Shown here one piece after another: positions 1 through 64,000 of a DNA stretch of 64,000 nt. This DNA comes from Protonemura montana (taxonomy: Eukaryota; Arthropoda; Insecta; Plecoptera; Nemouridae), in contig OX387606.1 in the NCBI GenBank assembly GCA_947568835.1, positions 8,370,001 to 8,434,000 of the forward strand, written 5' to 3'. The notes below the pieces were generated by a model. It did no database searches, was not told where the DNA came from, and saw only the letters and a list, made by a program, of their open reading frames with translations. Both the position numbers and the translations under genes were made by a program. How positions within the stretch are numbered: the stretch's first letter is position 1; each line of letters opens with the position of its first letter.

Positions 1-789
1 GACGTTTGCGTGATTTCATTTACTTAGCTAGATTCAGGAAGATGGCCGTTAAGCTGTGTACTATCTGTGTATGCGAATGTTAGCTGCTTCCTGCAATCGC
101 GATTAGCCACTCGCGGTAATTGCGTCTGGATGGGGGATGATTTCCGCTGATTACACGTTTAATGTGTCTGGGTGTATAGTTTTTAACTATACACATAACG
201 AGCGACTCTAATGGATTTAATGGCGCCTTTTTCAGTGTACCATTTTGTTCACATCGAAGCAGAATCCAGATGATTTACGTCAAAGGAAAACATCTGATTC
301 GGTTTTGCGTTTCCAGAAATTCATGGTCATGCCATTCATCTTCCCGTAACAATAGATTCGAGAAAATAAACTTTTACTCGGGCTTCGTGACGAATAGCCC
401 CCAAGACCAAAGCAATGCTTCACTCAAGGTCACAGCTTGGTCAAAATTGCTCAAATAAGAAAATAAGTTAGGCTTAGACCAAGTTTCATCTCTTTGGGCG
501 ATTGCTTTTGATTAGTTGCCTAGATTTAGTCTCTCTTATACGATTTCGTTTGTAAAAATGTGGTGTGGAATGAAAAGAAAAAAACCCATTTAACCTACAA
601 TAAAATAGGCGTACTTGAACGTAAATTTTTCTACATGACTGCAATTCTTCCATAAATTAAACATACCACCTCACCTGGTAATTTTCCCCCTTCGCTTCAA
701 CCTCCCAAGCCTCTAAAGCTTAACCTCCGCAATACCTTGAGCGTTTACCGACGCTCAAACTGACCACACCGACGCTTCCTCCATTCCAG
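1..789 (+). other. trio intron (upstream end)
   Basis: AT-rich DNA ending in a pyrimidine-rich acceptor at 771-789. No exon with matched phase was found, so this is the tail of the intron that separates the GEF1 half of trio from its SH3 exon. Confidence 0.7.
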
Positions 790-1069
790 ACGGCGCCCGC
801 CGTCGAGATGACCTGGGTGATCGCCGAACACGTCGCGACGCCTGGCTCGCAGGAGCTGACTGTGCACAAGGGCCAGCAAGTCGAGGTACTGGAGGTTACC
901 ACTTCAACACCCGACATGTGCTTGGTTCGCATGAGGACATCGGGCTCCTCGGTGGACACCCCTCCCGAGGGCCTGGTGCCCCTCGCGGTCCTCAAGCAGC
1001 CGCCGAAGACGTCGCCGTCGCGGCGCTCAGCGGGCGTAGCTGCGACCGCCTCCGTCGACCATGACTCTG
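790..1069 (+). CDS. trio: trio exon: first SH3 domain
   Basis: Acceptor CATTCCAG|ACG and donor CTCTG|gtgagt; starts in phase 0, ends with one base of the next codon. Encodes a complete SH3: opening WVIAEH, then [15 protein letters not shown], closing EGLVPLAVL. It is followed by a Ser/Arg/Lys-rich stretch (KTSPSRRS). This matches the SH3 after GEF1 in Trio and Kalirin. The ATG at 808 is an internal codon, not a start. Confidence 0.9.
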
Positions 1070-4000
1070 GTGAGTGGAGCAAATAGAGGATGTGACGTGC
1101 GTGGATGAATCACAACGTTTTCAGAAATCGAGGCTTTTGTGTAGTTACGTGTACACTGCTCTGTTTCACGTGAAATTACATTGTAACGTGGTTCCATTGC
1201 TACCAGTTCGATGATCTTTGGAGAACAAATTAGTTCCATTTTCCTCTGCTCGCCTGATAGGTCGATTGATCTAAAATGCATATGGTAAATTCACTATTCA
1301 CAATATTGCGAATTGTCCATCAATAATCGCCCAATAATTAGCGGAGCGAGCATCGAACCCAGGCCTGCCTAACGTCCCTGTCCGATGATTTTAGCGAACA
1401 TAAACATCATTGCATTTCTATGGACACGGAAGCTCAGGCGCGCACAGCTTTGATGTTTTCCCTGCGTGCGCGTTACGGGCTGCGTACCTCTTGGTTCTAA
1501 CACATCGTCAAAATGTGCCGTTACCTTGCGGCATGTGGGGTATTTTGCTTCTCAGGACTCATGTCCGTACCAAAAATTATACTTGACATAATTCGTTATT
1601 AGATTTGACACGTGTCGTGTGCATAGCCCAAAATGTGCACATTCAAACGCATGTCGATACAAAAATTACTGTTTTCCCTTTAGATTTCTAGCCAGCAAAC
1701 GAAGAAAAACTTCACATTGGCAAAAAATAGCTATTATTTTCATGCGTCTATTCACTTCGAATAACCATTGTGCTAAAATTGTCCTTCTTTTGTTTCGTGT
1801 GTCTCCTTTGTTGCTTTTGCCTTCCTAGCCCTGTTCGGTTATCTATGCGCGGCCCTCCAATCAGCAACCTTACAGCCTTACATTATCTTTTCAAAGAGAA
1901 GCTCGTAACTTGTACGTAACTAAATCTTGACCTGTGATTTCTTGACTTCAGATCCCTTGTCAAGACTTTCCTTTATTTCCACTGTCCCCATCTTGTCTTA
2001 CAATCTCCATCTCGCCTTGCAAACACAATCACTTTGTCCTCCTATATGTTGCAGCCGTGTTTGCATGTGACTTACGCAAGTTGCATAGATGCTACAGATA
2101 TTTCCAACATATTTCAATTTCACTTTTGTGACCTCTTTTTTTTCCCCACGCTCAGTTTTTACAGCAATTTCTATAAAAAGAAATTGTTTTTCTTTGACAG
2201 TGCCCAATACACTTGTTTTGTTCACGTCGCATGGCTTGTCCCATTAGAAGAGTTGTTCTACCAAAGCCAAATTTTTCTAACTAAACAAGAATCGATTCGG
2301 AATTCTGCCATCGCGTTTCCTTCAAGACACGTCTCTATCAAAGGGAGCGTACACGGCGGAGCGTGCCAATATAATTCGCGATCATTTAGGTCGCTGCCGG
2401 CGCCGGGGGGCTAACAAGACGTCTAGAAATTTCGATAAATTATCAGCTGCAACAGCCCGATATGTTATATCGTTACCCCACCCCAACCCTGCCCACCTGC
2501 CAAGCCGTGGCCCGTCAACGCCGTTGATGCAATGTTATGCTTCAGCCTTCAACTAATAATCATTACACGTACACTTGAGAAAACACTGGAGATTTTAATG
2601 AAATATGGAAGCACGCTCCCTCTAGTTAGTTAAGTAACACATAATATTATACACCTTCAGTGATTGATTGGTCTTTAAACCATCTCCTCTTGTAATTTCC
2701 TTGTTCTCCTCTCATCTCCTTCGTTATACTAACTCGAGCAATCCTTCACATATTAATTTGATAGAACACGAGGTCACGGCGTCACATGTAACGTAACAAC
2801 AAACTAATGTCGTTCACTGGGTGCAACTAACTGAATTCTACGTCTATGGATAGACATCTAATTCCAGATTGCTCCATTCACGCACCTGCACGCAACAATG
2901 CGTCCATGTGCGTGAATGTGCGTCGTACTGTTGCGTGCGTGGGCTCTTAAGACGCACGAGGCGTCGCATCGCGGCGTCGTGAGAGTCGCGCAGAAATCAG
3001 GATATTATTATTATGAGAGAGTGCCGATTTAATTTTAGCCTATCGCCGTCTTGAATCGGCGGGCGACATCGCGGATTGCGGCCCGTTTGGCCTGACCCGG
3101 CTCTCGCGCGAGGAGCTCTCAAGGAGCGGCTCTTTATAAATAGGAAACGATCTTGGGTTCGAAAATTGCTTCAAGAAGACGCTCGCCGATGAAATTATAC
3201 GCATTACGCGGTGTCTCCAAACGGTCTTACGTGTTAGTGGGTGAAATCTGGAGCAGGCCGTTTTCAAATTTCGGCGACGGCGGATGTTGTGTCCCAAAAT
3301 ATATAAAATGGCATTTTTATCGCATTTTCACGGATGATATTATAAGCGTCACTAGCGTCACAACCTTGCACCGTCGTAACTTATTAGCATTTCGGAATTG
3401 GCGCAATTTGAAAACATCGCATCAACGAAAGCCTCTGTAGAACTTTTGAAGGTTATTTTATAATTCCAACTCTTTTCATGTGGATTTGAACTATTTAATG
3501 ACCAGCCACACTACCTTGTAGACCGGGGCTGTATTCCCTGCAGTGTACCTCTAGGGTAACTAGTACACTTCTAAGAGAAAATAATCCTAAAACGAAGTGA
3601 ACTCGTCGAACCCCCGCCAGGATGCAGCACCCTCCACAAGGTGTCGCGGGCTGTGCCAATGTCATACGTCTTGCCAGGAGAGCGTCGTTGGTGTTAGCGG
3701 TGGCGATGGGGTTTTTCTCTGCCGGGGGTACCGGGGGCGGGGACGCCACCGGGAGGCGGCGGTAGATAAGAGAGCAGGACGCTTCGACGGAGGCAGCGGC
3801 GGCGGCGGCAGCTGAGGCAGAGAAGAGATCGACGTGCGCTCTGCACAGCGGCACAAGGCTATCGATCCTGTGCGGGCTCTGCCGACGCCGACGCCGCGAC
3901 GCATGCATAGCGCCGGTTACCGCCGCGCGGCCAGGGCGAAGATGCACAGGGTTAGGTTAGGGGGTACTTTTTGGAGATTGGTCTGCTTTAGCAGCGCGAA

Positions 4001-7000
4001 TTCGGTATGCCCTTGTACCCCCTCGCTAGCAACCGGCTTCGCATGGGAGGGCCGGGTTCGACGCTCAGTAGATGGCGGGGAGTCGGATTTTAAAGCCGGC
4101 GTCGACGCTGCTACGGTTGGGATACGGTTAGGGAGGTGGTGGCGTCGTTTTTCGCCGGTTTGTTTGTTTCATTTGACAGATGTCGTCGTGTTTGTGTGCA
4201 AGATTAGCGTCATTTTATCTTGAAATCTCCTCAAAGAGAAGTGTAAGTGGACTTACAAATAGATTTACTCTTTTCCATTGTTATACATTATGGATATTCT
4301 TTGTCCGTAAATGTTTGTACTTCACCACCTTTATTGAGATAATCCGATCGCTACGTCTAATCATATTCAGTGCGCTTATACATGTTTGTAATTCAACGGG
4401 CTCAGAACGGGTGGGCCCAGATGACAGCTGACTTTTATCGTAAAGCCTGTGGCAAAATATTTTTATCGTCAATATCGAATGTTTCGTGGCCGGAGATCAA
4501 TCGTGCGGAGACCTCCCATGTGAATTTTAGCCGGTGATTTCCCACAAGGCGACTTTGTGTCCTATAATTTGATGAACTCCCGTCGCGGCGTCTACGTCGC
4601 CCGGCCTTCTCGCCGTCGCACACGGGCGTCGTCGATGACCTGACCGACGACGGAACCGCGTGTGGACGCGTGCTTCATTAATTAGGTTCGCACGATTACT
4701 CGCACAGTACGGGGTGCGTGCGGCTGTGCGTGCATGTCGCTCGTAACGAGATGCTTTATGACCGGAGACGCATTACATTTTTACTTGCTCATACTTTTAT
4801 GAAGATTGTTTGCGACGGAATTGTTTGGCAAGCTGTTGAAAGGTTGATCCGAAATAACTTTTTTTATGAAAGTGTGTATGACCGGTCATAACATGCTCGT
4901 CATATTTTATTTCAAACAAGCATAGAAAGAAAAAAATTCTCGTTCGTGTGTTTCATTATTTATCAAACGTCAAAATTTTGAATACCCGGCGTGACATGAC
5001 ATTGATTTATAATGTTTTTCTTCTTCGCATGTCATTAACCGGGTTAGTTTTGTAACAGCTGGTTAACAATTTAGCAGTCCGTTAAGGTTATTTTTAAATC
5101 GTGGTCGACGCAATCACATTTGCGGAATCGGCTCACCGCGAGCCAACAGTCGAAATTGAAATTGAAATTGAAATTGAAATCGCAATTGTTTCGTCGTAAG
5201 CGACGTTGGTAACGCACAACGTAGCAAAGTGTTTGATTTCAAGTTTCTGCTTAAAAATTTCTTGCGACTTTAATGTGCGTTCATGGCGACGCCCGTTCGA
5301 GGACACCACTCGTGAATAAATCTGCAATACTGCGTCTTTTAACCGCATTTCTTATTTATAGATCACTTATTGCGCACACTCATACGAATACGTAATTAGG
5401 TTTTCTTGGACATCCATGTACTATGCGAGTAGATGCGGAACTGAGAGGCAGTGTGCACGTCACACATTATTCCAGCTAATATCAATGCTTTGATTGTCAT
5501 CCAGAACTTTGACGTACTTATAAGACACGTTGCTCGATGACGTTTTCCTGTCACTGTCTCTTCCTGCAGTTTGCCAACAGAAAGGCTTTGCCTTTCTGTA
5601 ATTCTGTAATTCTGTAAAAATAATATCCCAAAAATCGTGTCAACTTTGTCGAAGTTGCCATCTTCTAAATAAAATAGAAGACTTTAATTAAATTTTGATG
5701 TGCTTTCATTAGATCCATTATGAAGCATCATAACTTCTCACGGAAAATGGCAAGATAAAGCTTGATCAAAAGTGTACTTGAACTTTACCAATCAATGTCA
5801 AATAACATCAACGTCAATCTTTCACAGCAAAACAATGTGATGTACCTTAACAAAATGTTTTGGACCAATAGTATTAAATATCGACCTCAACACGTCTGCT
5901 TCTCATCTCGCCTCAGCCTCTCTTCTTCCTCCATCAAGTATTCTCGGTTGTAAATGCGAACAAGGCCGATTAAAGTCGCATGCAGAACCGAACGGGGTTC
6001 GATCTCACAGACCCTTCACTAGTTGATGGGTGCTGTAGTAATGGTACACCACTCGTGACATAATTAATGCGTCCGTCGCTTAGCGTCTGATCGCGTCGTA
6101 TCGATGCGGTTAGGGATGGAGATTAGGACTTGCTATCAATATGCTGCTGACACAATTTACATATTTGCGTCTTAATGAGGAAGAGGTGATAAAGTGGAGT
6201 GACCACTACGTAACAGTTTGAGCATTGCAATATTTTAAAGTGGAGAAATGATATTGTTTGAATGTGGCAATTTCTGTGAATTTGTCGTAAGAAAGCTCAC
6301 ACACATAATTTTCTATTTTTATTCGTGTTTCCTCTTTTTAGCAGTGACAATGAGTGAGTTAAAGCGTTGCCGGCGTGATCTCATCCACTGAGTCGCTAGT
6401 TGACAACACGAGAATGCAATTTTTTTTCGAAATATTTAATATTTCGACAGTAAATCGACTATAAGTGCTGTGCAGCGTTATTTAGGTGTATAAACCGTGG
6501 ATCTCTATTTCCTAAAGCGAGAGTAACCCAGTGCACGATATTTTTGTTCAACGAACTGCTTTCGGCTGAAGGCCGATTTCACCGTCATCAGGCTAAACTT
6601 GGTGTAAGCTTGGTTTAGGTTCAAGATTTTATTTTCTCCAAATCAAATATGTTTTGCAAAGGTCGGTAAATATTTTTTAGGAAAATGTTCAATTCAAAAA
6701 GTTGTGTTCTGTGATATAGAAACGAAGAGTAAGTACGTTGCGGTTCTGTCTGACACTAATTTCTTTGCTCTATTGATCTAGGTTGAAATTTTAAACGGAG
6801 ATTAATACGAAGAGGAAATATTGACAGCTACAAAATGAATTTTGTTTGATGTGACAGAACAGTGCCGTCTTGAATACAAATCACCTTTGAAAGTAAATTT
6901 CCATTTTTTTTTCAAGTATCTGTCAGATTATCCGAAAGCAAGAGTAAAAATTCAGCTTAAGTGTTCGATGAAGATGTGCCGCCTACTCGTGGGGTTGTAG

Positions 7001-10000
7001 ATCAGAAAGGACGCGGCCCCACGGTGTAATTTACGGGTGTTAATTGGGCGACTAACGAGCCCGGGTGACACCGCTTCGAGTCCCGCCACAATGTGTCATG
7101 TTTAATTGGATAATTATGTAGCCGGGGTCCCGCCACTCGATCTGATCGGCAAGGCGAAACCAGGGTAACCCTGTGCTGTGCTGCGCGTTCACATTCGATT
7201 AAAACCATTAAAAACGCTGCAAGTAAGATGGATGTGTGCCATGTCATTATTTCTTTTAGTCGCGGCGCCCTATAAAGTGAATTACCATCGCATCTAGTAA
7301 TTTATCTATCAAAATTCGCTATAATTCCTGTTAACCTACTTTTTTTTCTTAAATAAGTGTGTGGTGCATTTAAAATGCTATCACGAGCTTGCGACCAATG
7401 CTAACATTTATTTTCCTTGATATAAAGTGTCTTAACTCTATTTTTATGATGGTATTTTCCATGCTTTACAGCCGACAAGAGTTCTGGGAAAGACATTTCA
7501 ATCACCGATATTACAAATTGCAGAGCGCTTCGTCACATAGTTCTTAGTTTCAGGCCCAAAATTTGAGCAGTTAATTCTCATCAGTAAACTATCAACGCCA
7601 ATTTAATTGTTTGCCAAATTGCCGATACCTGTAGGTACTCCTTTGCGAAAACAAGCCTGCGGTTCCCGCTGTGGTTTCCACTTACAATTTCGATCTCCGA
7701 CGGGGCAAACTTAATTAGCCCAATCAATAAGCGGCCGCCTCACTGGCAAGACTTTGATCCTCGCTAATTGACTTGGTTGCCAATCAATTGCTGAAATTTG
7801 TGGACGACACTTGCGAGGCGCCCGACGCTTTGACAGCTACGTCGTCGGCGCTGGACGCCGCGGCGCCACCTTTCGCCGCCCGGCCCGTCGATGATTAGGT
7901 ACCTGTAAGCACTTGATCGACCGTAAATAGGCCAGCTAGTTTGACAGGCAATCAGCCCGCCATTATTCGCCGGCACAAGGCACAACACCTTTTGATTGCA
8001 GCATGATGTACATGTTTACAATCAGTGGTTCGCCGGCGTCGTGGATGCTGTGCAGGTTTCGAAAGACATTTAATCGAACGTTTCACATCACGGCGTTTTC
8101 AATTATGATTCGGGAATGTTGAGGTTGCCTGGCACCTTGAAAGCGAACGAATTTCTATTTCGGACTCGTGGGGAACTCGCTAAAGTGAGTGTTAGAAGTT
8201 CAATCGTAGTTGTCTTAGCCGGTCGGAATTTTGGCAGAGGATGCTTCAAAGCTATTTCGAGGATGTTCTATCTAGACGCTACTCTTCCGTATTTCCATTG
8301 GGGGGCATCCTAGTGGAATCAATAATATTGTGCTTAAACCAAAGCGTTAAACTGCGCCGTTAAACGGAATGCGAGTTGGTCGTTTCCGCGTTTGCCAAGT
8401 TATTGAAAACTCCTTATCGCGTATTGGCAAAGACGTGACCTGATCTGCTGCACCACATTTCCCAAATGTACTGGCCTACCCTATGCTACCCATGATAACA
8501 GCATGATTAGAACTGCGCGCAATCAATTGCCTTATCAACCAGGAAGTGCATTATATCGCGACGACACGTAGGTGTGACATGACATGATAGGCATTGTACA
8601 TTTTTTTTGCCTTCGTCTTCATGCCATCTTTGGTCATCTTGTACGGTCGTGATATTGTATTTTTCCCATCTCTCAAATCCCATGTGACGGCTGCAGGTGA
8701 TTGTGTTTTCGATCAAAGTTTTGCCTAAATTGGGTCAGGAGTGGACGCGTTGAGTCAGATGTATTGCGTCATCGCGCTGGCGACGGCGATGCTGGATGAT
8801 GGACCACGACAAGGTTGGTGGAGAGGTCGAACTAGCCCTGTCTGTCTCTTTTCTTCTCGTGACGACATCGGCAGTTCAGACTCTGTGTGCTATGCATCCC
8901 TCTCCGTCATGTCCCGCTCAGATCAGACGCTCTAACCTCTTTCCCAAAGTGAAACAAAAACATCTGTCCGGCCGCAGACTTTTATGTGTGTATATAGAGA
9001 AGGTTGAGAAATAAAAGTGTTCTCCCTCCGCTTGGGAATTCCGTGCCCCAGACTCTTTGGAGTTTAACCGACAACTGGTGCTTGATGGTCGTGCAGTTCA
9101 GATGCTAAATTATAATTTATTTGCGTATCGTTTGATCCCTAGACGATAGAAGCCAATCGATATATGATCTTATGTCGTCCTTCTATTTCACCTAGAAGCA
9201 TGCGACAAGTTGATGCTTCTCTGTGGCATATTGTGCATATCCCTGCCTTTGATCTCGGCCGTACAGCATACGGTACGGAGACCTCGATTCGACGCTTTGA
9301 GCAATCGACATGTGGACACCCTAATTTACAGCGTCGGCGTCGTTGTCTCCTTGCCTATAGGTATGACCTGGGCAGAGAAGCTGGTTAAGACCAAAACAAT
9401 TTTACACGGTCGACGCCCGTCACGGAGTTCCCAATAGTATTGAGTTCTTGCATTAATTTTGAGACTTGCATGCAAATGTTCGAGCTATTGTTGGTTTAAA
9501 ACAAAACTTGAAATGTGTGTCGAACCTCCATAATAGGTGAACGTGATCTGAGTCAGGCAGGCCTAATCTACCTACAAACATATGATGTTATATCATGAAA
9601 AAATAACTTCGACTTATCGCATGTGTTTGAAGAATTAGTCATGAATTCGAAAAAACAGTACATATTTCTTGTATTTCCTGATCAATCTGAGTCGATTGCT
9701 ATTTTTGTCACAAAAATGCGAATTCTCGTCCTCGATCAAAACATTTACATCTAACTTCGTGTCTTCCTGGACGCGCATAACTGTGTCTTCTGGCATTAAA
9801 GCGTGCTTATATTAACCTCTTCGCACCCGCTTGAAAACGCCCGAGTGTGGGAGGACTCATATCCCTTCAACACTGCAGCCAAGCTATTTCGAGATATTAG
9901 ATCGTTGTAAAAGAATGATCAAATCGAAATACATATCTCCCGCCCACGAGTTCGCGCGTAAAGGAAGATTACATAAACATGTGTCACTTCTGTCCCGGGA

Positions 10001-13000
10001 ATCGCGAGGACGTTGTTGGAAAGGCGTCGCGCGTCGGGACGCTTCCGACGCCGTCGCCGTCGTGTTGTCCTCTTCGCGTTCAGTCTGTCGCGAGATCGCG
10101 TCCCGCTCTGACGTCTAACCGCCTGAAAATCCATCCAGCGTCGGAAACGCCGTCTTGCGAATTATTTCCTCGTCTGCTGTTTTGTTATATTAACAATGTG
10201 ACTGTTTGCTCAGTCGCTAGTAAAGACGAATCGGGAGTTAGAATTGCTGAGTAGCGCGTTCACTAACAGAGCACACTTGATATGTGACTCTTATGCAGGA
10301 AGACAGCCGCGATTAGTGACTACGTTTCATATCCTGCGAGTGTGATGTGGCCGCGACTCTAAAGAGATCGTCTTGTCGGTTTCTTGAGACCGGGAGGTGC
10401 GTGCGATACGCGAATCAGTTCGTCGGCGTACACGGCCCGGAGTAGACCCGTCGACCTCGGTACTCGGTACTCGGTACTCGGACTGGCCGGCTTGACGCCA
10501 ACACGATGTACCAGCGGACAAACGGTCGGTGACAAAAGTGACAGTTGTGGTTTCCGTTAACGCAAATAATCGTTTGTAAACAGTGCGTTCGTGTACAGTG
10601 TGCTCGGGCAAGGCGTTCGCTGCGATCTCCCATGTTGGCGTTGCATAAGGAAAAGTCCCCGTGCGTAATGAGTGTCTCTGGTGCGTCCATGCAAGAGACG
10701 CCCGAGAATGTCGCGACTACGCCGACGACTCGGCGTCGCATGACCCTTGACAACATTCGCTTGGCGTACGATCGCGTGCAAAAGTACCTTACGGTTACAG
10801 GTAGGCAGGCGCTTGGCTGCCCCCCCCCCCCCCCCCCGTACGTTATCTCGACGTCTGCGAGAAACATACCTGCTTGATTTTGCCGATTTATAATTGAACT
10901 AAGTGGAAACAGTCACCTGGTATTTTTAATAATGGGGTTATCACAAATTCAAGCTTGCTTATTTACGCCAATTGGTTTTTGCTGTCTATGACTCTCTTAT
11001 TGCTGACTGGCCATCTAATGCGTTTCTTGACCGCACAAACGGTGTCCCCCTGGCGCCATTGTAATGGTTTTTATGAAAGTGGCCCTTGGTATTGGTATTT
11101 AGGACAGAAATTAAAAAGCTAATTATCATTGTTTTATGCTCCATCATCTCGACGCCCGTTCCGAAATTGGTGCGAGTTAAATGCGTATTATTTTCAAATA
11201 GCTTCTTGACAATGAGACAATTAGTATTAGCAGCTCGCATGTGACTCAGCTGCGGCTGTTGTGGACGAGCAGCGATGAGCCATAATTGGGTGTGAGAACA
11301 TCGCGTATACTTTGAGGCCGCTAGTGGCTAGATCTCTGCATGCCTCTCGATTGACAGCCCACAGATTGGACAATGCTTACCATAACTCAAACTCTGATGG
11401 CGGTTTCAATTTGAAATGTCTTTCCGTGTGCGAAGATATTTTGAACTCTTGTCGCTGTTAACTGGGCGATCTTTCAAGGCGGAAAATTCAGAAATGTGTA
11501 TGGGAAAAATAAGTTGACACGAAAGTTTTCTTTGAGAGTTTTCTTTGAGAGTTTTTTTATCCTTAAGAAAGTTTGCGTTTGTGTCGTGTAAGGGCTTGCG
11601 ACACGTGCCCTTTGTTCGCGTTTCGAAACGCGGTACAAGGCGATTCTTTTTCTCTCTTCACTGTTGTTTTGTCGCACGCGATGCAAATTGTTTCCTTCCG
11701 ATGCCGATTTTTGAACAATACCATCGCAAAAATTGACTGATATAATATTCTACGCGATTAATTGCTTGCCGTCTGGTATTGGTCGATTGATATTAATTAT
11801 CTTTACTTCTTCTGTTTTCTTCCGATCTCGCGACCTTTTCATTTTATCGACAAGTCATAACTTTAATTACAGCTACCACTCACGATAAACGCTAATCGGC
11901 AATCAAAACCTGGATTGCGCACGGGGTTATGGTTTGTCGGATGTGATGTTAATTAATCCAGAGATAGCAAGTAATGCTCTGAAGACATTAAGGCCGATGC
12001 CAGTAAATTGACTGTCTAGATAAATAGGTTCGAGCTCCATCTTGACCATATCGAGTCAAATTGATTTGCTCCGATGCTAGTGCAATTAACTGGATTTGCA
12101 TCGTGAGCCACCGTAATGTCTTGTTAGATGACCTCAAATCTGCATCATTTTTAACCAAATAACTACATCATCTGCGATGTGTGTATGATGCAAGTACAAG
12201 TTTGTTAACATTTAACAGCATGCGTCCATTTCAACATCTGCCATCTTCTTATACTGTAGCACACACTAAACCATTCATAATCCGATACGCCTTTCGCAGG
12301 AGGAATCTACTCGACTCAAAAAACGATATTCCCTATGTATGTGTGCTAAATTCCCTGCCAAACGGACGCCAAAACGTCCTAACGCAAATATCGCGATACG
12401 AAAACGACAATTTCTTCCGCCGATCATTGCTGGAATTGGGAACTTTCACACCTCTCGAGGCGATACATTATCTCCAAGCCAATGTCTTAACTCTATAGTC
12501 ATAACCTTCTACTCAATGCCGGATCGAGAGCTGATGGACTACCATGGTGGCACAATGACGACCAAGTCGATGATTCTAACAGTCTGGTGGTATTGTTTTG
12601 TTACAGAACCGGGCACCAGTGATGGCAGTGGTGGTGGCGCCGTGACCACCAACTCACCTGTCAACAAGAGGAGAGGCTTTAGTGGGTGAGTGTCGATCAA
12701 TCTGTTTACCAACACCTGCACTGCTAGCAACGACATGTCACTTATGCTACCACTGCGCTAACAGGATTACGTCAGTTAACTGATACATGAGGCTCATCCA
12801 GTCCGCTGTATTTCTACTACTGATTTAATTCCAAGTAATTGTCTGACACATGACGGATGATTTGGTCGAGTTAAAACCCTGATTAGCGGATAATCACTGG
12901 ACTCAAGTTCACGATCAATGTGCTGTAACAATCTTATTCAAATTGCAATCAGCTTCAACTTATGATGGTACCTAGCTTCGCTATATTTTTGGCACTCTAT

Positions 13001-16000
13001 AACGTACTTTATTTAAATTAAAACAATATATACAAAAGTAACTGGGAAATATCTCTTTCACAACTTGCATTCGCCTATTTGCCTAATTAAAATAATCCCT
13101 TTCCGCATGTCACTGCCAGAGTATGGCGAGTGGGACTTTGTCTTGAGCATGTCTTGAAGATTACGCCCTCGTATTCGCCATCTTGTGACATTGTCAAGAT
13201 CATGTTGTTCTCTGTCTATTCTACTTCTTAAGCCCTCTGGGCTTTCGGGCTTCGTGCATTGCGAAGCTGCAAATAAAAGCGTTTCTCTGCATTCGAGCTC
13301 CAAATTGTTCCAGCTTTAGGGATGCCAGAAAGTTCAATTAATTGTCCAGCGGCGACATTGCCAATTGGTATACCATATTGTATTAGCGCTCCAGCCAAGC
13401 TCCTATAACTCAACACTTGACAACAGATTAGAAAATGCTTTGCTTATCATCCCCTAATTGAGCCGACGTCAATGTAATTCAATGCGAACTTTGTCTAGAA
13501 AATTGTTGCTAATTTACGAATGTGCAATTAAGTTAAATTATTTTGTTACACTGCGTAGTTGTGTTGCAATTGCCGTAGCGTGGCATGCGTGCGAAGTCCA
13601 CGGTCCCAGCATTCTGAATTTGTCGTACCCGCGACTAGGTGGTGTTAATTTAGCAACTACAAATTGCTTTTTCGGACATGGTCTTTGGAGTCCATAATAC
13701 TCGAGCAAGTTGTTTACTCATCCGCATACTTGTGAGTACACGACATTCCCTAGCTAGTATTTTAGTTACCTCTTTATATATTGTCATTCATCGTCTTATC
13801 TTATCTTGAAGAGCAACTTTTTACTTCGCGTTATTTTCCAATACCATTTATTGCTAGAAAGTTGGCTCGAGCGTTTGATATTCCTGCGTACTATCTTATC
13901 GTAACCTTCTTGTTCACACTAAAATCGCTGAGAGAAACTAAGATAAGAAACATTCTGTCACCTCGATAGTGATATTTGAAGTGGGCATTCAGTATTTGTG
14001 CTGAAGCCATCAAATCAATAAGAATACCTGAAGAGTTACTGAGTTTATTTCGCTATGGCCTAACACCTGCAACTGCCATGACTTTTTCCATATTCAGTGG
14101 GTAAGCAGAGCCGACAACCGCAGCATTTGAGTCATGCAAAGATTTTCAGAAGCAAATTCGACGGCTGAGTTCGTTTGTTTTGTTTGTACTGACTTGTCTT
14201 CCACTCCCACGGAAGAGTGGTCGGCTTATTTCGCGTGACAATCACAGCAGGGTGCGCTATAACATCTGATTGAATCGACAGGAGGAAATGGCTACCACCC
14301 CCGCTGCGGAAACTGAGCCAAGGAAAGGTGGAGAAAAGTGCGACGCCCGAAAGGCCGGCGTCCAAGAAGACACCCTCCGATAAGAGATACAAGGTAAGCC
14401 ATCTCCTAGCAAACGCCTTTTATGGTCAAAACGTCGACAGTGTACCATGGACACTTGAAACCGTATGCGATAAGAATCAGCCACACTCGAAGCATTCTCT
14501 CCCTCTCAAGGGTCAAATCGCGCTAGAGATTTCTAATCGCACACCGCTTCATTCCGCCGACCGTCCTGCGGTGATTCTAAATGATCAAAATGTCTCAATA
14601 CCTCTTCTTTCCCGACCCGTTTCTCTGCGAACCAAACGCACACAATCAACTGGCGCGGTGTGGTTTCCCTCATCCTCTCTATATCTCGAGTTTCCTGTCG
14701 AATGGCTTGCGTGTCTCGAATGCCCCGCGTAGGGTTCGTGTAACAATAACACTATCTAGAATGTTTTGATAAAAAACATCATGCTCTGAAAAAGTGATAG
14801 ATTGCACTCTGTATACCGTTTTGCGCCGCCGGGATTTTTCTCTGCCATCACTTCCAGTCTTGTCCGGCGCGCCTGCATTGTCGTTGTCTTGCGTCGCCAA
14901 CTCCGTTGGCTTTTTCGGCGGGGTGCTTTTTTTCCGCACCCCACCCATCGAAAGTAATTTAATTTGTTATGGAAAATTGGTTTTTACAAGCGCTGGGATA
15001 TTAGTGTTCGTCTCGCTTATCGTATGTGTTTGTGTGTGTATCATGCGGCCCTGCCCATTCGTTTTAAACCACACCCTTGCAGTCCCTTGTGCCTATCATG
15101 TGATGCAATGAGCCGACTTTTCCCTGTAATTTTCGAATCATTACGAAAATGAATTCGCAAAATTTTCATCTGTCCCATCAACGGCAGTTAATTTAGATGC
15201 AATTAGATTCACAGACAACCACTCAAATCATTAACTGTTATTACTCGGTGGTCACAATAATAATGATAATATAGGCATCCATGGATGTCGTTAAAAAGCT
15301 ATCCTCATTAATTTTATGAAAAACCCTCTAGATAACAATCTGGCAGCTAGCTTCATTAATGCCTGGGTATTATAGAGTGCAGTGTAGTTACCCTCTACTA
15401 GGTACACCAAACAGCAGGGAAGTTGAGTCACAAAACAAAGAAAACCAGATGGTCAGTGATAACAAAAGTGACAAGCCAAAAAAAGATCAGGTCAGGTCAA
15501 AGGTGCCAAAGGTCGGTGACAAAGCTGGAAAATGTGCACCCAAATCAAGTTTTAAAATCTGGTTCACTTTCTGTCATTGTCAGAGAATCTTTTCACTGAT
15601 CAATCCAGTTGCATACTCTCTGCACTAATACAGCTCCCATTTCCCTCGTTATCCTTTCCTTTCATCTCGAGCGATTGGTCGCATGGCCGTTTCAAGTCTC
15701 TCCGTGCTAACCACGTGCTCACCTTGTCAGCTGCCCACCGGAGGCGACATGGGCAACAAGCAGTCGAGCGTGGCGGATGACGACGATAAGGCTACTCCGT
15801 CCCCGCGGGCCTCCGCCGCCCCTTACGCCGATCAAAATGGGGAGGAAGGCGAGGAGGACGTGGAACTGCCGCCACCGATGAAGCCCATCACTGAGCCCAC
15901 CATCCTTGTGTCCACGGCGGAAGAAGCGCAGGGGAAGCGGGTGAGTTGACGTTATGTTGTGATGATTGTTTCAGAGTGTTTTCACGGTGGAGGAAAAAAG

Positions 16001-19000
16001 GACAAAATTCCTCCCTCACTTCGTAAATTTTGCAAAAACCTGGCCATGGGCTATTTGATGTACATTTCTGAAGTTTTTAACAAAACTTTTACATCTTATC
16101 ATCATCTGATGCATTGTTGAGCAAATGAGTTATGAAATAGCTGCCGAAACTAGATGTTTCAAACCTTATTCTGAGGTTTTTTTTAATTCTGAGTTCAGTG
16201 ATCAGAAATTGCAAACCACAGGCATGTCAGTAATTTTTAGATTAAGCCACTGCAATATAAGGAATCATTGTAGAGGAAGTGTATTACTCATATTCTAGAA
16301 TTAGATAAGAATAGCAATTTAACAAACATTTATAAATGCGTCACAATCTGTCACCTCTGCTTATGTTATTCTTAATATAGCTACTAAATCATTTGAAGTA
16401 TTTGTAAAATGACATCTTCTCTGAGATGCCCCATTGACTTACGAGACATGCAATGGGTAATTCTGTTCATCTTCATAGCTGGCATTACCCATTTAGCAAG
16501 TGAGATGTTAGCACATAGCTTTTTCTCTTGCAGTCTTCTAGCCTCTCCCTGAAGGCTCTGGAAGGAGCTACCTCCGCTGACCTAGCTGAGATCGAGCAAA
16601 TCGTCAAAGAGAGAATGGTGTGTTTGTCGGTGGAAATGAGCGCATGCGTTTGTGTTAAGAGGACGGTGCTCGATTTGTGCTCGAAACTTCCGATAGGATC
16701 TAGAATTATAAAATGTGTTCGTTGACTCGTTGCTTTGTTCTGGACTTGAAGTTGAACTACGCTAGATGGCAGAAAGGGGATATTCCCACTAAAGCAATGG
16801 ATTTTTTTTTATGATTATGCATGCAGTTTTGAAGCATCATCCACTTGTGAGTGAAGTTGGATGCACTTTATCTGGAACAGATTTCCAATAATGTAGGCAT
16901 CTTGCCTAGATAAGTGGCTACTGCAACTTTTCTTTGAAAATTTTTCTGATAGAAGAAAAAGCAATATAAATCAATCGTGATTCTCAACGCTCAAGTATTT
17001 TTTAAGACATTTTCTATTTTCGATCGGAAGTTTCGAAACTAAAAAAACGGCGTTCAACGCTCTGTAGTTTCTTACTGCACCATGAATTTGATACGTCATT
17101 TGTGTGTTGTTTGCTGTTTTTATTAACAAAAGTTCTTTTTCAGTTTCAATCGTTTTATGCTTTGAGTTTTAGCGTCTTGATTTGTGCTCGTTTTTGTTTT
17201 GTAATTTGCTGCTTCTTACAGTTTATTTTATGCTGAACAAGTATTGATACCAGATTGTCTTTATTTTGAAATATTAACTACTTGCGTGTGTGTTTTTGTC
17301 ACCTGCATTTCTTGCCTTAAAATAATATTATTGATTATTTACTTCTTAAGTATGTATATATTATATCTTTTCTAGGCTATAGTTTTTATTGCTGACTTCC
17401 TAAGTAATAGCCAAAAAAATCCCCATTGACGTACAGAGTTTGCAGAATTTGGCTCAAAGTAATTTAAATGTTACATCTTCATCAATGATCTTCCAAGAAT
17501 TTTGCATACCTTATAAAATATTGTTTTCCTTATTTTGGTGAAATTTTCCAAGAGACTAGAGAAAAAAAGTATAATTTATAATTTAGGCAAATTGTTCAAA
17601 TCTACATAACTCCATAAAAAAAAAAAAATCATTGGAGAGTTGGCCTAAACCAAACAAGGTATCACTATCCCCCCATTTTCCTAACATAGTTATGATGATA
17701 ATCATTACTCAATCACTATGGCTAGAGGGCAAGTATCCAGCATCGTACGTATCGTAACTATTCTCTGCTGCTTATTGCAGGAGCAACACACTGAGAACCA
17801 AGAGCGAAACAGTCTCCTGAGCCGCGATTCTAAGGCGTCCAGCGACCTGACAACGGACGATGCTGACGATGACACTGAAGACCGCATGCGCGACATCCCC
17901 GCAGACGCAGTCAAGAAGCGCGAGTACGTGATCCGCGAACTGGTTGACACCGAGCGGACGTACATACAGGACCTGGGGCTGGTTGTCGAGGGCTACATGA
18001 CGCTCATGCGAGATCTAGACTGTGATATTCCGATGCCCGAGGATCTGCGCAAGGGCAAGGACAAAATGGTCTTCGGGAATCTCGAGGCTATGTATGAGTG
18101 GCACAGAGAGTAAGTCTATTTTTCTATTAAATTACAATCTGCAATTTTTTAGATTTTCCACGGCCTCACAACTGGTCTACAAATAACAAGAACAAATCCC
18201 GTCGTCTTTTCAATTCAACTTCAAAAGTGATTTTGTAGTTTACATTTTCCTTATGACTTCAACATATTTTCCATTGTTCGGTTTGACAAATATGGTCCAT
18301 TGTCCCCATGAACCATTTAACTATAACACACTGCAACAGAAAACCTCCCAGGTACACTTCAGGTATACTGATGTATTAATTGCTATGCTTGCAGCTTCTT
18401 CCTGAAGGCCCTCGAACGCTGCATCGTTCAGCCTCAAGAACTGGGCCCGCTTTTTAAGCGCTACGAGCGCAAGCTTCATATGTACGTTGTCTACTGCCAA
18501 AACAAACCCGTCTCCGAATACATTGTTTCTGAATACGAGACGTACTTTGAGGTAAGAAATCAAAATCTATACTAAATTAATGAGCACTTATCAAATTACA
18601 TGGGTAGAATCATTTCGATATCTCGTAATACAACCTTCAATCCATACCAAAATACCAATCTTTAAAAATCTGCTGGTTTTCAGTGGAATTTCCTTTCTTG
18701 ACAAACCTGTACACTCATCTTCTTTGACCAGAACTTTCTACTGAAATCAAGTCAATATTTTTTAGACAAATGCTAAACCTTAGAAGTTGAAAGTCTAAAC
18801 CCACAATTAAAAGACTACAGCATGCTCGAATCTTTTTTCTATGATGCAAGATGACATAACATGGATCTTCGTACACACATGTGCTGACCACCCTGTGCTC
18901 AATTCTTCCAGGAGCTCCGACAGAAGCTGGGCCACAAGCTTCAGCTGTGCGACCTGCTTATCAAGCCAGTGCAGAGGATCATGAAGTACCAGCTGCTGCT

Positions 19001-22000
19001 TCGCGACGTCTTCAAGTACACAGAGCGTGCGGAGCTGGCAGCCGAAGCAGACGTACTGCGCCAAGCGTTGCATGTTATGCACGTCGTACCCAAGTCGGCC
19101 AACGACATGATGGACGTAGGACGACTGCAGGGATTTGATGTGAGTTGGCTGCTCTTAAGATTCCAAACTTGGACCAAGCTATAAAAATCACTAGCTTGCA
19201 TTGGTGTTCATTATTATTTAAAGTGAACTTTTATTCAGCTGATAAAATATCCTCAATGGTCCGATGGCTCTTGCAAATGCGTAGGGCTAGCAACACTTTG
19301 TGGGAGTTTTTCTAAGTTACCAATTCAACAACCAAAAGATATTAGGTATAAACCAGTTAAAGTAGACCTAATGGCTGATTTAAGTTAAGGAAAGTCTTGA
19401 GCAATGTTCTTCTTGTGTCCTTGATATCGTGTTTGCTCAACATATATTGTTTAAATCATAACTGTATGAAGCAGGAATAGGCTCAATTTTGTATTAAATA
19501 TACTTTCATTCTATTTTCACACATCACATCGAATTACAGTCCACTCATGCAATTGTGATTTGGTTTCTTCAGGGTAAGATCACCGCACAAGGGAAACTCC
19601 TCCTTCACGGGCCGCTCCTATGCAGCGAAGGCTTCTCTTCATACAATTTTAAAGGCAAAGAACTCCAAGTATTCCTCTTCGAGCAGAACATAATCTTCAG
19701 CGAAGCCGTAGGCAAGAAGACGCAGTTCACCAACCCCGTATACATTCACAAAGCGCACATACAGGTTAGTCTTCACATCTTGGTGGCTTGCAAACATGCA
19801 GCAACTCACTGTCAGCATCAGTTGTTGGAGCTTAATGATTAAATTAAAATCAATTAACAAAGGATTCTGCCACATGTACCTTTGGTTATTGAACCAATCC
19901 CAAATGCAAATTACTTCTTGATGTTTATTTAAACGTATGCTATCTAAAGCTTGCCTGCCAGTAAACACAGATTGAACTGCGGAAATCCTCTTATGTTTTT
20001 AATACTTTCCTGCATTTTTTAGTCTTTAAATTAAATGTGAATGCTTAACGAACACTTCTGGATGTATTCCAAATTTGTGAACACTTTCTGGCCGGTCACT
20101 CTAGCTTCTCATTGTCATGCAGGTAAACAAGATGAGCCTAGAAGAAAACACCGACGATCGTGACACATGCAAGTTCGTGATCCGCTCAACGGACCCGCGG
20201 AAGACCAACCTCGGCTACGTTTGTCAAGCGGTCAGCGCAGAAAGTCGCGATGAGTGGGTCTCCACTATACGCAACATTCTCCAGACGCAAAAAGACTTTC
20301 TCATCGCGATACAATCGCCCATCGCGTACCAAAAGGAACTTACCAAAGAGGTGTAAGTATTACAGGCGGACCGGCACGGGTTTTTGCGGAGGCTTCGCAA
20401 GTCGATGGAAAGAAAATGTCGTCGAGACAGACTTTAACAACGTCGGTGGTTTCAGTTCGTTCATGCGACGGTTAGTTTCTTTGCATCGGATCGTTAGGAT
20501 AGCGTGCGGTATATTCGCCGGGACCAGATATATTCGTTTGTAAGTCTCTGTGATTTTTTTCTACGTCGGAGTTCGATCAAACGAGATTCAAACGCGAATT
20601 TCAAAAAATTAAATTAAATGATGAGTACAAGTATCTTGAAAAATAATACCTAAAAATACATATATATAAATAAAAGCTCTCTTAATTCTAACTTTGAATT
20701 CACTTCAAGCCAGAAAATCAAATGCCAAAGAGCAAAAGAAGCGTTTTATTATATTCAACTAACTGCTTAGCGTAATAATCGTGTTGCTGCGCGCACTTGT
20801 CGCCAAGGGGCCCCGCCGCTGCCAATGTCGATTCGTTGAATGCCAATAATATATTAATAAATAGGCTGTCGTAAACTATAGGATCCTGATTGCATTTCTG
20901 AGTGTGAGAATACAGTGAGATATTACAATGATGTACATAATAATGAATGTTTGTACATATAAATAAATAATAGCAGAACCTTTTTTTCAAAAAAAAAAAT
21001 GATTGTGTCATCATTGAAAATAAGTTAGATTAGTTAGATGTCCCATTCGATCCTCGATTCCTGGCTCAAGGTATCATTTTGGCTTCGTTCGGCACTATCG
21101 CACTATTTGACGCCTGATTTCACACACGTTGTTATGATTTTCTTCTGCTCTTTTGGTACAAGAACACAAAACCAATGGTTCACTTCTGTACAATTTGCAT
21201 CTACGGCACTGCGTTCAATAGCTTCGTATTTTTTGGCTTGCTTGATGATTTTTTCCAAGAGCTGGATTATTTTGTTATTTTTGTTTCGGAGTAGGTTCCG
21301 GAAAATGCATGCGATTTTTGATAGTACCATCCTTTGTGATGACTACTATCAGAACTTATTTTGCTTTTCTCTTTCAAAATGTACGTTTTTCACGCTACGT
21401 ATATATTCACCAACACGCGTCTATTTTTCCGACAACCGTGGGGAAGACACTCACAGTAACACATAACACTTTTTTATTTTTCACGACAGACGCATTTTTT
21501 GTAGATATTTTATTTTCACGCTTGCTTGTTTCCCACGCCAGCTCGGGCCCTGACTTCCACTCTGAATGGAGCCCTTCGGTCCGCAAAGCCATGTCCCAGC
21601 CTCCTCCCTCCACCCTTTCCCCCCCTCCCCTTCTAGCTGACCCCGACTCGGTGGCTGCCAGCAACGGCAACGGTATCAGCAGGACCGGGAGCCCCAACAA
21701 GAACCACCGCATGAACCTTTTTGAGGGGTTCCGCAACACGCTCCGCTCTAGACCCAAACCCGACGCCGCCAAGGAAGTCAACTTGGAGGAGAAGGGCATT
21801 AACAGGCGCTGGTCAGAAGTGGGCACCACTCATGGGGTAAGGAGACAAAAGGTGACTAGGCAGATGACTAAGGTAACTCTCGCCAAAGCGCATCGCTCGG
21901 AGGCAGACGTTGCAAATAAAAGCTGCGACTTTTCTGAATCTCAGCTTATTTAACTGAACTTGTTAGCTTTTTTTCTGTGGTCTTCTGTTTTTTTTTTTGT

Positions 22001-25000
22001 TCAACAATTGTTTTGTATTGAGTGGCTTTGGGTTGCATGGGATGTGATGGAATCCTGTGATTTTTATTAACAAAAAACTATGGAGTAGAATTAAAGGCTG
22101 AGTCTTCATTGATTCTCTTTGACAGTGATTTTAAATTTCCTTGTTAGCTTAACTCCTGATCTGGAAAAATTGATGTATTGTTAATGAGAAACAGTTAAGG
22201 TCAGGCATTCAATTCAGATTCTAGAATTCAGAGTGAATAATTCTAATTAAACAATCTTTGTGGTGACTAGTAGGCTTTTCCTGACTTACTAATTCTAGCT
22301 GTACTCTGTCATATGATAAATTACATCTACGGGTGTTAGCTGGTCAAATTTTGCTCTTGGTTTAACAGAATAGGAAGCGATAAATACCTCAATCTAATTT
22401 TTATTTCAAATATGTATTTTAATTTTTAATGTTTAACTGCTGCACCTTCAATCGAGTTGATTGATTTCCATTTCCATTCTGTCATGGAAGAATTTTGCCA
22501 GGGTACTGTGGTCTTGTAAATTTGAAACGTATCACTTTTTTGAGCAACCAGCATCTCTTATTTACTTTTATTCAAGATATGAATGTATGTTTGCACTTGG
22601 TTGTCTAGCAAGTTGGTACGTATTCTTATACTGGGATTGAGGTATGGCTAGAATTCAGGTATCGAATGGCAAACCTGTACAATTGTGATATTAGTGTGCT
22701 TTGTTCACCAATAGCTAGAAAGTATTACCATCTGGTAAATAAATAAGTAGATCTTCGACGATTGGGTAAAATGGCAACTTTTTTGTAACAAAATACATTT
22801 TGAAATATGTGGCACTTCTATAAAAAATTTTTCTAACTGCATGTGTTGTGTGGTCTTCTTAAAGCACATACATGGTATGTTTCCCCTTACTAACAACCTT
22901 CTTCCTTCACCAAACTCACAACCTTATGTTACCACGTCGATCCTTCAATTTGCATCTTCTCTACTAACTGCCTCTGCATTTGGAACAACTGGGAGATTGG
23001 TTGGAATGTTTTAGAGGTAAGCCAAGTTAAATCATTGCATGCAATGCTTTGTTTACTGACTGGTTGAATCTTTTGTTTTTTGGCTTTCGCTCTGGCTATT
23101 TGAGTCAATTATAGGCACAATTGTAGAGTCTAATGGCATAATGCCAAGATTCAAAACTACAAAAATGTTAGTGCAGTTAAGTTTGGCTTTGTTGTGGCTG
23201 TATTTATAATTCATATCTGGCTTCTTTGACAAATGAAAGTTTGAATAGAAATTCCACCCAAAAAACATTATTTCATATTTCTAATCATTGCTTCAAACTG
23301 GATTATCCAATAATTCAATTAAATTAATTGTTCAGGTTGCATGAAACTTGGCATGCACGTAAAAGCTTACTTGCTGTGGAATCTAGATTGGCAAACCTGA
23401 ATGCCGTTCCTGTCTACAGTGTGACGGTGCAATGATCGCTGTGGGCTCCGTCGTGAAAACGATAGCAGACTTCCGAAGTTCAGAGCTGACATTGAACAAT
23501 GGAGATGTAGTTCAGGTGTGGGCATTGGATTCGACGCGAGGTTACCTTATCCGGCACCAGGTACGGAGCCCCTGTTTGGAGTTGTGATTTGAAAGAAAGT
23601 AGAGATGGGCAGCTTAACATGTCAGATGTCTTTCTCTGAGCTTTGAAATTTGGTTAGAGAGAATTAGGAACCAAGCAAGTGTGCCCTTCTTATGATGAGC
23701 AGAAATAAAATTTATCTAGGGATCCTGTTTACCTCTCAACCTTTCAAGCATCCAGGATGGGTTTGCTATCAGTAATTTAAAAAAAAATTGTAATTAGCAA
23801 ATAAATAAAATGTAAATATAGTTTAAATCGTCTCGACTTGCCATTCCCACCTTGGTGTATAGCAATTGAAATTAGCCCCACCTAACATTTATACGATTCA
23901 CCAGGGTGGCGAGGGCTGGGTCCCTCATCATGTGCTACATCCGGTCTGTGAAGCTGGACGCAAGCCATGGTCATTCCGGTTCCGCAAGCCGAGCTTCAGT
24001 GGGGGTCGACGCGGGGAGCGCCGTTCGTTTGATGGTGGAAACGTCTCGCCTCAAGGAAGCTATGGCGGGAAGCAAGGACTCATCCTTGAGTATCCTGCCA
24101 CTGGACCGGAGTTCCTTGAGAGGCTCAGTGATGTCAGCGCAGCCGCTGGCACCACTGCCGAGCTCAGGTAAGAAAAGTTGTTATACTAGGACCGTAGAGG
24201 TGCAAAAATTGGGTGGTATTTTTTTTGCTTTTTATTTCAATATTGTTAATAGAAAAAGTGTATTCAGAGCTGAAAAACTACAAGAATGTCCAACGTTTCA
24301 TTGTAAGGTATGCTCTGATGGTATTCATTTGGAAAAATTTAGCTCATTCTCTTCAATGAAGCAATACTTTAGCAACATTTCAGAAGTGTTAAACAGAAGA
24401 TAGTGAAGCACAATAGAGCCTAGACCTTAGTTAGCATAATTCAAAAGAAATAAATGTGTTGACAACTGGTGTTTTGCACAGGTGCCGCCTACAGCCGGCG
24501 TGTGACGTGGATGTGACCTGGCGGAAGGCCAGCGGGTTTCACGACTGTGCTGGGGAGGTAATTCGAAGCGAGGGTCGCTACAAGGTGAGCCTGAGCAGCG
24601 CAGGCGAGGCAGCCGTCATCGTCGATGGATGCCAGCCTGCCGACTCGGGCCAGTTCACCGTCACCGCATGCAACGACGCCGGATCTGTATCATGCTCTGC
24701 ATGCCTCACTGTCGTTGGTATGTTATTTTGGCACGATCGTAGGATATGGCATTTAAGGACTTCAGTGGACATTGCTTTCATTTTAAATAAACTTTTTAAA
24801 ACTTGATTTCTCTGACCTATTACTGGGCTTATAAAGTGTTGTTATAAAATACTTAGTTTACTTTTGGCCTTCTGTAAAACTTTCTTTATCCATAGGCCAA
24901 TGTAAAATTAAAAGCCTCTCATTTGTCATTAATAATTATTTTAGACATTCTTATGTATATATTAGAATACATATTCCTTTTTCTATCTAATTTCTACTTT

Positions 25001-28000
25001 CTCCTTCTACTTATTCCAAGGAACTTTGAGCCTTGTTAAAGAGATTTAATCTGATTTGTACTCTCGTAGTTTGAATGGACCAGTAAACGTTCTGCTTTTG
25101 CATTAAAAAAAAACAGCGGTAATACATTATTGGGGTGAAGAAGAGACTAATCTGATTGCTACACCTTAGGCTCAACGTATGGGGTCCCCACACAGCCATT
25201 GGTGCAGCCGCTAGGCGAGACGAGCGCGATGCTTTCGTGGTCAGCAACTGGTGACTTTGTACTCGAATGCTGCCGAACGCGGCTGGGCGACTGGTTGCCG
25301 GTCAGCGGCGGAGCAGTGGTGCGTGGGCCCTCGCATGCCGTCGATGGTCTTGCACATGGAGAGACATATGCCTTCCGCCTTGTCTCGTCGGGCGCTAGTG
25401 TCGCCGGGCCTGCATCCCTTCCAATCACCATACGCAGCTCCGACGCGGGCAGGTACGTTCGATTGGGCCTGGGCTCATCTAGGAATCAAGCAAAGGGCAG
25501 CAATTAAGCAGTCTCACTACACTAGGATTAATTTGAGTTTGCCACTTTCTGGGGTGCTTGTACCAACCTAGAAAACATGACACCATGATGCCACTGTTAA
25601 CTATCCGATTTAAAAGCAACAAAATAATGTTTTTCTTTTGTTGAAACATTAAATAATTTCAGGAAAACAAAATATTTAATGAAAAACAATAAATATTAAT
25701 CAACCAAAGTTAAAATTAAGATATTTTGGATTACTTTGAACTTTTATCAGGTTTTGGCAGGAAACCAAGCTTGCAAACTGCTTTTCGGCAGCCATTGCTA
25801 GAATCCGCTAGTGTGCGATAGGTATTTAGCAGAAGCCATTAGGACTTTTAGTTTTGCATTTAAGTTCTTATTTTTCAATAGAATTAATTTCACGTAAATA
25901 AACTGATAAATTCACAAAGAATTTAAGTGCATGATGCATTGTTTGATCATAATTTTCTGGTTAATTTTCAAACTCCCCGGTGAAGACTGGCTTTATTTTG
26001 CATTCTAAAGTTGGCAATGTGTAGTCAGAGTCCACAAGGTTGTGGCAAGGTAAGGCTAACACAACTGTATACAATAACTTTACTCCAGCAGTTGAAAATA
26101 AAACCGATATTTCTTGTAGATAGCCAAAATTTTATATGGTAAATAACTACCCATATTGTTGCATACTAAATCAACGTCTACTACCACGCTTGGCAGATGG
26201 CAGCAAGAGCAGTTTGCACGGCGCTACACTGCAATGGAGGAGCTTGGCCGTGGCCGAGCGGCGATAGTATGTCGCGCTAAGGACCGTGGGACTGGACAAG
26301 AAGTTGCCGCCAAGCAGGTCTCGCGCCGACGACAGAGTCACCACGTGACCCACGAGGAGTATGCCATCTTGTCCCGCGTACAACACCCAAACATTGTGCG
26401 TTCGCTTGTGCTGTTTAACAACGCACCAAACCCAGGGGCAGACACCATCGTAATGGAGCTGTAAGTTACAGCTGTATAATAACATCACAGTACATATTAC
26501 TCTAAATAATTTGTGGGTCTTACCATTACACTACAAAAGCCACATTACCTACTTGAACAACACCTTGCATAGCATGGGTTTGCCATAGAATAGTCCGGTG
26601 TAGTTGAGTGGAGGGTAATGTGACCAGCACATCAAATCTGGCAGAAGTTTTAAGGCCATAGATTTACGACAAGGTCTTGTTTCAGTGTCAACGGGCCTTA
26701 CCTCTTCACGTACGTGTGCCGTGACGAGCAGTACAGTGAGAAAACGGTGATCTTGTACATGAGGCAGCTTCTGCTTGCTCTTGCGTACTTGCACGATGAG
26801 AAGATCGCTCATTTTGATATCAAGGTCAGTCTCATAGAAGCAATCCCCTGTTTCTTCAGTATTTTGTCATTCTGGCTGCTGTCATATTCCTGTTATATGT
26901 ATTCCCTTTTGCAAATCAGAAATGATGGGCATATACCTACTATAAATGGGTTATTTAATTTATTACTGGAAGATAATAAATTGTTTAGTTGTAGGTACTA
27001 TAGACAACTGAATCTCAATTTTTTTTTAAGTTATGAAATTTGTGATTTTAATTGACTAAAGGGTGCACTTTTCATCACCATTTTAAATTTCTCTATTGTC
27101 CAGACTTTTTACTGAAACTCAGTTGGGGTAAAAATAGTTCCATTTTGTGATCCAGCCCTGCAAAAAATCTGCAAGTTTAGAAAACAAGTTCAGTTGCTAG
27201 GAAATGTAGCATAACTGCATAAACAAGAATAATACATTCTCATGTATGAATAATCGGAGAAGTCTTATCGGCTTGGAATTCCTGGTACTTAACTGATTGA
27301 CAAGTTACATGTTGTGACTAGACAATAAGTAACCGTGAGTGTTTGTTCTCCAGCCGGAGAATGTGATGGTGGACGTCTCGGGTGTGAACCCAGTGCTCAA
27401 GCTGATTGACTTCGGTGATGCATCGGGTGTTCAAGAGGCAGAGCTGGTGCTGCCCCCATCCAATCTTGAGTTTGCTGCCCCTGAGCTGGTGCTGGGCCAA
27501 CCCGCTGACTGTCAAGCCGACATGTGGAGCGTCGGTGTCTTCCTCTACGCATTCCTCAGGTAGCCCACATTGCCCGAAATGAGCCACGTAGAAATTATCT
27601 AGAGAAATGTGAAAATGTTAAGTCTAGCCACTTAGGTTTTCCTTTTCTTGAAAATCATTTAGTTACCTTTCACTTCTTCAATGATTTCTACCAAACAGTT
27701 TTGTATGTTGGAAACACCGGTTCTCATGAGATCACCGAAGTTAAGCAACACTGTGCTAAGTCAGGTATTGTATGGGTGACCATCATACACATGACCAGTT
27801 CTGTTCCGGAGAGAGGTTAGAGGGATGAAAGTTTGTACGCCAACTTCATTCGCCTTGCGTATCAACCTCTCAACGGCATGGATGTGTAGAGGAATCTTGC
27901 TGTTCAAGTTGTACCATCCTTCGGAAGGTACGTTAAGCCGGTGGTCCCCTTGATGCTCTTCAACAGGAGTAGGCTACTTGCCGGTACCTGGTTTCCTCTC

Positions 28001-28881
28001 CTCCCTTTTAAGCGATGTTACTTTCATCATCATCCACTCACTCACTCACCGACGCCATTAGACCAGTGCCGCAGGGCCAGTTGTCAAAACAGTGCGTCGT
28101 TAAACACCACAAATCAATTAATCCAATGATTTTTGTACGGACATCAGCATGCATAGGTTTTGCATTTGATACGCTTTTTACAGAGATCTCTTGCGAAGTA
28201 TAATAAAACAATAAAAACATGCTAAGCCTTCCTTAAACTTCTTCCTTAAACTCTCTTAATCTACAGCAAAATCTAGCTTCTCATCACTTACTTAAATTAG
28301 TGGTTTTGCCCATATGTAAAATATGTAATATATTATTTATATAATTTATATACTCGTTCTCTTCCAGTGGTTTGTCACCATTCCTTGACGATTCCATGGA
28401 AGAAACAACGTCCAACATCCTAAAATGTGACTATTGCTTTCCTCACGAATATTTCGCGAGCATTTCCAATGAGAGTAAGGATCTGATAGGCCGGCTGCTG
28501 ACGTCATCGCCCTCGCGACGGATGGAGGCCCACGATTGTCTTGAATTCCCATGGTTCAAAGAGGTATTTTTCTTTTTTATTGTTGTAGGATTCATTAGAA
28601 TACCTATACAGACATGTCAGTTTTTGCACACTGCATTCAATGCATTTTATAAAGTCTTCTTCACTGTAGAAACACTGCTCAATGGCTCTATATCCCTCGT
28701 TCAAGCAACTGCATCTTTGTATTGTCTTTGTTCACAGGCTCCAAAAATGACTTTGATTCCTACGTCAAGGTTAGTTCAATTCATGGATCGAAGACAGTCA
28801 CTTGTCAGACCACTTTTAACTTCATCGCTGACGCATCAGACATCCAGAGATAGTGCAAAGAACAACTATGTAAATATCTGA
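790..28881 (+). CDS. trio: Trio/Kalirin-family RhoGEF with C-terminal kinase (3' half, 20 exons)
   Basis: Trio proteins are membrane-proximal guanine-nucleotide exchange factors that steer axon growth and cell shape. In known family members the first DH-PH acts on Rac/RhoG and the second on RhoA. This window encodes the second half: SH3 (790-1069), basic linker, DH2 (17781-19139), PH2 (19573-20352), SH3-2 (23420-23980), Ig (about 24110-24717), FN3 (25170-25452), kinase (26197-28563) and a short tail ending in TGA at 28879. The 20 exons total 4068 nt with every splice phase matching, giving 1355 residues from exon 790. All borders are GT...AG. The first exon opens in phase 0 after a clear acceptor at 788-789, so the spectrin-repeat and GEF1 half must be upstream. 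Kinase, Ig and FN3 resemble vertebrate Trio/Kalirin; as I recall, Drosophila Trio lacks them. Identity is near certain; Trio versus Kalirin is not separable here, and invertebrates normally have one ortholog. Confidence 0.96.
5152..5180 (+). repeat. (GAAATT)n microsatellite
   Basis: Four perfect hexamers and a partial fifth in the long trio intron. Confidence 0.9.
10415..10448 (+). promoter_or_regulatory. trio: candidate internal trio promoter (Inr + DPE)
   Basis: An initiator TCAGTT at 10415-10420 (A+1 = 10417) is followed at exactly +28 to +32 by AGACC (10444-10448), which fits the downstream promoter element consensus RGWYV. I see no TATA box upstream, as expected for DPE promoters. It lies 215 bases before the ATG of a phase-compatible exon. 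Short motifs like these arise by chance, so the support comes from the exact spacing plus the exon that follows. Confidence 0.5.
10457..10481 (+). repeat. (TCGGTAC)n short tandem repeat
   Basis: Three perfect heptamer copies plus four bases, lying in the proposed 5' leader of the internal trio exon. Confidence 0.85.
10506..10532 (+). other. upstream ORF in leader of candidate trio isoform
   Basis: ATG at 10506 opens an eight-codon frame ending TGA at 10530-10532. It is the first AUG downstream of the proposed start site at 10417. It would be read before the main ATG if that promoter is real. Confidence 0.35.
10632..10800 (+). CDS. trio: candidate alternative first exon of trio (short GEF2-kinase isoform)
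   Basis: An open frame ends in ACG GTT ACA G|gtaggc, a good donor leaving one base. That is exactly the phase needed to join the exon at 12607, which starts AA and completes GAA. In-frame ATGs are at 10632, 10668 and 10689, and an in-frame TGA at 10539-10541 closes the frame upstream, as expected for a 5' end. A short upstream ORF runs from 10506 to 10532. The 56-residue peptide is basic and novel to me ([19 protein letters not shown] near its end). The resulting protein of about 1318 residues would lack spectrin repeats, GEF1 and the first SH3. Short GEF2-only Trio isoforms from internal promoters are known in other animals. Which ATG is used is unclear. Confidence 0.55.
10820..10837 (+). 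repeat. C18 homopolymer
   Basis: An uninterrupted run of 18 C starts 20 bases after the donor of the candidate first exon. It is one of several long G/C tracts in this otherwise AT-rich intronic DNA. Confidence 0.9.
12607..12685 (+). CDS. trio: trio exon: linker (NKRRGFSG)
   Basis: Acceptor TTGTTACAG|AAC, donor AGTGG|gtgagt; phase 1 in, phase 2 out. Encodes a Ser/Gly-rich segment, then [11 protein letters not shown], a motif kept in Kalirin/Trio linkers. Two upstream exons (1069 and 10800) end in the right phase to join it. Confidence 0.88.
14282..14393 (+). CDS. trio: trio exon: linker ([18 protein letters not shown])
   Basis: Acceptor ATCGACAG|GAG, donor TACAAG|gtaagc; phase 2 in, 0 out. 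The frame that carries on from NKRRGFSG gives [18 protein letters not shown], a recognisable conserved Trio linker, then a basic [11 protein letters not shown]. The ATG at 14288 is out of frame. Confidence 0.9.
15731..15940 (+). CDS. trio: trio exon: acidic linker
   Basis: Acceptor TTGTCAG|CTG, donor AAGCGG|gtgagt; phase 0 on both sides, 70 codons. Low-complexity acidic and alanine-rich, then [15 protein letters not shown], comparable to the LPPPM motif before GEF2 in vertebrate Trio. It contains no folded domain. Confidence 0.88.
16534..16617 (+). CDS. trio: trio exon: small 28-codon linker
   Basis: Acceptor CTCTTGCAG|TCT, donor AGAATG|gtgtgt; phase 0 on both sides. Encodes [20 protein letters not shown] and a short predicted helix. 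Its length is a multiple of three and the donor is only moderate, so it could be skipped without a frameshift. Confidence 0.8.
17781..18109 (+). CDS. trio: trio exon: start of second DH (RhoGEF) domain
   Basis: Acceptor TTATTGCAG|GAG, donor AGAGA|gtaagt; phase 0 in, 2 out. After an acidic Ser/Asp linker comes DH conserved region 1, [20 protein letters not shown], then a helix ending EAMYEWHRE. This is the GTPase-contacting start of the GEF2 catalytic domain. Confidence 0.95.
18395..18551 (+). CDS. trio: trio exon: DH2 middle
   Basis: Acceptor GCTTGCAG|CTT, donor TTTGAG|gtaaga; phase 2 in, 0 out. Encodes [12 protein letters not shown], then [20 protein letters not shown], corresponding to DH conserved region 2 of the Trio GEF2 unit. 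Confidence 0.95.
18912..19139 (+). CDS. trio: trio exon: DH2 conserved region 3
   Basis: Acceptor TTCTTCCAG|GAG, donor TTTGAT|gtgagt; 76 codons, phase 0 on both sides. Holds the hallmark DH helix [19 protein letters not shown], which forms much of the GTPase-binding face. It ends with [15 protein letters not shown], the DH-PH hinge. Confidence 0.96.
19573..19764 (+). CDS. trio: trio exon: PH2 first half
   Basis: Acceptor GTTTCTTCAG|GGT, donor ATACAG|gttagt; 64 codons, phase 0. Encodes [33 protein letters not shown] and YIHKAHIQ, the first beta strands of the pleckstrin-homology domain paired with DH2. Confidence 0.95.
20123..20352 (+). CDS. trio: trio exon: PH2 second half
   Basis: Acceptor CATGCAG|GTA; donor GAGGT|gtaagt, phase 0 in, 2 out. 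Encodes [10 protein letters not shown] and [20 protein letters not shown], the PH C-terminal helix, then SPIAYQKE, a known Trio motif. Reading through the donor hits TAA at 20354 after one more codon, so retaining this intron would end the protein just after GEF2. Confidence 0.93.
21542..21836 (+). CDS. trio: trio exon: Ser/Pro-rich linker after GEF2
   Basis: Acceptor CCCACGCCAG|CTC, donor CATGGG|gtaagg; phase 2 in, 0 out. Encodes a disordered segment with [14 protein letters not shown], then a basic patch [14 protein letters not shown]. The open frame extends upstream into the intron, but the start at 21542 is fixed by phase match to 20352. Confidence 0.85.
23420..23560 (+). CDS. trio: trio exon: second SH3, first part
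   Basis: Acceptor GTCTACAG|TGT, donor CACCAG|gtacgg; 47 codons, phase 0. Encodes [19 protein letters not shown], then [20 protein letters not shown], the RT-loop to distal-loop part of an SH3 as found after GEF2 in long Trio/Kalirin forms. Confidence 0.92.
23905..24167 (+). CDS. trio: trio exon: SH3-2 end, basic linker, Ig start
   Basis: Acceptor TTCACCAG|GGT, donor CTCAG|gtaaga; phase 0 in, 2 out. Finishes the SH3 with [11 protein letters not shown], then a Ser/Arg-rich linker ([20 protein letters not shown]). It begins the Ig domain with [20 protein letters not shown], a typical I-set A-B strand. Confidence 0.92.
24482..24717 (+). CDS. trio: trio exon: Ig domain core
   Basis: Acceptor TTTTGCACAG|GTG, donor GTTG|gtatgt; phase 2 in, 1 out. 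Encodes the I-set core: RC (B-strand Cys), VDVTW (core Trp), [15 protein letters not shown] (the D-x-G motif and F-strand Cys), ending ACLTVVG. Phe replaces the usual Tyr of the YxC motif region. Confidence 0.92.
25170..25452 (+). CDS. trio: trio exon: fibronectin type III domain
   Basis: Acceptor ACACCTTAG|GCT, donor GGGCAG|gtacgt; phase 1 in, 2 out. One exon carries nearly the whole FN3 module: [17 protein letters not shown] (B strand Trp) and [12 protein letters not shown] (the Tyr-x-Phe-Arg F strand). It sits between Ig and kinase, as in vertebrate Trio. Confidence 0.88.
26197..26460 (+). CDS. trio: trio exon: kinase N-lobe
   Basis: Acceptor CTTGGCAG|ATG, donor GAGCT|gtaagt; phase 2 in, 2 out. 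Shows the glycine loop [10 protein letters not shown], the ATP-anchoring lysine in EVAAKQV (codon 26312-26314), a C-helix Glu in THEEYAIL and the hinge lead-in TIVMEL. All N-lobe signature residues are present. Confidence 0.95.
26686..26824 (+). CDS. trio: trio exon: kinase catalytic loop
   Basis: Acceptor CTTGTTTCAG|TGT, donor ATCAAG|gtcagt; phase 2 in, 0 out. Ends in [14 protein letters not shown] (HFDIK encoded at 26810-26824), the HxD-x-K catalytic loop. Phe in place of Arg makes it a non-RD kinase, as in vertebrate Trio (HLDIK). Confidence 0.95.
27354..27559 (+). CDS. trio: trio exon: kinase DFG and APE motifs
   Basis: Acceptor TTCTCCAG|CCG, donor CTCAG|gtagcc; phase 0 in, 2 out. Opens PENVMVD, then [11 protein letters not shown] (DFG codons 27408-27416) and FAAPELVLG (APE codons 27477-27485), [13 protein letters not shown]. 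The canonical DFG contrasts with the DLE I recall at this site in human TRIO. Confidence 0.95.
27701..28128 (+). mobile_element. 5S-rRNA-derived SINE
   Basis: 27708-27785 reads as diverged 5S rRNA: GGAAACACCGGTTCTC, then the A-box-like AAGTTAAGCAAC at 27738-27749, and a C-box-like GTATGGGTGACCATC at 27770-27784. These are the internal RNA polymerase III signals. The following 340 bases are unrelated to 5S and include a CACT run and an AT-rich tail (CGTTAAACACCAC...AATCAATTAATCC). That is the layout of 5S-headed (SINE3-type) SINEs rather than a plain 5S pseudogene. It sits in the trio intron between 27559 and 28368. The 3' end is approximate. Confidence 0.75.
28368..28563 (+). CDS. trio: trio exon: kinase C-lobe
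   Basis: Acceptor CTCTTCCAG|TGG, donor AAAGAG|gtattt; phase 2 in, 0 out. Encodes [19 protein letters not shown], then [30 protein letters not shown] and PWFKE, the standard end of a kinase C-lobe. Confidence 0.94.
28738..28881 (+). CDS. trio: trio terminal exon with stop
   Basis: Acceptor GTTCACAG|GCT, phase 0, stop TGA at 28879-28881. Encodes [20 protein letters not shown], similar to the SRLACFIERR tail of human TRIO, then 20 or so further residues. Confidence 0.93.
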   Translation, partial: APKMTLIPTSRLVQFMDRRQSLVRPLLTSSLTHQTSRDSAKNNYVNI

Positions 28882-29164
28882 GAGACTGGCCTTCTGTAAT
28901 TTGTGATTCTAAATGGTACGGAAGCAAAAACCGAAAGATGAATCAATTTTGTCTCTGCTGTGCTTTAAGATAAGCTAAGATACGGTCGAGTCAATTCACT
29001 TGTTCACCCTCGAAATCGTAAGAGCCGCAATTAGTGCAATTAATGAGACTGTTTGTAATGAATGTGAGCTCCATATTGTAAAGTTTTTAACTCACAATAG
29101 TCATTTGCCTCAGTATTTCAGGCACAACCTCTTTACTTCATTATTTATGTACATATTGGTATGC

Positions 29165-29292
29165 AATAAAAACAATGTTCATGTGATCAAAATATATCTA
29201 CAATATGCTATTATCTTATTCAGATCATGTTATTCAGACCTTATCTTATTTGGCATTAAGACTTTCCCAGAATTTCCTTTTCTTGAAATAAA
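29165..29292 (+). terminator. trio: candidate trio polyadenylation signals
   Basis: AATAAA occurs at 29165-29170 and 29287-29292, 284 and 406 bases after the trio stop. Either would give a short 3' UTR ending before the convergent Tctex1 gene. Confidence 0.5.
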
Positions 29293-29670
29293 ATTTGTGT
29301 TTGTGTTTGGCCAACAGCTTACTAGAGTTAGAAGTATTCATAGATAATGGATTTTCATTTGTATTCCAAGTTCCTAAGCACAATTAACACGATTAAACAC
29401 AATTATCATTCACAGTATGAATTCAAATTTTTGCAACGAGCAGCTATGAACGTCTCAAGCAATTTTCTTCCTGATCAAATCGAGAGATTAAGTGTTTTCT
29501 ACCCCTCGTCAACATAGTTCCTCATTAGGATCATATCATGTGTCATTTTATATCAGTGGAGTCTTTTTACATTTTGCTTTTGCTCTGAATCCTAAGCCCA
29601 AACTGTGCCTACCTGGACTGTGATCCAATATTTGGCGCTAGGTTAACAGAAACAACTTCAAGGCATTGAA

Positions 29671-29676
29671 TTTAAT
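29671..29676 (-). terminator. candidate polyadenylation signal of the Tctex1 gene
   Basis: ATTAAA on the minus strand, 127 bases after the stop codon at 29803-29805. It is the nearest common poly(A) variant; no AATAAA was seen closer. Confidence 0.35.
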
Positions 29677-29802
29677 TTGGAATATTGATTTTGAGTCTGT
29701 GCAAAAACTTCAGTAAATTGTTACTCCAAATACGGTTTGCTTTTGTATCGATGAGGATTTCCTGTTGCTTTTCACACACGATACAGGTCGAGTTGTAAAC
29801 GT

Positions 29803-29968
29803 TCACTCATGATAAACCCCGAAGCATAAGCCGACGGCAAACAGGGAGAAGTTTTCGTAGCGGTGCATGGCGTATCTGTCCCGATCAGCATCCCACAGGA
29901 ACCGGAAGGCCGAGTAGACGCTCTGCTGTTGCTTCTCGCCGATTTCAACGACGCAAACCAGTTTGTAC
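29803..29968 (-). CDS. Tctex1 gene exon 3 with stop
   Basis: Acceptor GTCATGCAG|GTA; phase 2 in; TGA at 29805-29803. Encodes the beta-strand half: YKLVCVVEIGEKQQQSV, FLWDADRDRYAMHRYEN, SLFAVGLCFGVYHE. The WDAD and SLF motifs are diagnostic of Tctex1 domains. Confidence 0.9.
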
Positions 29969-32900
29969 CTGCATGACACACAATTGTTAAGTTGCAGACC
30001 AGTACTGACATATCTCGAGCAAACGGTTTTATATCTACCATGTTTGTACATATATAGTACTGTTATTTATTTAATTGACAACTGTAAATACATTCAAACC
30101 ATTGACGCTACTGATTATGACTTAAGAAATAAGAAAGATGTACGCCACCGCACTCATAAAACTAAGAAATGGTCAAGAGGGCCCCTAGAGATGGGTGCCA
30201 CACTGTTCAACAAGCTACCAGAAAGCATTAAAGCTAAAGAGGGCCAGGCGTTAAAAAATGCACTAAAATCTTATCTTTTAAGTAATTGTTTTTATTCAGT
30301 TGACGAGTACTTAAATAACAAAGATGTATGTTAACCTGTGTATGTTAACACTGTCTAAAAGTGTAATTGTTCCTCTGACGTTCCTGAAGTTACTATGTAA
30401 TCAATGATGGAAAAATGACCAATAAATAAATAAAAAATAAAAAACGGTCGTCCAATGTTGGATAAATGGAAGCCAAGGTATAGTAATATAGTATAGTATA
30501 GTATAGTAATACCAAATTTGAATGAGCTGAATATGGGTATAGAACCGACTCTAGATGTTTATTACTAGGGCCTCGCGAACTCAATTTGAGTTGCGTTGTG
30601 AGATGAGAGTAGAGATATTGTGGGATGATAAAATATGATGCAGTAAAATGATATGATAAAAAAGATAAATGCCTTTCATCGTCGTCCATTACAACGATAA
30701 TATAAATTTTGTTCATCTTTAGTTGATATCTTATTTCATCTTGGTTGTTGAAACAGCATTTCCGAATTTTTAGCAACGTCAAACTCGAGTCGCTCTGGTG
30801 GCAAATCATCGAACTAAGTTGCTGTGAGTGCCAGATTCTACCGACAGGTTGCGCTGGGTCTCTTAACACGACTGCGCGTTCGGGGAAACCTTGCAGATAA
30901 AAATCATATTTCAAACCACGTTCAGTGTGGGCGTTTCCCTCCATGCAGCAGATGTCTGTGTGGTGAAGTGCAGTGATGTACTTCGCTGCTGACGTCAGTG
31001 GCAAGATTCGTATCATGGGTCAATGGCCGGGATTCAAATGAGTCGGCAAATGCGACCAGTTTGAATCCCGACCATTATTTGGACGCATGGATGTCATGAA
31101 TGACAGTTTGTTCAAACATGGCGAAATATCCTGGATGAATTAACTGAACTAGACTTGGAAAATATTTCCGATCATGGGCAACATTAGAGCTGATAAAATA
31201 TATTCGTGTCGTCGAAATTTTTTTTGATTGAAAATCATTGATGCAGTGGTCGATATTTGTTCAAAATTTTCGCTGCTGTCGTCACAGTTCAACAGTTTAT
31301 TAATCCCAAAAAACCATCACATCATATAGCGGCTCGAGTGATCGAGCGGTTAAAGCGGCTAACTGATGAGCAGAAGGTACCGAGTTCGATGCTCGTCATG
31401 GACAACTTTTTGTTTATACTTTCGTCGGTCAACATTCATTTTTGTCGTTCTACGATTTTTTCTTTTTTTTTCCAATAATTTTCCCAGTCCTGGCTAGTTC
31501 CAGCCTGGCTCACAGGTGGCACTACCGTCGGCGTCGCCATAAAAAATGTATATTCGATTGCAGATTTGAGAACGGCTGGTGGTGACGTCATTTCCTCGCT
31601 CGCGGCGATCCTCTTGAGATGAGGCTGCTTTAGCCCCAAGCGCTACGGCACAAGTACAGGACATGTGACGTCAAATGCACCTGGCATTTTTACCAATCCC
31701 TGCACAGAGTGCAAGAGAGTGACAAGTCCATCCAAGACTGGACCCAGCCTCCAGCGAGGAGTGTGAGCAGCTTTCAGCCACTCCAAAAAAGATAGCTTCC
31801 ATCGCTTGCCAAGATCCGACGCGGACCAGCAAGACGATGGAGGCCGACTGGTGCAGGACCAATCACATTATCATTCAATCGACCCCCTAGACATGTACCA
31901 AGTATCACTGAACCAGCGCTAGAGTGTGCTTTTTGATCGTTAGCGCTACCTGTTGGGTATCAAACGAACTTGATGAATTAGTATTGGGTCGGTAACAGGG
32001 TGCTACTTGATCGGCTGTCCCAGTCTGGCATTGTCACGTACCAAATTGTGGGCAAAAATTATCTGAGGTGAACAATCGCATGGAGGCCAAGTTGGTAGAG
32101 TCGTCGCTATTGAACGCTGTGGGTCTGCATTCGCATCCCGAGACAGGATTACTTTTTGGTTTTGGAATTATTACTAACCGTGGTCCTGTAAGCGACTAAC
32201 TGTTGCTTAGACATATATGAAATGTAAGAATTCATGTTGTGAATATCTTCATTGATTGCTAAGCAACAAGCAGATCGGTTGCATTAGCTTCCTTATGTAC
32301 TTTTGCCTAAATAAACACATCAGTAATGGATGAGTCCGTAGCCCTGTGGTTAGCGAGCTTGCTAGTAATGTAGACGGGTTGCGGTTGAATCCCGTCCCCG
32401 TAGCTTTTTGGCTATGTCGAGCTCGAGTCGCTCTGGTGGCAAATCATCGAACTAAGTTGCTGTGAGTGTCAGATTCTACCGACAGGTTGCGCTGGGTCTC
32501 TTAACACGACTGCGCGTTCGGTGAAACCTTGCAGATAAGAGTCATATTTCAAACCACGTTCAGTGTGGGCGTTTCCCTCCATGCAACAGATGTCTGTGTG
32601 GTGAAGTGCAGTGATGTACTTCGCTGCTGACGTCAGTGGCAAGATTCGTATCACGGGTCAAACGCCGGGACTCAAATGAGTCGGCCAATGCTACCAGTTT
32701 GAATCCCGACAATTATTTGGACGCATGGTTGTCATGAATGTCAGTTTGTTCATCCATGGCGAAATATCCTGGATGAGTAAACTGAACTAGACTTGGAAAA
32801 TATTTCCGATCATGGGCAACATTAGAGCTGATAAAATATCTTCGTGTCGTCGAAATATTTTTTGATTGAAAATCATTGATGCAGTGGTCGATATTTGTTC

Positions 32901-35900
32901 AAAATTTTCGCTGCTGTCGTCACAGTTCAACAGTTTATTAATCCCAAAAAACCATCACATCATATAGCGGCTCGAGTGGTCGAGCGGGTAAAGCGGGTAA
33001 CTGATGAGCAGAAGGTACCGAGTTCTATTCTCGTCATGGACACTTTTTTGTTTATACTTTCGTCGGTCAACATTCATTTTTATCGTTCTACGATTTTTCC
33101 TTTTCTTTCAAATAATTTTCCCAGTCCTGGCTAGTTCCAGCCTGGCTCACAGGTGGCACTACCGTCGGCGTCGCCATAAAAATGTATTTTCGATTACAGA
33201 TCTGAGAACGGCTGGTGGTGAGGTCATTACCTCGCTCGCTGCAATCCTCTTGAGATGAGGCTACTTTAGCCCCAAGCGCTACGGCACAAGTACTGGACAT
33301 GTGACGTCAAACGCACCTGGTATTTTCACCAATCCCTGCACAGAGTGCAAGAGAGTGACAAGTCCTTCCAAGGCTGGACCCAGCCTCCAGCGAGGAGTGT
33401 GAGCAGCTTTCAGCCACTCCAAAAAAGAGAGCTTCCATCGCTTGCCAAGATCCGACGCGGACCAGCAAGACGATGGAGGCCGACTGGTGCAGGACCAATC
33501 AAATTTTCATTCACTCGACCCCCTAGACATGTACCAAGTATCACTGAACCAGCGCTAGAGTGTGCTTTTTGATCGTTAGCGCTACCTGTTGGGTATCAAA
33601 CGAACTTGATCAATTAGTATTGGGTCGGTAACAGGGTGCTACTTGATCGGCTGTCCCAGTCTGGCATTGTCACGTACCAAATTGTGGGCAAAAATTATCT
33701 GAGGTGAACAATCGCATGGTGGCCAAGTTGATAGAGTCGTCGCTATTGAACGCTGTGGGTCTGCATTCGCATCCCGAAGCAGGATTACTTTTTGGTTTTG
33801 GAATTATTACTAACCGTGGTCCTGTAAGCGACTAACTGTTGCTTAGACATGTATGTAATGTAAGAATTCATGTTGTGAATATCTTCAGTGATTGCTAAGC
33901 GACAAGCAGATCGGTTGCATTAGCTTCCTTATGTACTTTTGCCTAAATTAACACATCAGTAATGGATGAGTCCGTAGCCCTGTGGTTAGCGAGCTTGCTA
34001 GTAATGTAGACGGGTTGCGGTTGAATCCCGTCCCCTTAGCTTTTTGGCTATGTCGAGCTCGAGTCGCTCTGGTGGCAAATCATCGAACTAAGTTGCTGTG
34101 AGTGCCAGATTCTACCGACAGGTTGCGCTGGGTCTCTTAACACGACTGCGCGTTCGGTGAAACCTTACAGATAAGAGTCCACACTGAATGGGCGTTTCCC
34201 TCCATGCAGCAGATGTCTGTGCAGTGATGTACTTCGCTGCTGACGTCAGTGGCAAGATTCGTATCACGGGTCAAAGGCCGGGACTCAAATGAGTCGGCCA
34301 ATGCGACCAGTTCGAATCCCGACCATTATTTGGACGCATGGTTGTCATGAATGACAGTTTGTTCATCAATGGCGAAATATCCTGGATGAGTAAACTGAAC
34401 AAGACTTAGATAATATTTCCGATGGTAGGCTGACAAAATATATTTATGTCGTCGAAATATCTTTTGATTGAAAATCATCGATGCAGTGGTCGAGATTTGT
34501 TCAGATTCTTCGCTGCTGTCGTCACAGTACACGAGATGAGATGAGAGATATTGTGGGATGATAAAATGTGATGCAGTAAAATGATATGATAAAAAAGATT
34601 AATGCCTATTCCTCGTCGTCCATTACAACAATAATATAAATTTTGTTCATCTTTAGTTGATATCTTATTTCATCTTGCTTGTTGAAACAGCATTTCCGAA
34701 TCGAATTTTCGGCTAGGTCTACTTTGAATAACAGCTAATACTGCTACAGCTACTTTGAAAGCAGCAGACAACTAATAAAACTTAATTTAAAGGAAATCAA
34801 TAATATACATAGAAGAGGATTTTCTCACATAGATCAATCTGTAATCAATTGTAAATGTAAGAAAAATGTAATCAGTTCAGACAAAATAAATATGCGACAT
34901 GTTGAATTGGTGCTTAATCAACCGTGAAAAAATTTTTTGCTGGCCGCAACGTTCAGTTCTTGGCATCGAAACTGCCTTTTAGGACCAGGCGCCCAGCCGA
35001 CGAAAGAGTATCGTCCAAGAGCGGTGCGTCACAGTGAGCGTGACGTCACACTCCACGTGCTCGATCTATCCCTCCCTCTTGGTTTAACCTTCTGAAGCTC
35101 GGCTCCCATTGGCTGAATGCTCTTATCACTTCGATGGCCGCTGAAAACCAGTCAGCCAATGGGAGCCGAGCTTCAGATGATCGTTACCTTGAAGGGAGGG
35201 ATCGATCGAGCACATGGAGTGTGACGTCACGCGCTCTGTGATGCACTGCGCTCGGGCGATACTCCTTCGTCGGATGGCCGCCTGATACTAAAAGGCAGTT
35301 TCGATGCCAAGTTTTAGCGGATTTTAGCCGAGTCGTTCAGCCTTGTACACCTAGCCGGGTTCATATGGGCTCATTTGCGATGCGCGTACCGAACGAAGCA
35401 AAATTATTTAATTTCAACTACAAAAATACAAAAAAAATAAATTAAAACCCAGTTCAAATAGTTTCTGTCAAAACAAGTGCTAAGGTTACATCAAGTAGAC
35501 ATAAGTCTAAAAACAATCATAACTCTGTGTGTGTGTTTTTTTTGTCTATTTGTGTGTTTGCAGGCCTAACGCTTGCTATTTTTGTTGTTGTTCTCAGCTT
35601 ACCATGGCCGTAAACAGCTTTGGTGAGTTAAGCATTCAGGCAAAACATGCGTCCACTCACCTGTCAAACTGGAGTGTCTTCACGCGCGAGCGGATCGCGG
35701 CGGACAGAGTCATGGCCAGAGCAGGGGCGGTTTGGGGGTCGTACGTGACCTCCTGGAGACCCGAGACGAGCACGTCCTCGATGATCGTTTGCACTTTGCC
35801 CGACTGAAACGGGCTCTTCGACTCCAGTCGGTAGGTGTTCATCTCTCTAGGACACTGAATCAACACGACACCAAGCTAATGTTGGGGCACACTGACGGGT

Positions 35901-36337
35901 CGGCTCTACTACGATGGCGATATCGATTTAATACTGTTCGGTGAATGGTATCTAAGGACGATGTTTACTTCCTGGTATCTTAAAATTATTGATATTGAAG
36001 ATTTCTTTTTCTTTTTAAACGTCCCTTCCATCTCCCATAAAATTATGCAATTATAACATTGTGAAAATTTTTGACAATAGGAATGCACCGAACAATTTTG
36101 CTTCGTCTTCGAAATGAGTATCTGACGTTTGCTCTAATCTTGCCATAAGCCACATCCTACGTCTGACCCAAATGACATACAACCCACCTTCAACAGCTTT
36201 TCCCGAGAGGAGGATATCTGTCTTCCCGACATGGTGCTTCCAGAAACAGCCAGTCGGGCCAGGTTCAGGATTCGTCTTTCCCGATCCTCCGGCGACATCG
36301 ACGAGAACGTCTCCGACCTTTGCTCCGACGAAGACAT
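29803..36337 (-). CDS. Tctex1-domain dynein light chain-like protein (DYNLT4/5-like)
   Basis: Three exons (36337-36188, 35854-35661, 29968-29803) join in phase to 510 nt, giving 169 residues, close to the usual length of DYNLT5/TCTEX1D-type proteins. The first 50 residues are Ser/Arg-rich and probably disordered. The Tctex1 domain starts at MNTYRLESKSPF, continues IIEDVL, YDPQTA and FDRYKLVCVVEIGEK, and ends FLWDADRDRYAMHR...GLCFGVYHE at the C-terminus. Such proteins are light or intermediate-chain partners of dynein, several in cilia; which branch this one belongs to I cannot say. The first intron is 333 bp but the second is 5.7 kb and packed with repeats. ATG at 36337 is the first Met of the frame; a possible acceptor (CTTCTCAG) two bases upstream hints at a separate 5' UTR exon. 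It is head-to-tail with DIP2 and tail-to-tail with trio. Confidence 0.88.
30100..30445 (+). mobile_element. 5'-truncated non-LTR retrotransposon (LINE) 3' end
   Basis: A plus-strand frame ending TAA at 30332-30334 encodes YDLRNKKDVR, then GATLFNKLPESIKAKEGQAL and SYLLSNCFYSVDEYLN. This is the typical C-terminal tail of LINE reverse transcriptases (the YNLRN...LYNKLP...FYSVEEFL pattern). About 85 bases later the element ends in an AATA-rich stretch (30419-30445), as LINE 3' ends do. Everything upstream of the tail is missing, so it is dead on arrival. It lies antisense in Tctex1 intron 2; the left edge is uncertain. Confidence 0.7.
30484..30510 (+). repeat. (GTATA)n microsatellite
   Basis: About four GTATA pentamers just after the LINE fragment. 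Confidence 0.8.
30600..30770 (+). repeat. left ~170-bp direct repeat bracketing the tandem array
   Basis: Nearly identical to 34535-34702, from GAGATATTGTGGGATGATAA to GTTGAAACAGCATTTCCGAAT, in the same orientation. Together the pair frames the 1.64-kb tandem array. Confidence 0.88.
31012..31075 (+). repeat. tRNA-like module 1 (unit copy 1)
   Basis: GCCGGGATTCAAATGAGTCGG followed by CCAGTTTGAATCCCGACC. Copy 3 keeps the canonical B box GTTCGAATCCC (34310-34320); copy 1 has one change. The equivalents are at 32652-32716 and 34265-34328. No recognisable anticodon arm, so not a working tRNA gene. Confidence 0.55.
31328..31400 (+). repeat. tRNA-like module 2 (unit copy 1)
   Basis: GCGGCTCGAGTGATCGAGCGG resembles a Leu/Ser-type D arm with A box. 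About 35 bases on, CGAGTTCGATGCTCG forms a T arm with a four-pair stem and TTCGATG loop. The copy at 32966-33038 has changes in the B box. It looks like a tRNA-derived SINE head. Confidence 0.6.
32079..32146 (+). repeat. tRNA-like module 3 (unit copy 1)
   Basis: GAGGCCAAGTTGGTAGAGTCG fits an A box; the B-box region GGGTCTGCATTCGCATCCCG is degraded. The copy in the second unit is at 33715-33782. Confidence 0.5.
32331..32404 (+). repeat. tRNA-like module 4 (unit copy 1)
   Basis: GTAGCCCTGTGGTTAGCGAGC (A-box-like), then GACGGGTTGCGGTTGAATCC with a GACGGG/CCCGTC stem closing an enlarged loop. The copy in the second unit is at 33967-34040. Confidence 0.5.
34535..34702 (+). repeat. right ~170-bp direct repeat bracketing the tandem array
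   Basis: Matches 30600-30770 in the same orientation with a few substitutions (for example GATTAATGCCT versus GATAAATGCCT). Its start coincides with the point where the third tandem copy breaks off. Confidence 0.88.
34959..35311. mobile_element. 353-bp foldback palindrome (MITE-like)
   Basis: The ends are exact inverted repeats: CTTGGCATCGAAACTGCCTT at 34959 and its reverse complement ending at 35311. Matching arms continue inward: TGACGTCA at 35041-35048 and 35222-35229, and GAAGCTCGGCTCCCATTGGC against GCCAATGGGAGCCGAGCTTC. All pairs share one centre near 35135, so almost the whole element can fold on itself around a ~35-base loop. There is no coding content, and no target-site duplication is clear. 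Fits a foldback/MITE DNA element. Confidence 0.85.
35661..35854 (-). CDS. Tctex1 gene exon 2
   Basis: Acceptor TTGATTCAG|TGT, donor GACAG|gtgagt; phase 0 in, 2 out. Encodes MNTYRLESKSPFQ, VQTIIEDVLVSGL and YDPQTAPALAMTLSAAI, the helical half of the Tctex1 fold. It ends FDR with the Arg codon split across the intron. Confidence 0.88.
36188..36337 (-). CDS. Tctex1 gene exon 1
   Basis: ATG at 36337, donor TTGAAG|gtgggt, 50 codons, phase 0. Encodes MSSSEQRSETFSSMSPEDRE and a helix (ERRILNLARLAVSG), then Ser-rich sequence. The minus-strand open frame continues past 36188 to 36134 only as intron. Confidence 0.8.
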
Positions 36338-39039
36338 TGCTGAGAAGACTGTTGACTTGGCTGTTGTTGAGGAAGGGTATGGATCTTACATGACCTACAT
36401 GAACTGAGATAAATCACATGATGCAATAAGACAGTCGGAATCGACTTATTCGTATTGTGGTGGGGGTGGTGGGCGAGTTAGGGGCATCTTTGTGTACCTC
36501 AAGACACAAAGTTACTCCCTCCCCTTCAAATATCATTATACAGTGTAATATACTATGTATGTCGTAGAATGTGCTTTTATCTTTTAGTTGTTTCCACTTT
36601 CATTTGCATGGACATTTGAGGTGCAGTTGTAATGTACGCTCGTTTCTAGCAAGTGTATACAGAAAGGGTGGAGGGATGCAGTTACATCTCGTCGCATTTC
36701 GTCTGGTTTAAGTCAAAAGTTTAAAATTCTCAACCTGGGCCCAAACACTGTCACGAAGTATCTCTGTAGATTTTAGCTATCAACTTTTTTTTTTCTTTTT
36801 TCTGATTATAGCCAACTAGCTAACAACTAACTTTGTAATTTCCCTAAGTTGCATTGAAAGAGAAAATCGTTCTAATTTTAGAACAAATTACTTTAACTTG
36901 CCCCCATTACTACTTTGCCACCATTATTATCAAGTACAAACAGCTGAATTCCTATAGAACACGACGAAAAGAGCATCCTCGAGCCCTAGTTTTGAGTGTA
37001 TCTCAAACTATTTATTGAAAGGCAAGTGCCAAAATAAGTGCAGGCAGTCTGTGTAGAACTGTGACAAACAAAAAAGATTTATAAAGGAAGGTTTCACAAG
37101 GCAGTATCTCTTATTTTATTGTAAAGCAAAATCATCAAGTGAAGGATCATCATTTTATTACTACCTGCAACGTAAATTTATAATATGTACACAACTTTCA
37201 AGTAACTTCGAATCATGTTTGTTCATGGAAACATCTGAGCACAAAGGCCTTCATTTTTAATTGTGCTATATTAACATGATACCTAACTGCAGTTACAAAT
37301 CACATTGTATCAGTAATTAAAAAAGTATTGTCTAAAAAATTTACAAAGAAACAAGAAATACACAGTTCTACTGTTTATTTGTGAAGAGATCAAGGAAGAT
37401 TTTGTCTATTACATACAAGAAAGAATATATAATCATTTTTAATATTGAAACAAAAGCTGTTAAATGTAATCACGAATTGCGATCGCAACTTCTTTTGCCA
37501 CTCCAAAAAGCCGTTTAATTAGGAAAAGTTATTGCATCAATCTACAAAAATGGTCCCTTGCCATCAATTGGGAAATAAAATAAAATAAAAAATGTCATTT
37601 TGTTTAATGTTCTGGTAGTTTGTAACGCCTCCAACGAAATAGCAAGGTCTGTTATAAGTGAGTATTACTTTTCACCTATTGGCAAGTGCTAACATGATCA
37701 TTTGTGGTGAAAAACTGTCGTCCCCACTCGGATAGCAGAGCCATTTTTGTGCGTTACATTTTTTAATGTAAAAGCTTTTGAAGAAACAGAAATAATCCCC
37801 TGCCACTTATCTAGGCCAGATGGCACATTGTTTTACATTTTACAATTAATACTAAATCACTTTAATCAGCTAGACTAAACAATATTGTGCAAATGATTTC
37901 TGAATTGGCACACTTTTCAACTAACAAAATTTGAATAAAATACAAGTATTGTCTAGATCTTTACATGCTCAGATTACTGGACATTGAAACCATTTTTACA
38001 TGCATAAAATCGTGCCAAATCTGTGCAAAATCTACAATGGGGGCACACAGACTAGTAAGGAAACGATTCGTTATTGCAAATAAATGTTTGTCTTTGTATT
38101 TTGCCACACCTAATATTTGGTGTACCAAAAACTTATAAAACGCTGACCGTTAGTTTGTCATGTTATTTGCAACTGGCAGAGCTCACCAGGATTGGAAATG
38201 TTGAAGCCACCATCCAAGACGTTTTGGATAAGAATTAAGTCTCAAAATATTTTTATCCAGCAAAAGTATGTAAAATATACATTAGAACAACATCCTTGAA
38301 GAAGTCCAACTCCAACTTGTTTTTGGTTCCATGTAACTTAAGACCCGACTTTTCCTCAGCAGTGGTTTTGCCAATAAAATACACGGTTAAAATTTGAAAA
38401 TAATAAAATATAGCCAACAAAAACATAGTGCAATGGTGAGACTTATCAACACTACACACTAAATAAAAGAAAATCCCACAAACTCTCCGACTTACTCACT
38501 TACTGAATCGTAATATGCTGCCCCAGCATTTTACCAAAGTCACGTCACTCTCTGCCCACATTCTGGCTGCTCTACGTAATCTTTAACTAGGATAGTTAAT
38601 ATTCATAAATCTGATATCATGGATCGACTATTTTTTTTACATAGATATTTTAAATATATTTTCACAACGCTAATTTTCTCACTACGCCATACCGAATGAC
38701 TCCCATCCAACTAATCACTGACTAGCAAGCCGTATTGTCCAATCATCACCTTCCGTGCCACCACGAGTGTGTAAACCATCGCAAGAAATATTTCGAAGTG
38801 TTCCCTAAAGTTTCACAAGTTTGACGATTGTAAAAAAAGGAAAACATACGTGATAGTACACTACAACAACATTGTAAAAACGCACTATTTTCAGTTGACC
38901 AAAAACTTGAAATGTTATTTCCTTTTCGTTATAGAAACTTTAAGACAAAACTAATATTTATTGCTAGTTTACCGAAGAGAAACGAAACGGCAAAGCGGTG
39001 GAGATGAAACGCCCCGCGTTGCTTTGGCACAATGTCGGC
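36338..39039. other. DIP2 3' UTR and Tctex1 upstream region
   Basis: 2.7 kb of AT-rich DNA between the Tctex1 ATG and the DIP2 stop codon, both genes on the minus strand. Minus-strand AATAAA signals (plus TTTATT) include 38957-38962, near the DIP2 stop, and 37011-37016, which would give a 2-kb 3' UTR. No ORF in it looks real. The Tctex1 promoter should lie between 36338 and about 37000. Confidence 0.55.
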
Positions 39040-39292
39040 TCACATGTTGTATGCGACATAGATGGGGTCTAGCTGGTCGGCGAGGAATCCATCGCGCAAG
39101 TGCATGCGCTGTTTCTCGCCGCGCGAGTTGATGGGCACGACGCCAGGGTCGACAACAACGACTACTCCGACGATGAGGTGGTGCTCCTCAAGCACCGTAT
39201 TGGTGACAAGCGGCACCAGGTCCAGTGCCTCGTTCTCGTTGCCGTCCAGTTCCACCACCACGACAAGAAGGTTGGTCCACGTGAAAACGGCA
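39040..39292 (-). CDS. DIP2: DIP2 terminal exon with stop
   Basis: Acceptor GTCCCGCAG|TGC, phase 2 in, TGA at 39042-39040. Encodes AVFTWTNLLVVVVELDGNEN, DPGVVPINSRGEKQRMHLRD and the C-terminus DQLDPIYVAYNM, almost unchanged from other animals. Confidence 0.97.
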
Positions 39293-42200
39293 CTGCGGGA
39301 CCAAAACGGAGAACTTTAGTGTGTATAGTGGTTGGTAGTGGAGGCAGAACTGCAACTAAGTTTTCATGGTCTTTGAAAATATTAATGGCAACTCTAAATA
39401 TAAACATTTTGACATAATAGAGGACGTTATATCATTCCCACAAGCCTGCCTTCTTATGTTCCAACAAAGACACTTTGTAAAAGCTTAGTTTAAAATAACA
39501 AGATTTAAATTTATAAGATAGTTTTTAAAATAGCAAGTTGCATTATTAAAATTGTACTTAAAAGGAACAATTAATTAATTTTTTTAGACCATGTGTTTTT
39601 CGTCAATGACATCAATGATGAACTTGAAAAAATATAAAATCTCATCAGATAAAATTTAAGCCGCATGACCTTTTCTGTAGCATAAGAACAAAACTCTAAA
39701 ATGTACAAAAATTGACTGATCCTCATAAAATCTACCTTTGCTTAACTCAAATAAGACAATCTGCAAGTCCGTATCCTGCCAAGCAAGATAAGTTGCTACT
39801 AAATATTGTAACTCAGAGAGTGCAAGGGCCTAGTAGAGAAGTAAGGCAGCAACTCACCACTCGGCCACCTTCTTGTGGCAGCGCATGACACTGTTTTCGA
39901 TGTCGATGGGGTGGTACCGCATGCCACGCAGCATCACGGTTTCGTCTAGCGCGCCCACCACGAACACAGCATCGTGCAGCTCTGCACAGGTAAAACAAAA
40001 GTTAGTCCGTACTCCGTAGAAACATGGTCGCATAGAAACAGTTATACTGGGTCTAATTCTCTGGGGAGTTTAGTTGTAACTGTGGGTTTATTGGTCTAGG
40101 AAAGCAGAGCAAGGATTGTGATAGCTGAGTCATCTCCCTGTGGCTGTAAGTGACAGTACAATGCTGCCTTGATGATTTCAATACAATTTGAGTGGAGCAA
40201 CTGTCCTTTCCTTGAGAAAAATGGCTTGTTTAATGTTGATAAAAATCAACACGTAAGTTGATATTAGTCAGTTCACTGTTATTTACATATTTTTAAGCCA
40301 ATGTCTATGAAATAGTCACACAAACGGTACCACGATTTTGTAACCTATTTTTTGCTGTGGTTCTCCAAAAAAGCACCAGAACTTTCAGTTTTCTTTTTCA
40401 TAACCAGTACATAAACAAAGAAAACATGATTTTTGTTTCAAATAGTTCAAGTTCAAATAACTGAAGTAAGAAAATTTTAGCTGGTGAAAAAGTTTAATGC
40501 AAGTTCTAATATTTTCCAGAACCACTAACACATTGTCAGTCAGTGAATGGTTGCTACATGAAATGAAGAACCCAAACTGTTCTACAACTAAAATAACACA
40601 ACATTCAAGAAATGAATCATCAAATAAGCAGGCCAATATCAAGTTACCCAAAGGTGATCGAGCACGTCCTAGCAAAACGAGAGTGCCGATTGTGTTTGGA
40701 AAAGTTGGTATGAATGCCACTCTCTTCAATGTATTCCACGGCTTGAACGCGCTTGCGATTGCCTAACGATGGTATGAATGGTCACTGCACCTGGTGTGTC
40801 GTTCTGAGGAGGCGTAGCGGTGATGGGTGGTGCAGGTGGAGCTAGATCGTCGGCCGGTTCCTCACCTCCGCTAGCCGAGTCGGGCAGCGATTGCTGGCAC
40901 TCGGTCCTTCGCAAGAAACCCAGGTAACCTGTGCGGGCGTAAACTTCGCCCGTCGAACCAGTCACTAGCCGAGCGTTGAAGTGATCGGCATAGTCGCTCT
41001 CGTCGCCGTAGATTGTGAAGTAGCCGCTCGCGTTGTGGCTCGATTGGACCCAGATCTGAACAGTAACGAGTAGGTGGGGTCAGGGCAATAAAATAGAAAA
41101 TGTGTTTAGTGTTTGAAGAAAGAAAAATATATCGAAAAAAATTGGTGCTTTAGAAGTATCTACAGTGTTTGGAGATCAAATGAGGCCTTTTATAAAATGT
41201 CTGCTTCTTTGGCATTATTCAGAACATGTTGGATTAAATCTACAATTTTTAGTGGAGATATACATCAAGATATCTACAGGCAATTAAGCTGGACCCAACA
41301 TAATAAAGGAGCTGTTAAAAAAGTGTTTGTTTTTTTGCCAAGCATATATTCTAGGTTTCTATGCACAGCTAGACACATAATTTAGTCTTTTGAGTCAACA
41401 TACCTCTAAATGTTTATAAGCTGACATTCTTTGACAGAAAAACAAATGTTAGAATTAACTTTCTGATCAAACCATTGCTTTAAGTTCTTGGAGGTGACAG
41501 CTAGAAACATTTCACTGTCAGGTTATCAATGGATGTGAGATAAGTATTGCCAACCAGCTGCCTCAAAACCAGCTTACCTCTCCTAGATGCGAGTCCCCAC
41601 ACTGTCCCTTTGTCTCAGGATTTGCGATGATAACCTTCACCCCAGGCAGCAACTTCCCCGACTCCATGACGCAAAGCGAATGCGGACTTCCGCGCTCTAC
41701 CAACGAGACCCGATCGTTGCGCAATGCTCGCAGATCGACGTAGACGGTTGACGGCTCAGGGCTCGACGCGCCTTGAAGACAGATGGCGACATTTACGCGA
41801 CACCCGAAGCTAGTCGAGACGGCGCGTGGACTCAGACCGAGCGCAGAGAACAGCTTCGAGAAGCTGGTGGTGAGTGTGATGCGCGGCCGCTCTTCTGCAA
41901 CCACTACGCACGTCCGCACGCAGCCGAGGTTGATGCCGCGCTGCTTGAGGGTATTGACCGATGAGCCGAGACCCTTGGTGCACAACTCCATCACGCCGTA
42001 GGAACAGAACGTGTCTCGAACGCGGTACTGGCTGACCGCGGTGAGCCACAGGGCTGGGTTCACCTCCACCTCCGACGGCGGGATCAGGATGGAATGGTGG
42101 CCCGAGTAAATACTGAAATGCGGTGAGAGCAGAGGTTAGTGGGGGTCGGTGGCTGAGTTTTAATTGTTCTCTAGATTGCATGGCTATTTCTCTGTGTCCC

Positions 42201-45200
42201 CATCTCTTTGGAGTTTTAATTGAATGTTGTTTCACAGATGCAAAGAAAATATAAATTGTTAGACATGGTAAAAATAAGATCTATCAAATGGGATGCATTC
42301 TTTTAAGTTACCTGGATTCAAAACCGACCAATTTCAAAAACTAAAAAAGAGTAACACATTGGAACTGCCTCAAAAAATACACTGTCCTTAAATATTTTGT
42401 TTGTTGTAGATTTTTGTGAACGATTTGACATGTTTTACGGTTGTGCTCTGGATAGGGCACAACTGTCCATCAACAACCATTGTTGTGGATGCTGATAGCT
42501 TGTGGATGTTTTAATCCAAAGATCATCTCCAACTGTCCAGAAATTATTACAGACTAGATACATTTGTGATTTGAAAAAAATAGTGAAAAAATTGTGAAAA
42601 AATTGTGAAAAAGTGTAAAAGGAGGAAATAACCAGGTTTAAATTGGGCACTTCTAGTTTGGGACTTGTCACAGAATGATCATGGAGCAAGAATAAAACTT
42701 ATTTGGTAGGATAGCAGACACCGCAAGGGTATGAAGCTCAAAGGAGTGCACTAACCTGCTTAAGCACCAAAGCGCGAATCCGAGGCCGCAATAAGGATCC
42801 AAGCAGAGCGCGATGTGTCGCGATGGATAAAGCTCGCAGGCCAATTTCATCGAGCGGCATAGCGACGTAACAGCCGAATGAGACATCTTGATGCCAGCCA
42901 GCATGCCAGTCGTAGACACGCTGAAGTCCAGGTACGCCAACATCTCAGCTGTTGGAGCCCGGTACATAACCGGCAGCTTCTTCTTGGGCATGTCGTCAGT
43001 GTCCAGCGTTATCGGCCACGACTTGATGTCCACAACATTGCTAGCCTCCTTTGACTTTAACAGCTTGATAACGTTCTGATTGGACAAAACCAGCACTGAC
43101 TTGCTGACGTCAACAATCATCCGAACCGTGGGCAACGTTGTCTGTAGGTTTTGCGGATGCGGGGGACGGATGGTGACAGGCACGACGCCGACGTAGAGAC
43201 AGCCGTAGAACGCGCAGATGAGGTCGATGCCCGGCGGGAAGATCAGTGCGACGTGATCGCCCGTGTTGATCTTGCCCTTCTCGAGGAGGAGGTTGCCAAC
43301 ACGTTCAGCTCGCTTATGCAGTTGCGAGCACGACAGCATGGTGGCGACCGTGCCTTTGGCGTTGAGCAGCGTAAAGATGACGTGATCGGCCGTGCTCTGG
43401 GCTCGCCATCGTAGGATCTCCGAGATGAATTGGTACTGTGGGATGACGAAGCACGTTAGGGCTACTCTCTGTGACCATGGGGAGGGTTTTATAATGAACC
43501 AAAAAACTAGTTGTCTAGAATAAAGGGACTCTTTGAATAATTCTCCATAAAGAAATTGTATGAGGTATATTATCCTGTACTTGAGATAAAGTTGAACAAA
43601 ATGTATATGGAGTATTATGTGGGCAAGTTAGATAATAAATATTTTAATAATAAACAGAGAAAAATAATGTTTAGCCTAGTACAAACTTATACTGAAAGAT
43701 GTAGCATTTAGCCTTTAAGCACATTTAAGAGTGCCCATTTGTAACCAAAATTTAAATCGTTGTTTAAATAATTTTATAATTGTATTTCAGCGTAGTAAGC
43801 AAGTTTTAGTAAAGCGCAAGGATTATACAAAACAAAACAAAATATTTTTGTTGTTATGAAGGCTAGCTGATATGGAAACAAAAGTGTGACAGTAAAGAGC
43901 TCACCTTTCTAGCGGTGTCCGAATCGTCGACAGAGCCCATGTCGCGACCCTGGGCAGACGCCAGCCGGTTCCCCTGAACCAGGTTGCCTACAACGACAGA
44001 AGCCGGTCCTATGTCTGTAACAAAGTCCGTAGCTAGGGAGCCACATTACAAAAACATGCTGATGTAGACACGGCCAAAAAAACAAAAATCACACACATCA
44101 CTGAATGGCGCAAAACAAAACGAAAAGCACAGCAACAGAACGGTGGATTGGCGAGATAACAAAACGATAACGCGGAAACTGTTTAGTTTCTGTATCGAGG
44201 AAACGTAATGAATGATTGAATGAGTAAACTTAAAGTAAGCATGGTTCAGCAAAAAATGATAAAGAAAAATGGATAAATTTCACACCGAGTATTTCTGATT
44301 TGTAGTTTACGTTAGAACAATAAATTGTTATGTGTGATGTAAGTTGTTAAGTGGTGGGCCTACATGTTTTTGGGTGTACACATCAAGCAAGCTGGACACA
44401 TAAGCACATTGATTAGCATTGCTTAGAGGCAGAGACTTGCTGCCTGACTGTTACTTTATCCTACTTGAGAGTCATTAGTTGCAATTCTGAAAATGTAGAA
44501 GTTTTCAGTTCTCTTTGACTGCATTTAAAGGCAACATGTGAATCATTTCTGTTAATCAGTTAATTTGAAGCTACCAAGTTGATAACACCAGAATTCTGAA
44601 ATGCTCTAGAAGATAAAATATAAAATGGAATACCAATGTACAAATGCCAAACCCTCTAGCAAAGACATCAATGACAATTCAAGTCAACAAGATTCACTGG
44701 CAGCACAAAAATGTACACCGAAAGCTTCGTTAGCAGCAACAGACAGCCTGCAGTCTCCGCCATCCCGAGTTGGTTAGGTTCGGCGTGTTACCTGAGTGGA
44801 TCTCCCGCGGCTTGGGCAAGTTGGTGACACACGTGTGCGGACAGAGGAGCACGTTTGCGGGGTGCAGAGTGCCCTCGAGGTAGCGGCGTTTTGTCTCCGA
44901 TAGGTGGATGCCTCCCAGTGGGGTTTTGGGCAGGTAGTTGGGGGGCACCAGAGCCAAGCAGTAGATGCCCACTTGGTGGATGGAGTCAACGGCTTGCAGC
45001 ACTCGAGACATCCACTGGAAGCTCTGCAAAGGGGGAACCAGAGTTAAAAATGGGCGAGTTAAAAAGTAGGTCAGAAAATTAATGTACACATAACAAAATG
45101 AGATATGAAAGTGTTTTTTTTCTATCCATGTTCACTACAAAGTGATAAGTGGGTGTGAAAATGTAACTTTAAACTACAGAAAGAGTAAGATGGGATAAAT

Positions 45201-48200
45201 GAAAACTGTACAATGCTAAGATAAAATAACAAATGATTTGCATCCAAATTCAACTGATACCAGAGGATACCTCTCTAGATTTACTTCTCTTTGAGAATTA
45301 AGATCTAGTTTCTTTTCTGTTTTCAAAGTATTAAACTGTACGAGTTACTCTGTAGAAAAAGAAAATTGCGTTGCATTGCTAAATTTGCTTACAAGTCCAA
45401 AGAGTTTGTCAGTTAATTAAATTTTGTATATTTTAAACGACTGTAAGGAAGCAATGTTTAAAAAGAACTAAGCTACTGAATAAGTTAAAATGTTTCTTAA
45501 AATGCAGGTGGACCTGTAAGATAACAAACATATGACAAAGCAACAGATATATAATGTGCAGTCATAGTTCTCCCTCGCACGGTCATTCTTACCTCCTCCT
45601 CACTACAGTCAGGCCGCTGCTCGGCGATAACACAGATGCGTTCATCTCGCAAGACACGGATGCTAAAGACGGCAATGCGGCCGCGATAAATAAACTTCAT
45701 TGGCTCGACAGCCAGCACCGTCGCTATGATGTCGTCCGCGTTGTGCTTGCGCCCCGTTACCGTCATCAGGCCGTCGCGTGAACCGCACACAAATACCAGG
45801 CCGCCCTACTCACACAGACAAAGCGTTAAAAAACTAAATTAAACAAAATGACTGTGGCCTACAATCTTTTCCATTTCAAACAAAACAATAACGCATATAA
45901 CAACTCTTTTGCCAGTAATTTTGCACAGCCACTTGTATTGGTCAGAACTGAACATAAAAAAAAAAACCCAGCCCTAAAAATTAATCATATTCATAAAATA
46001 AATATATTTTCCAATGACAGTCATGCTTTAATTAAAAAAATATATATAGATATATTCTGAGCTTCTCCTGTCACAAATATCTTAATAAAAACATGGAACC
46101 TCAAGCCACCACACCCCAGCAAGACAAAAGGACCTAAGAGAAATCAACGTACGGGTCCAAGGAATCCCAGCAGCCCGCTGCGAGTGTACTCAGCCTCTCC
46201 TAAGGGCTTGCCGTCTCCTAGTAGGGGCACCACTTTGAACGTGTTGTTGGTGAGCCCTTGCAGGCCCCAGTACTGGCTGCCAGTCGCAGCGGAGTTGACG
46301 CATATCTCGCCCACCTCGTCCGTCTTACACAGGAACGAAGTGCCTTCCATCTTCACCACCACAATCACGCCTGGCATAAAAAAAACCGTGAGTCACAATC
46401 GAGAATTAACCAGTCCGGCAGTAGTATTATATTCAATGCCAAATACAAAAAATATTGATTGCTTGAGCTTGAATTAGTTTTAGTTAGCATATTTATCTTT
46501 TATTTTGGAACTTTTACCACACTTCAACTACACTAGCTTCTTCAATTACAACCTTATCTTATACATTTATAAGTGTAGGTTGACTCACATCCAGGCATGA
46601 CCTGTCCGCAGTCCTGCAGCGTTAGAGACGTCAGCGAGTTCTCTTGGTCTACACGTACAACGCCGAAGCTGAGGCCAGACATGGAGAGCACGCCGCGGCC
46701 AGTGGCGTTGACTCCAGCGCGTCCTGGTCGTCGCACGCTGACTGTTAGCACCTCGGACGAGCTGGCGCACGGGCATATAGCGTCTGGTCGCAGACCCTTA
46801 GCCTGAAAGCACAGAGAATGGGGTTTGTTACATTGACTGATTTATATTGTTATCGCTTTTTGATTCTAAAAGGCCATTTAAATTTCACCAAAAAACTATA
46901 TATAGCCTTTCCACTCAGCACAACCTCATGCCCTGTTTTAATTACAAATCTTGCGGAGACTCCATATGATTGATGTTATTCTCATACACATTAATGATTG
47001 GATATTTTTGCTACAACCAATGAATATGCCAATGCCGGTTTGCATATGCTAAAGCAGCCATAGGCATATTACTCTGAGCTGTGTGTGCCAAATTACAGGA
47101 AGTCACATTTCTCAATTCAACTTTATTTCATGGCTAATCAAAGTGCCCTCCATTACAGCTAAGATTTTGATGTTATCTTACCTGGAACACGCTCAGGAAC
47201 TGGTCGCACGATGAGAGCGACCAAGGATTCGCTCCGTCTGCCACTAGAAGAAGCCTGATTGATGAGAGGCTCACTTCTTTGTGGTCTTTGGTGGCAAGAA
47301 GGCCCCAGTGCAGGTCTCTTGATTTCACGACGGCTACACTTGCTGGAAGAATCGAGGCGAGCATAAGTTTCAAGCCGGTGAACGGGTGATCATGTCATTA
47401 CATAACGAAACAGCAGTAATGCAAAGCACTTACCCCTATACTTGGTGATCATCTGCATCCACGACGCAGGATTAACCTTCATCAGTGCGTATGGTATGAA
47501 AATGACGTGCATGCCGTTGAGTACGCTGGTGAGCACGCTGTGCCACATGCCAACTTCGCGCTTGAAGTCAAGCACGCAGACCATGTTCTCTCCCTCAGTG
47601 TAGTTGCACGCCATCGTAAGCGTACGGCAGTGCGCAAGCATGGAAGCTCGCGTAACCGTCACGCCCATCACAGAACCATCACGGTCGGTAGTGTACTGGG
47701 AAGGAAATGGCATCCGTTAATGGAGTTCCTCGTAAATACTAGCCGCCGTAGCACCTCACAAACGTTGGGAAATAAGCTACATTATCGAGCGAGCAGGGTG
47801 TATGATTTTACAGTGGTAACAGTTGCCAGTCAATGAGTGAGTCACAAAATTAGCTTTGCCACTACTCATTTGGTTAATTGACCAATACAAATGGAGATTT
47901 CCAGAATAATATATTTCTAAATTAATTAGTTTTAAAGAAAACTATTGTAGCCAAATGAGAGCATCAACGACTATTTTTAAATTGCTAGTACGTCACTCAT
48001 CAAGTATAACCAACAGACCTCAAATATTAATCTGCAATATAAGGCAATACACTTTAAGTTAACATTCCAAGTGGAATAACAAGGTAAATCATAAATAGAA
48101 GCACGAAATACTCACCTCAATGTAGGCAGGCGTGTCGTCAGTCAGTCTTGGTTGGGGCAGCCACTCCCGGGGCGTTTTGGCTAGGTGCTCCGTGACGAAC

Positions 48201-51200
48201 CAGTGCAGTTTAGGCCACCCCTTGAAAGAGACCACCTCCCCGGTGGCTGTTTTAGGCAGCCCTTTGAGGCACGCCTCCGAGGTCAGCGCCACCTGGATGC
48301 CGCAGCTGCCCAGCAGGAACCCGATCTGTTGGGAGCCTGCGTCCTGCAAAGCATAGTCATGTTAACTACACCATGCCAGGTGCTATGGTGTATTAAGCGG
48401 TACAATTAATGCACCTCCCATCTGGTTATCTTTCACTACTCATGATAATCACTATATAATAACTACCTGATGTAATAGTATGAAATTTCATCTAAAGTTT
48501 TAACATAGGTAAAGATTTCATTCATCAGCCCGATTGTCAACTCAATTTATTGAAGCAATTGCCGTGATGACTTCTAATCGCATGCAGTACAATTCACATG
48601 TTACTGTGAGCCAGAAGCTCAACTCAAAAATGAAATTCCCTCAGAAAGAAACCCCCATTCAACCATTGAAATACGTCACTTGTCTACTCTTTTTAATGGC
48701 ATTACACTTTCTCGAATTAACTGTGTTTCTATGACGTTAACACATCAGTTTTTCAGTAGCTTGTTCATCCTTTGTACTTGGATAACTTGATTGCATATTT
48801 ATAAAATCATTAACAGTACATTAAAAAACTACGACATCAAGTATAAAAGAGATAGTTGGACGTACCCTTCTAGTGAGAGGAACCTCGATTGGCACAGGAA
48901 CAATACCGGCTTGCAGGCAGCCGTAGAAGGCGCACATGAAGTTGATGGGGTCGCTGTTGGGGTAAACCAAAGCGATGCGGTCCCCAGTTTTCAGACACGT
49001 CTCACCGCCCTTACTGAACGACCGGTTAAGCAGGGTGTATGCAATCTTCTGCGACCGACTAAGCAGCTTGCCTGTGCAACAGAGACAAAACAATGAGTTA
49101 GATACAGCTTAAGTTATCAGTGCATTAGCATGTAGCGCTTTTGATGTGAGGTAATGGCCAAGTCCCTTTATGTTTCAATTTCCAAGCTCTAAGGCCAAGG
49201 TCAAAGGAAGATTTTACAATGATTATCATTTTAAATTTAGTGTGTTCATAAAGGTTCTAAAATAAATACTATAATCATCCCCAGTTTCAGCACACGCTAA
49301 GAACATAAAAAATGTTTTTGGGAAGATTTATGAACCTTGCAAAACATTTACTCTGTAGAACAACACAGCTCAACAACATAGAATTAATAGAATAGCATAG
49401 AAGTTACGATGCAATAAGCCAGAATTCTGCTAATATTTTATGATTGGAAAATAGAACAAGCTTCAAAACCTTAAGAAATCATTGGAGAGTGGGTTGAAAA
49501 CAGTAAAACATTGCTGTCCTTACCGTAGGTGAGTGTTATGATGAGCTTTCCGTTGGGGTCCAAAACAGTAGCGACTGGCGCCTTGTACGTCGCTGACCCG
49601 TACCGCTGGATGGCAGCCTCCAGGTTTCTGGGCAGTCCCGAAGGCACGACCAGCTGCTCACCGACCGCCGAAGTCATGGTCCCGCCCTCCGGCTTTGGCG
49701 CGTTAGGGTCCTTGGGGTTCGCTGCGATCTCCAGCTCGATGTCGTCATCCTCATAGAACTCGGGTAGTGGGCGGCGCTTTGGTCGCTTGAGCGTGTTCAG
49801 CAGCTGCTGGATCTTGGCCGAGACCTTCCACCGGCCGGTGCCCGTCATCGTGCCCATGTTGTCGTCTGACGCAGATGACTGCCTCGATTGGTTGTAGCGG
49901 TTCACACGGTCAGCGCCAGTTATGCGGCGGGACTGCGCCGTGTTGTGGGTCACGTCGGGTGGCTGCGTATCTGAGGGGTCAATAGTTGTGGGTCAATTCA
50001 ACTGCTCACAATAAAAAGCATCAGTGAGTCTGCACTAAAATCTTAACATATTTTGTTTTCTTCTTGTTTTTGTTATCACTGACAGATAAAGCCCAATAGT
50101 GACTTGTCTATTCAGGTTGGTACAAAGACCAGGTTAAATATGATGGGTAAAAATCTAAAGAACCCTTTAATTGGACCGTAAGAAACCCCAGTCTCTCCTG
50201 AGTGATTACCAAATATGTTTTATCTTGTCAGCTTCGTTGGCATCGGTCAATTATCTGCGTCATTAATATAAAAAACCCTACGAAACGCAGGCACGGAATT
50301 GATTCAATATCCTTTTTTTTAGGATATTTATTTATGAATATATTATATCTATTTATTCCAATTTAGTAAAATTTCTCACAATGAACCGCAAACAGAGTTT
50401 AGAATCTGAGGTAAAAAAGGTAAACATCAACAGCCTCAAATTAAGAAAATCAACCGAACCGCTACCCAGTTGCCACTATTTTTCAAGACACTCACAAGGC
50501 CTGAGATTGTGCATGACGTCCGAAAGGTCAGTTATCTCGGGCTTGGTCCTCTTGCGATCGTCAGGACGCAGCTCACGTTCCTCCCAGACGGTGGGTCCGT
50601 TGGGTACGCGGGTCTGTCGGTGGATCTGCCGCTGCTGAGGCGGTGTTTCCCGAGCAGAGCCCGTGCTGCTCGTGTCTGACTGCGGAGGGAGCTGCGGCGT
50701 CGTTCGGGCGCGCTCACGTTCCGGTGTGCTCTGGACGTCACCATCATTGGCCAGACTGTCGTCGTCGGAACTCGATGCTGAGAATGGTTAAAGTAGTGTT
50801 AAGAGTGCGACTATGGTTGACAAGAACACAAATGTTTCAAACAGGGTAATATATTGCTTTATATAATCTAAGGGGTTGGATGCCATAAAAAACAAATAGA
50901 GCGTTCATTTTAGATTTAATTAAATGTCAATAACCGTAACAGTTAGTTTCAAGTGTAGATTTGAACTCTGCATCACTTTACCTACACGGTACGATACCTG
51001 TTTAAAAAAAGAATTATTACATCATGCACATTGCATGGTCTGGAACTCTACTGAAGGATACCTCTCCTCAAAGTTTCATACGATCAACATGAAAACTGGA
51101 TAGATCGTATTTTATTCCCATATGTAAGTGGTTCATTCCGTGGTGATAACGTCAAGAGCTTTGATTTACTTATCGCGGTTTACCCTTCTTTTATTATGTA

Positions 51201-54200
51201 AAGTGCACCGAGACACAAAGTGCCCAAAGTGGCGTCTCTTCCACCTGAACACGAAACTCACATTTGTAAAGATCAAAACAACTCCTATGACAATTTTTTT
51301 CTTTTTGTCTCCCAGACGTCTCGAGAATTTTTATAGTCGTCTTGCGGCACTGAGCGCCGTGGCATCGGACATCCACTTCACAACCACTAGAGTCAAGTTC
51401 GCCGCTCAGAGGCGTCCCCGGCGACCGACTCGACGTCGGCGTCGCGTCTTACGGACGAGTGGCTCGCCTTCCAAGTCCCTCGAGCACCGCAAACGTGACG
51501 GCGATACCCATTTTCTAACTCCAACTCGTACGCCAGAGCAACGCTACGCATGGCCAAACTCGCGCGACACTTAGCATTATAATCCGTTTCACCTATCCGC
51601 CGTTATGTCAACCGCATGGCTGGCTGTTTGCTCTTAGTGCTTCAACAAATGTATACCCTTTTATTTTGTTGACCGACAGAACCAACACCAAAATGTGTAT
51701 GAACAATAGCCATGAGCGAACGGATGAAAGAGAGTTTTTTATAGTGACAGTTAGCACTAACCCTTCGGCGTCGCGTTTGTTTTGCAGATTGGAAATAGCA
51801 TAGCCACGTGCATGAATGTGTCATCTCACTCACCGAGAGCAAATAAGAAGAGAATATCTTTAGTAAAACAGAAGGAAATTGTGTGCTTTTATCGCTAAAG
51901 CTGATGACGTTCTTTCTTTTAATGAAACTGCAAATAACCCGAAAAGAATATGTCGAGGTGATGATTCAGCGGTATCGGGAATAGAAATTGAACTCTATAA
52001 AGTATAATCATTTGGTCGAACTTTTTGAGAAGAGGATATCCTTCCCTCGTGAAAGCCAAGTATTGCACACCTCTCGCACCAGTAGTCCCATCTTGACCGC
52101 TCGGGGGAAGACTTACCGGAGTCGTGTCGGTCCCGGTCGGGGCTCTTCGCCATTACGGACGTCCTCTTGGAGGGCATCGGCAGCGACGGCTTGGGTCTGT
52201 TCTGCATCTGGGCCAACGCCTGTTGCACAGCCTCCTGCCGGACCTCTGCACGGGGGAAAGCCACGACAAACCGTCAGTCTCGCTTCGTGGACGTCGTCCC
52301 CAAACGATCCCGTCCAACGACCCACTTGTCCATTGCACGTGGTTTCAGTGAGGGTTCGACACACTCTTTCGGTATTATTCTGCGACCGCATGTTAAAACA
52401 TACATGGTACGGTCGTCAAAGTTAAAAGCTACTACGGGACACACACATTTCATGGTCGGTAAGGGTCGACTCTAATGCCGTGAGGTAAATGAATTGACTT
52501 TATAATTCACGACAACGATGCTTCACTTTTTCGAGCCCAGTCCTTTTTAATATTTGAGCTCTCCCTTCACTGCCATCAGCATAATAACATAAATACCACG
52601 ACGAGAGGAGAGACGAAAAACAATGCGAGCGCCCGAACATGCGTTCCTTCATGCATCATGCGACGCCAAATAAAGCATGCAAACCCCAAAAACGAATAAA
52701 TTACACCCGTGTAATTGACTTACCTTTAAAATGTTGGCTGATTGCATTCTCCACCAGCATTACTCTTGAAGTTAATTAGTGTTACGGCGATCGATTAGCG
52801 TGGGCTTTAGCTGTGAGTGTAATTAGATGTGGTACGCACACTGCATTGTACTTATGGTGAGCCGGAGTGGCTGACTCTGAACCTTGGTCTTTATCATTTG
52901 GTCGGGATTGTACGGTCTGAACGTCTGAACGTCTGAACGTCTGAACGATGACGACTAGGCTGGACAAGCACGTGCTCTGTCGCGTAATTAAATAATGCGC
53001 TGCGTTATTAAGGATAACTAAGAAGACGAGTCTGAAAGTTCCAAGCTAACTAATTCTCTGCATTGGGGAGCAATTAAAGCTTGAAACGACGCACAATGTT
53101 TTTCTAATTCTTAGTCGAAAGGAACAAGTGGCTACGAACTGGAATGAAACTCAGTGCAGTACTTTTCCGCATCTGCTCCTGACTCCAGAGGACTCTCGAA
53201 ATGAGTGCGTGTGCACACAAATGCGTGTAGTACCTTGTATAAGGCGAAACTTTGCAGCGTTTAGCGATTCAGAATGGCGAGGAAAAAGAACGCGAAACGA
53301 ATAACAAAATGCAGATAAATGAATGCAGATGTCTGCGCGGAAATCCTCGATTTATTTTCATCCGGATGAGAATATTTAAGTGAGAAAAATGAGAGGGATG
53401 AACCGTATCCATAAAACATGCCGCCACCCTGGGTCGGGTTATTTTTTTGGCAAAAGTGCTTGCAATTTTGCGAATGGTAAGCTTTGCATAACACACACAA
53501 AAAAACACACGCACAGTGACCACGAAGTTGATTCAAATAAATGACCGACTAAATTGGATAATGTAATATCGCACGTGAATTATTTCAATCAACATTTTAC
53601 AATTAACGCTGGCAAGCCGATAAAATTATAGACTTGTTCCCTTGTTTTTAGATGAAAACATTGCACGGGGTAGAGTGGGAATATTCACCGTTATTGAATT
53701 GTGCAGAGCAATGGATTTTTTTATTTTTACATCAATATTGTTTGCCATTACAATGCGATTTCTTTCCTGAACAGAGTGTTCATCGTTAAGTGGTAACAGC
53801 GAGCAATTAGCATGATCAAATAGTGGGAAACATGCATGGAAAACAATTTATCAGTAAGCTATTGTCGTTACTATTTATAGAGGGCGTCGACAGCAAGCTG
53901 TTTTTCCAATCATTATTCGATCAGATCGCCATCTATGCATAATTTCCATAACAGATATAACGGGGACGCTATGCATTTCAGAAGCGACAGCATATCACCA
54001 CGGATTTGCATATGCGAGAAAAAACTGAAAAGGTACATCGATTTTTGTGACAACATTGACATGGATATGTGTTATGCAAAATACCTGTGAGCGAAATATA
54101 TGGCTCCATTTGACACGCATTTAGGTACGTTTTATACAGCCACTTGACAACGACATTCGGAGCTCGGAATTTCATGGGGAGCATCAAATGTGTGTGCGCT

Positions 54201-54597
54201 GTAAATCGACTGGTGTGGATATTTTCCATGTTCCGAAAGTACACAGATGTGGTTTTTAGCGAGTGACATATCACGACAGATGAAAGATGCCTTCATCAGT
54301 TGTGAACTCCTTGAAAACTTGATAATAGACAGCCGAAAAGAAAACGGAGGAATGAACATTTGCAAGATTTTGGCTTTGAAGAAGAAAGTCAGTTTCTAAA
54401 ATAAAACTGTAAACTCTAACAAAAACTCTTTATTACATTTGATTTTAAAAAGGAATTCAAGTGAATCCAAGAAACGCTCCTAAATGAGTCGCCGCTTTAA
54501 GATGAAATCACGCCAGTAATTTTGTGAGCGCGGGGGGGTGGGGGGGGGGGGGGATCAGGTGGCGGCATTTTGTTTGCTAATCTTGAAATCTCTTTGT

Positions 54598-54639
<42 letters not shown>

Positions 54640-57600
54640 GCGAAGCCCCGGGAAAAGCGCCTCTGCGAGCCGCCAGGAGATTACGTTTGGGAAATTATCT
54701 ACACACCTACGCCGCGTCTTTGCATACGAACAACCCAGAGAGGGAACTAATGAAAATCAACAGCGGTGCCGTAATTTCCACACAATAAATCCAGTGCATT
54801 TCCGCTGCAATGCGCGAACGCTCGACACTTTTCCCTCTCTTTTCTTTCCAATTCCAAAAGTCTCAGAAAACTTTCCGAATTGCACCCCCACGTGGGACTT
54901 GAAGTGATTCCGAATGCGATTTCCGAACTGTGCTAATTTCAGTAAAACATTAGGTACATAGAGACGAGAAGTCAGGCTCCATTTGAAAGCTTATGTAGAT
55001 GTTATTACGATGGTAATTCAAATTTCCGGCTCCCATCCGAGCAGAGCTATAGAACAGAAGAGCAGTAAAGCTCCTAACCTTAGTCAAATGAACTCTTGGA
55101 AACCATCATTCCCCAGCCTCCAGACAGGTTTTTTATCCAGCTTCATATCTCGCGCCGGGGGAAATCTAGCATCGTGTACCTACTTCGCATGTAGTACCTA
55201 CCTCTAGCTAGACCCATCTCCTGCGCGGTGGAGCTCCTGGAGCAACGAAGAAAGGTAGGCGGCAGCAGTGAGCATGATCCATCTTACCAATACACTTGCC
55301 AGACCGGAGGACATTGCTCCTTTCCTTGCTTCAACAAGAATAATTGTTGCGTCATGTCCATGTGCTGTAAGGGCATTAGCCTCGCTGTACCACCGACCAT
55401 TCCACTCGGCCAGCCGATAGCCCGTGAAAGAGTTGTTATGATTTTATACATTCGCTCTAGGATGTACACCTTGACGTTTTCACTACAGGTGCTCACAATG
55501 AAATCGCATCTTTTCATTGGACGCCCGGGTTTATTAAAGATGAGTTTCAGATTTTTATTCCGCTGAAAGTGCACCGAAAATGTGTTTGAGATTTTTTTTT
55601 GTCGGGCTTGATCATGCTCGATTGATTTTTTTAATCAGCCGAATTTATGGGCAATGAAACTCGATTAGGTTCAATTTAATTTCACACCAACTTTAGCTAC
55701 CTGCATTGAATCACGCTTTATGCTCGGCAGTAACTCCACTCGGACAGACACAAAGGAAGTTTATTTTATATTCAAATTTACACATTTATTCAGGAGATGA
55801 GTTTGAAACTATTAAATGGTGTGCAAACAGGATGAATTGGCCGAGTCATATAAACTTTGGCATATAAAACAAGGTAATGGCCGTCATCTATCACCCGGGA
55901 TAACTGTTTCGGCGCAATCATCTCTCAAAGTCACGGATTGGAGAGAGGATGGCAGCTCAGCGTCATTATCATGCGAACAACAAGATGCTGTTCGACCAAC
56001 GGGTCCACAATTACAACGGGCCGCGAAATCACGAGCCAAAAATTCCAGATAACTTCCAAACACATTAAGGAAAAAAACACATAATTTAATCAAAAAGTTA
56101 ACGTGGAGAAAATAACGGCTAACAAAATGGGATCATCAACGTGAAATTGTAGCTGAAATAGTGCGCGGTGTTCTTGCCCCAAAAAGTTATGTCTGTAACC
56201 ATAATATGTGTAAGGAGACTTGACGAGGGTACAAACAACGGTTTGTGATAAGATCTGCTCTCCGCGGCACGGGGCGGAATTACTGAAATTGTTTCTGCCT
56301 GTCACGAGCGATAAATCAGAATGAAGAAGGCCGAGAAGAAAGCCGAGGACCGTGCGCCAGCGTTCACGCTAGAGTGGCAGAGAGACGAATCCGGAAGAAG
56401 ATGTGATCTCGCATGTCGTCCAAAATGACGCGACAAGCCAAATTAAGCAGTCGACTTGCCGCAAACATGTTTTAATTGGTCTAGCGCCCGTGGATGAAAT
56501 TATAACCGTCCTTTCTTTACGCGGGTACCATGCACAAAAATTTCAAATCACTTTATTGCTGGCAAAAATCTTTACATCGCTATGCACAATGTTGGACCAG
56601 GTGAAAATAAAGAAATCCCAGCTCCACGACATCGGCAGCCATGTTTTATACATACAAAATATAGCATGTATTTTTCTTTTATTGTTTTTACTTGTGTACA
56701 GGTCGTAAAAACTTCTGCTCCAGATATTGTTGAAACGTAATCCAGTTCTTATTCGTTTCCATCATGACGAGACATTCATTTTTCTTTACACCTTGCCAGC
56801 CAAATAAAGAAAACAACCACAACGCCGCTCCCACAGAAATGAAGCGTCCTGCTGATGTACACGACCATACTGTCGTAAGGTGCCTGCATGGTTCGGTAAG
56901 TGCGGTAATGTATGGCGTCGAATTCGGCATCGTGTAGCGTCGCGACGCCACGGTGGCTTGCAATGATTGCTTTAGGCACGCTCGGTAAGTTGCTTGATAG
57001 AAAAGTCGACTTGGCATGAACAGGAAACGAACCGAAGGAACGGGAGACAGAATGTGTAAGAAAAGCAATCGATGGACGAGCGCAGAGGGGCGGAGAAAAG
57101 TTTGTTCGGAGGACCACAATTAGACATCCTTGGCAAGCAGTCGCAAGATAACGATGTCAAAAGGGCCCCTGACAACGAACTGGCCCGGCCAAGGGACGAA
57201 CGCGAACGAGCCAGACAAAGAAAGAAAGAAAGAGACATCGAAACTTTTTCGTTTCCTTCATCTGGCTCCTAAGAAAAGCTGGGAAATTGGTATCATATAC
57301 TAATGATCAAAACAACTCGCCTCATCTCGCTCCCACGCGTATATTTCACGCCACCTATATCTATTATATTGAGCTATCTGCGCCAGCATACAAATGGAAT
57401 TTTTTTTAACAGACAGCAGGAAAACGTTTTTCTATTTTTCTCTGGTATCGGGAAAGCGTTATCGCGCGAATATCCACTTCAATGCTAGTGAACACACGAG
57501 CGAGCCGATAACTCAAAACTAGCAACAACATTCGCGGCATCGTTGTACCATGGGTTGTACCTCTGCTGGGCGAAAGCCGTGGTGTGGGGGGTTGGGAGGA

Positions 57601-60328
57601 TCGATGCTGGGGGGGAGGACATTCGTTTCCGACGTTGAGTCGTAGATCTTGGCCAGGCATTGTTGCGCCCGGCGACGGGTGAAGGTTCGACTCTCGGTAT
57701 GGGCAATCCCGATCCAGATGCAGATATGCATTGTGTGAACGCGCCGCCGAAGGAGTTGATTAGATGGAGGCCGACCGGTCGGAAAATGGTCATAAGGAAA
57801 CCGACTAGATTTTACGCTGCACTGAAGGTACGATGCCAAATCGATCACGACATCCCAGTTTGATTGAAACCAAGATCATGTCGCTCTGTAAGCCGATTAA
57901 GACTAATAGGATTTATTTATTAGGTCAATTAGCATTGCGTAGGTTTAGCTGATTACTGATTTGTTGTGAAAAAAAAACTCGGCTTCGTTCAGTGATGTCG
58001 TTTGCATGATTCAGTACCGGAAAGCGATTTTCATCTAAGAGATGTGAGAGCTCGACGTGGGTTTCCGTAATCCAAAACGAGAACGAGGACAGAATTATTA
58101 TTCTCAAATCACGACTGCTGTTTGTAAATAGAGAATCAAAAAAAGGACAACTTGAAGAATAATTGGACGCATAGAAGAGGTTTAAGCGTATCGCACAACA
58201 ACCCATGCTCTCACATTATATCGCAGTGCACGACGCTTGTGCATCCAACCGCACAGGTCTCATATTTCCTTCATTATTCATATTTCCAGCACCAGAAGTT
58301 GGGGTATCTGCCCTTAGAAATCTGGTGCTCCATGGCGCAGGCTTGTTCCTTTTTGTTTCCCCGAGCGCGGGCCTTTACAATCAGAAGATGCATTGAAATC
58401 CAATCACGCTCAGCGTGCGTGTACCAAACGCCCCAGTAACACGCCACGCCGGGACGGTTTTATTAATATTGTGGAAACTCATCGTAGCCCCAAGTAGTCG
58501 CATCGAGTAGCGCCCGACGCCCGAGTGGACAAGGCGCGAGGGCGACGGATTGAAAAGTGACGCCGTGTTGTCGACGGCCAGACACAAAAGAGCGTCGCCG
58601 CGTTGTTCTAGCGTGCGTCGGGCGTCGCGACGCCGCTCGAACCGCGCGGTGCGCTCAAGTTTATGTGATGTGTCGAGAGATGGGAATGAAAAATTTAAAA
58701 GCTTCAGCGATAATTATTGGATGCATGGCAAGTTATCGGCGCGGAAAGAAAATGGAAAAAGAATGGAGCGGGTTTTTTTTTACCGAGCTCTCGATTCTAT
58801 GTTGTATATTGTGGCGCGATGCGAACATACAAACATGGCTGCCATGGGCTAATGAAATAATGTGTACCCTGCACTTTAAGTTATTCCTAGCAAAATTGTA
58901 AATGTAAATTATTTGAAACAGAACCATCAAATCGTTACGATTGGCAATTTTTAAATATCACGATAACCAATTTTCTAATGTAATACTCGGTGGTGACCCT
59001 TCTGATAAGGATGTACGACAAGGATGTATCATAGGTACGAAACGATGTCAAAAGATATTTTCATGGTACCCACTTTTCTCGGTAACATTTCATCTAGCTA
59101 TTGTTGTGGCTGAAACGTCTTTCTTCGAGCTCGGCGCACTAAGAAGAATGCAGGATGGATGCAACTTCTAAAGTGATGCTCACTTCGCCGGTTCTAGCGG
59201 TCACGTTTCACCGTCCACTTCAACATTTTACTAACGTACTCAATTTCAAATTTCAATTTTAATCGAAAATAGCGCGTACGAGCGGTTATCTTGCGAACCG
59301 ACGCAACGGCGAGATCGCAGAGGGCGACAGTCTGTACGTTTTATAATTACATTTGCCGTCGCGTATGTCCGATAGAAATTACGGTGCATGTGCAGCACGT
59401 GCATAATCTAACGAACCGCACGTCGCCGGTGGATTAAATCGGGAAAGCAATTTGAAATGGAAGCTATTAGAGGCGCGAAAGTAGGCTAACTATCATTTAA
59501 TATCTCGTGGAGGTAGCATTCGGCGCTTCCACACTTTAATCACAATAGGGACGTGCCACTCAAATAAAAACTTTTTTTTTTTTTTTGTGGCTCGTCCGTG
59601 AATATTGCACAATGAGGCGTTGGTGAAGGAACTGCGCACTTTGCCGTACTCCCATTTAACGTATGGTGCACAAGCGGTACCATTGCCAGACTAAATCTAT
59701 TGCAATATATCACGGTATAGTAACATAAGAAAATAGCGTAGGCTTGGGTGAAATTAGCATACTAGTCATTCATCGTTCAGTTCAGTTACGTAACAAAATG
59801 ACAATCGCAGAACGCTTGCAGACTAAATTAGAATTTTAAAGTGGTAAAAGGATAACAAACCTTCGTAGCCGTCATTTTTGACACTAAAAAACTATATTAA
59901 TTATGTCGAAATAAAATTGTATTAGCGTGTAAACTTGTGTGTACCTAATTAATCTGTATGTCAGTTGTTAGTAGGATTTTAATCAGTTTTACTTGCCACC
60001 TCTGTCTCAATTTCGTGTAAAGGTATATATATATATATATATCTCCAGCGAGTTTTCGTCCATTTCGGTGCTCAAGCCACTTACCTGAATGATAGCGACT
60101 TTCGTTGCGGGTCAACCGTCGATTGCCCCGTCGATTGGCCCGACTGCCAGGGCTGTTGGAGCCCCCACCCTGGGGCCCGCCCTGGGGCCCAGTCAGGGGC
60201 CCACTTGGCGGGCGGCCCGCTGCGAGGACAACAAAAACACACGGCCACGTACAAACACATGCTACATGCTAGTAATGGGTGCCAAGCGGCACAGGAACCC
60301 GACATGAACAGCAGGGAGGGCTGCCCTT

Positions 60329-60366
<38 letters not shown>

Positions 60367-60842
60367 CGAACAGGTGCGAAATGTATTTGGAATAACTTGT
60401 GATAGCATGGCATTTACAAACATGAAGGGATTTCGAAATTAAGTAAACACAGATTGGGTGATATAGGAGTTCTCGATAAGTTTAGACTACTTCGATGATG
60501 TAGGCTATAGAAGGGGTTCTGTGCATGCCTTGATGAAGGAACACGTTCGGTTGTGATGGAAATGTCACCAAAGCTACGACTGAAGCCATTTAAATATCTC
60601 TGCTTCAACCCATGAGAAGTGTCGAGTGACTCGAGTCGTCTCCTACCATATAACCTCAAACTTCAAACAACTCGTGATAATAATCTGGAAACAATGGTGC
60701 ACCACCACAACATCAAACTATACGCCAGGAATCTCGACAAATTGTTTACTAATTGACAAACCTCCCGGCCGAATTCCAGGTCGCCGTGACGCTCCTGCGT
60801 GCTACCCATGGGGTACACACAATGCCACGGAATCGAAGCTGA

Positions 60843-60874
<32 letters not shown>

Positions 60875-63434
60875 GATATAGAAGCGACCACGTCTACTTT
60901 GCGTCTTCGATCTCGCCGCGATGAGATTGGTCCATTTATTTCTATTCTATCTATAACGACCGGCGCTACCCGGCTTGGGTTGCACTTTATAGTCTTCATT
61001 GTCTACCGGAGTCCGGGTGGTTGGTTTCGAGTTCGACCCAGGCTCGGGGCAATCAAATTCGAGTGAGCCCTCGTGCAAATACGGCTGCTCATTTCGTAGG
61101 TACGGTTTCTTGGTGTGTGTGTGTGTTGTAGGGAGGGGTGAGAGGTGGGGAATTTCGGGACGCAGTCGAGGATGGCTATGGGACCGAAGGGAGGGTAGAA
61201 AAGCATTGAATCTAGGGAAATAAACAAGTGGAGCGAGCAATTCGCAGACATGAAGCGTGCAGGGATGCGAGACATAGAAGAAGCAGGAGCACTGTGCCCA
61301 AGGGCCACAGGAGACACATGCGAACGGCAAAACATATAATAAATACAGATACGATGTAAGCTGCCATCGTATTTTCACTTTGCTGCATCCGTATATGTCT
61401 AAGAAAACGGTGGCGGAAAAAGGTATCGCGCTCGAAGATTGAGATGAACAAATTTAGCAGAAGACGAGAGAGAAGGAGATACTTTTGATGCCGTTTTTGT
61501 TTCGAGTCTGCAGCCGATTTGATGAGTGTAAAAGTTATTTGTGACTCTCGCCGATCACTAAATAAGAAACACCGTATTATTCACGCCAGTTTCCCAGGCA
61601 CATCGGCTCCACAAAGTGGCAGACAGCCAACTTATCGGTCGAATATGTTTTGTTTGCGCGTTTGCTTGCGCTGAAAAGTTCAAAAAACTTTTTAAGCTGT
61701 GATGCACAATAACGCGCGGCGCGATCTAATCCGTGAAAAGAGTGGCCTGGTGGCTGTGTCTGACCGGCTAATCGTGCTAGAGAGGAAAACTCGAATCAAG
61801 GAAATTCGATTCGCCGAACGCCAAGCGGCGGCGGTGGTGGCGGTGGTGGCGGTGGTGGCGGCGGTGAGCAAAGAGATGGGCTGTATGACGAGGCAAATAT
61901 TTGGTTTGAAAACGCGACTTTCAGGACTTTGCCAAAAGCGAGTCTACCTACAGTCTGCCTGACCCACGGCGAATAGTCAGAGGAAATTTTCAGCAGCGCA
62001 TGGTTTATTCATAAAATCCGCAATGTTTTTTGTGATGTCTGACCACGAACGCGCAAGCCAACCCGCGGTTTTGCAAAAGTTTCTGGTTCACGCTTAATCG
62101 AGACTATATCGGTGCAATCATTTGCACGGTAAAAAGTGAGAATCTCATTACCGAACCTTTTTAACGCTTCGTTCTGTAATTGACAGACACAATTTACAAC
62201 GCGTGCGAGATTTTAACTTTATCTTTACTGCAAAATCTCACGCTAATGGTATGTGAAATACAAATGCACGTTACCACTTGTAAAACTTTTGAATTTAAAG
62301 CTCACATTAAAGTGAAATGCAATCAAATGCGTGAAAAGCAGATGATCAATCTGCAGCAATCATGTAACATAATGAGGAAATGCTTCATGATATTTTTAAT
62401 ACATGTAATGGATATTTAAACTATTCGTGTACGACACATTTCCCGACGAAGAGTTTTCGAATAAAAGGCATAGTCGTCAAATGTATTGCAATACGATATA
62501 TGCATAATTGGAATACTGAAGCCACGATTGTAATATATTTTTATATATATTTTTTTTTGCTTACACGCAAACGAAACGAAGTATTGGTATGGACACCGGC
62601 TCCTGAATGATCACACCCACGTCAGGTGTGCTATCGACATACAGAAGGTGGTGGATATTAGTACCTAGAATGTAGCAAAATGTGTACTAAATAGGACCAC
62701 ACCTAGACATGTTAACATTGCAAAAGTCTCGCAATTGGGCAAAAATCATGCTACATATCCACAAGCATTGACAGCCACCTTTCATGCAAAATCAATCAAA
62801 CAAAGCACAAACATTCTCCTCATCGTACGACACGAATAGATGCAACTAATAAGACCAAAAACATTCTGACAGACAATTTGATGCACAGAGTACTTCCAAC
62901 CCGGCGACAAGTCAGTAAGAAATTGGCAAACAATTTCTTAGACTTGCGTGAAAAACCCATTTACCGAGCTGCCACTAGCTCAAACTTTGTGAGTGCAATT
63001 GATCCTCGGGTTCCTTTTAGGCAGAATAAAGCCCGCCTAGTTTTAGGGACATTCTCAGACACAATACGGTGTCTGCTAACTGTTGGGATGGTGTCCCAAA
63101 CTGCAAAGGGAATTAGCTAAGTGGTACGATGGCCATCCAGTTGAAGGATACTCTGTTCAACCAAAATATACGTGTACTTTGGGTGTAAAGGTCAGTTTTA
63201 ACATAGAAAGTATTGGTCCGTTGCTATGTTAAAATGTGACCATTCCCAGACTGAACCCAAATCTACAACAATGTTCCAACGACAACTACACCACGCTGGT
63301 ACCTGAATGGTAACGCTTTTCGTTGTGCGTGACCCTCCGTTGAGTACGCCTAGCCCGAGGTTGTTCCCGTCGTCCGCCGTCGCCTCGTCCACCCCCGCCA
63401 CCGCCCCCGCCGCCACCGCCACCGCCGCCAGGAG
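39040..63434 (-). CDS. DIP2: DIP2, disco-interacting protein 2 (all but N-terminus)
   Basis: DIP2 is a conserved ~1,570-residue protein with two tandem adenylate-forming (fatty-acyl-AMP-ligase-like) domains. It was found as a partner of Disconnected in Drosophila, is needed for axon patterning, and in yeast, flies and mice is linked to control of diacylglycerol species. Nineteen minus-strand exons were placed. The main path from 60219 to 39040 carries 1,555 codons in unbroken phase. Domain 1 spans roughly 49600-45593 and domain 2 spans 43435-39040. Signature segments include GDRIALVYPN, LDFSVSTTGMLAGIKMSHSA, SKLFSALGLSPRAVSTSFG, TGYLGFLRRTE and the near-invariant C-terminus DPIYVAYNM. Upstream exons encode a basic, disordered region. 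The first exon with the DMAP1-binding region is not in the window. Oddities are a duplicated exon pair near the 5' end and an inserted Pro/Ala-rich stretch in domain 2. Confidence 0.97.
39858..39981 (-). CDS. DIP2: DIP2 exon, domain 2 C-terminal lobe
   Basis: Acceptor CCTGTGCAG|AGC, donor GAGTG|gtgagt; phase 1 in, 2 out. Encodes LHDAVFVVGALDETVMLRG, then MRYHPIDIENSVMRCHKKVA. Confidence 0.95.
40791..41055 (-). CDS. DIP2: DIP2 exon, domain 2 with inserted linker
   Basis: Acceptor CTGTTCAG|ATC, donor ACACCAG|gtgcag; phase 0 in, 1 out. Encodes IWVQSSHNASGYFTIYGDES and ARTGYLGFLRRTE. Then come about 35 residues of Ser/Glu/Pro/Ala-rich sequence where vertebrate DIP2 has only a handful before the next strand. 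Confidence 0.92.
41578..42112 (-). CDS. DIP2: DIP2 exon, domain 2
   Basis: Acceptor GCATTTCAG|TAT, donor GGAGAG|gtaagc; phase 2 in, 0 out. Encodes YSGHHSILIPPSEVEV, MELCTKGLGSSVNTLK, VVVAEERPRI, SKLFSALGLSPRAVSTSFG, CRVNVAICLQG and GDSHLGE. Confidence 0.96.
42756..43435 (-). CDS. DIP2: DIP2 exon, domain 2 start
   Basis: Acceptor TCCCACAG|TAC, donor AGCAG|gttagt; phase 0 in, 2 out, the largest exon. Encodes YQFISEILRWRAQSTADHVI, GDHVALIFPPGIDLICAFYG, VRPPHPQN-like TIRPPHPQN, LDTDDMPKKK and the well kept nucleotide loop LDFSVSTTGMLAGIKMSHSA. Confidence 0.96.
43905..43987 (-). CDS. DIP2: DIP2 exon, inter-domain linker
   Basis: Acceptor GTTGTAG|GCA, donor AGAAAG|gtgagc; 83 nt, phase 1 in, 0 out. 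Too short to stand out as an ORF but clear by content: NLVQGNRLASAQGRDMG, then DDSDTARK, matching the same linker in other DIP2 proteins. Confidence 0.92.
44792..45023 (-). CDS. DIP2: DIP2 exon, inter-domain segment
   Basis: Acceptor CTTTGCAG|AGC, donor CACTCAG|gtaaca; phase 0 in, 1 out. Encodes SFQWMSRVLQAVDSIHQVG, TPLGGIHLSETKRRYLEGTL, HTCVTNLPKPREIHS. The vertebrate insertion after this point is absent. Confidence 0.95.
45593..45805 (-). CDS. DIP2: DIP2 exon, domain 1 C-terminal lobe
   Basis: Acceptor GAGTAG|GGC, donor GAGGAG|gtaaga; 71 codons, phase 0. Encodes GGLVFVCGSRDGLMTVTGRK, HNADDIIATVLAVEPMKFIY and EQRPDCSEEE. Confidence 0.95.
46153..46370 (-). CDS. DIP2: DIP2 exon, domain 1
   Basis: Acceptor TATGCCAG|GCG, donor GGACCC|gtacgt; phase 1 in, 0 out. 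Encodes CKTDEVGEICVNSAATGSQY, then TRSGLLGFLGP, equivalent to the TGD/GxxGF region of adenylate-forming enzymes. Confidence 0.95.
46589..46802 (-). CDS. DIP2: DIP2 exon, domain 1
   Basis: Acceptor GCTTTCAG|GCT, donor GGAT|gtgagt; phase 0 in, 1 out. Encodes AICPCASSSEVLTVSVRRPG, GRGVLSMSGLSFGVVRVD and CGQVMPG. Confidence 0.94.
47182..47342 (-). CDS. DIP2: DIP2 exon, domain 1
   Basis: Acceptor TTCTTCCAG|CAA, donor TTCCAG|gtaaga; phase 1 in, 0 out. Encodes VAVVKSRDLHWGLLATKDHK and LLLVADGANPWSLSSCDQFL, highly conserved. Confidence 0.95.
47434..47695 (-). CDS. DIP2: DIP2 exon, domain 1 (degenerate AMP-binding motif)
   Basis: Acceptor CTTCCCAG|TAC, donor AGGG|gtaagt; phase 0 in, 1 out. YTTDRDGSVMGVTVTRASML takes the place of the classical STTGxPKG loop of adenylate-forming enzymes, as in other DIP2 proteins. 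Then WMQMITKYR. Confidence 0.95.
48116..48343 (-). CDS. DIP2: DIP2 exon, domain 1
   Basis: Acceptor CTTTGCAG|GAC, donor ATTGAG|gtgagt; 76 codons, phase 0. Encodes DAGSQQIGFLLGSCGIQVAL, KGWPKLHWFVTEHL and DDTPAYIE. Confidence 0.95.
48866..49071 (-). CDS. DIP2: DIP2 exon, domain 1
   Basis: Acceptor GTTGCACAG|GCA, donor AGAAGG|gtacgt; phase 1 in, 0 out. Encodes KLLSRSQKIAYTLLN, GDRIALVYPNSDPINFMCAF and VPVPIEVPLTRR, the first nucleotide-fold segment of domain 1. Confidence 0.95.
49524..49970 (-). CDS. DIP2: DIP2 exon (KIQQLLNTLKRPKRRPL; domain 1 start)
   Basis: Acceptor CCCCTCAG|ATA, donor CCTACG|gtaagg; phase 1 in, 1 out. Encodes QPPDVTHNTAQ, then VSAKIQQLLNTLKRPKRRPL, PKPEGG and LPRNLEAAIQRYGS, and ends LIITLTYG. 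All are landmarks leading into the first adenylate-forming domain. Confidence 0.95.
50496..50777 (-). CDS. DIP2: DIP2 exon (disordered linker)
   Basis: Acceptor TTCTCAG|CAT, donor GGCCTT|gtgagt; phase 1 in, 1 out. Begins SSSDDDSLANDGDVQSTPER and continues with low-complexity Gln/Pro/Arg sequence, ending EITDLSDVMHNLRP. The acidic start matches vertebrate DIP2; the rest is weakly conserved. The donor was chosen by phase. Confidence 0.82.
50778..52116 (-). other. DIP2 intron with CpG-rich patch
   Basis: 1.3-kb intron. 51340-51560 is CpG-dense and contains TATAAA on the minus strand near 51332, but no phase-compatible first exon could be found there. Confidence 0.55.
52117..52245 (-). CDS. DIP2: DIP2 exon (EVRQEAVQQALAQ)
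   Basis: Acceptor CCCGTGCAG|AGG, donor ACTCCG|gtaagt; phase 1 in, 1 out. Encodes EVRQEAVQQALAQMQNRPKP, then LPMPSKRTSVM, closely matching the TEAVQAALAKHKE and PMPSKRRS segments of other DIP2 proteins. Confidence 0.92.
52915..52946 (+). repeat. (GTCTGAAC)4 tandem repeat
   Basis: Four perfect octamer copies in tandem. Confidence 0.92.
54532..54553 (+). repeat. G7-T-G14 tract
   Basis: Twenty-one G interrupted by one T, 46 bases upstream of a C36 run with which it could pair. Confidence 0.9.
54600..54635 (+). repeat. C36 homopolymer
   Basis: Thirty-six uninterrupted C. Length in the reads may be unreliable, but the tract itself is plain. Confidence 0.9.
60024..60042 (+). repeat. (TA)n dinucleotide repeat
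   Basis: About nine TA units, 43 bases beyond the donor of DIP2 exon B, inside its downstream intron. Confidence 0.85.
60085..60219 (-). CDS. DIP2: DIP2 alternative exon B (Gly/Pro-rich, NESRYHS)
   Basis: Acceptor CCTCGCAG|CGG, donor TTCAG|gtaagt; phase 1 in, 1 out, 135 nt. In the frame that continues into the next exon it encodes GPQGGPQGGGSNSPGSRANR, then RLTRNESRYHS. This matches the RDERYRS segment of vertebrate DIP2 just before the TEAVQAAL helix. A 36-base poly-C (minus strand) ends about 110 bases upstream of the acceptor. Confidence 0.85.
60331..60366 (+). repeat. G36 homopolymer (poly-C in DIP2 sense)
   Basis: Thirty-six G on the plus strand. In the sense of DIP2 transcription this is C36 ending 111 bases upstream of exon B, in the general area of the polypyrimidine tract and branch site. 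Confidence 0.92.
60846..60874 (+). repeat. C29 homopolymer
   Basis: Twenty-nine C on the plus strand, hence G29 in the DIP2 pre-mRNA. It lies 480 bases from the C36 of the same transcript, so the two could base-pair. Confidence 0.92.
61826..61866 (+). repeat. (GGTGGTGGC)n trinucleotide-type repeat
   Basis: Imperfect GGN repeat of about 40 bases, similar in composition to the poly-Gly coding part of DIP2 exon A. Confidence 0.8.
63303..63434 (-). CDS. DIP2: DIP2 alternative exon A (poly-Gly, NEKRYHS)
   Basis: Acceptor TTGTCCAG|CTC, donor TTCAG|gtacca; phase 1 in, 1 out, 132 nt. Encodes a run of about 14 Gly, then Arg-rich sequence ending THNEKRYHS. It is a paralogue of the exon at 60085-60219 with the same phases and the same ending. 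Its donor is weaker (gtacca versus gtaagt), which suits regulated use. Confidence 0.72.
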
Positions 63435-64000
63435 CTGGACAAGTTAGTCGGGCGTGTGAGTCTGTGTTAGTGACTGCTGGAATTGATTTAGGATAAGGGG
63501 GCTGATGGAGGTGACACAAATTATACATTTGGTTGGGGATAGGCCAATCGTGGTGGGTTAGTTTTGGTGAAATTCTAGGGTGGTAAGATATTAATAAACA
63601 TTTGAAACATAAACACAAGCACACACGAGGAACTTAGAAGATAGATTTTGCCCATTAATCAACCGAAATGAATTCTCGTTCAATTTTGTCCTCACTTGAT
63701 GTACCTTCATCTTAAGGACCCCTACCAAAGGGATAAGTGCATTTAAAACTAGAAATCAAAGCGACACGAGAGATTGCATGACACAAAGCTTTCAACGCCG
63801 ACGCTCTTGACGATTTCCGATTCGACAAGCACAGAGACGATTTGTCAATTATTAGAATAGATTTCCGCGACAGCAATTAAGTGTTAAGTGGAATACTGTG
63901 TACGACTAATTATGCGTCAATACTATCCGCGGAGTGTTCATAACATGTTATTAGTGATTTTCTAAATACGGTATGGGACTAAAGAGACCATTATCAAGGC
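63435..64000 (-). other. DIP2 intron, 5' side
   Basis: Sequence upstream of exon A in DIP2 sense. No exon encoding the DMAP1-binding region is seen, so it must lie beyond the window end. Confidence 0.65.

Follow-up and report, generated by a model that had tools for sequence, protein, structure and literature searches.

A candidate internal promoter with an alternative first exon in the linker intron of the Protonemura montana trio gene, predicted to yield an isoform from GEF2 to the kinase

Does the trio gene of Protonemura montana (Plecoptera, Nemouridae) carry an internal start from which its second exchange-factor domain would be made without the first? According to passages of PMC12309612, GEF1 of Trio acts on Rac1 and RhoG and GEF2 on RhoA, with GEF2 held back by PH2. 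We analyzed a stretch of 64,000 nucleotides (GCA_947568835.1, contig OX387606.1, positions 8,370,001 to 8,434,000, or C4:8370001-8434000; hereafter the window), in which the original prediction had placed a promoter and first exon for a short trio isoform. On the evidence set out below, the linker intron probably contains an internal promoter with a first exon, from which an isoform running from GEF2 to the kinase would start, and the chance that the exon at 10417-10800 is real appears better than even.

Judged by its domain matches and their order, the gene that surrounds the candidate is a full Trio. Upstream of the window (L005) lie Kalirin-like spectrin repeats (Spectrin_6, 3.3e-12) and GEF1 (RhoGEF, 6.5e-38), the latter matching structures of human Trio GEF1 at 1.2e-119. 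Within the window, on the plus strand, follow the SH3-1 exon (790-1069, ending in phase 1, its 5' edge unsettled), the linker exon 12607-12685 proposed as splice partner (phase 1), two linker exons at 14282-14393 (starting in phase 2) and 15731-15940 (starting in phase 0), the first GEF2 exon at 17781-18109 (RhoGEF 1.8e-10; human Trio GEF2, 6d8z, 8e-18) and the rest of GEF2, comprising DH and part of PH, at 18402-20347 (RhoGEF 1.7e-12 and 1.3e-4, the latter below the cut-off; PH 1.2e-8; exon edges unsettled). Reading of the sequence places a further linker exon near 21500-21900. Downstream, again on the plus strand, are the probable SH3-2 exon at 23387-23584, the Ig domain at 24480-24731 (I-set, 2.5e-08), the FN3 domain at 25172-25459 (fn3, 0.0017) and the kinase exons at 26192-28557 with three matches (Pkinase 1.3e-10, 5.4e-12 and, below the cut-off, 2.4e-4). 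Because the matches of SH3-1 and FN3 fall below the cut-off and SH3-2 has no Pfam match, these three domains rest on their order and on reading by eye. The order found (spectrin repeats, GEF1, SH3, GEF2, SH3, Ig, FN3, kinase) is that of Trio and Kalirin, and the placement of the candidate inside a Trio gene is borne out on both sides, by the spectrin and GEF1 matches upstream and by those of GEF2, Ig and kinase downstream. The host intron spans 1070-12606 (11.5 kb).

Other features of the gene and its surroundings were recorded. The linker exon at 15731-15940 encodes MGNKQSS in frame, a fitting N-myristoylation site should translation ever begin at it. A linker-like exon, MSSGSGASKPQKAKRKISLPWFRQGSV.., at -5204 to -4860 (L007, upstream on the contig) is preceded by an open stretch and is possibly another alternative start. 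The kinase keeps IDFG at 27351-27560; vertebrate Trio and Kalirin have IDLE at this position. Between the kinase exons, a 5S rRNA match (27694-27806, plus strand, 49.6 bits for a gathering threshold of 38) perhaps marks a 5S-derived repeat or a stray gene copy. At 31242-33900, a sequence is present in two closely similar copies at a distance of about 1.6 kb (frames at 31242, 32880 and following), which look transposon-like by eye.

The core promoter was examined against an Inr of TCAKTY and a DPE of RGWYV at exactly +28; these consensuses, like the splice matrices used below, are generic ones without training on this genome. Read directly in the window, an Inr-like TCAGTT stands at 10415-10420 of the plus strand with its A+1 at 10417, and a DPE-like AGACC stands at 10444-10448, exactly +28 to +32, so that both consensuses are matched at 10417. 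All the letters of the Inr and DPE that had been claimed 215 bases before an ATG are thus present. In 448 kb of strand (both strands of the window, of 60 kb upstream and of ten 10-kb loci), the exact pair of TCAGTT and AGACC occurs once, and the consensus pair 14 times. Neither TATAAA nor TATATA occurs in 10001-10900. We regard 10417 as a plausible initiation point of an Inr+DPE promoter. Shortly 3' of the DPE, the putative 5'UTR holds a 7-base tandem repeat (CTCGGTA, 3.7 copies, 10456-10481).

The exon might also be real with its start elsewhere, either through a farther 5'UTR exon joined to about 10299 or through dispersed initiation over the CpG-dense block described below. The acceptor at 10299 is fair (2.72), further YCAKTY sites stand at 10080 and 10210, and CpG-dense promoters often have many start points. 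However, the plus strand of intron 1070-12606 has no Inr with an exactly spaced DPE other than that at 10417, and we consider a start elsewhere improbable.

The proposed first exon (10417-10800, plus strand) is delimited by the Inr+DPE pair, an open frame and a donor. Its coding part, 10632-10800, holds 56 codons and one base and opens with an ATG 215 bases from +1; the upstream stop that had been reported in the same frame is there, as a TGA at 10539. The context of the ATG at 10632 is poor (CCC ATG T). Among the other in-frame ATGs (10668, 10689 and 10740), the usual rule of thumb favors that at 10668, which has G at -3 and A at +4; it would leave 44 residues 5' of the junction and may be the actual start. 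An upstream reading frame of 8 codons (10506-10532, plus strand) lies in the proposed 5'UTR.

The exon ends at a phase-1 donor, GTAGGC at 10801-10806, preceded by CAG. Its end at 10800 leaves one codon base and exon 12607 opens with two, as it does for its partner in the long form, the SH3-1 exon, whose end at 1069 is also in phase 1. The acceptors of the three exons that follow are out of phase (14282 in phase 2, 15731 and 17781 in phase 0). The original prediction had called this a good donor in the one fitting phase; the phase stands, 12607 being the sole fit among these four, but with 4.26 bits on a generic matrix the donor is of average strength (five other trio donors score 3.5-7.06). 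When 10800 is spliced to 12607 in silico, translation runs on for 299 codons without a stop and reaches into GEF2. At the level of sequence, the candidate has the layout of DUET-type forms: a first exon placed within the linker intron, a phase that fits the linker exons and a product that would start after GEF1. The intron holds one other phase-1 frame whose donor reaches 4.0 (8621-8696, 25 codons), and no Inr+DPE lies near it. A run of 18 C lies shortly 3' of the candidate's donor, at 10820-10837.

The same donor could in principle serve an exon internal to the long form. As a poison exon, entered at 10299 or 10584 and left at 10800, it would bring in stops or a frame shift and lead to RNA decay. 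In-frame stops do follow the acceptor at 10299, and the acceptor-like AG at 10584, though out of phase, scores higher (-0.46) than a true trio acceptor, that of 15731 (-0.77). Against this, AGs that equal or exceed that of 15731 are common, with 689 among the 3524 of the window's plus strand, the sole in-phase AG 3' of the stop at 10539 is at 10696 and scores -4.52 bits, and the Inr+DPE pair would be left idle; a poison exon is accordingly very improbable in our estimate. The scan of all AGs from 10280 on also led us to reject a coding cassette exon, because beyond the last in-frame stop at 10539 that AG at 10696 is the only one in phase.

The proposed start lies in a CpG-dense block (10001-10750). 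Counted in 500-base steps, the two highest CpG numbers of the 64 kb are those of the steps from 10001 (61 CpG) and 10251 (55 CpG), with observed/expected ratios of 1.63 and 1.46 for a window median of 0.98. CpG-rich surroundings had been predicted; this holds for the count, the highest in the window, but by ratio the step at 10001 ranks only 9th, behind for example that at 4751 (1.79). A second CpG-dense block lies in the same intron at about 2751-5000, with GC-rich frames near 3600-3960, and contains no phase-1 frame of at least 8 codons with a donor of at least 4.0. CpG-dense blocks therefore need not be first exons, which favors the view that the block at the candidate is an intronic regulatory element, such as an enhancer or the promoter of a noncoding RNA, with frame and donor there by chance. 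CpG density also means fewer stops and longer frames on both strands, and frames of 113-165 codons are found on the minus strand here. We hold this view to be rather unlikely, on the grounds of the chance tests and codon scores that follow.

The intron's plus strand has one frame of at least 56 codons that opens with ATG and runs to an equal or better phase-1 donor, and its minus strand has none; at 10 random loci, the density of such frames is 0.3 per 10 kb on one strand and 0.1 on the other. We then defined a composite as an Inr+DPE pair at most 500 bases before the ATG of a frame of at least 40 codons that ends at an equal donor. In the 448 kb of strand there are 54 combinations of frame and donor (at least 40 codons, any phase), and the only one with the pair is the present site. 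The intron was also resampled as 1500 shuffled sequences in which dinucleotide frequencies were kept by 500-base blocks. A frame of at least 50 codons with a phase-1 donor appeared in 127 of these, as would suit a regulatory element with an accidental frame, and Inr+DPE by itself in 418. Only one of the 1500 had the Inr+DPE pair in register with a frame of the right phase and its donor, which speaks against such an accident; this figure overstates the case, because the composite test was designed after the site had been seen. Taken together, the anatomy (motifs, frame, phase, CpG peak and Trio on both sides) exceeds what chance easily gives.

The coding signal of the candidate frame is weak, a further point on the side of a regulatory element. 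The frame opened at 10632 scores 0.20 bits per codon, a value reached by 4.7% of Markov sequences and level with the weakest three of the trio training exons that were taken in their correct frame (0.19-0.24), the remaining ones being higher. With training on the window only (omitting 23400-23570 and the upstream exons), the score is 0.23. Among noncoding windows, which overlap since they were taken at 7-base steps and from which the linker exon near 21500-21900 and other exons were left out, the score is reached by 1 of 109 that were GC-matched and stop-free (GC 0.48-0.62) and by 16 of 331 of any GC. The regulatory-element view is opposed by the fact that this plus-strand frame is the best-scoring of the six. 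An antisense gene was considered as well and rejected: the minus-strand frames, three in number and overlapping, score from -0.13 to -0.003 per codon.

The peptide had been described as unlike any known. This can be kept in a limited sense: the Pfam search gave no match above the cut-off (the sole hit was Dmrt1 at 0.046, below it), the PDB search gave none up to an E of 10, and the genome (258 Mb, 34 contigs), searched with the candidate as DNA and as protein with common words skipped, returned one match each, the candidate itself. On these single self-matches, a repeat origin of the exon was rejected. The peptide is basic and ends in a putative helix with a heptad pattern, as judged by eye; we make no claim on the helix, because the helical moment of the peptide is unremarkable and 11.5% of shuffles reach the same value.

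The searched assembly includes the mitochondrial genome, contig C34 (15,885 bases). One half of it reads I-Q-M-ND2-W-C-Y-COX1-L(UUR)-COX2-K-D-ATP6-COX3-G-ND3-A-R-N-S-E-F, with L(UUR) between COX1 and COX2, and the other half holds V, L(CUN), ND1, S, CYTB, ND6, P, T, ND4L, ND4, H and ND5. The protein genes were named by eye, and ATP8, the rRNAs and two tRNA calls inside COX1 were left out. We take this order to be the pancrustacean (insect and crustacean) ground pattern.

In the reading that we prefer, a TATA-less promoter of the Inr+DPE kind, located within the linker intron, would start transcripts near 10417, and the first exon 10417-10800 would be spliced to exon 12607. The protein would consist of 44-56 residues of its own followed by the linker, GEF2, SH3-2, Ig, FN3 and the kinase. 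It would activate Rho through GEF2 without the Rac/RhoG-directed GEF1 or the spectrin repeats, as DUET-type isoforms do; the Rho half would stay under the control of PH2, and the parts that place the long form would be lost. By analogy, the isoform would be a separately controlled and differently placed Rho activator with a kinase. What the sequence shows is the set of elements, their phase, how rare their combination is and which gene this is; that the candidate exon is transcribed, spliced in this way and translated, and what its protein does, we infer. The short isoform originally proposed is supported in part.

In a more specific version, which we regard as possible though on balance doubtful, the isoform would be DUET-like and pancrustacean, would be driven by a regulated Inr+DPE promoter of its own, and would carry a basic, lineage-specific peptide ending in the heptad-patterned helix, which would place GEF2 and kinase away from the sites of the long form. 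If this were true, GEF2-only Trio forms with a kinase would have arisen or persisted in arthropods as in vertebrates. If the candidate is real, the Rac-directed and Rho-directed halves of Trio would be split by an internal linker start in vertebrates, nematodes and arthropods, and one ancient arrangement could therefore be tested against repeated invention. The reading of trio knock-outs in upstream exons would also be affected, because a GEF2 form would survive them; such survival is reported for the Kalrn spectrin-exon knock-out mouse in passages of PMC3541206.

GEF2-only isoforms started by a promoter within the linker region are already known as DUET, with a parallel in UNC-73; what follows is drawn from passages of the papers cited. 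In mouse Kalrn, the Duet promoter sits in the intron that precedes exon 35 (PMC3541206) and also gives a form with GEF and kinase (PMC3541206, PMC11630257). Human KALRN has several DUET starts, with abundant transcripts that begin within the gene and are missing GEF1 and all that precedes it (PMC11630257), and the Duet promoter is described as rarely used in rat or human brain (PMC3048553). Exon 12607 is the third before the GEF2 exon 17781; exon 35 of mouse and exon 37 of human, the latter located just 5' of GEF2, are named in two papers that may number the exons differently. In rat brain, a band detected with GEF2 and C-terminal antibodies was taken for Trio Duet, and it was the cytosolic fraction that contained more of the Duet form, the long forms being enriched at synaptic junctions (PMC5132261). 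In C. elegans, the D1/E isoforms of UNC-73 serve the RhoGEF2 function (PMC3280986), and the pharynx and the vulval muscle are sites of action of UNC-73 splice variants that resemble Kal Duet 9 (PMC3541206).

Like the candidate, Kalirin DUET starts internally between GEF1 and GEF2 and loses GEF1 and all before it; unlike the candidate, which is a reading of genomic letters, it is a vertebrate form with several starts whose transcripts and tissues have been shown. Trio Duet of rat brain is, as the product of the candidate would be, a short Trio product with GEF2, but it is known as a protein band and the candidate as gene sequence. UNC-73 D1/E resemble the candidate as invertebrate Trio isoforms on the GEF2 side. 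The worm protein is not known to have a kinase. Short fly trio transcripts exist; in the passages returned by a literature search on fly trio isoforms, no GEF2-only one was found. If the candidate is true, its new part may be an arthropod case of such an isoform that includes the kinase.
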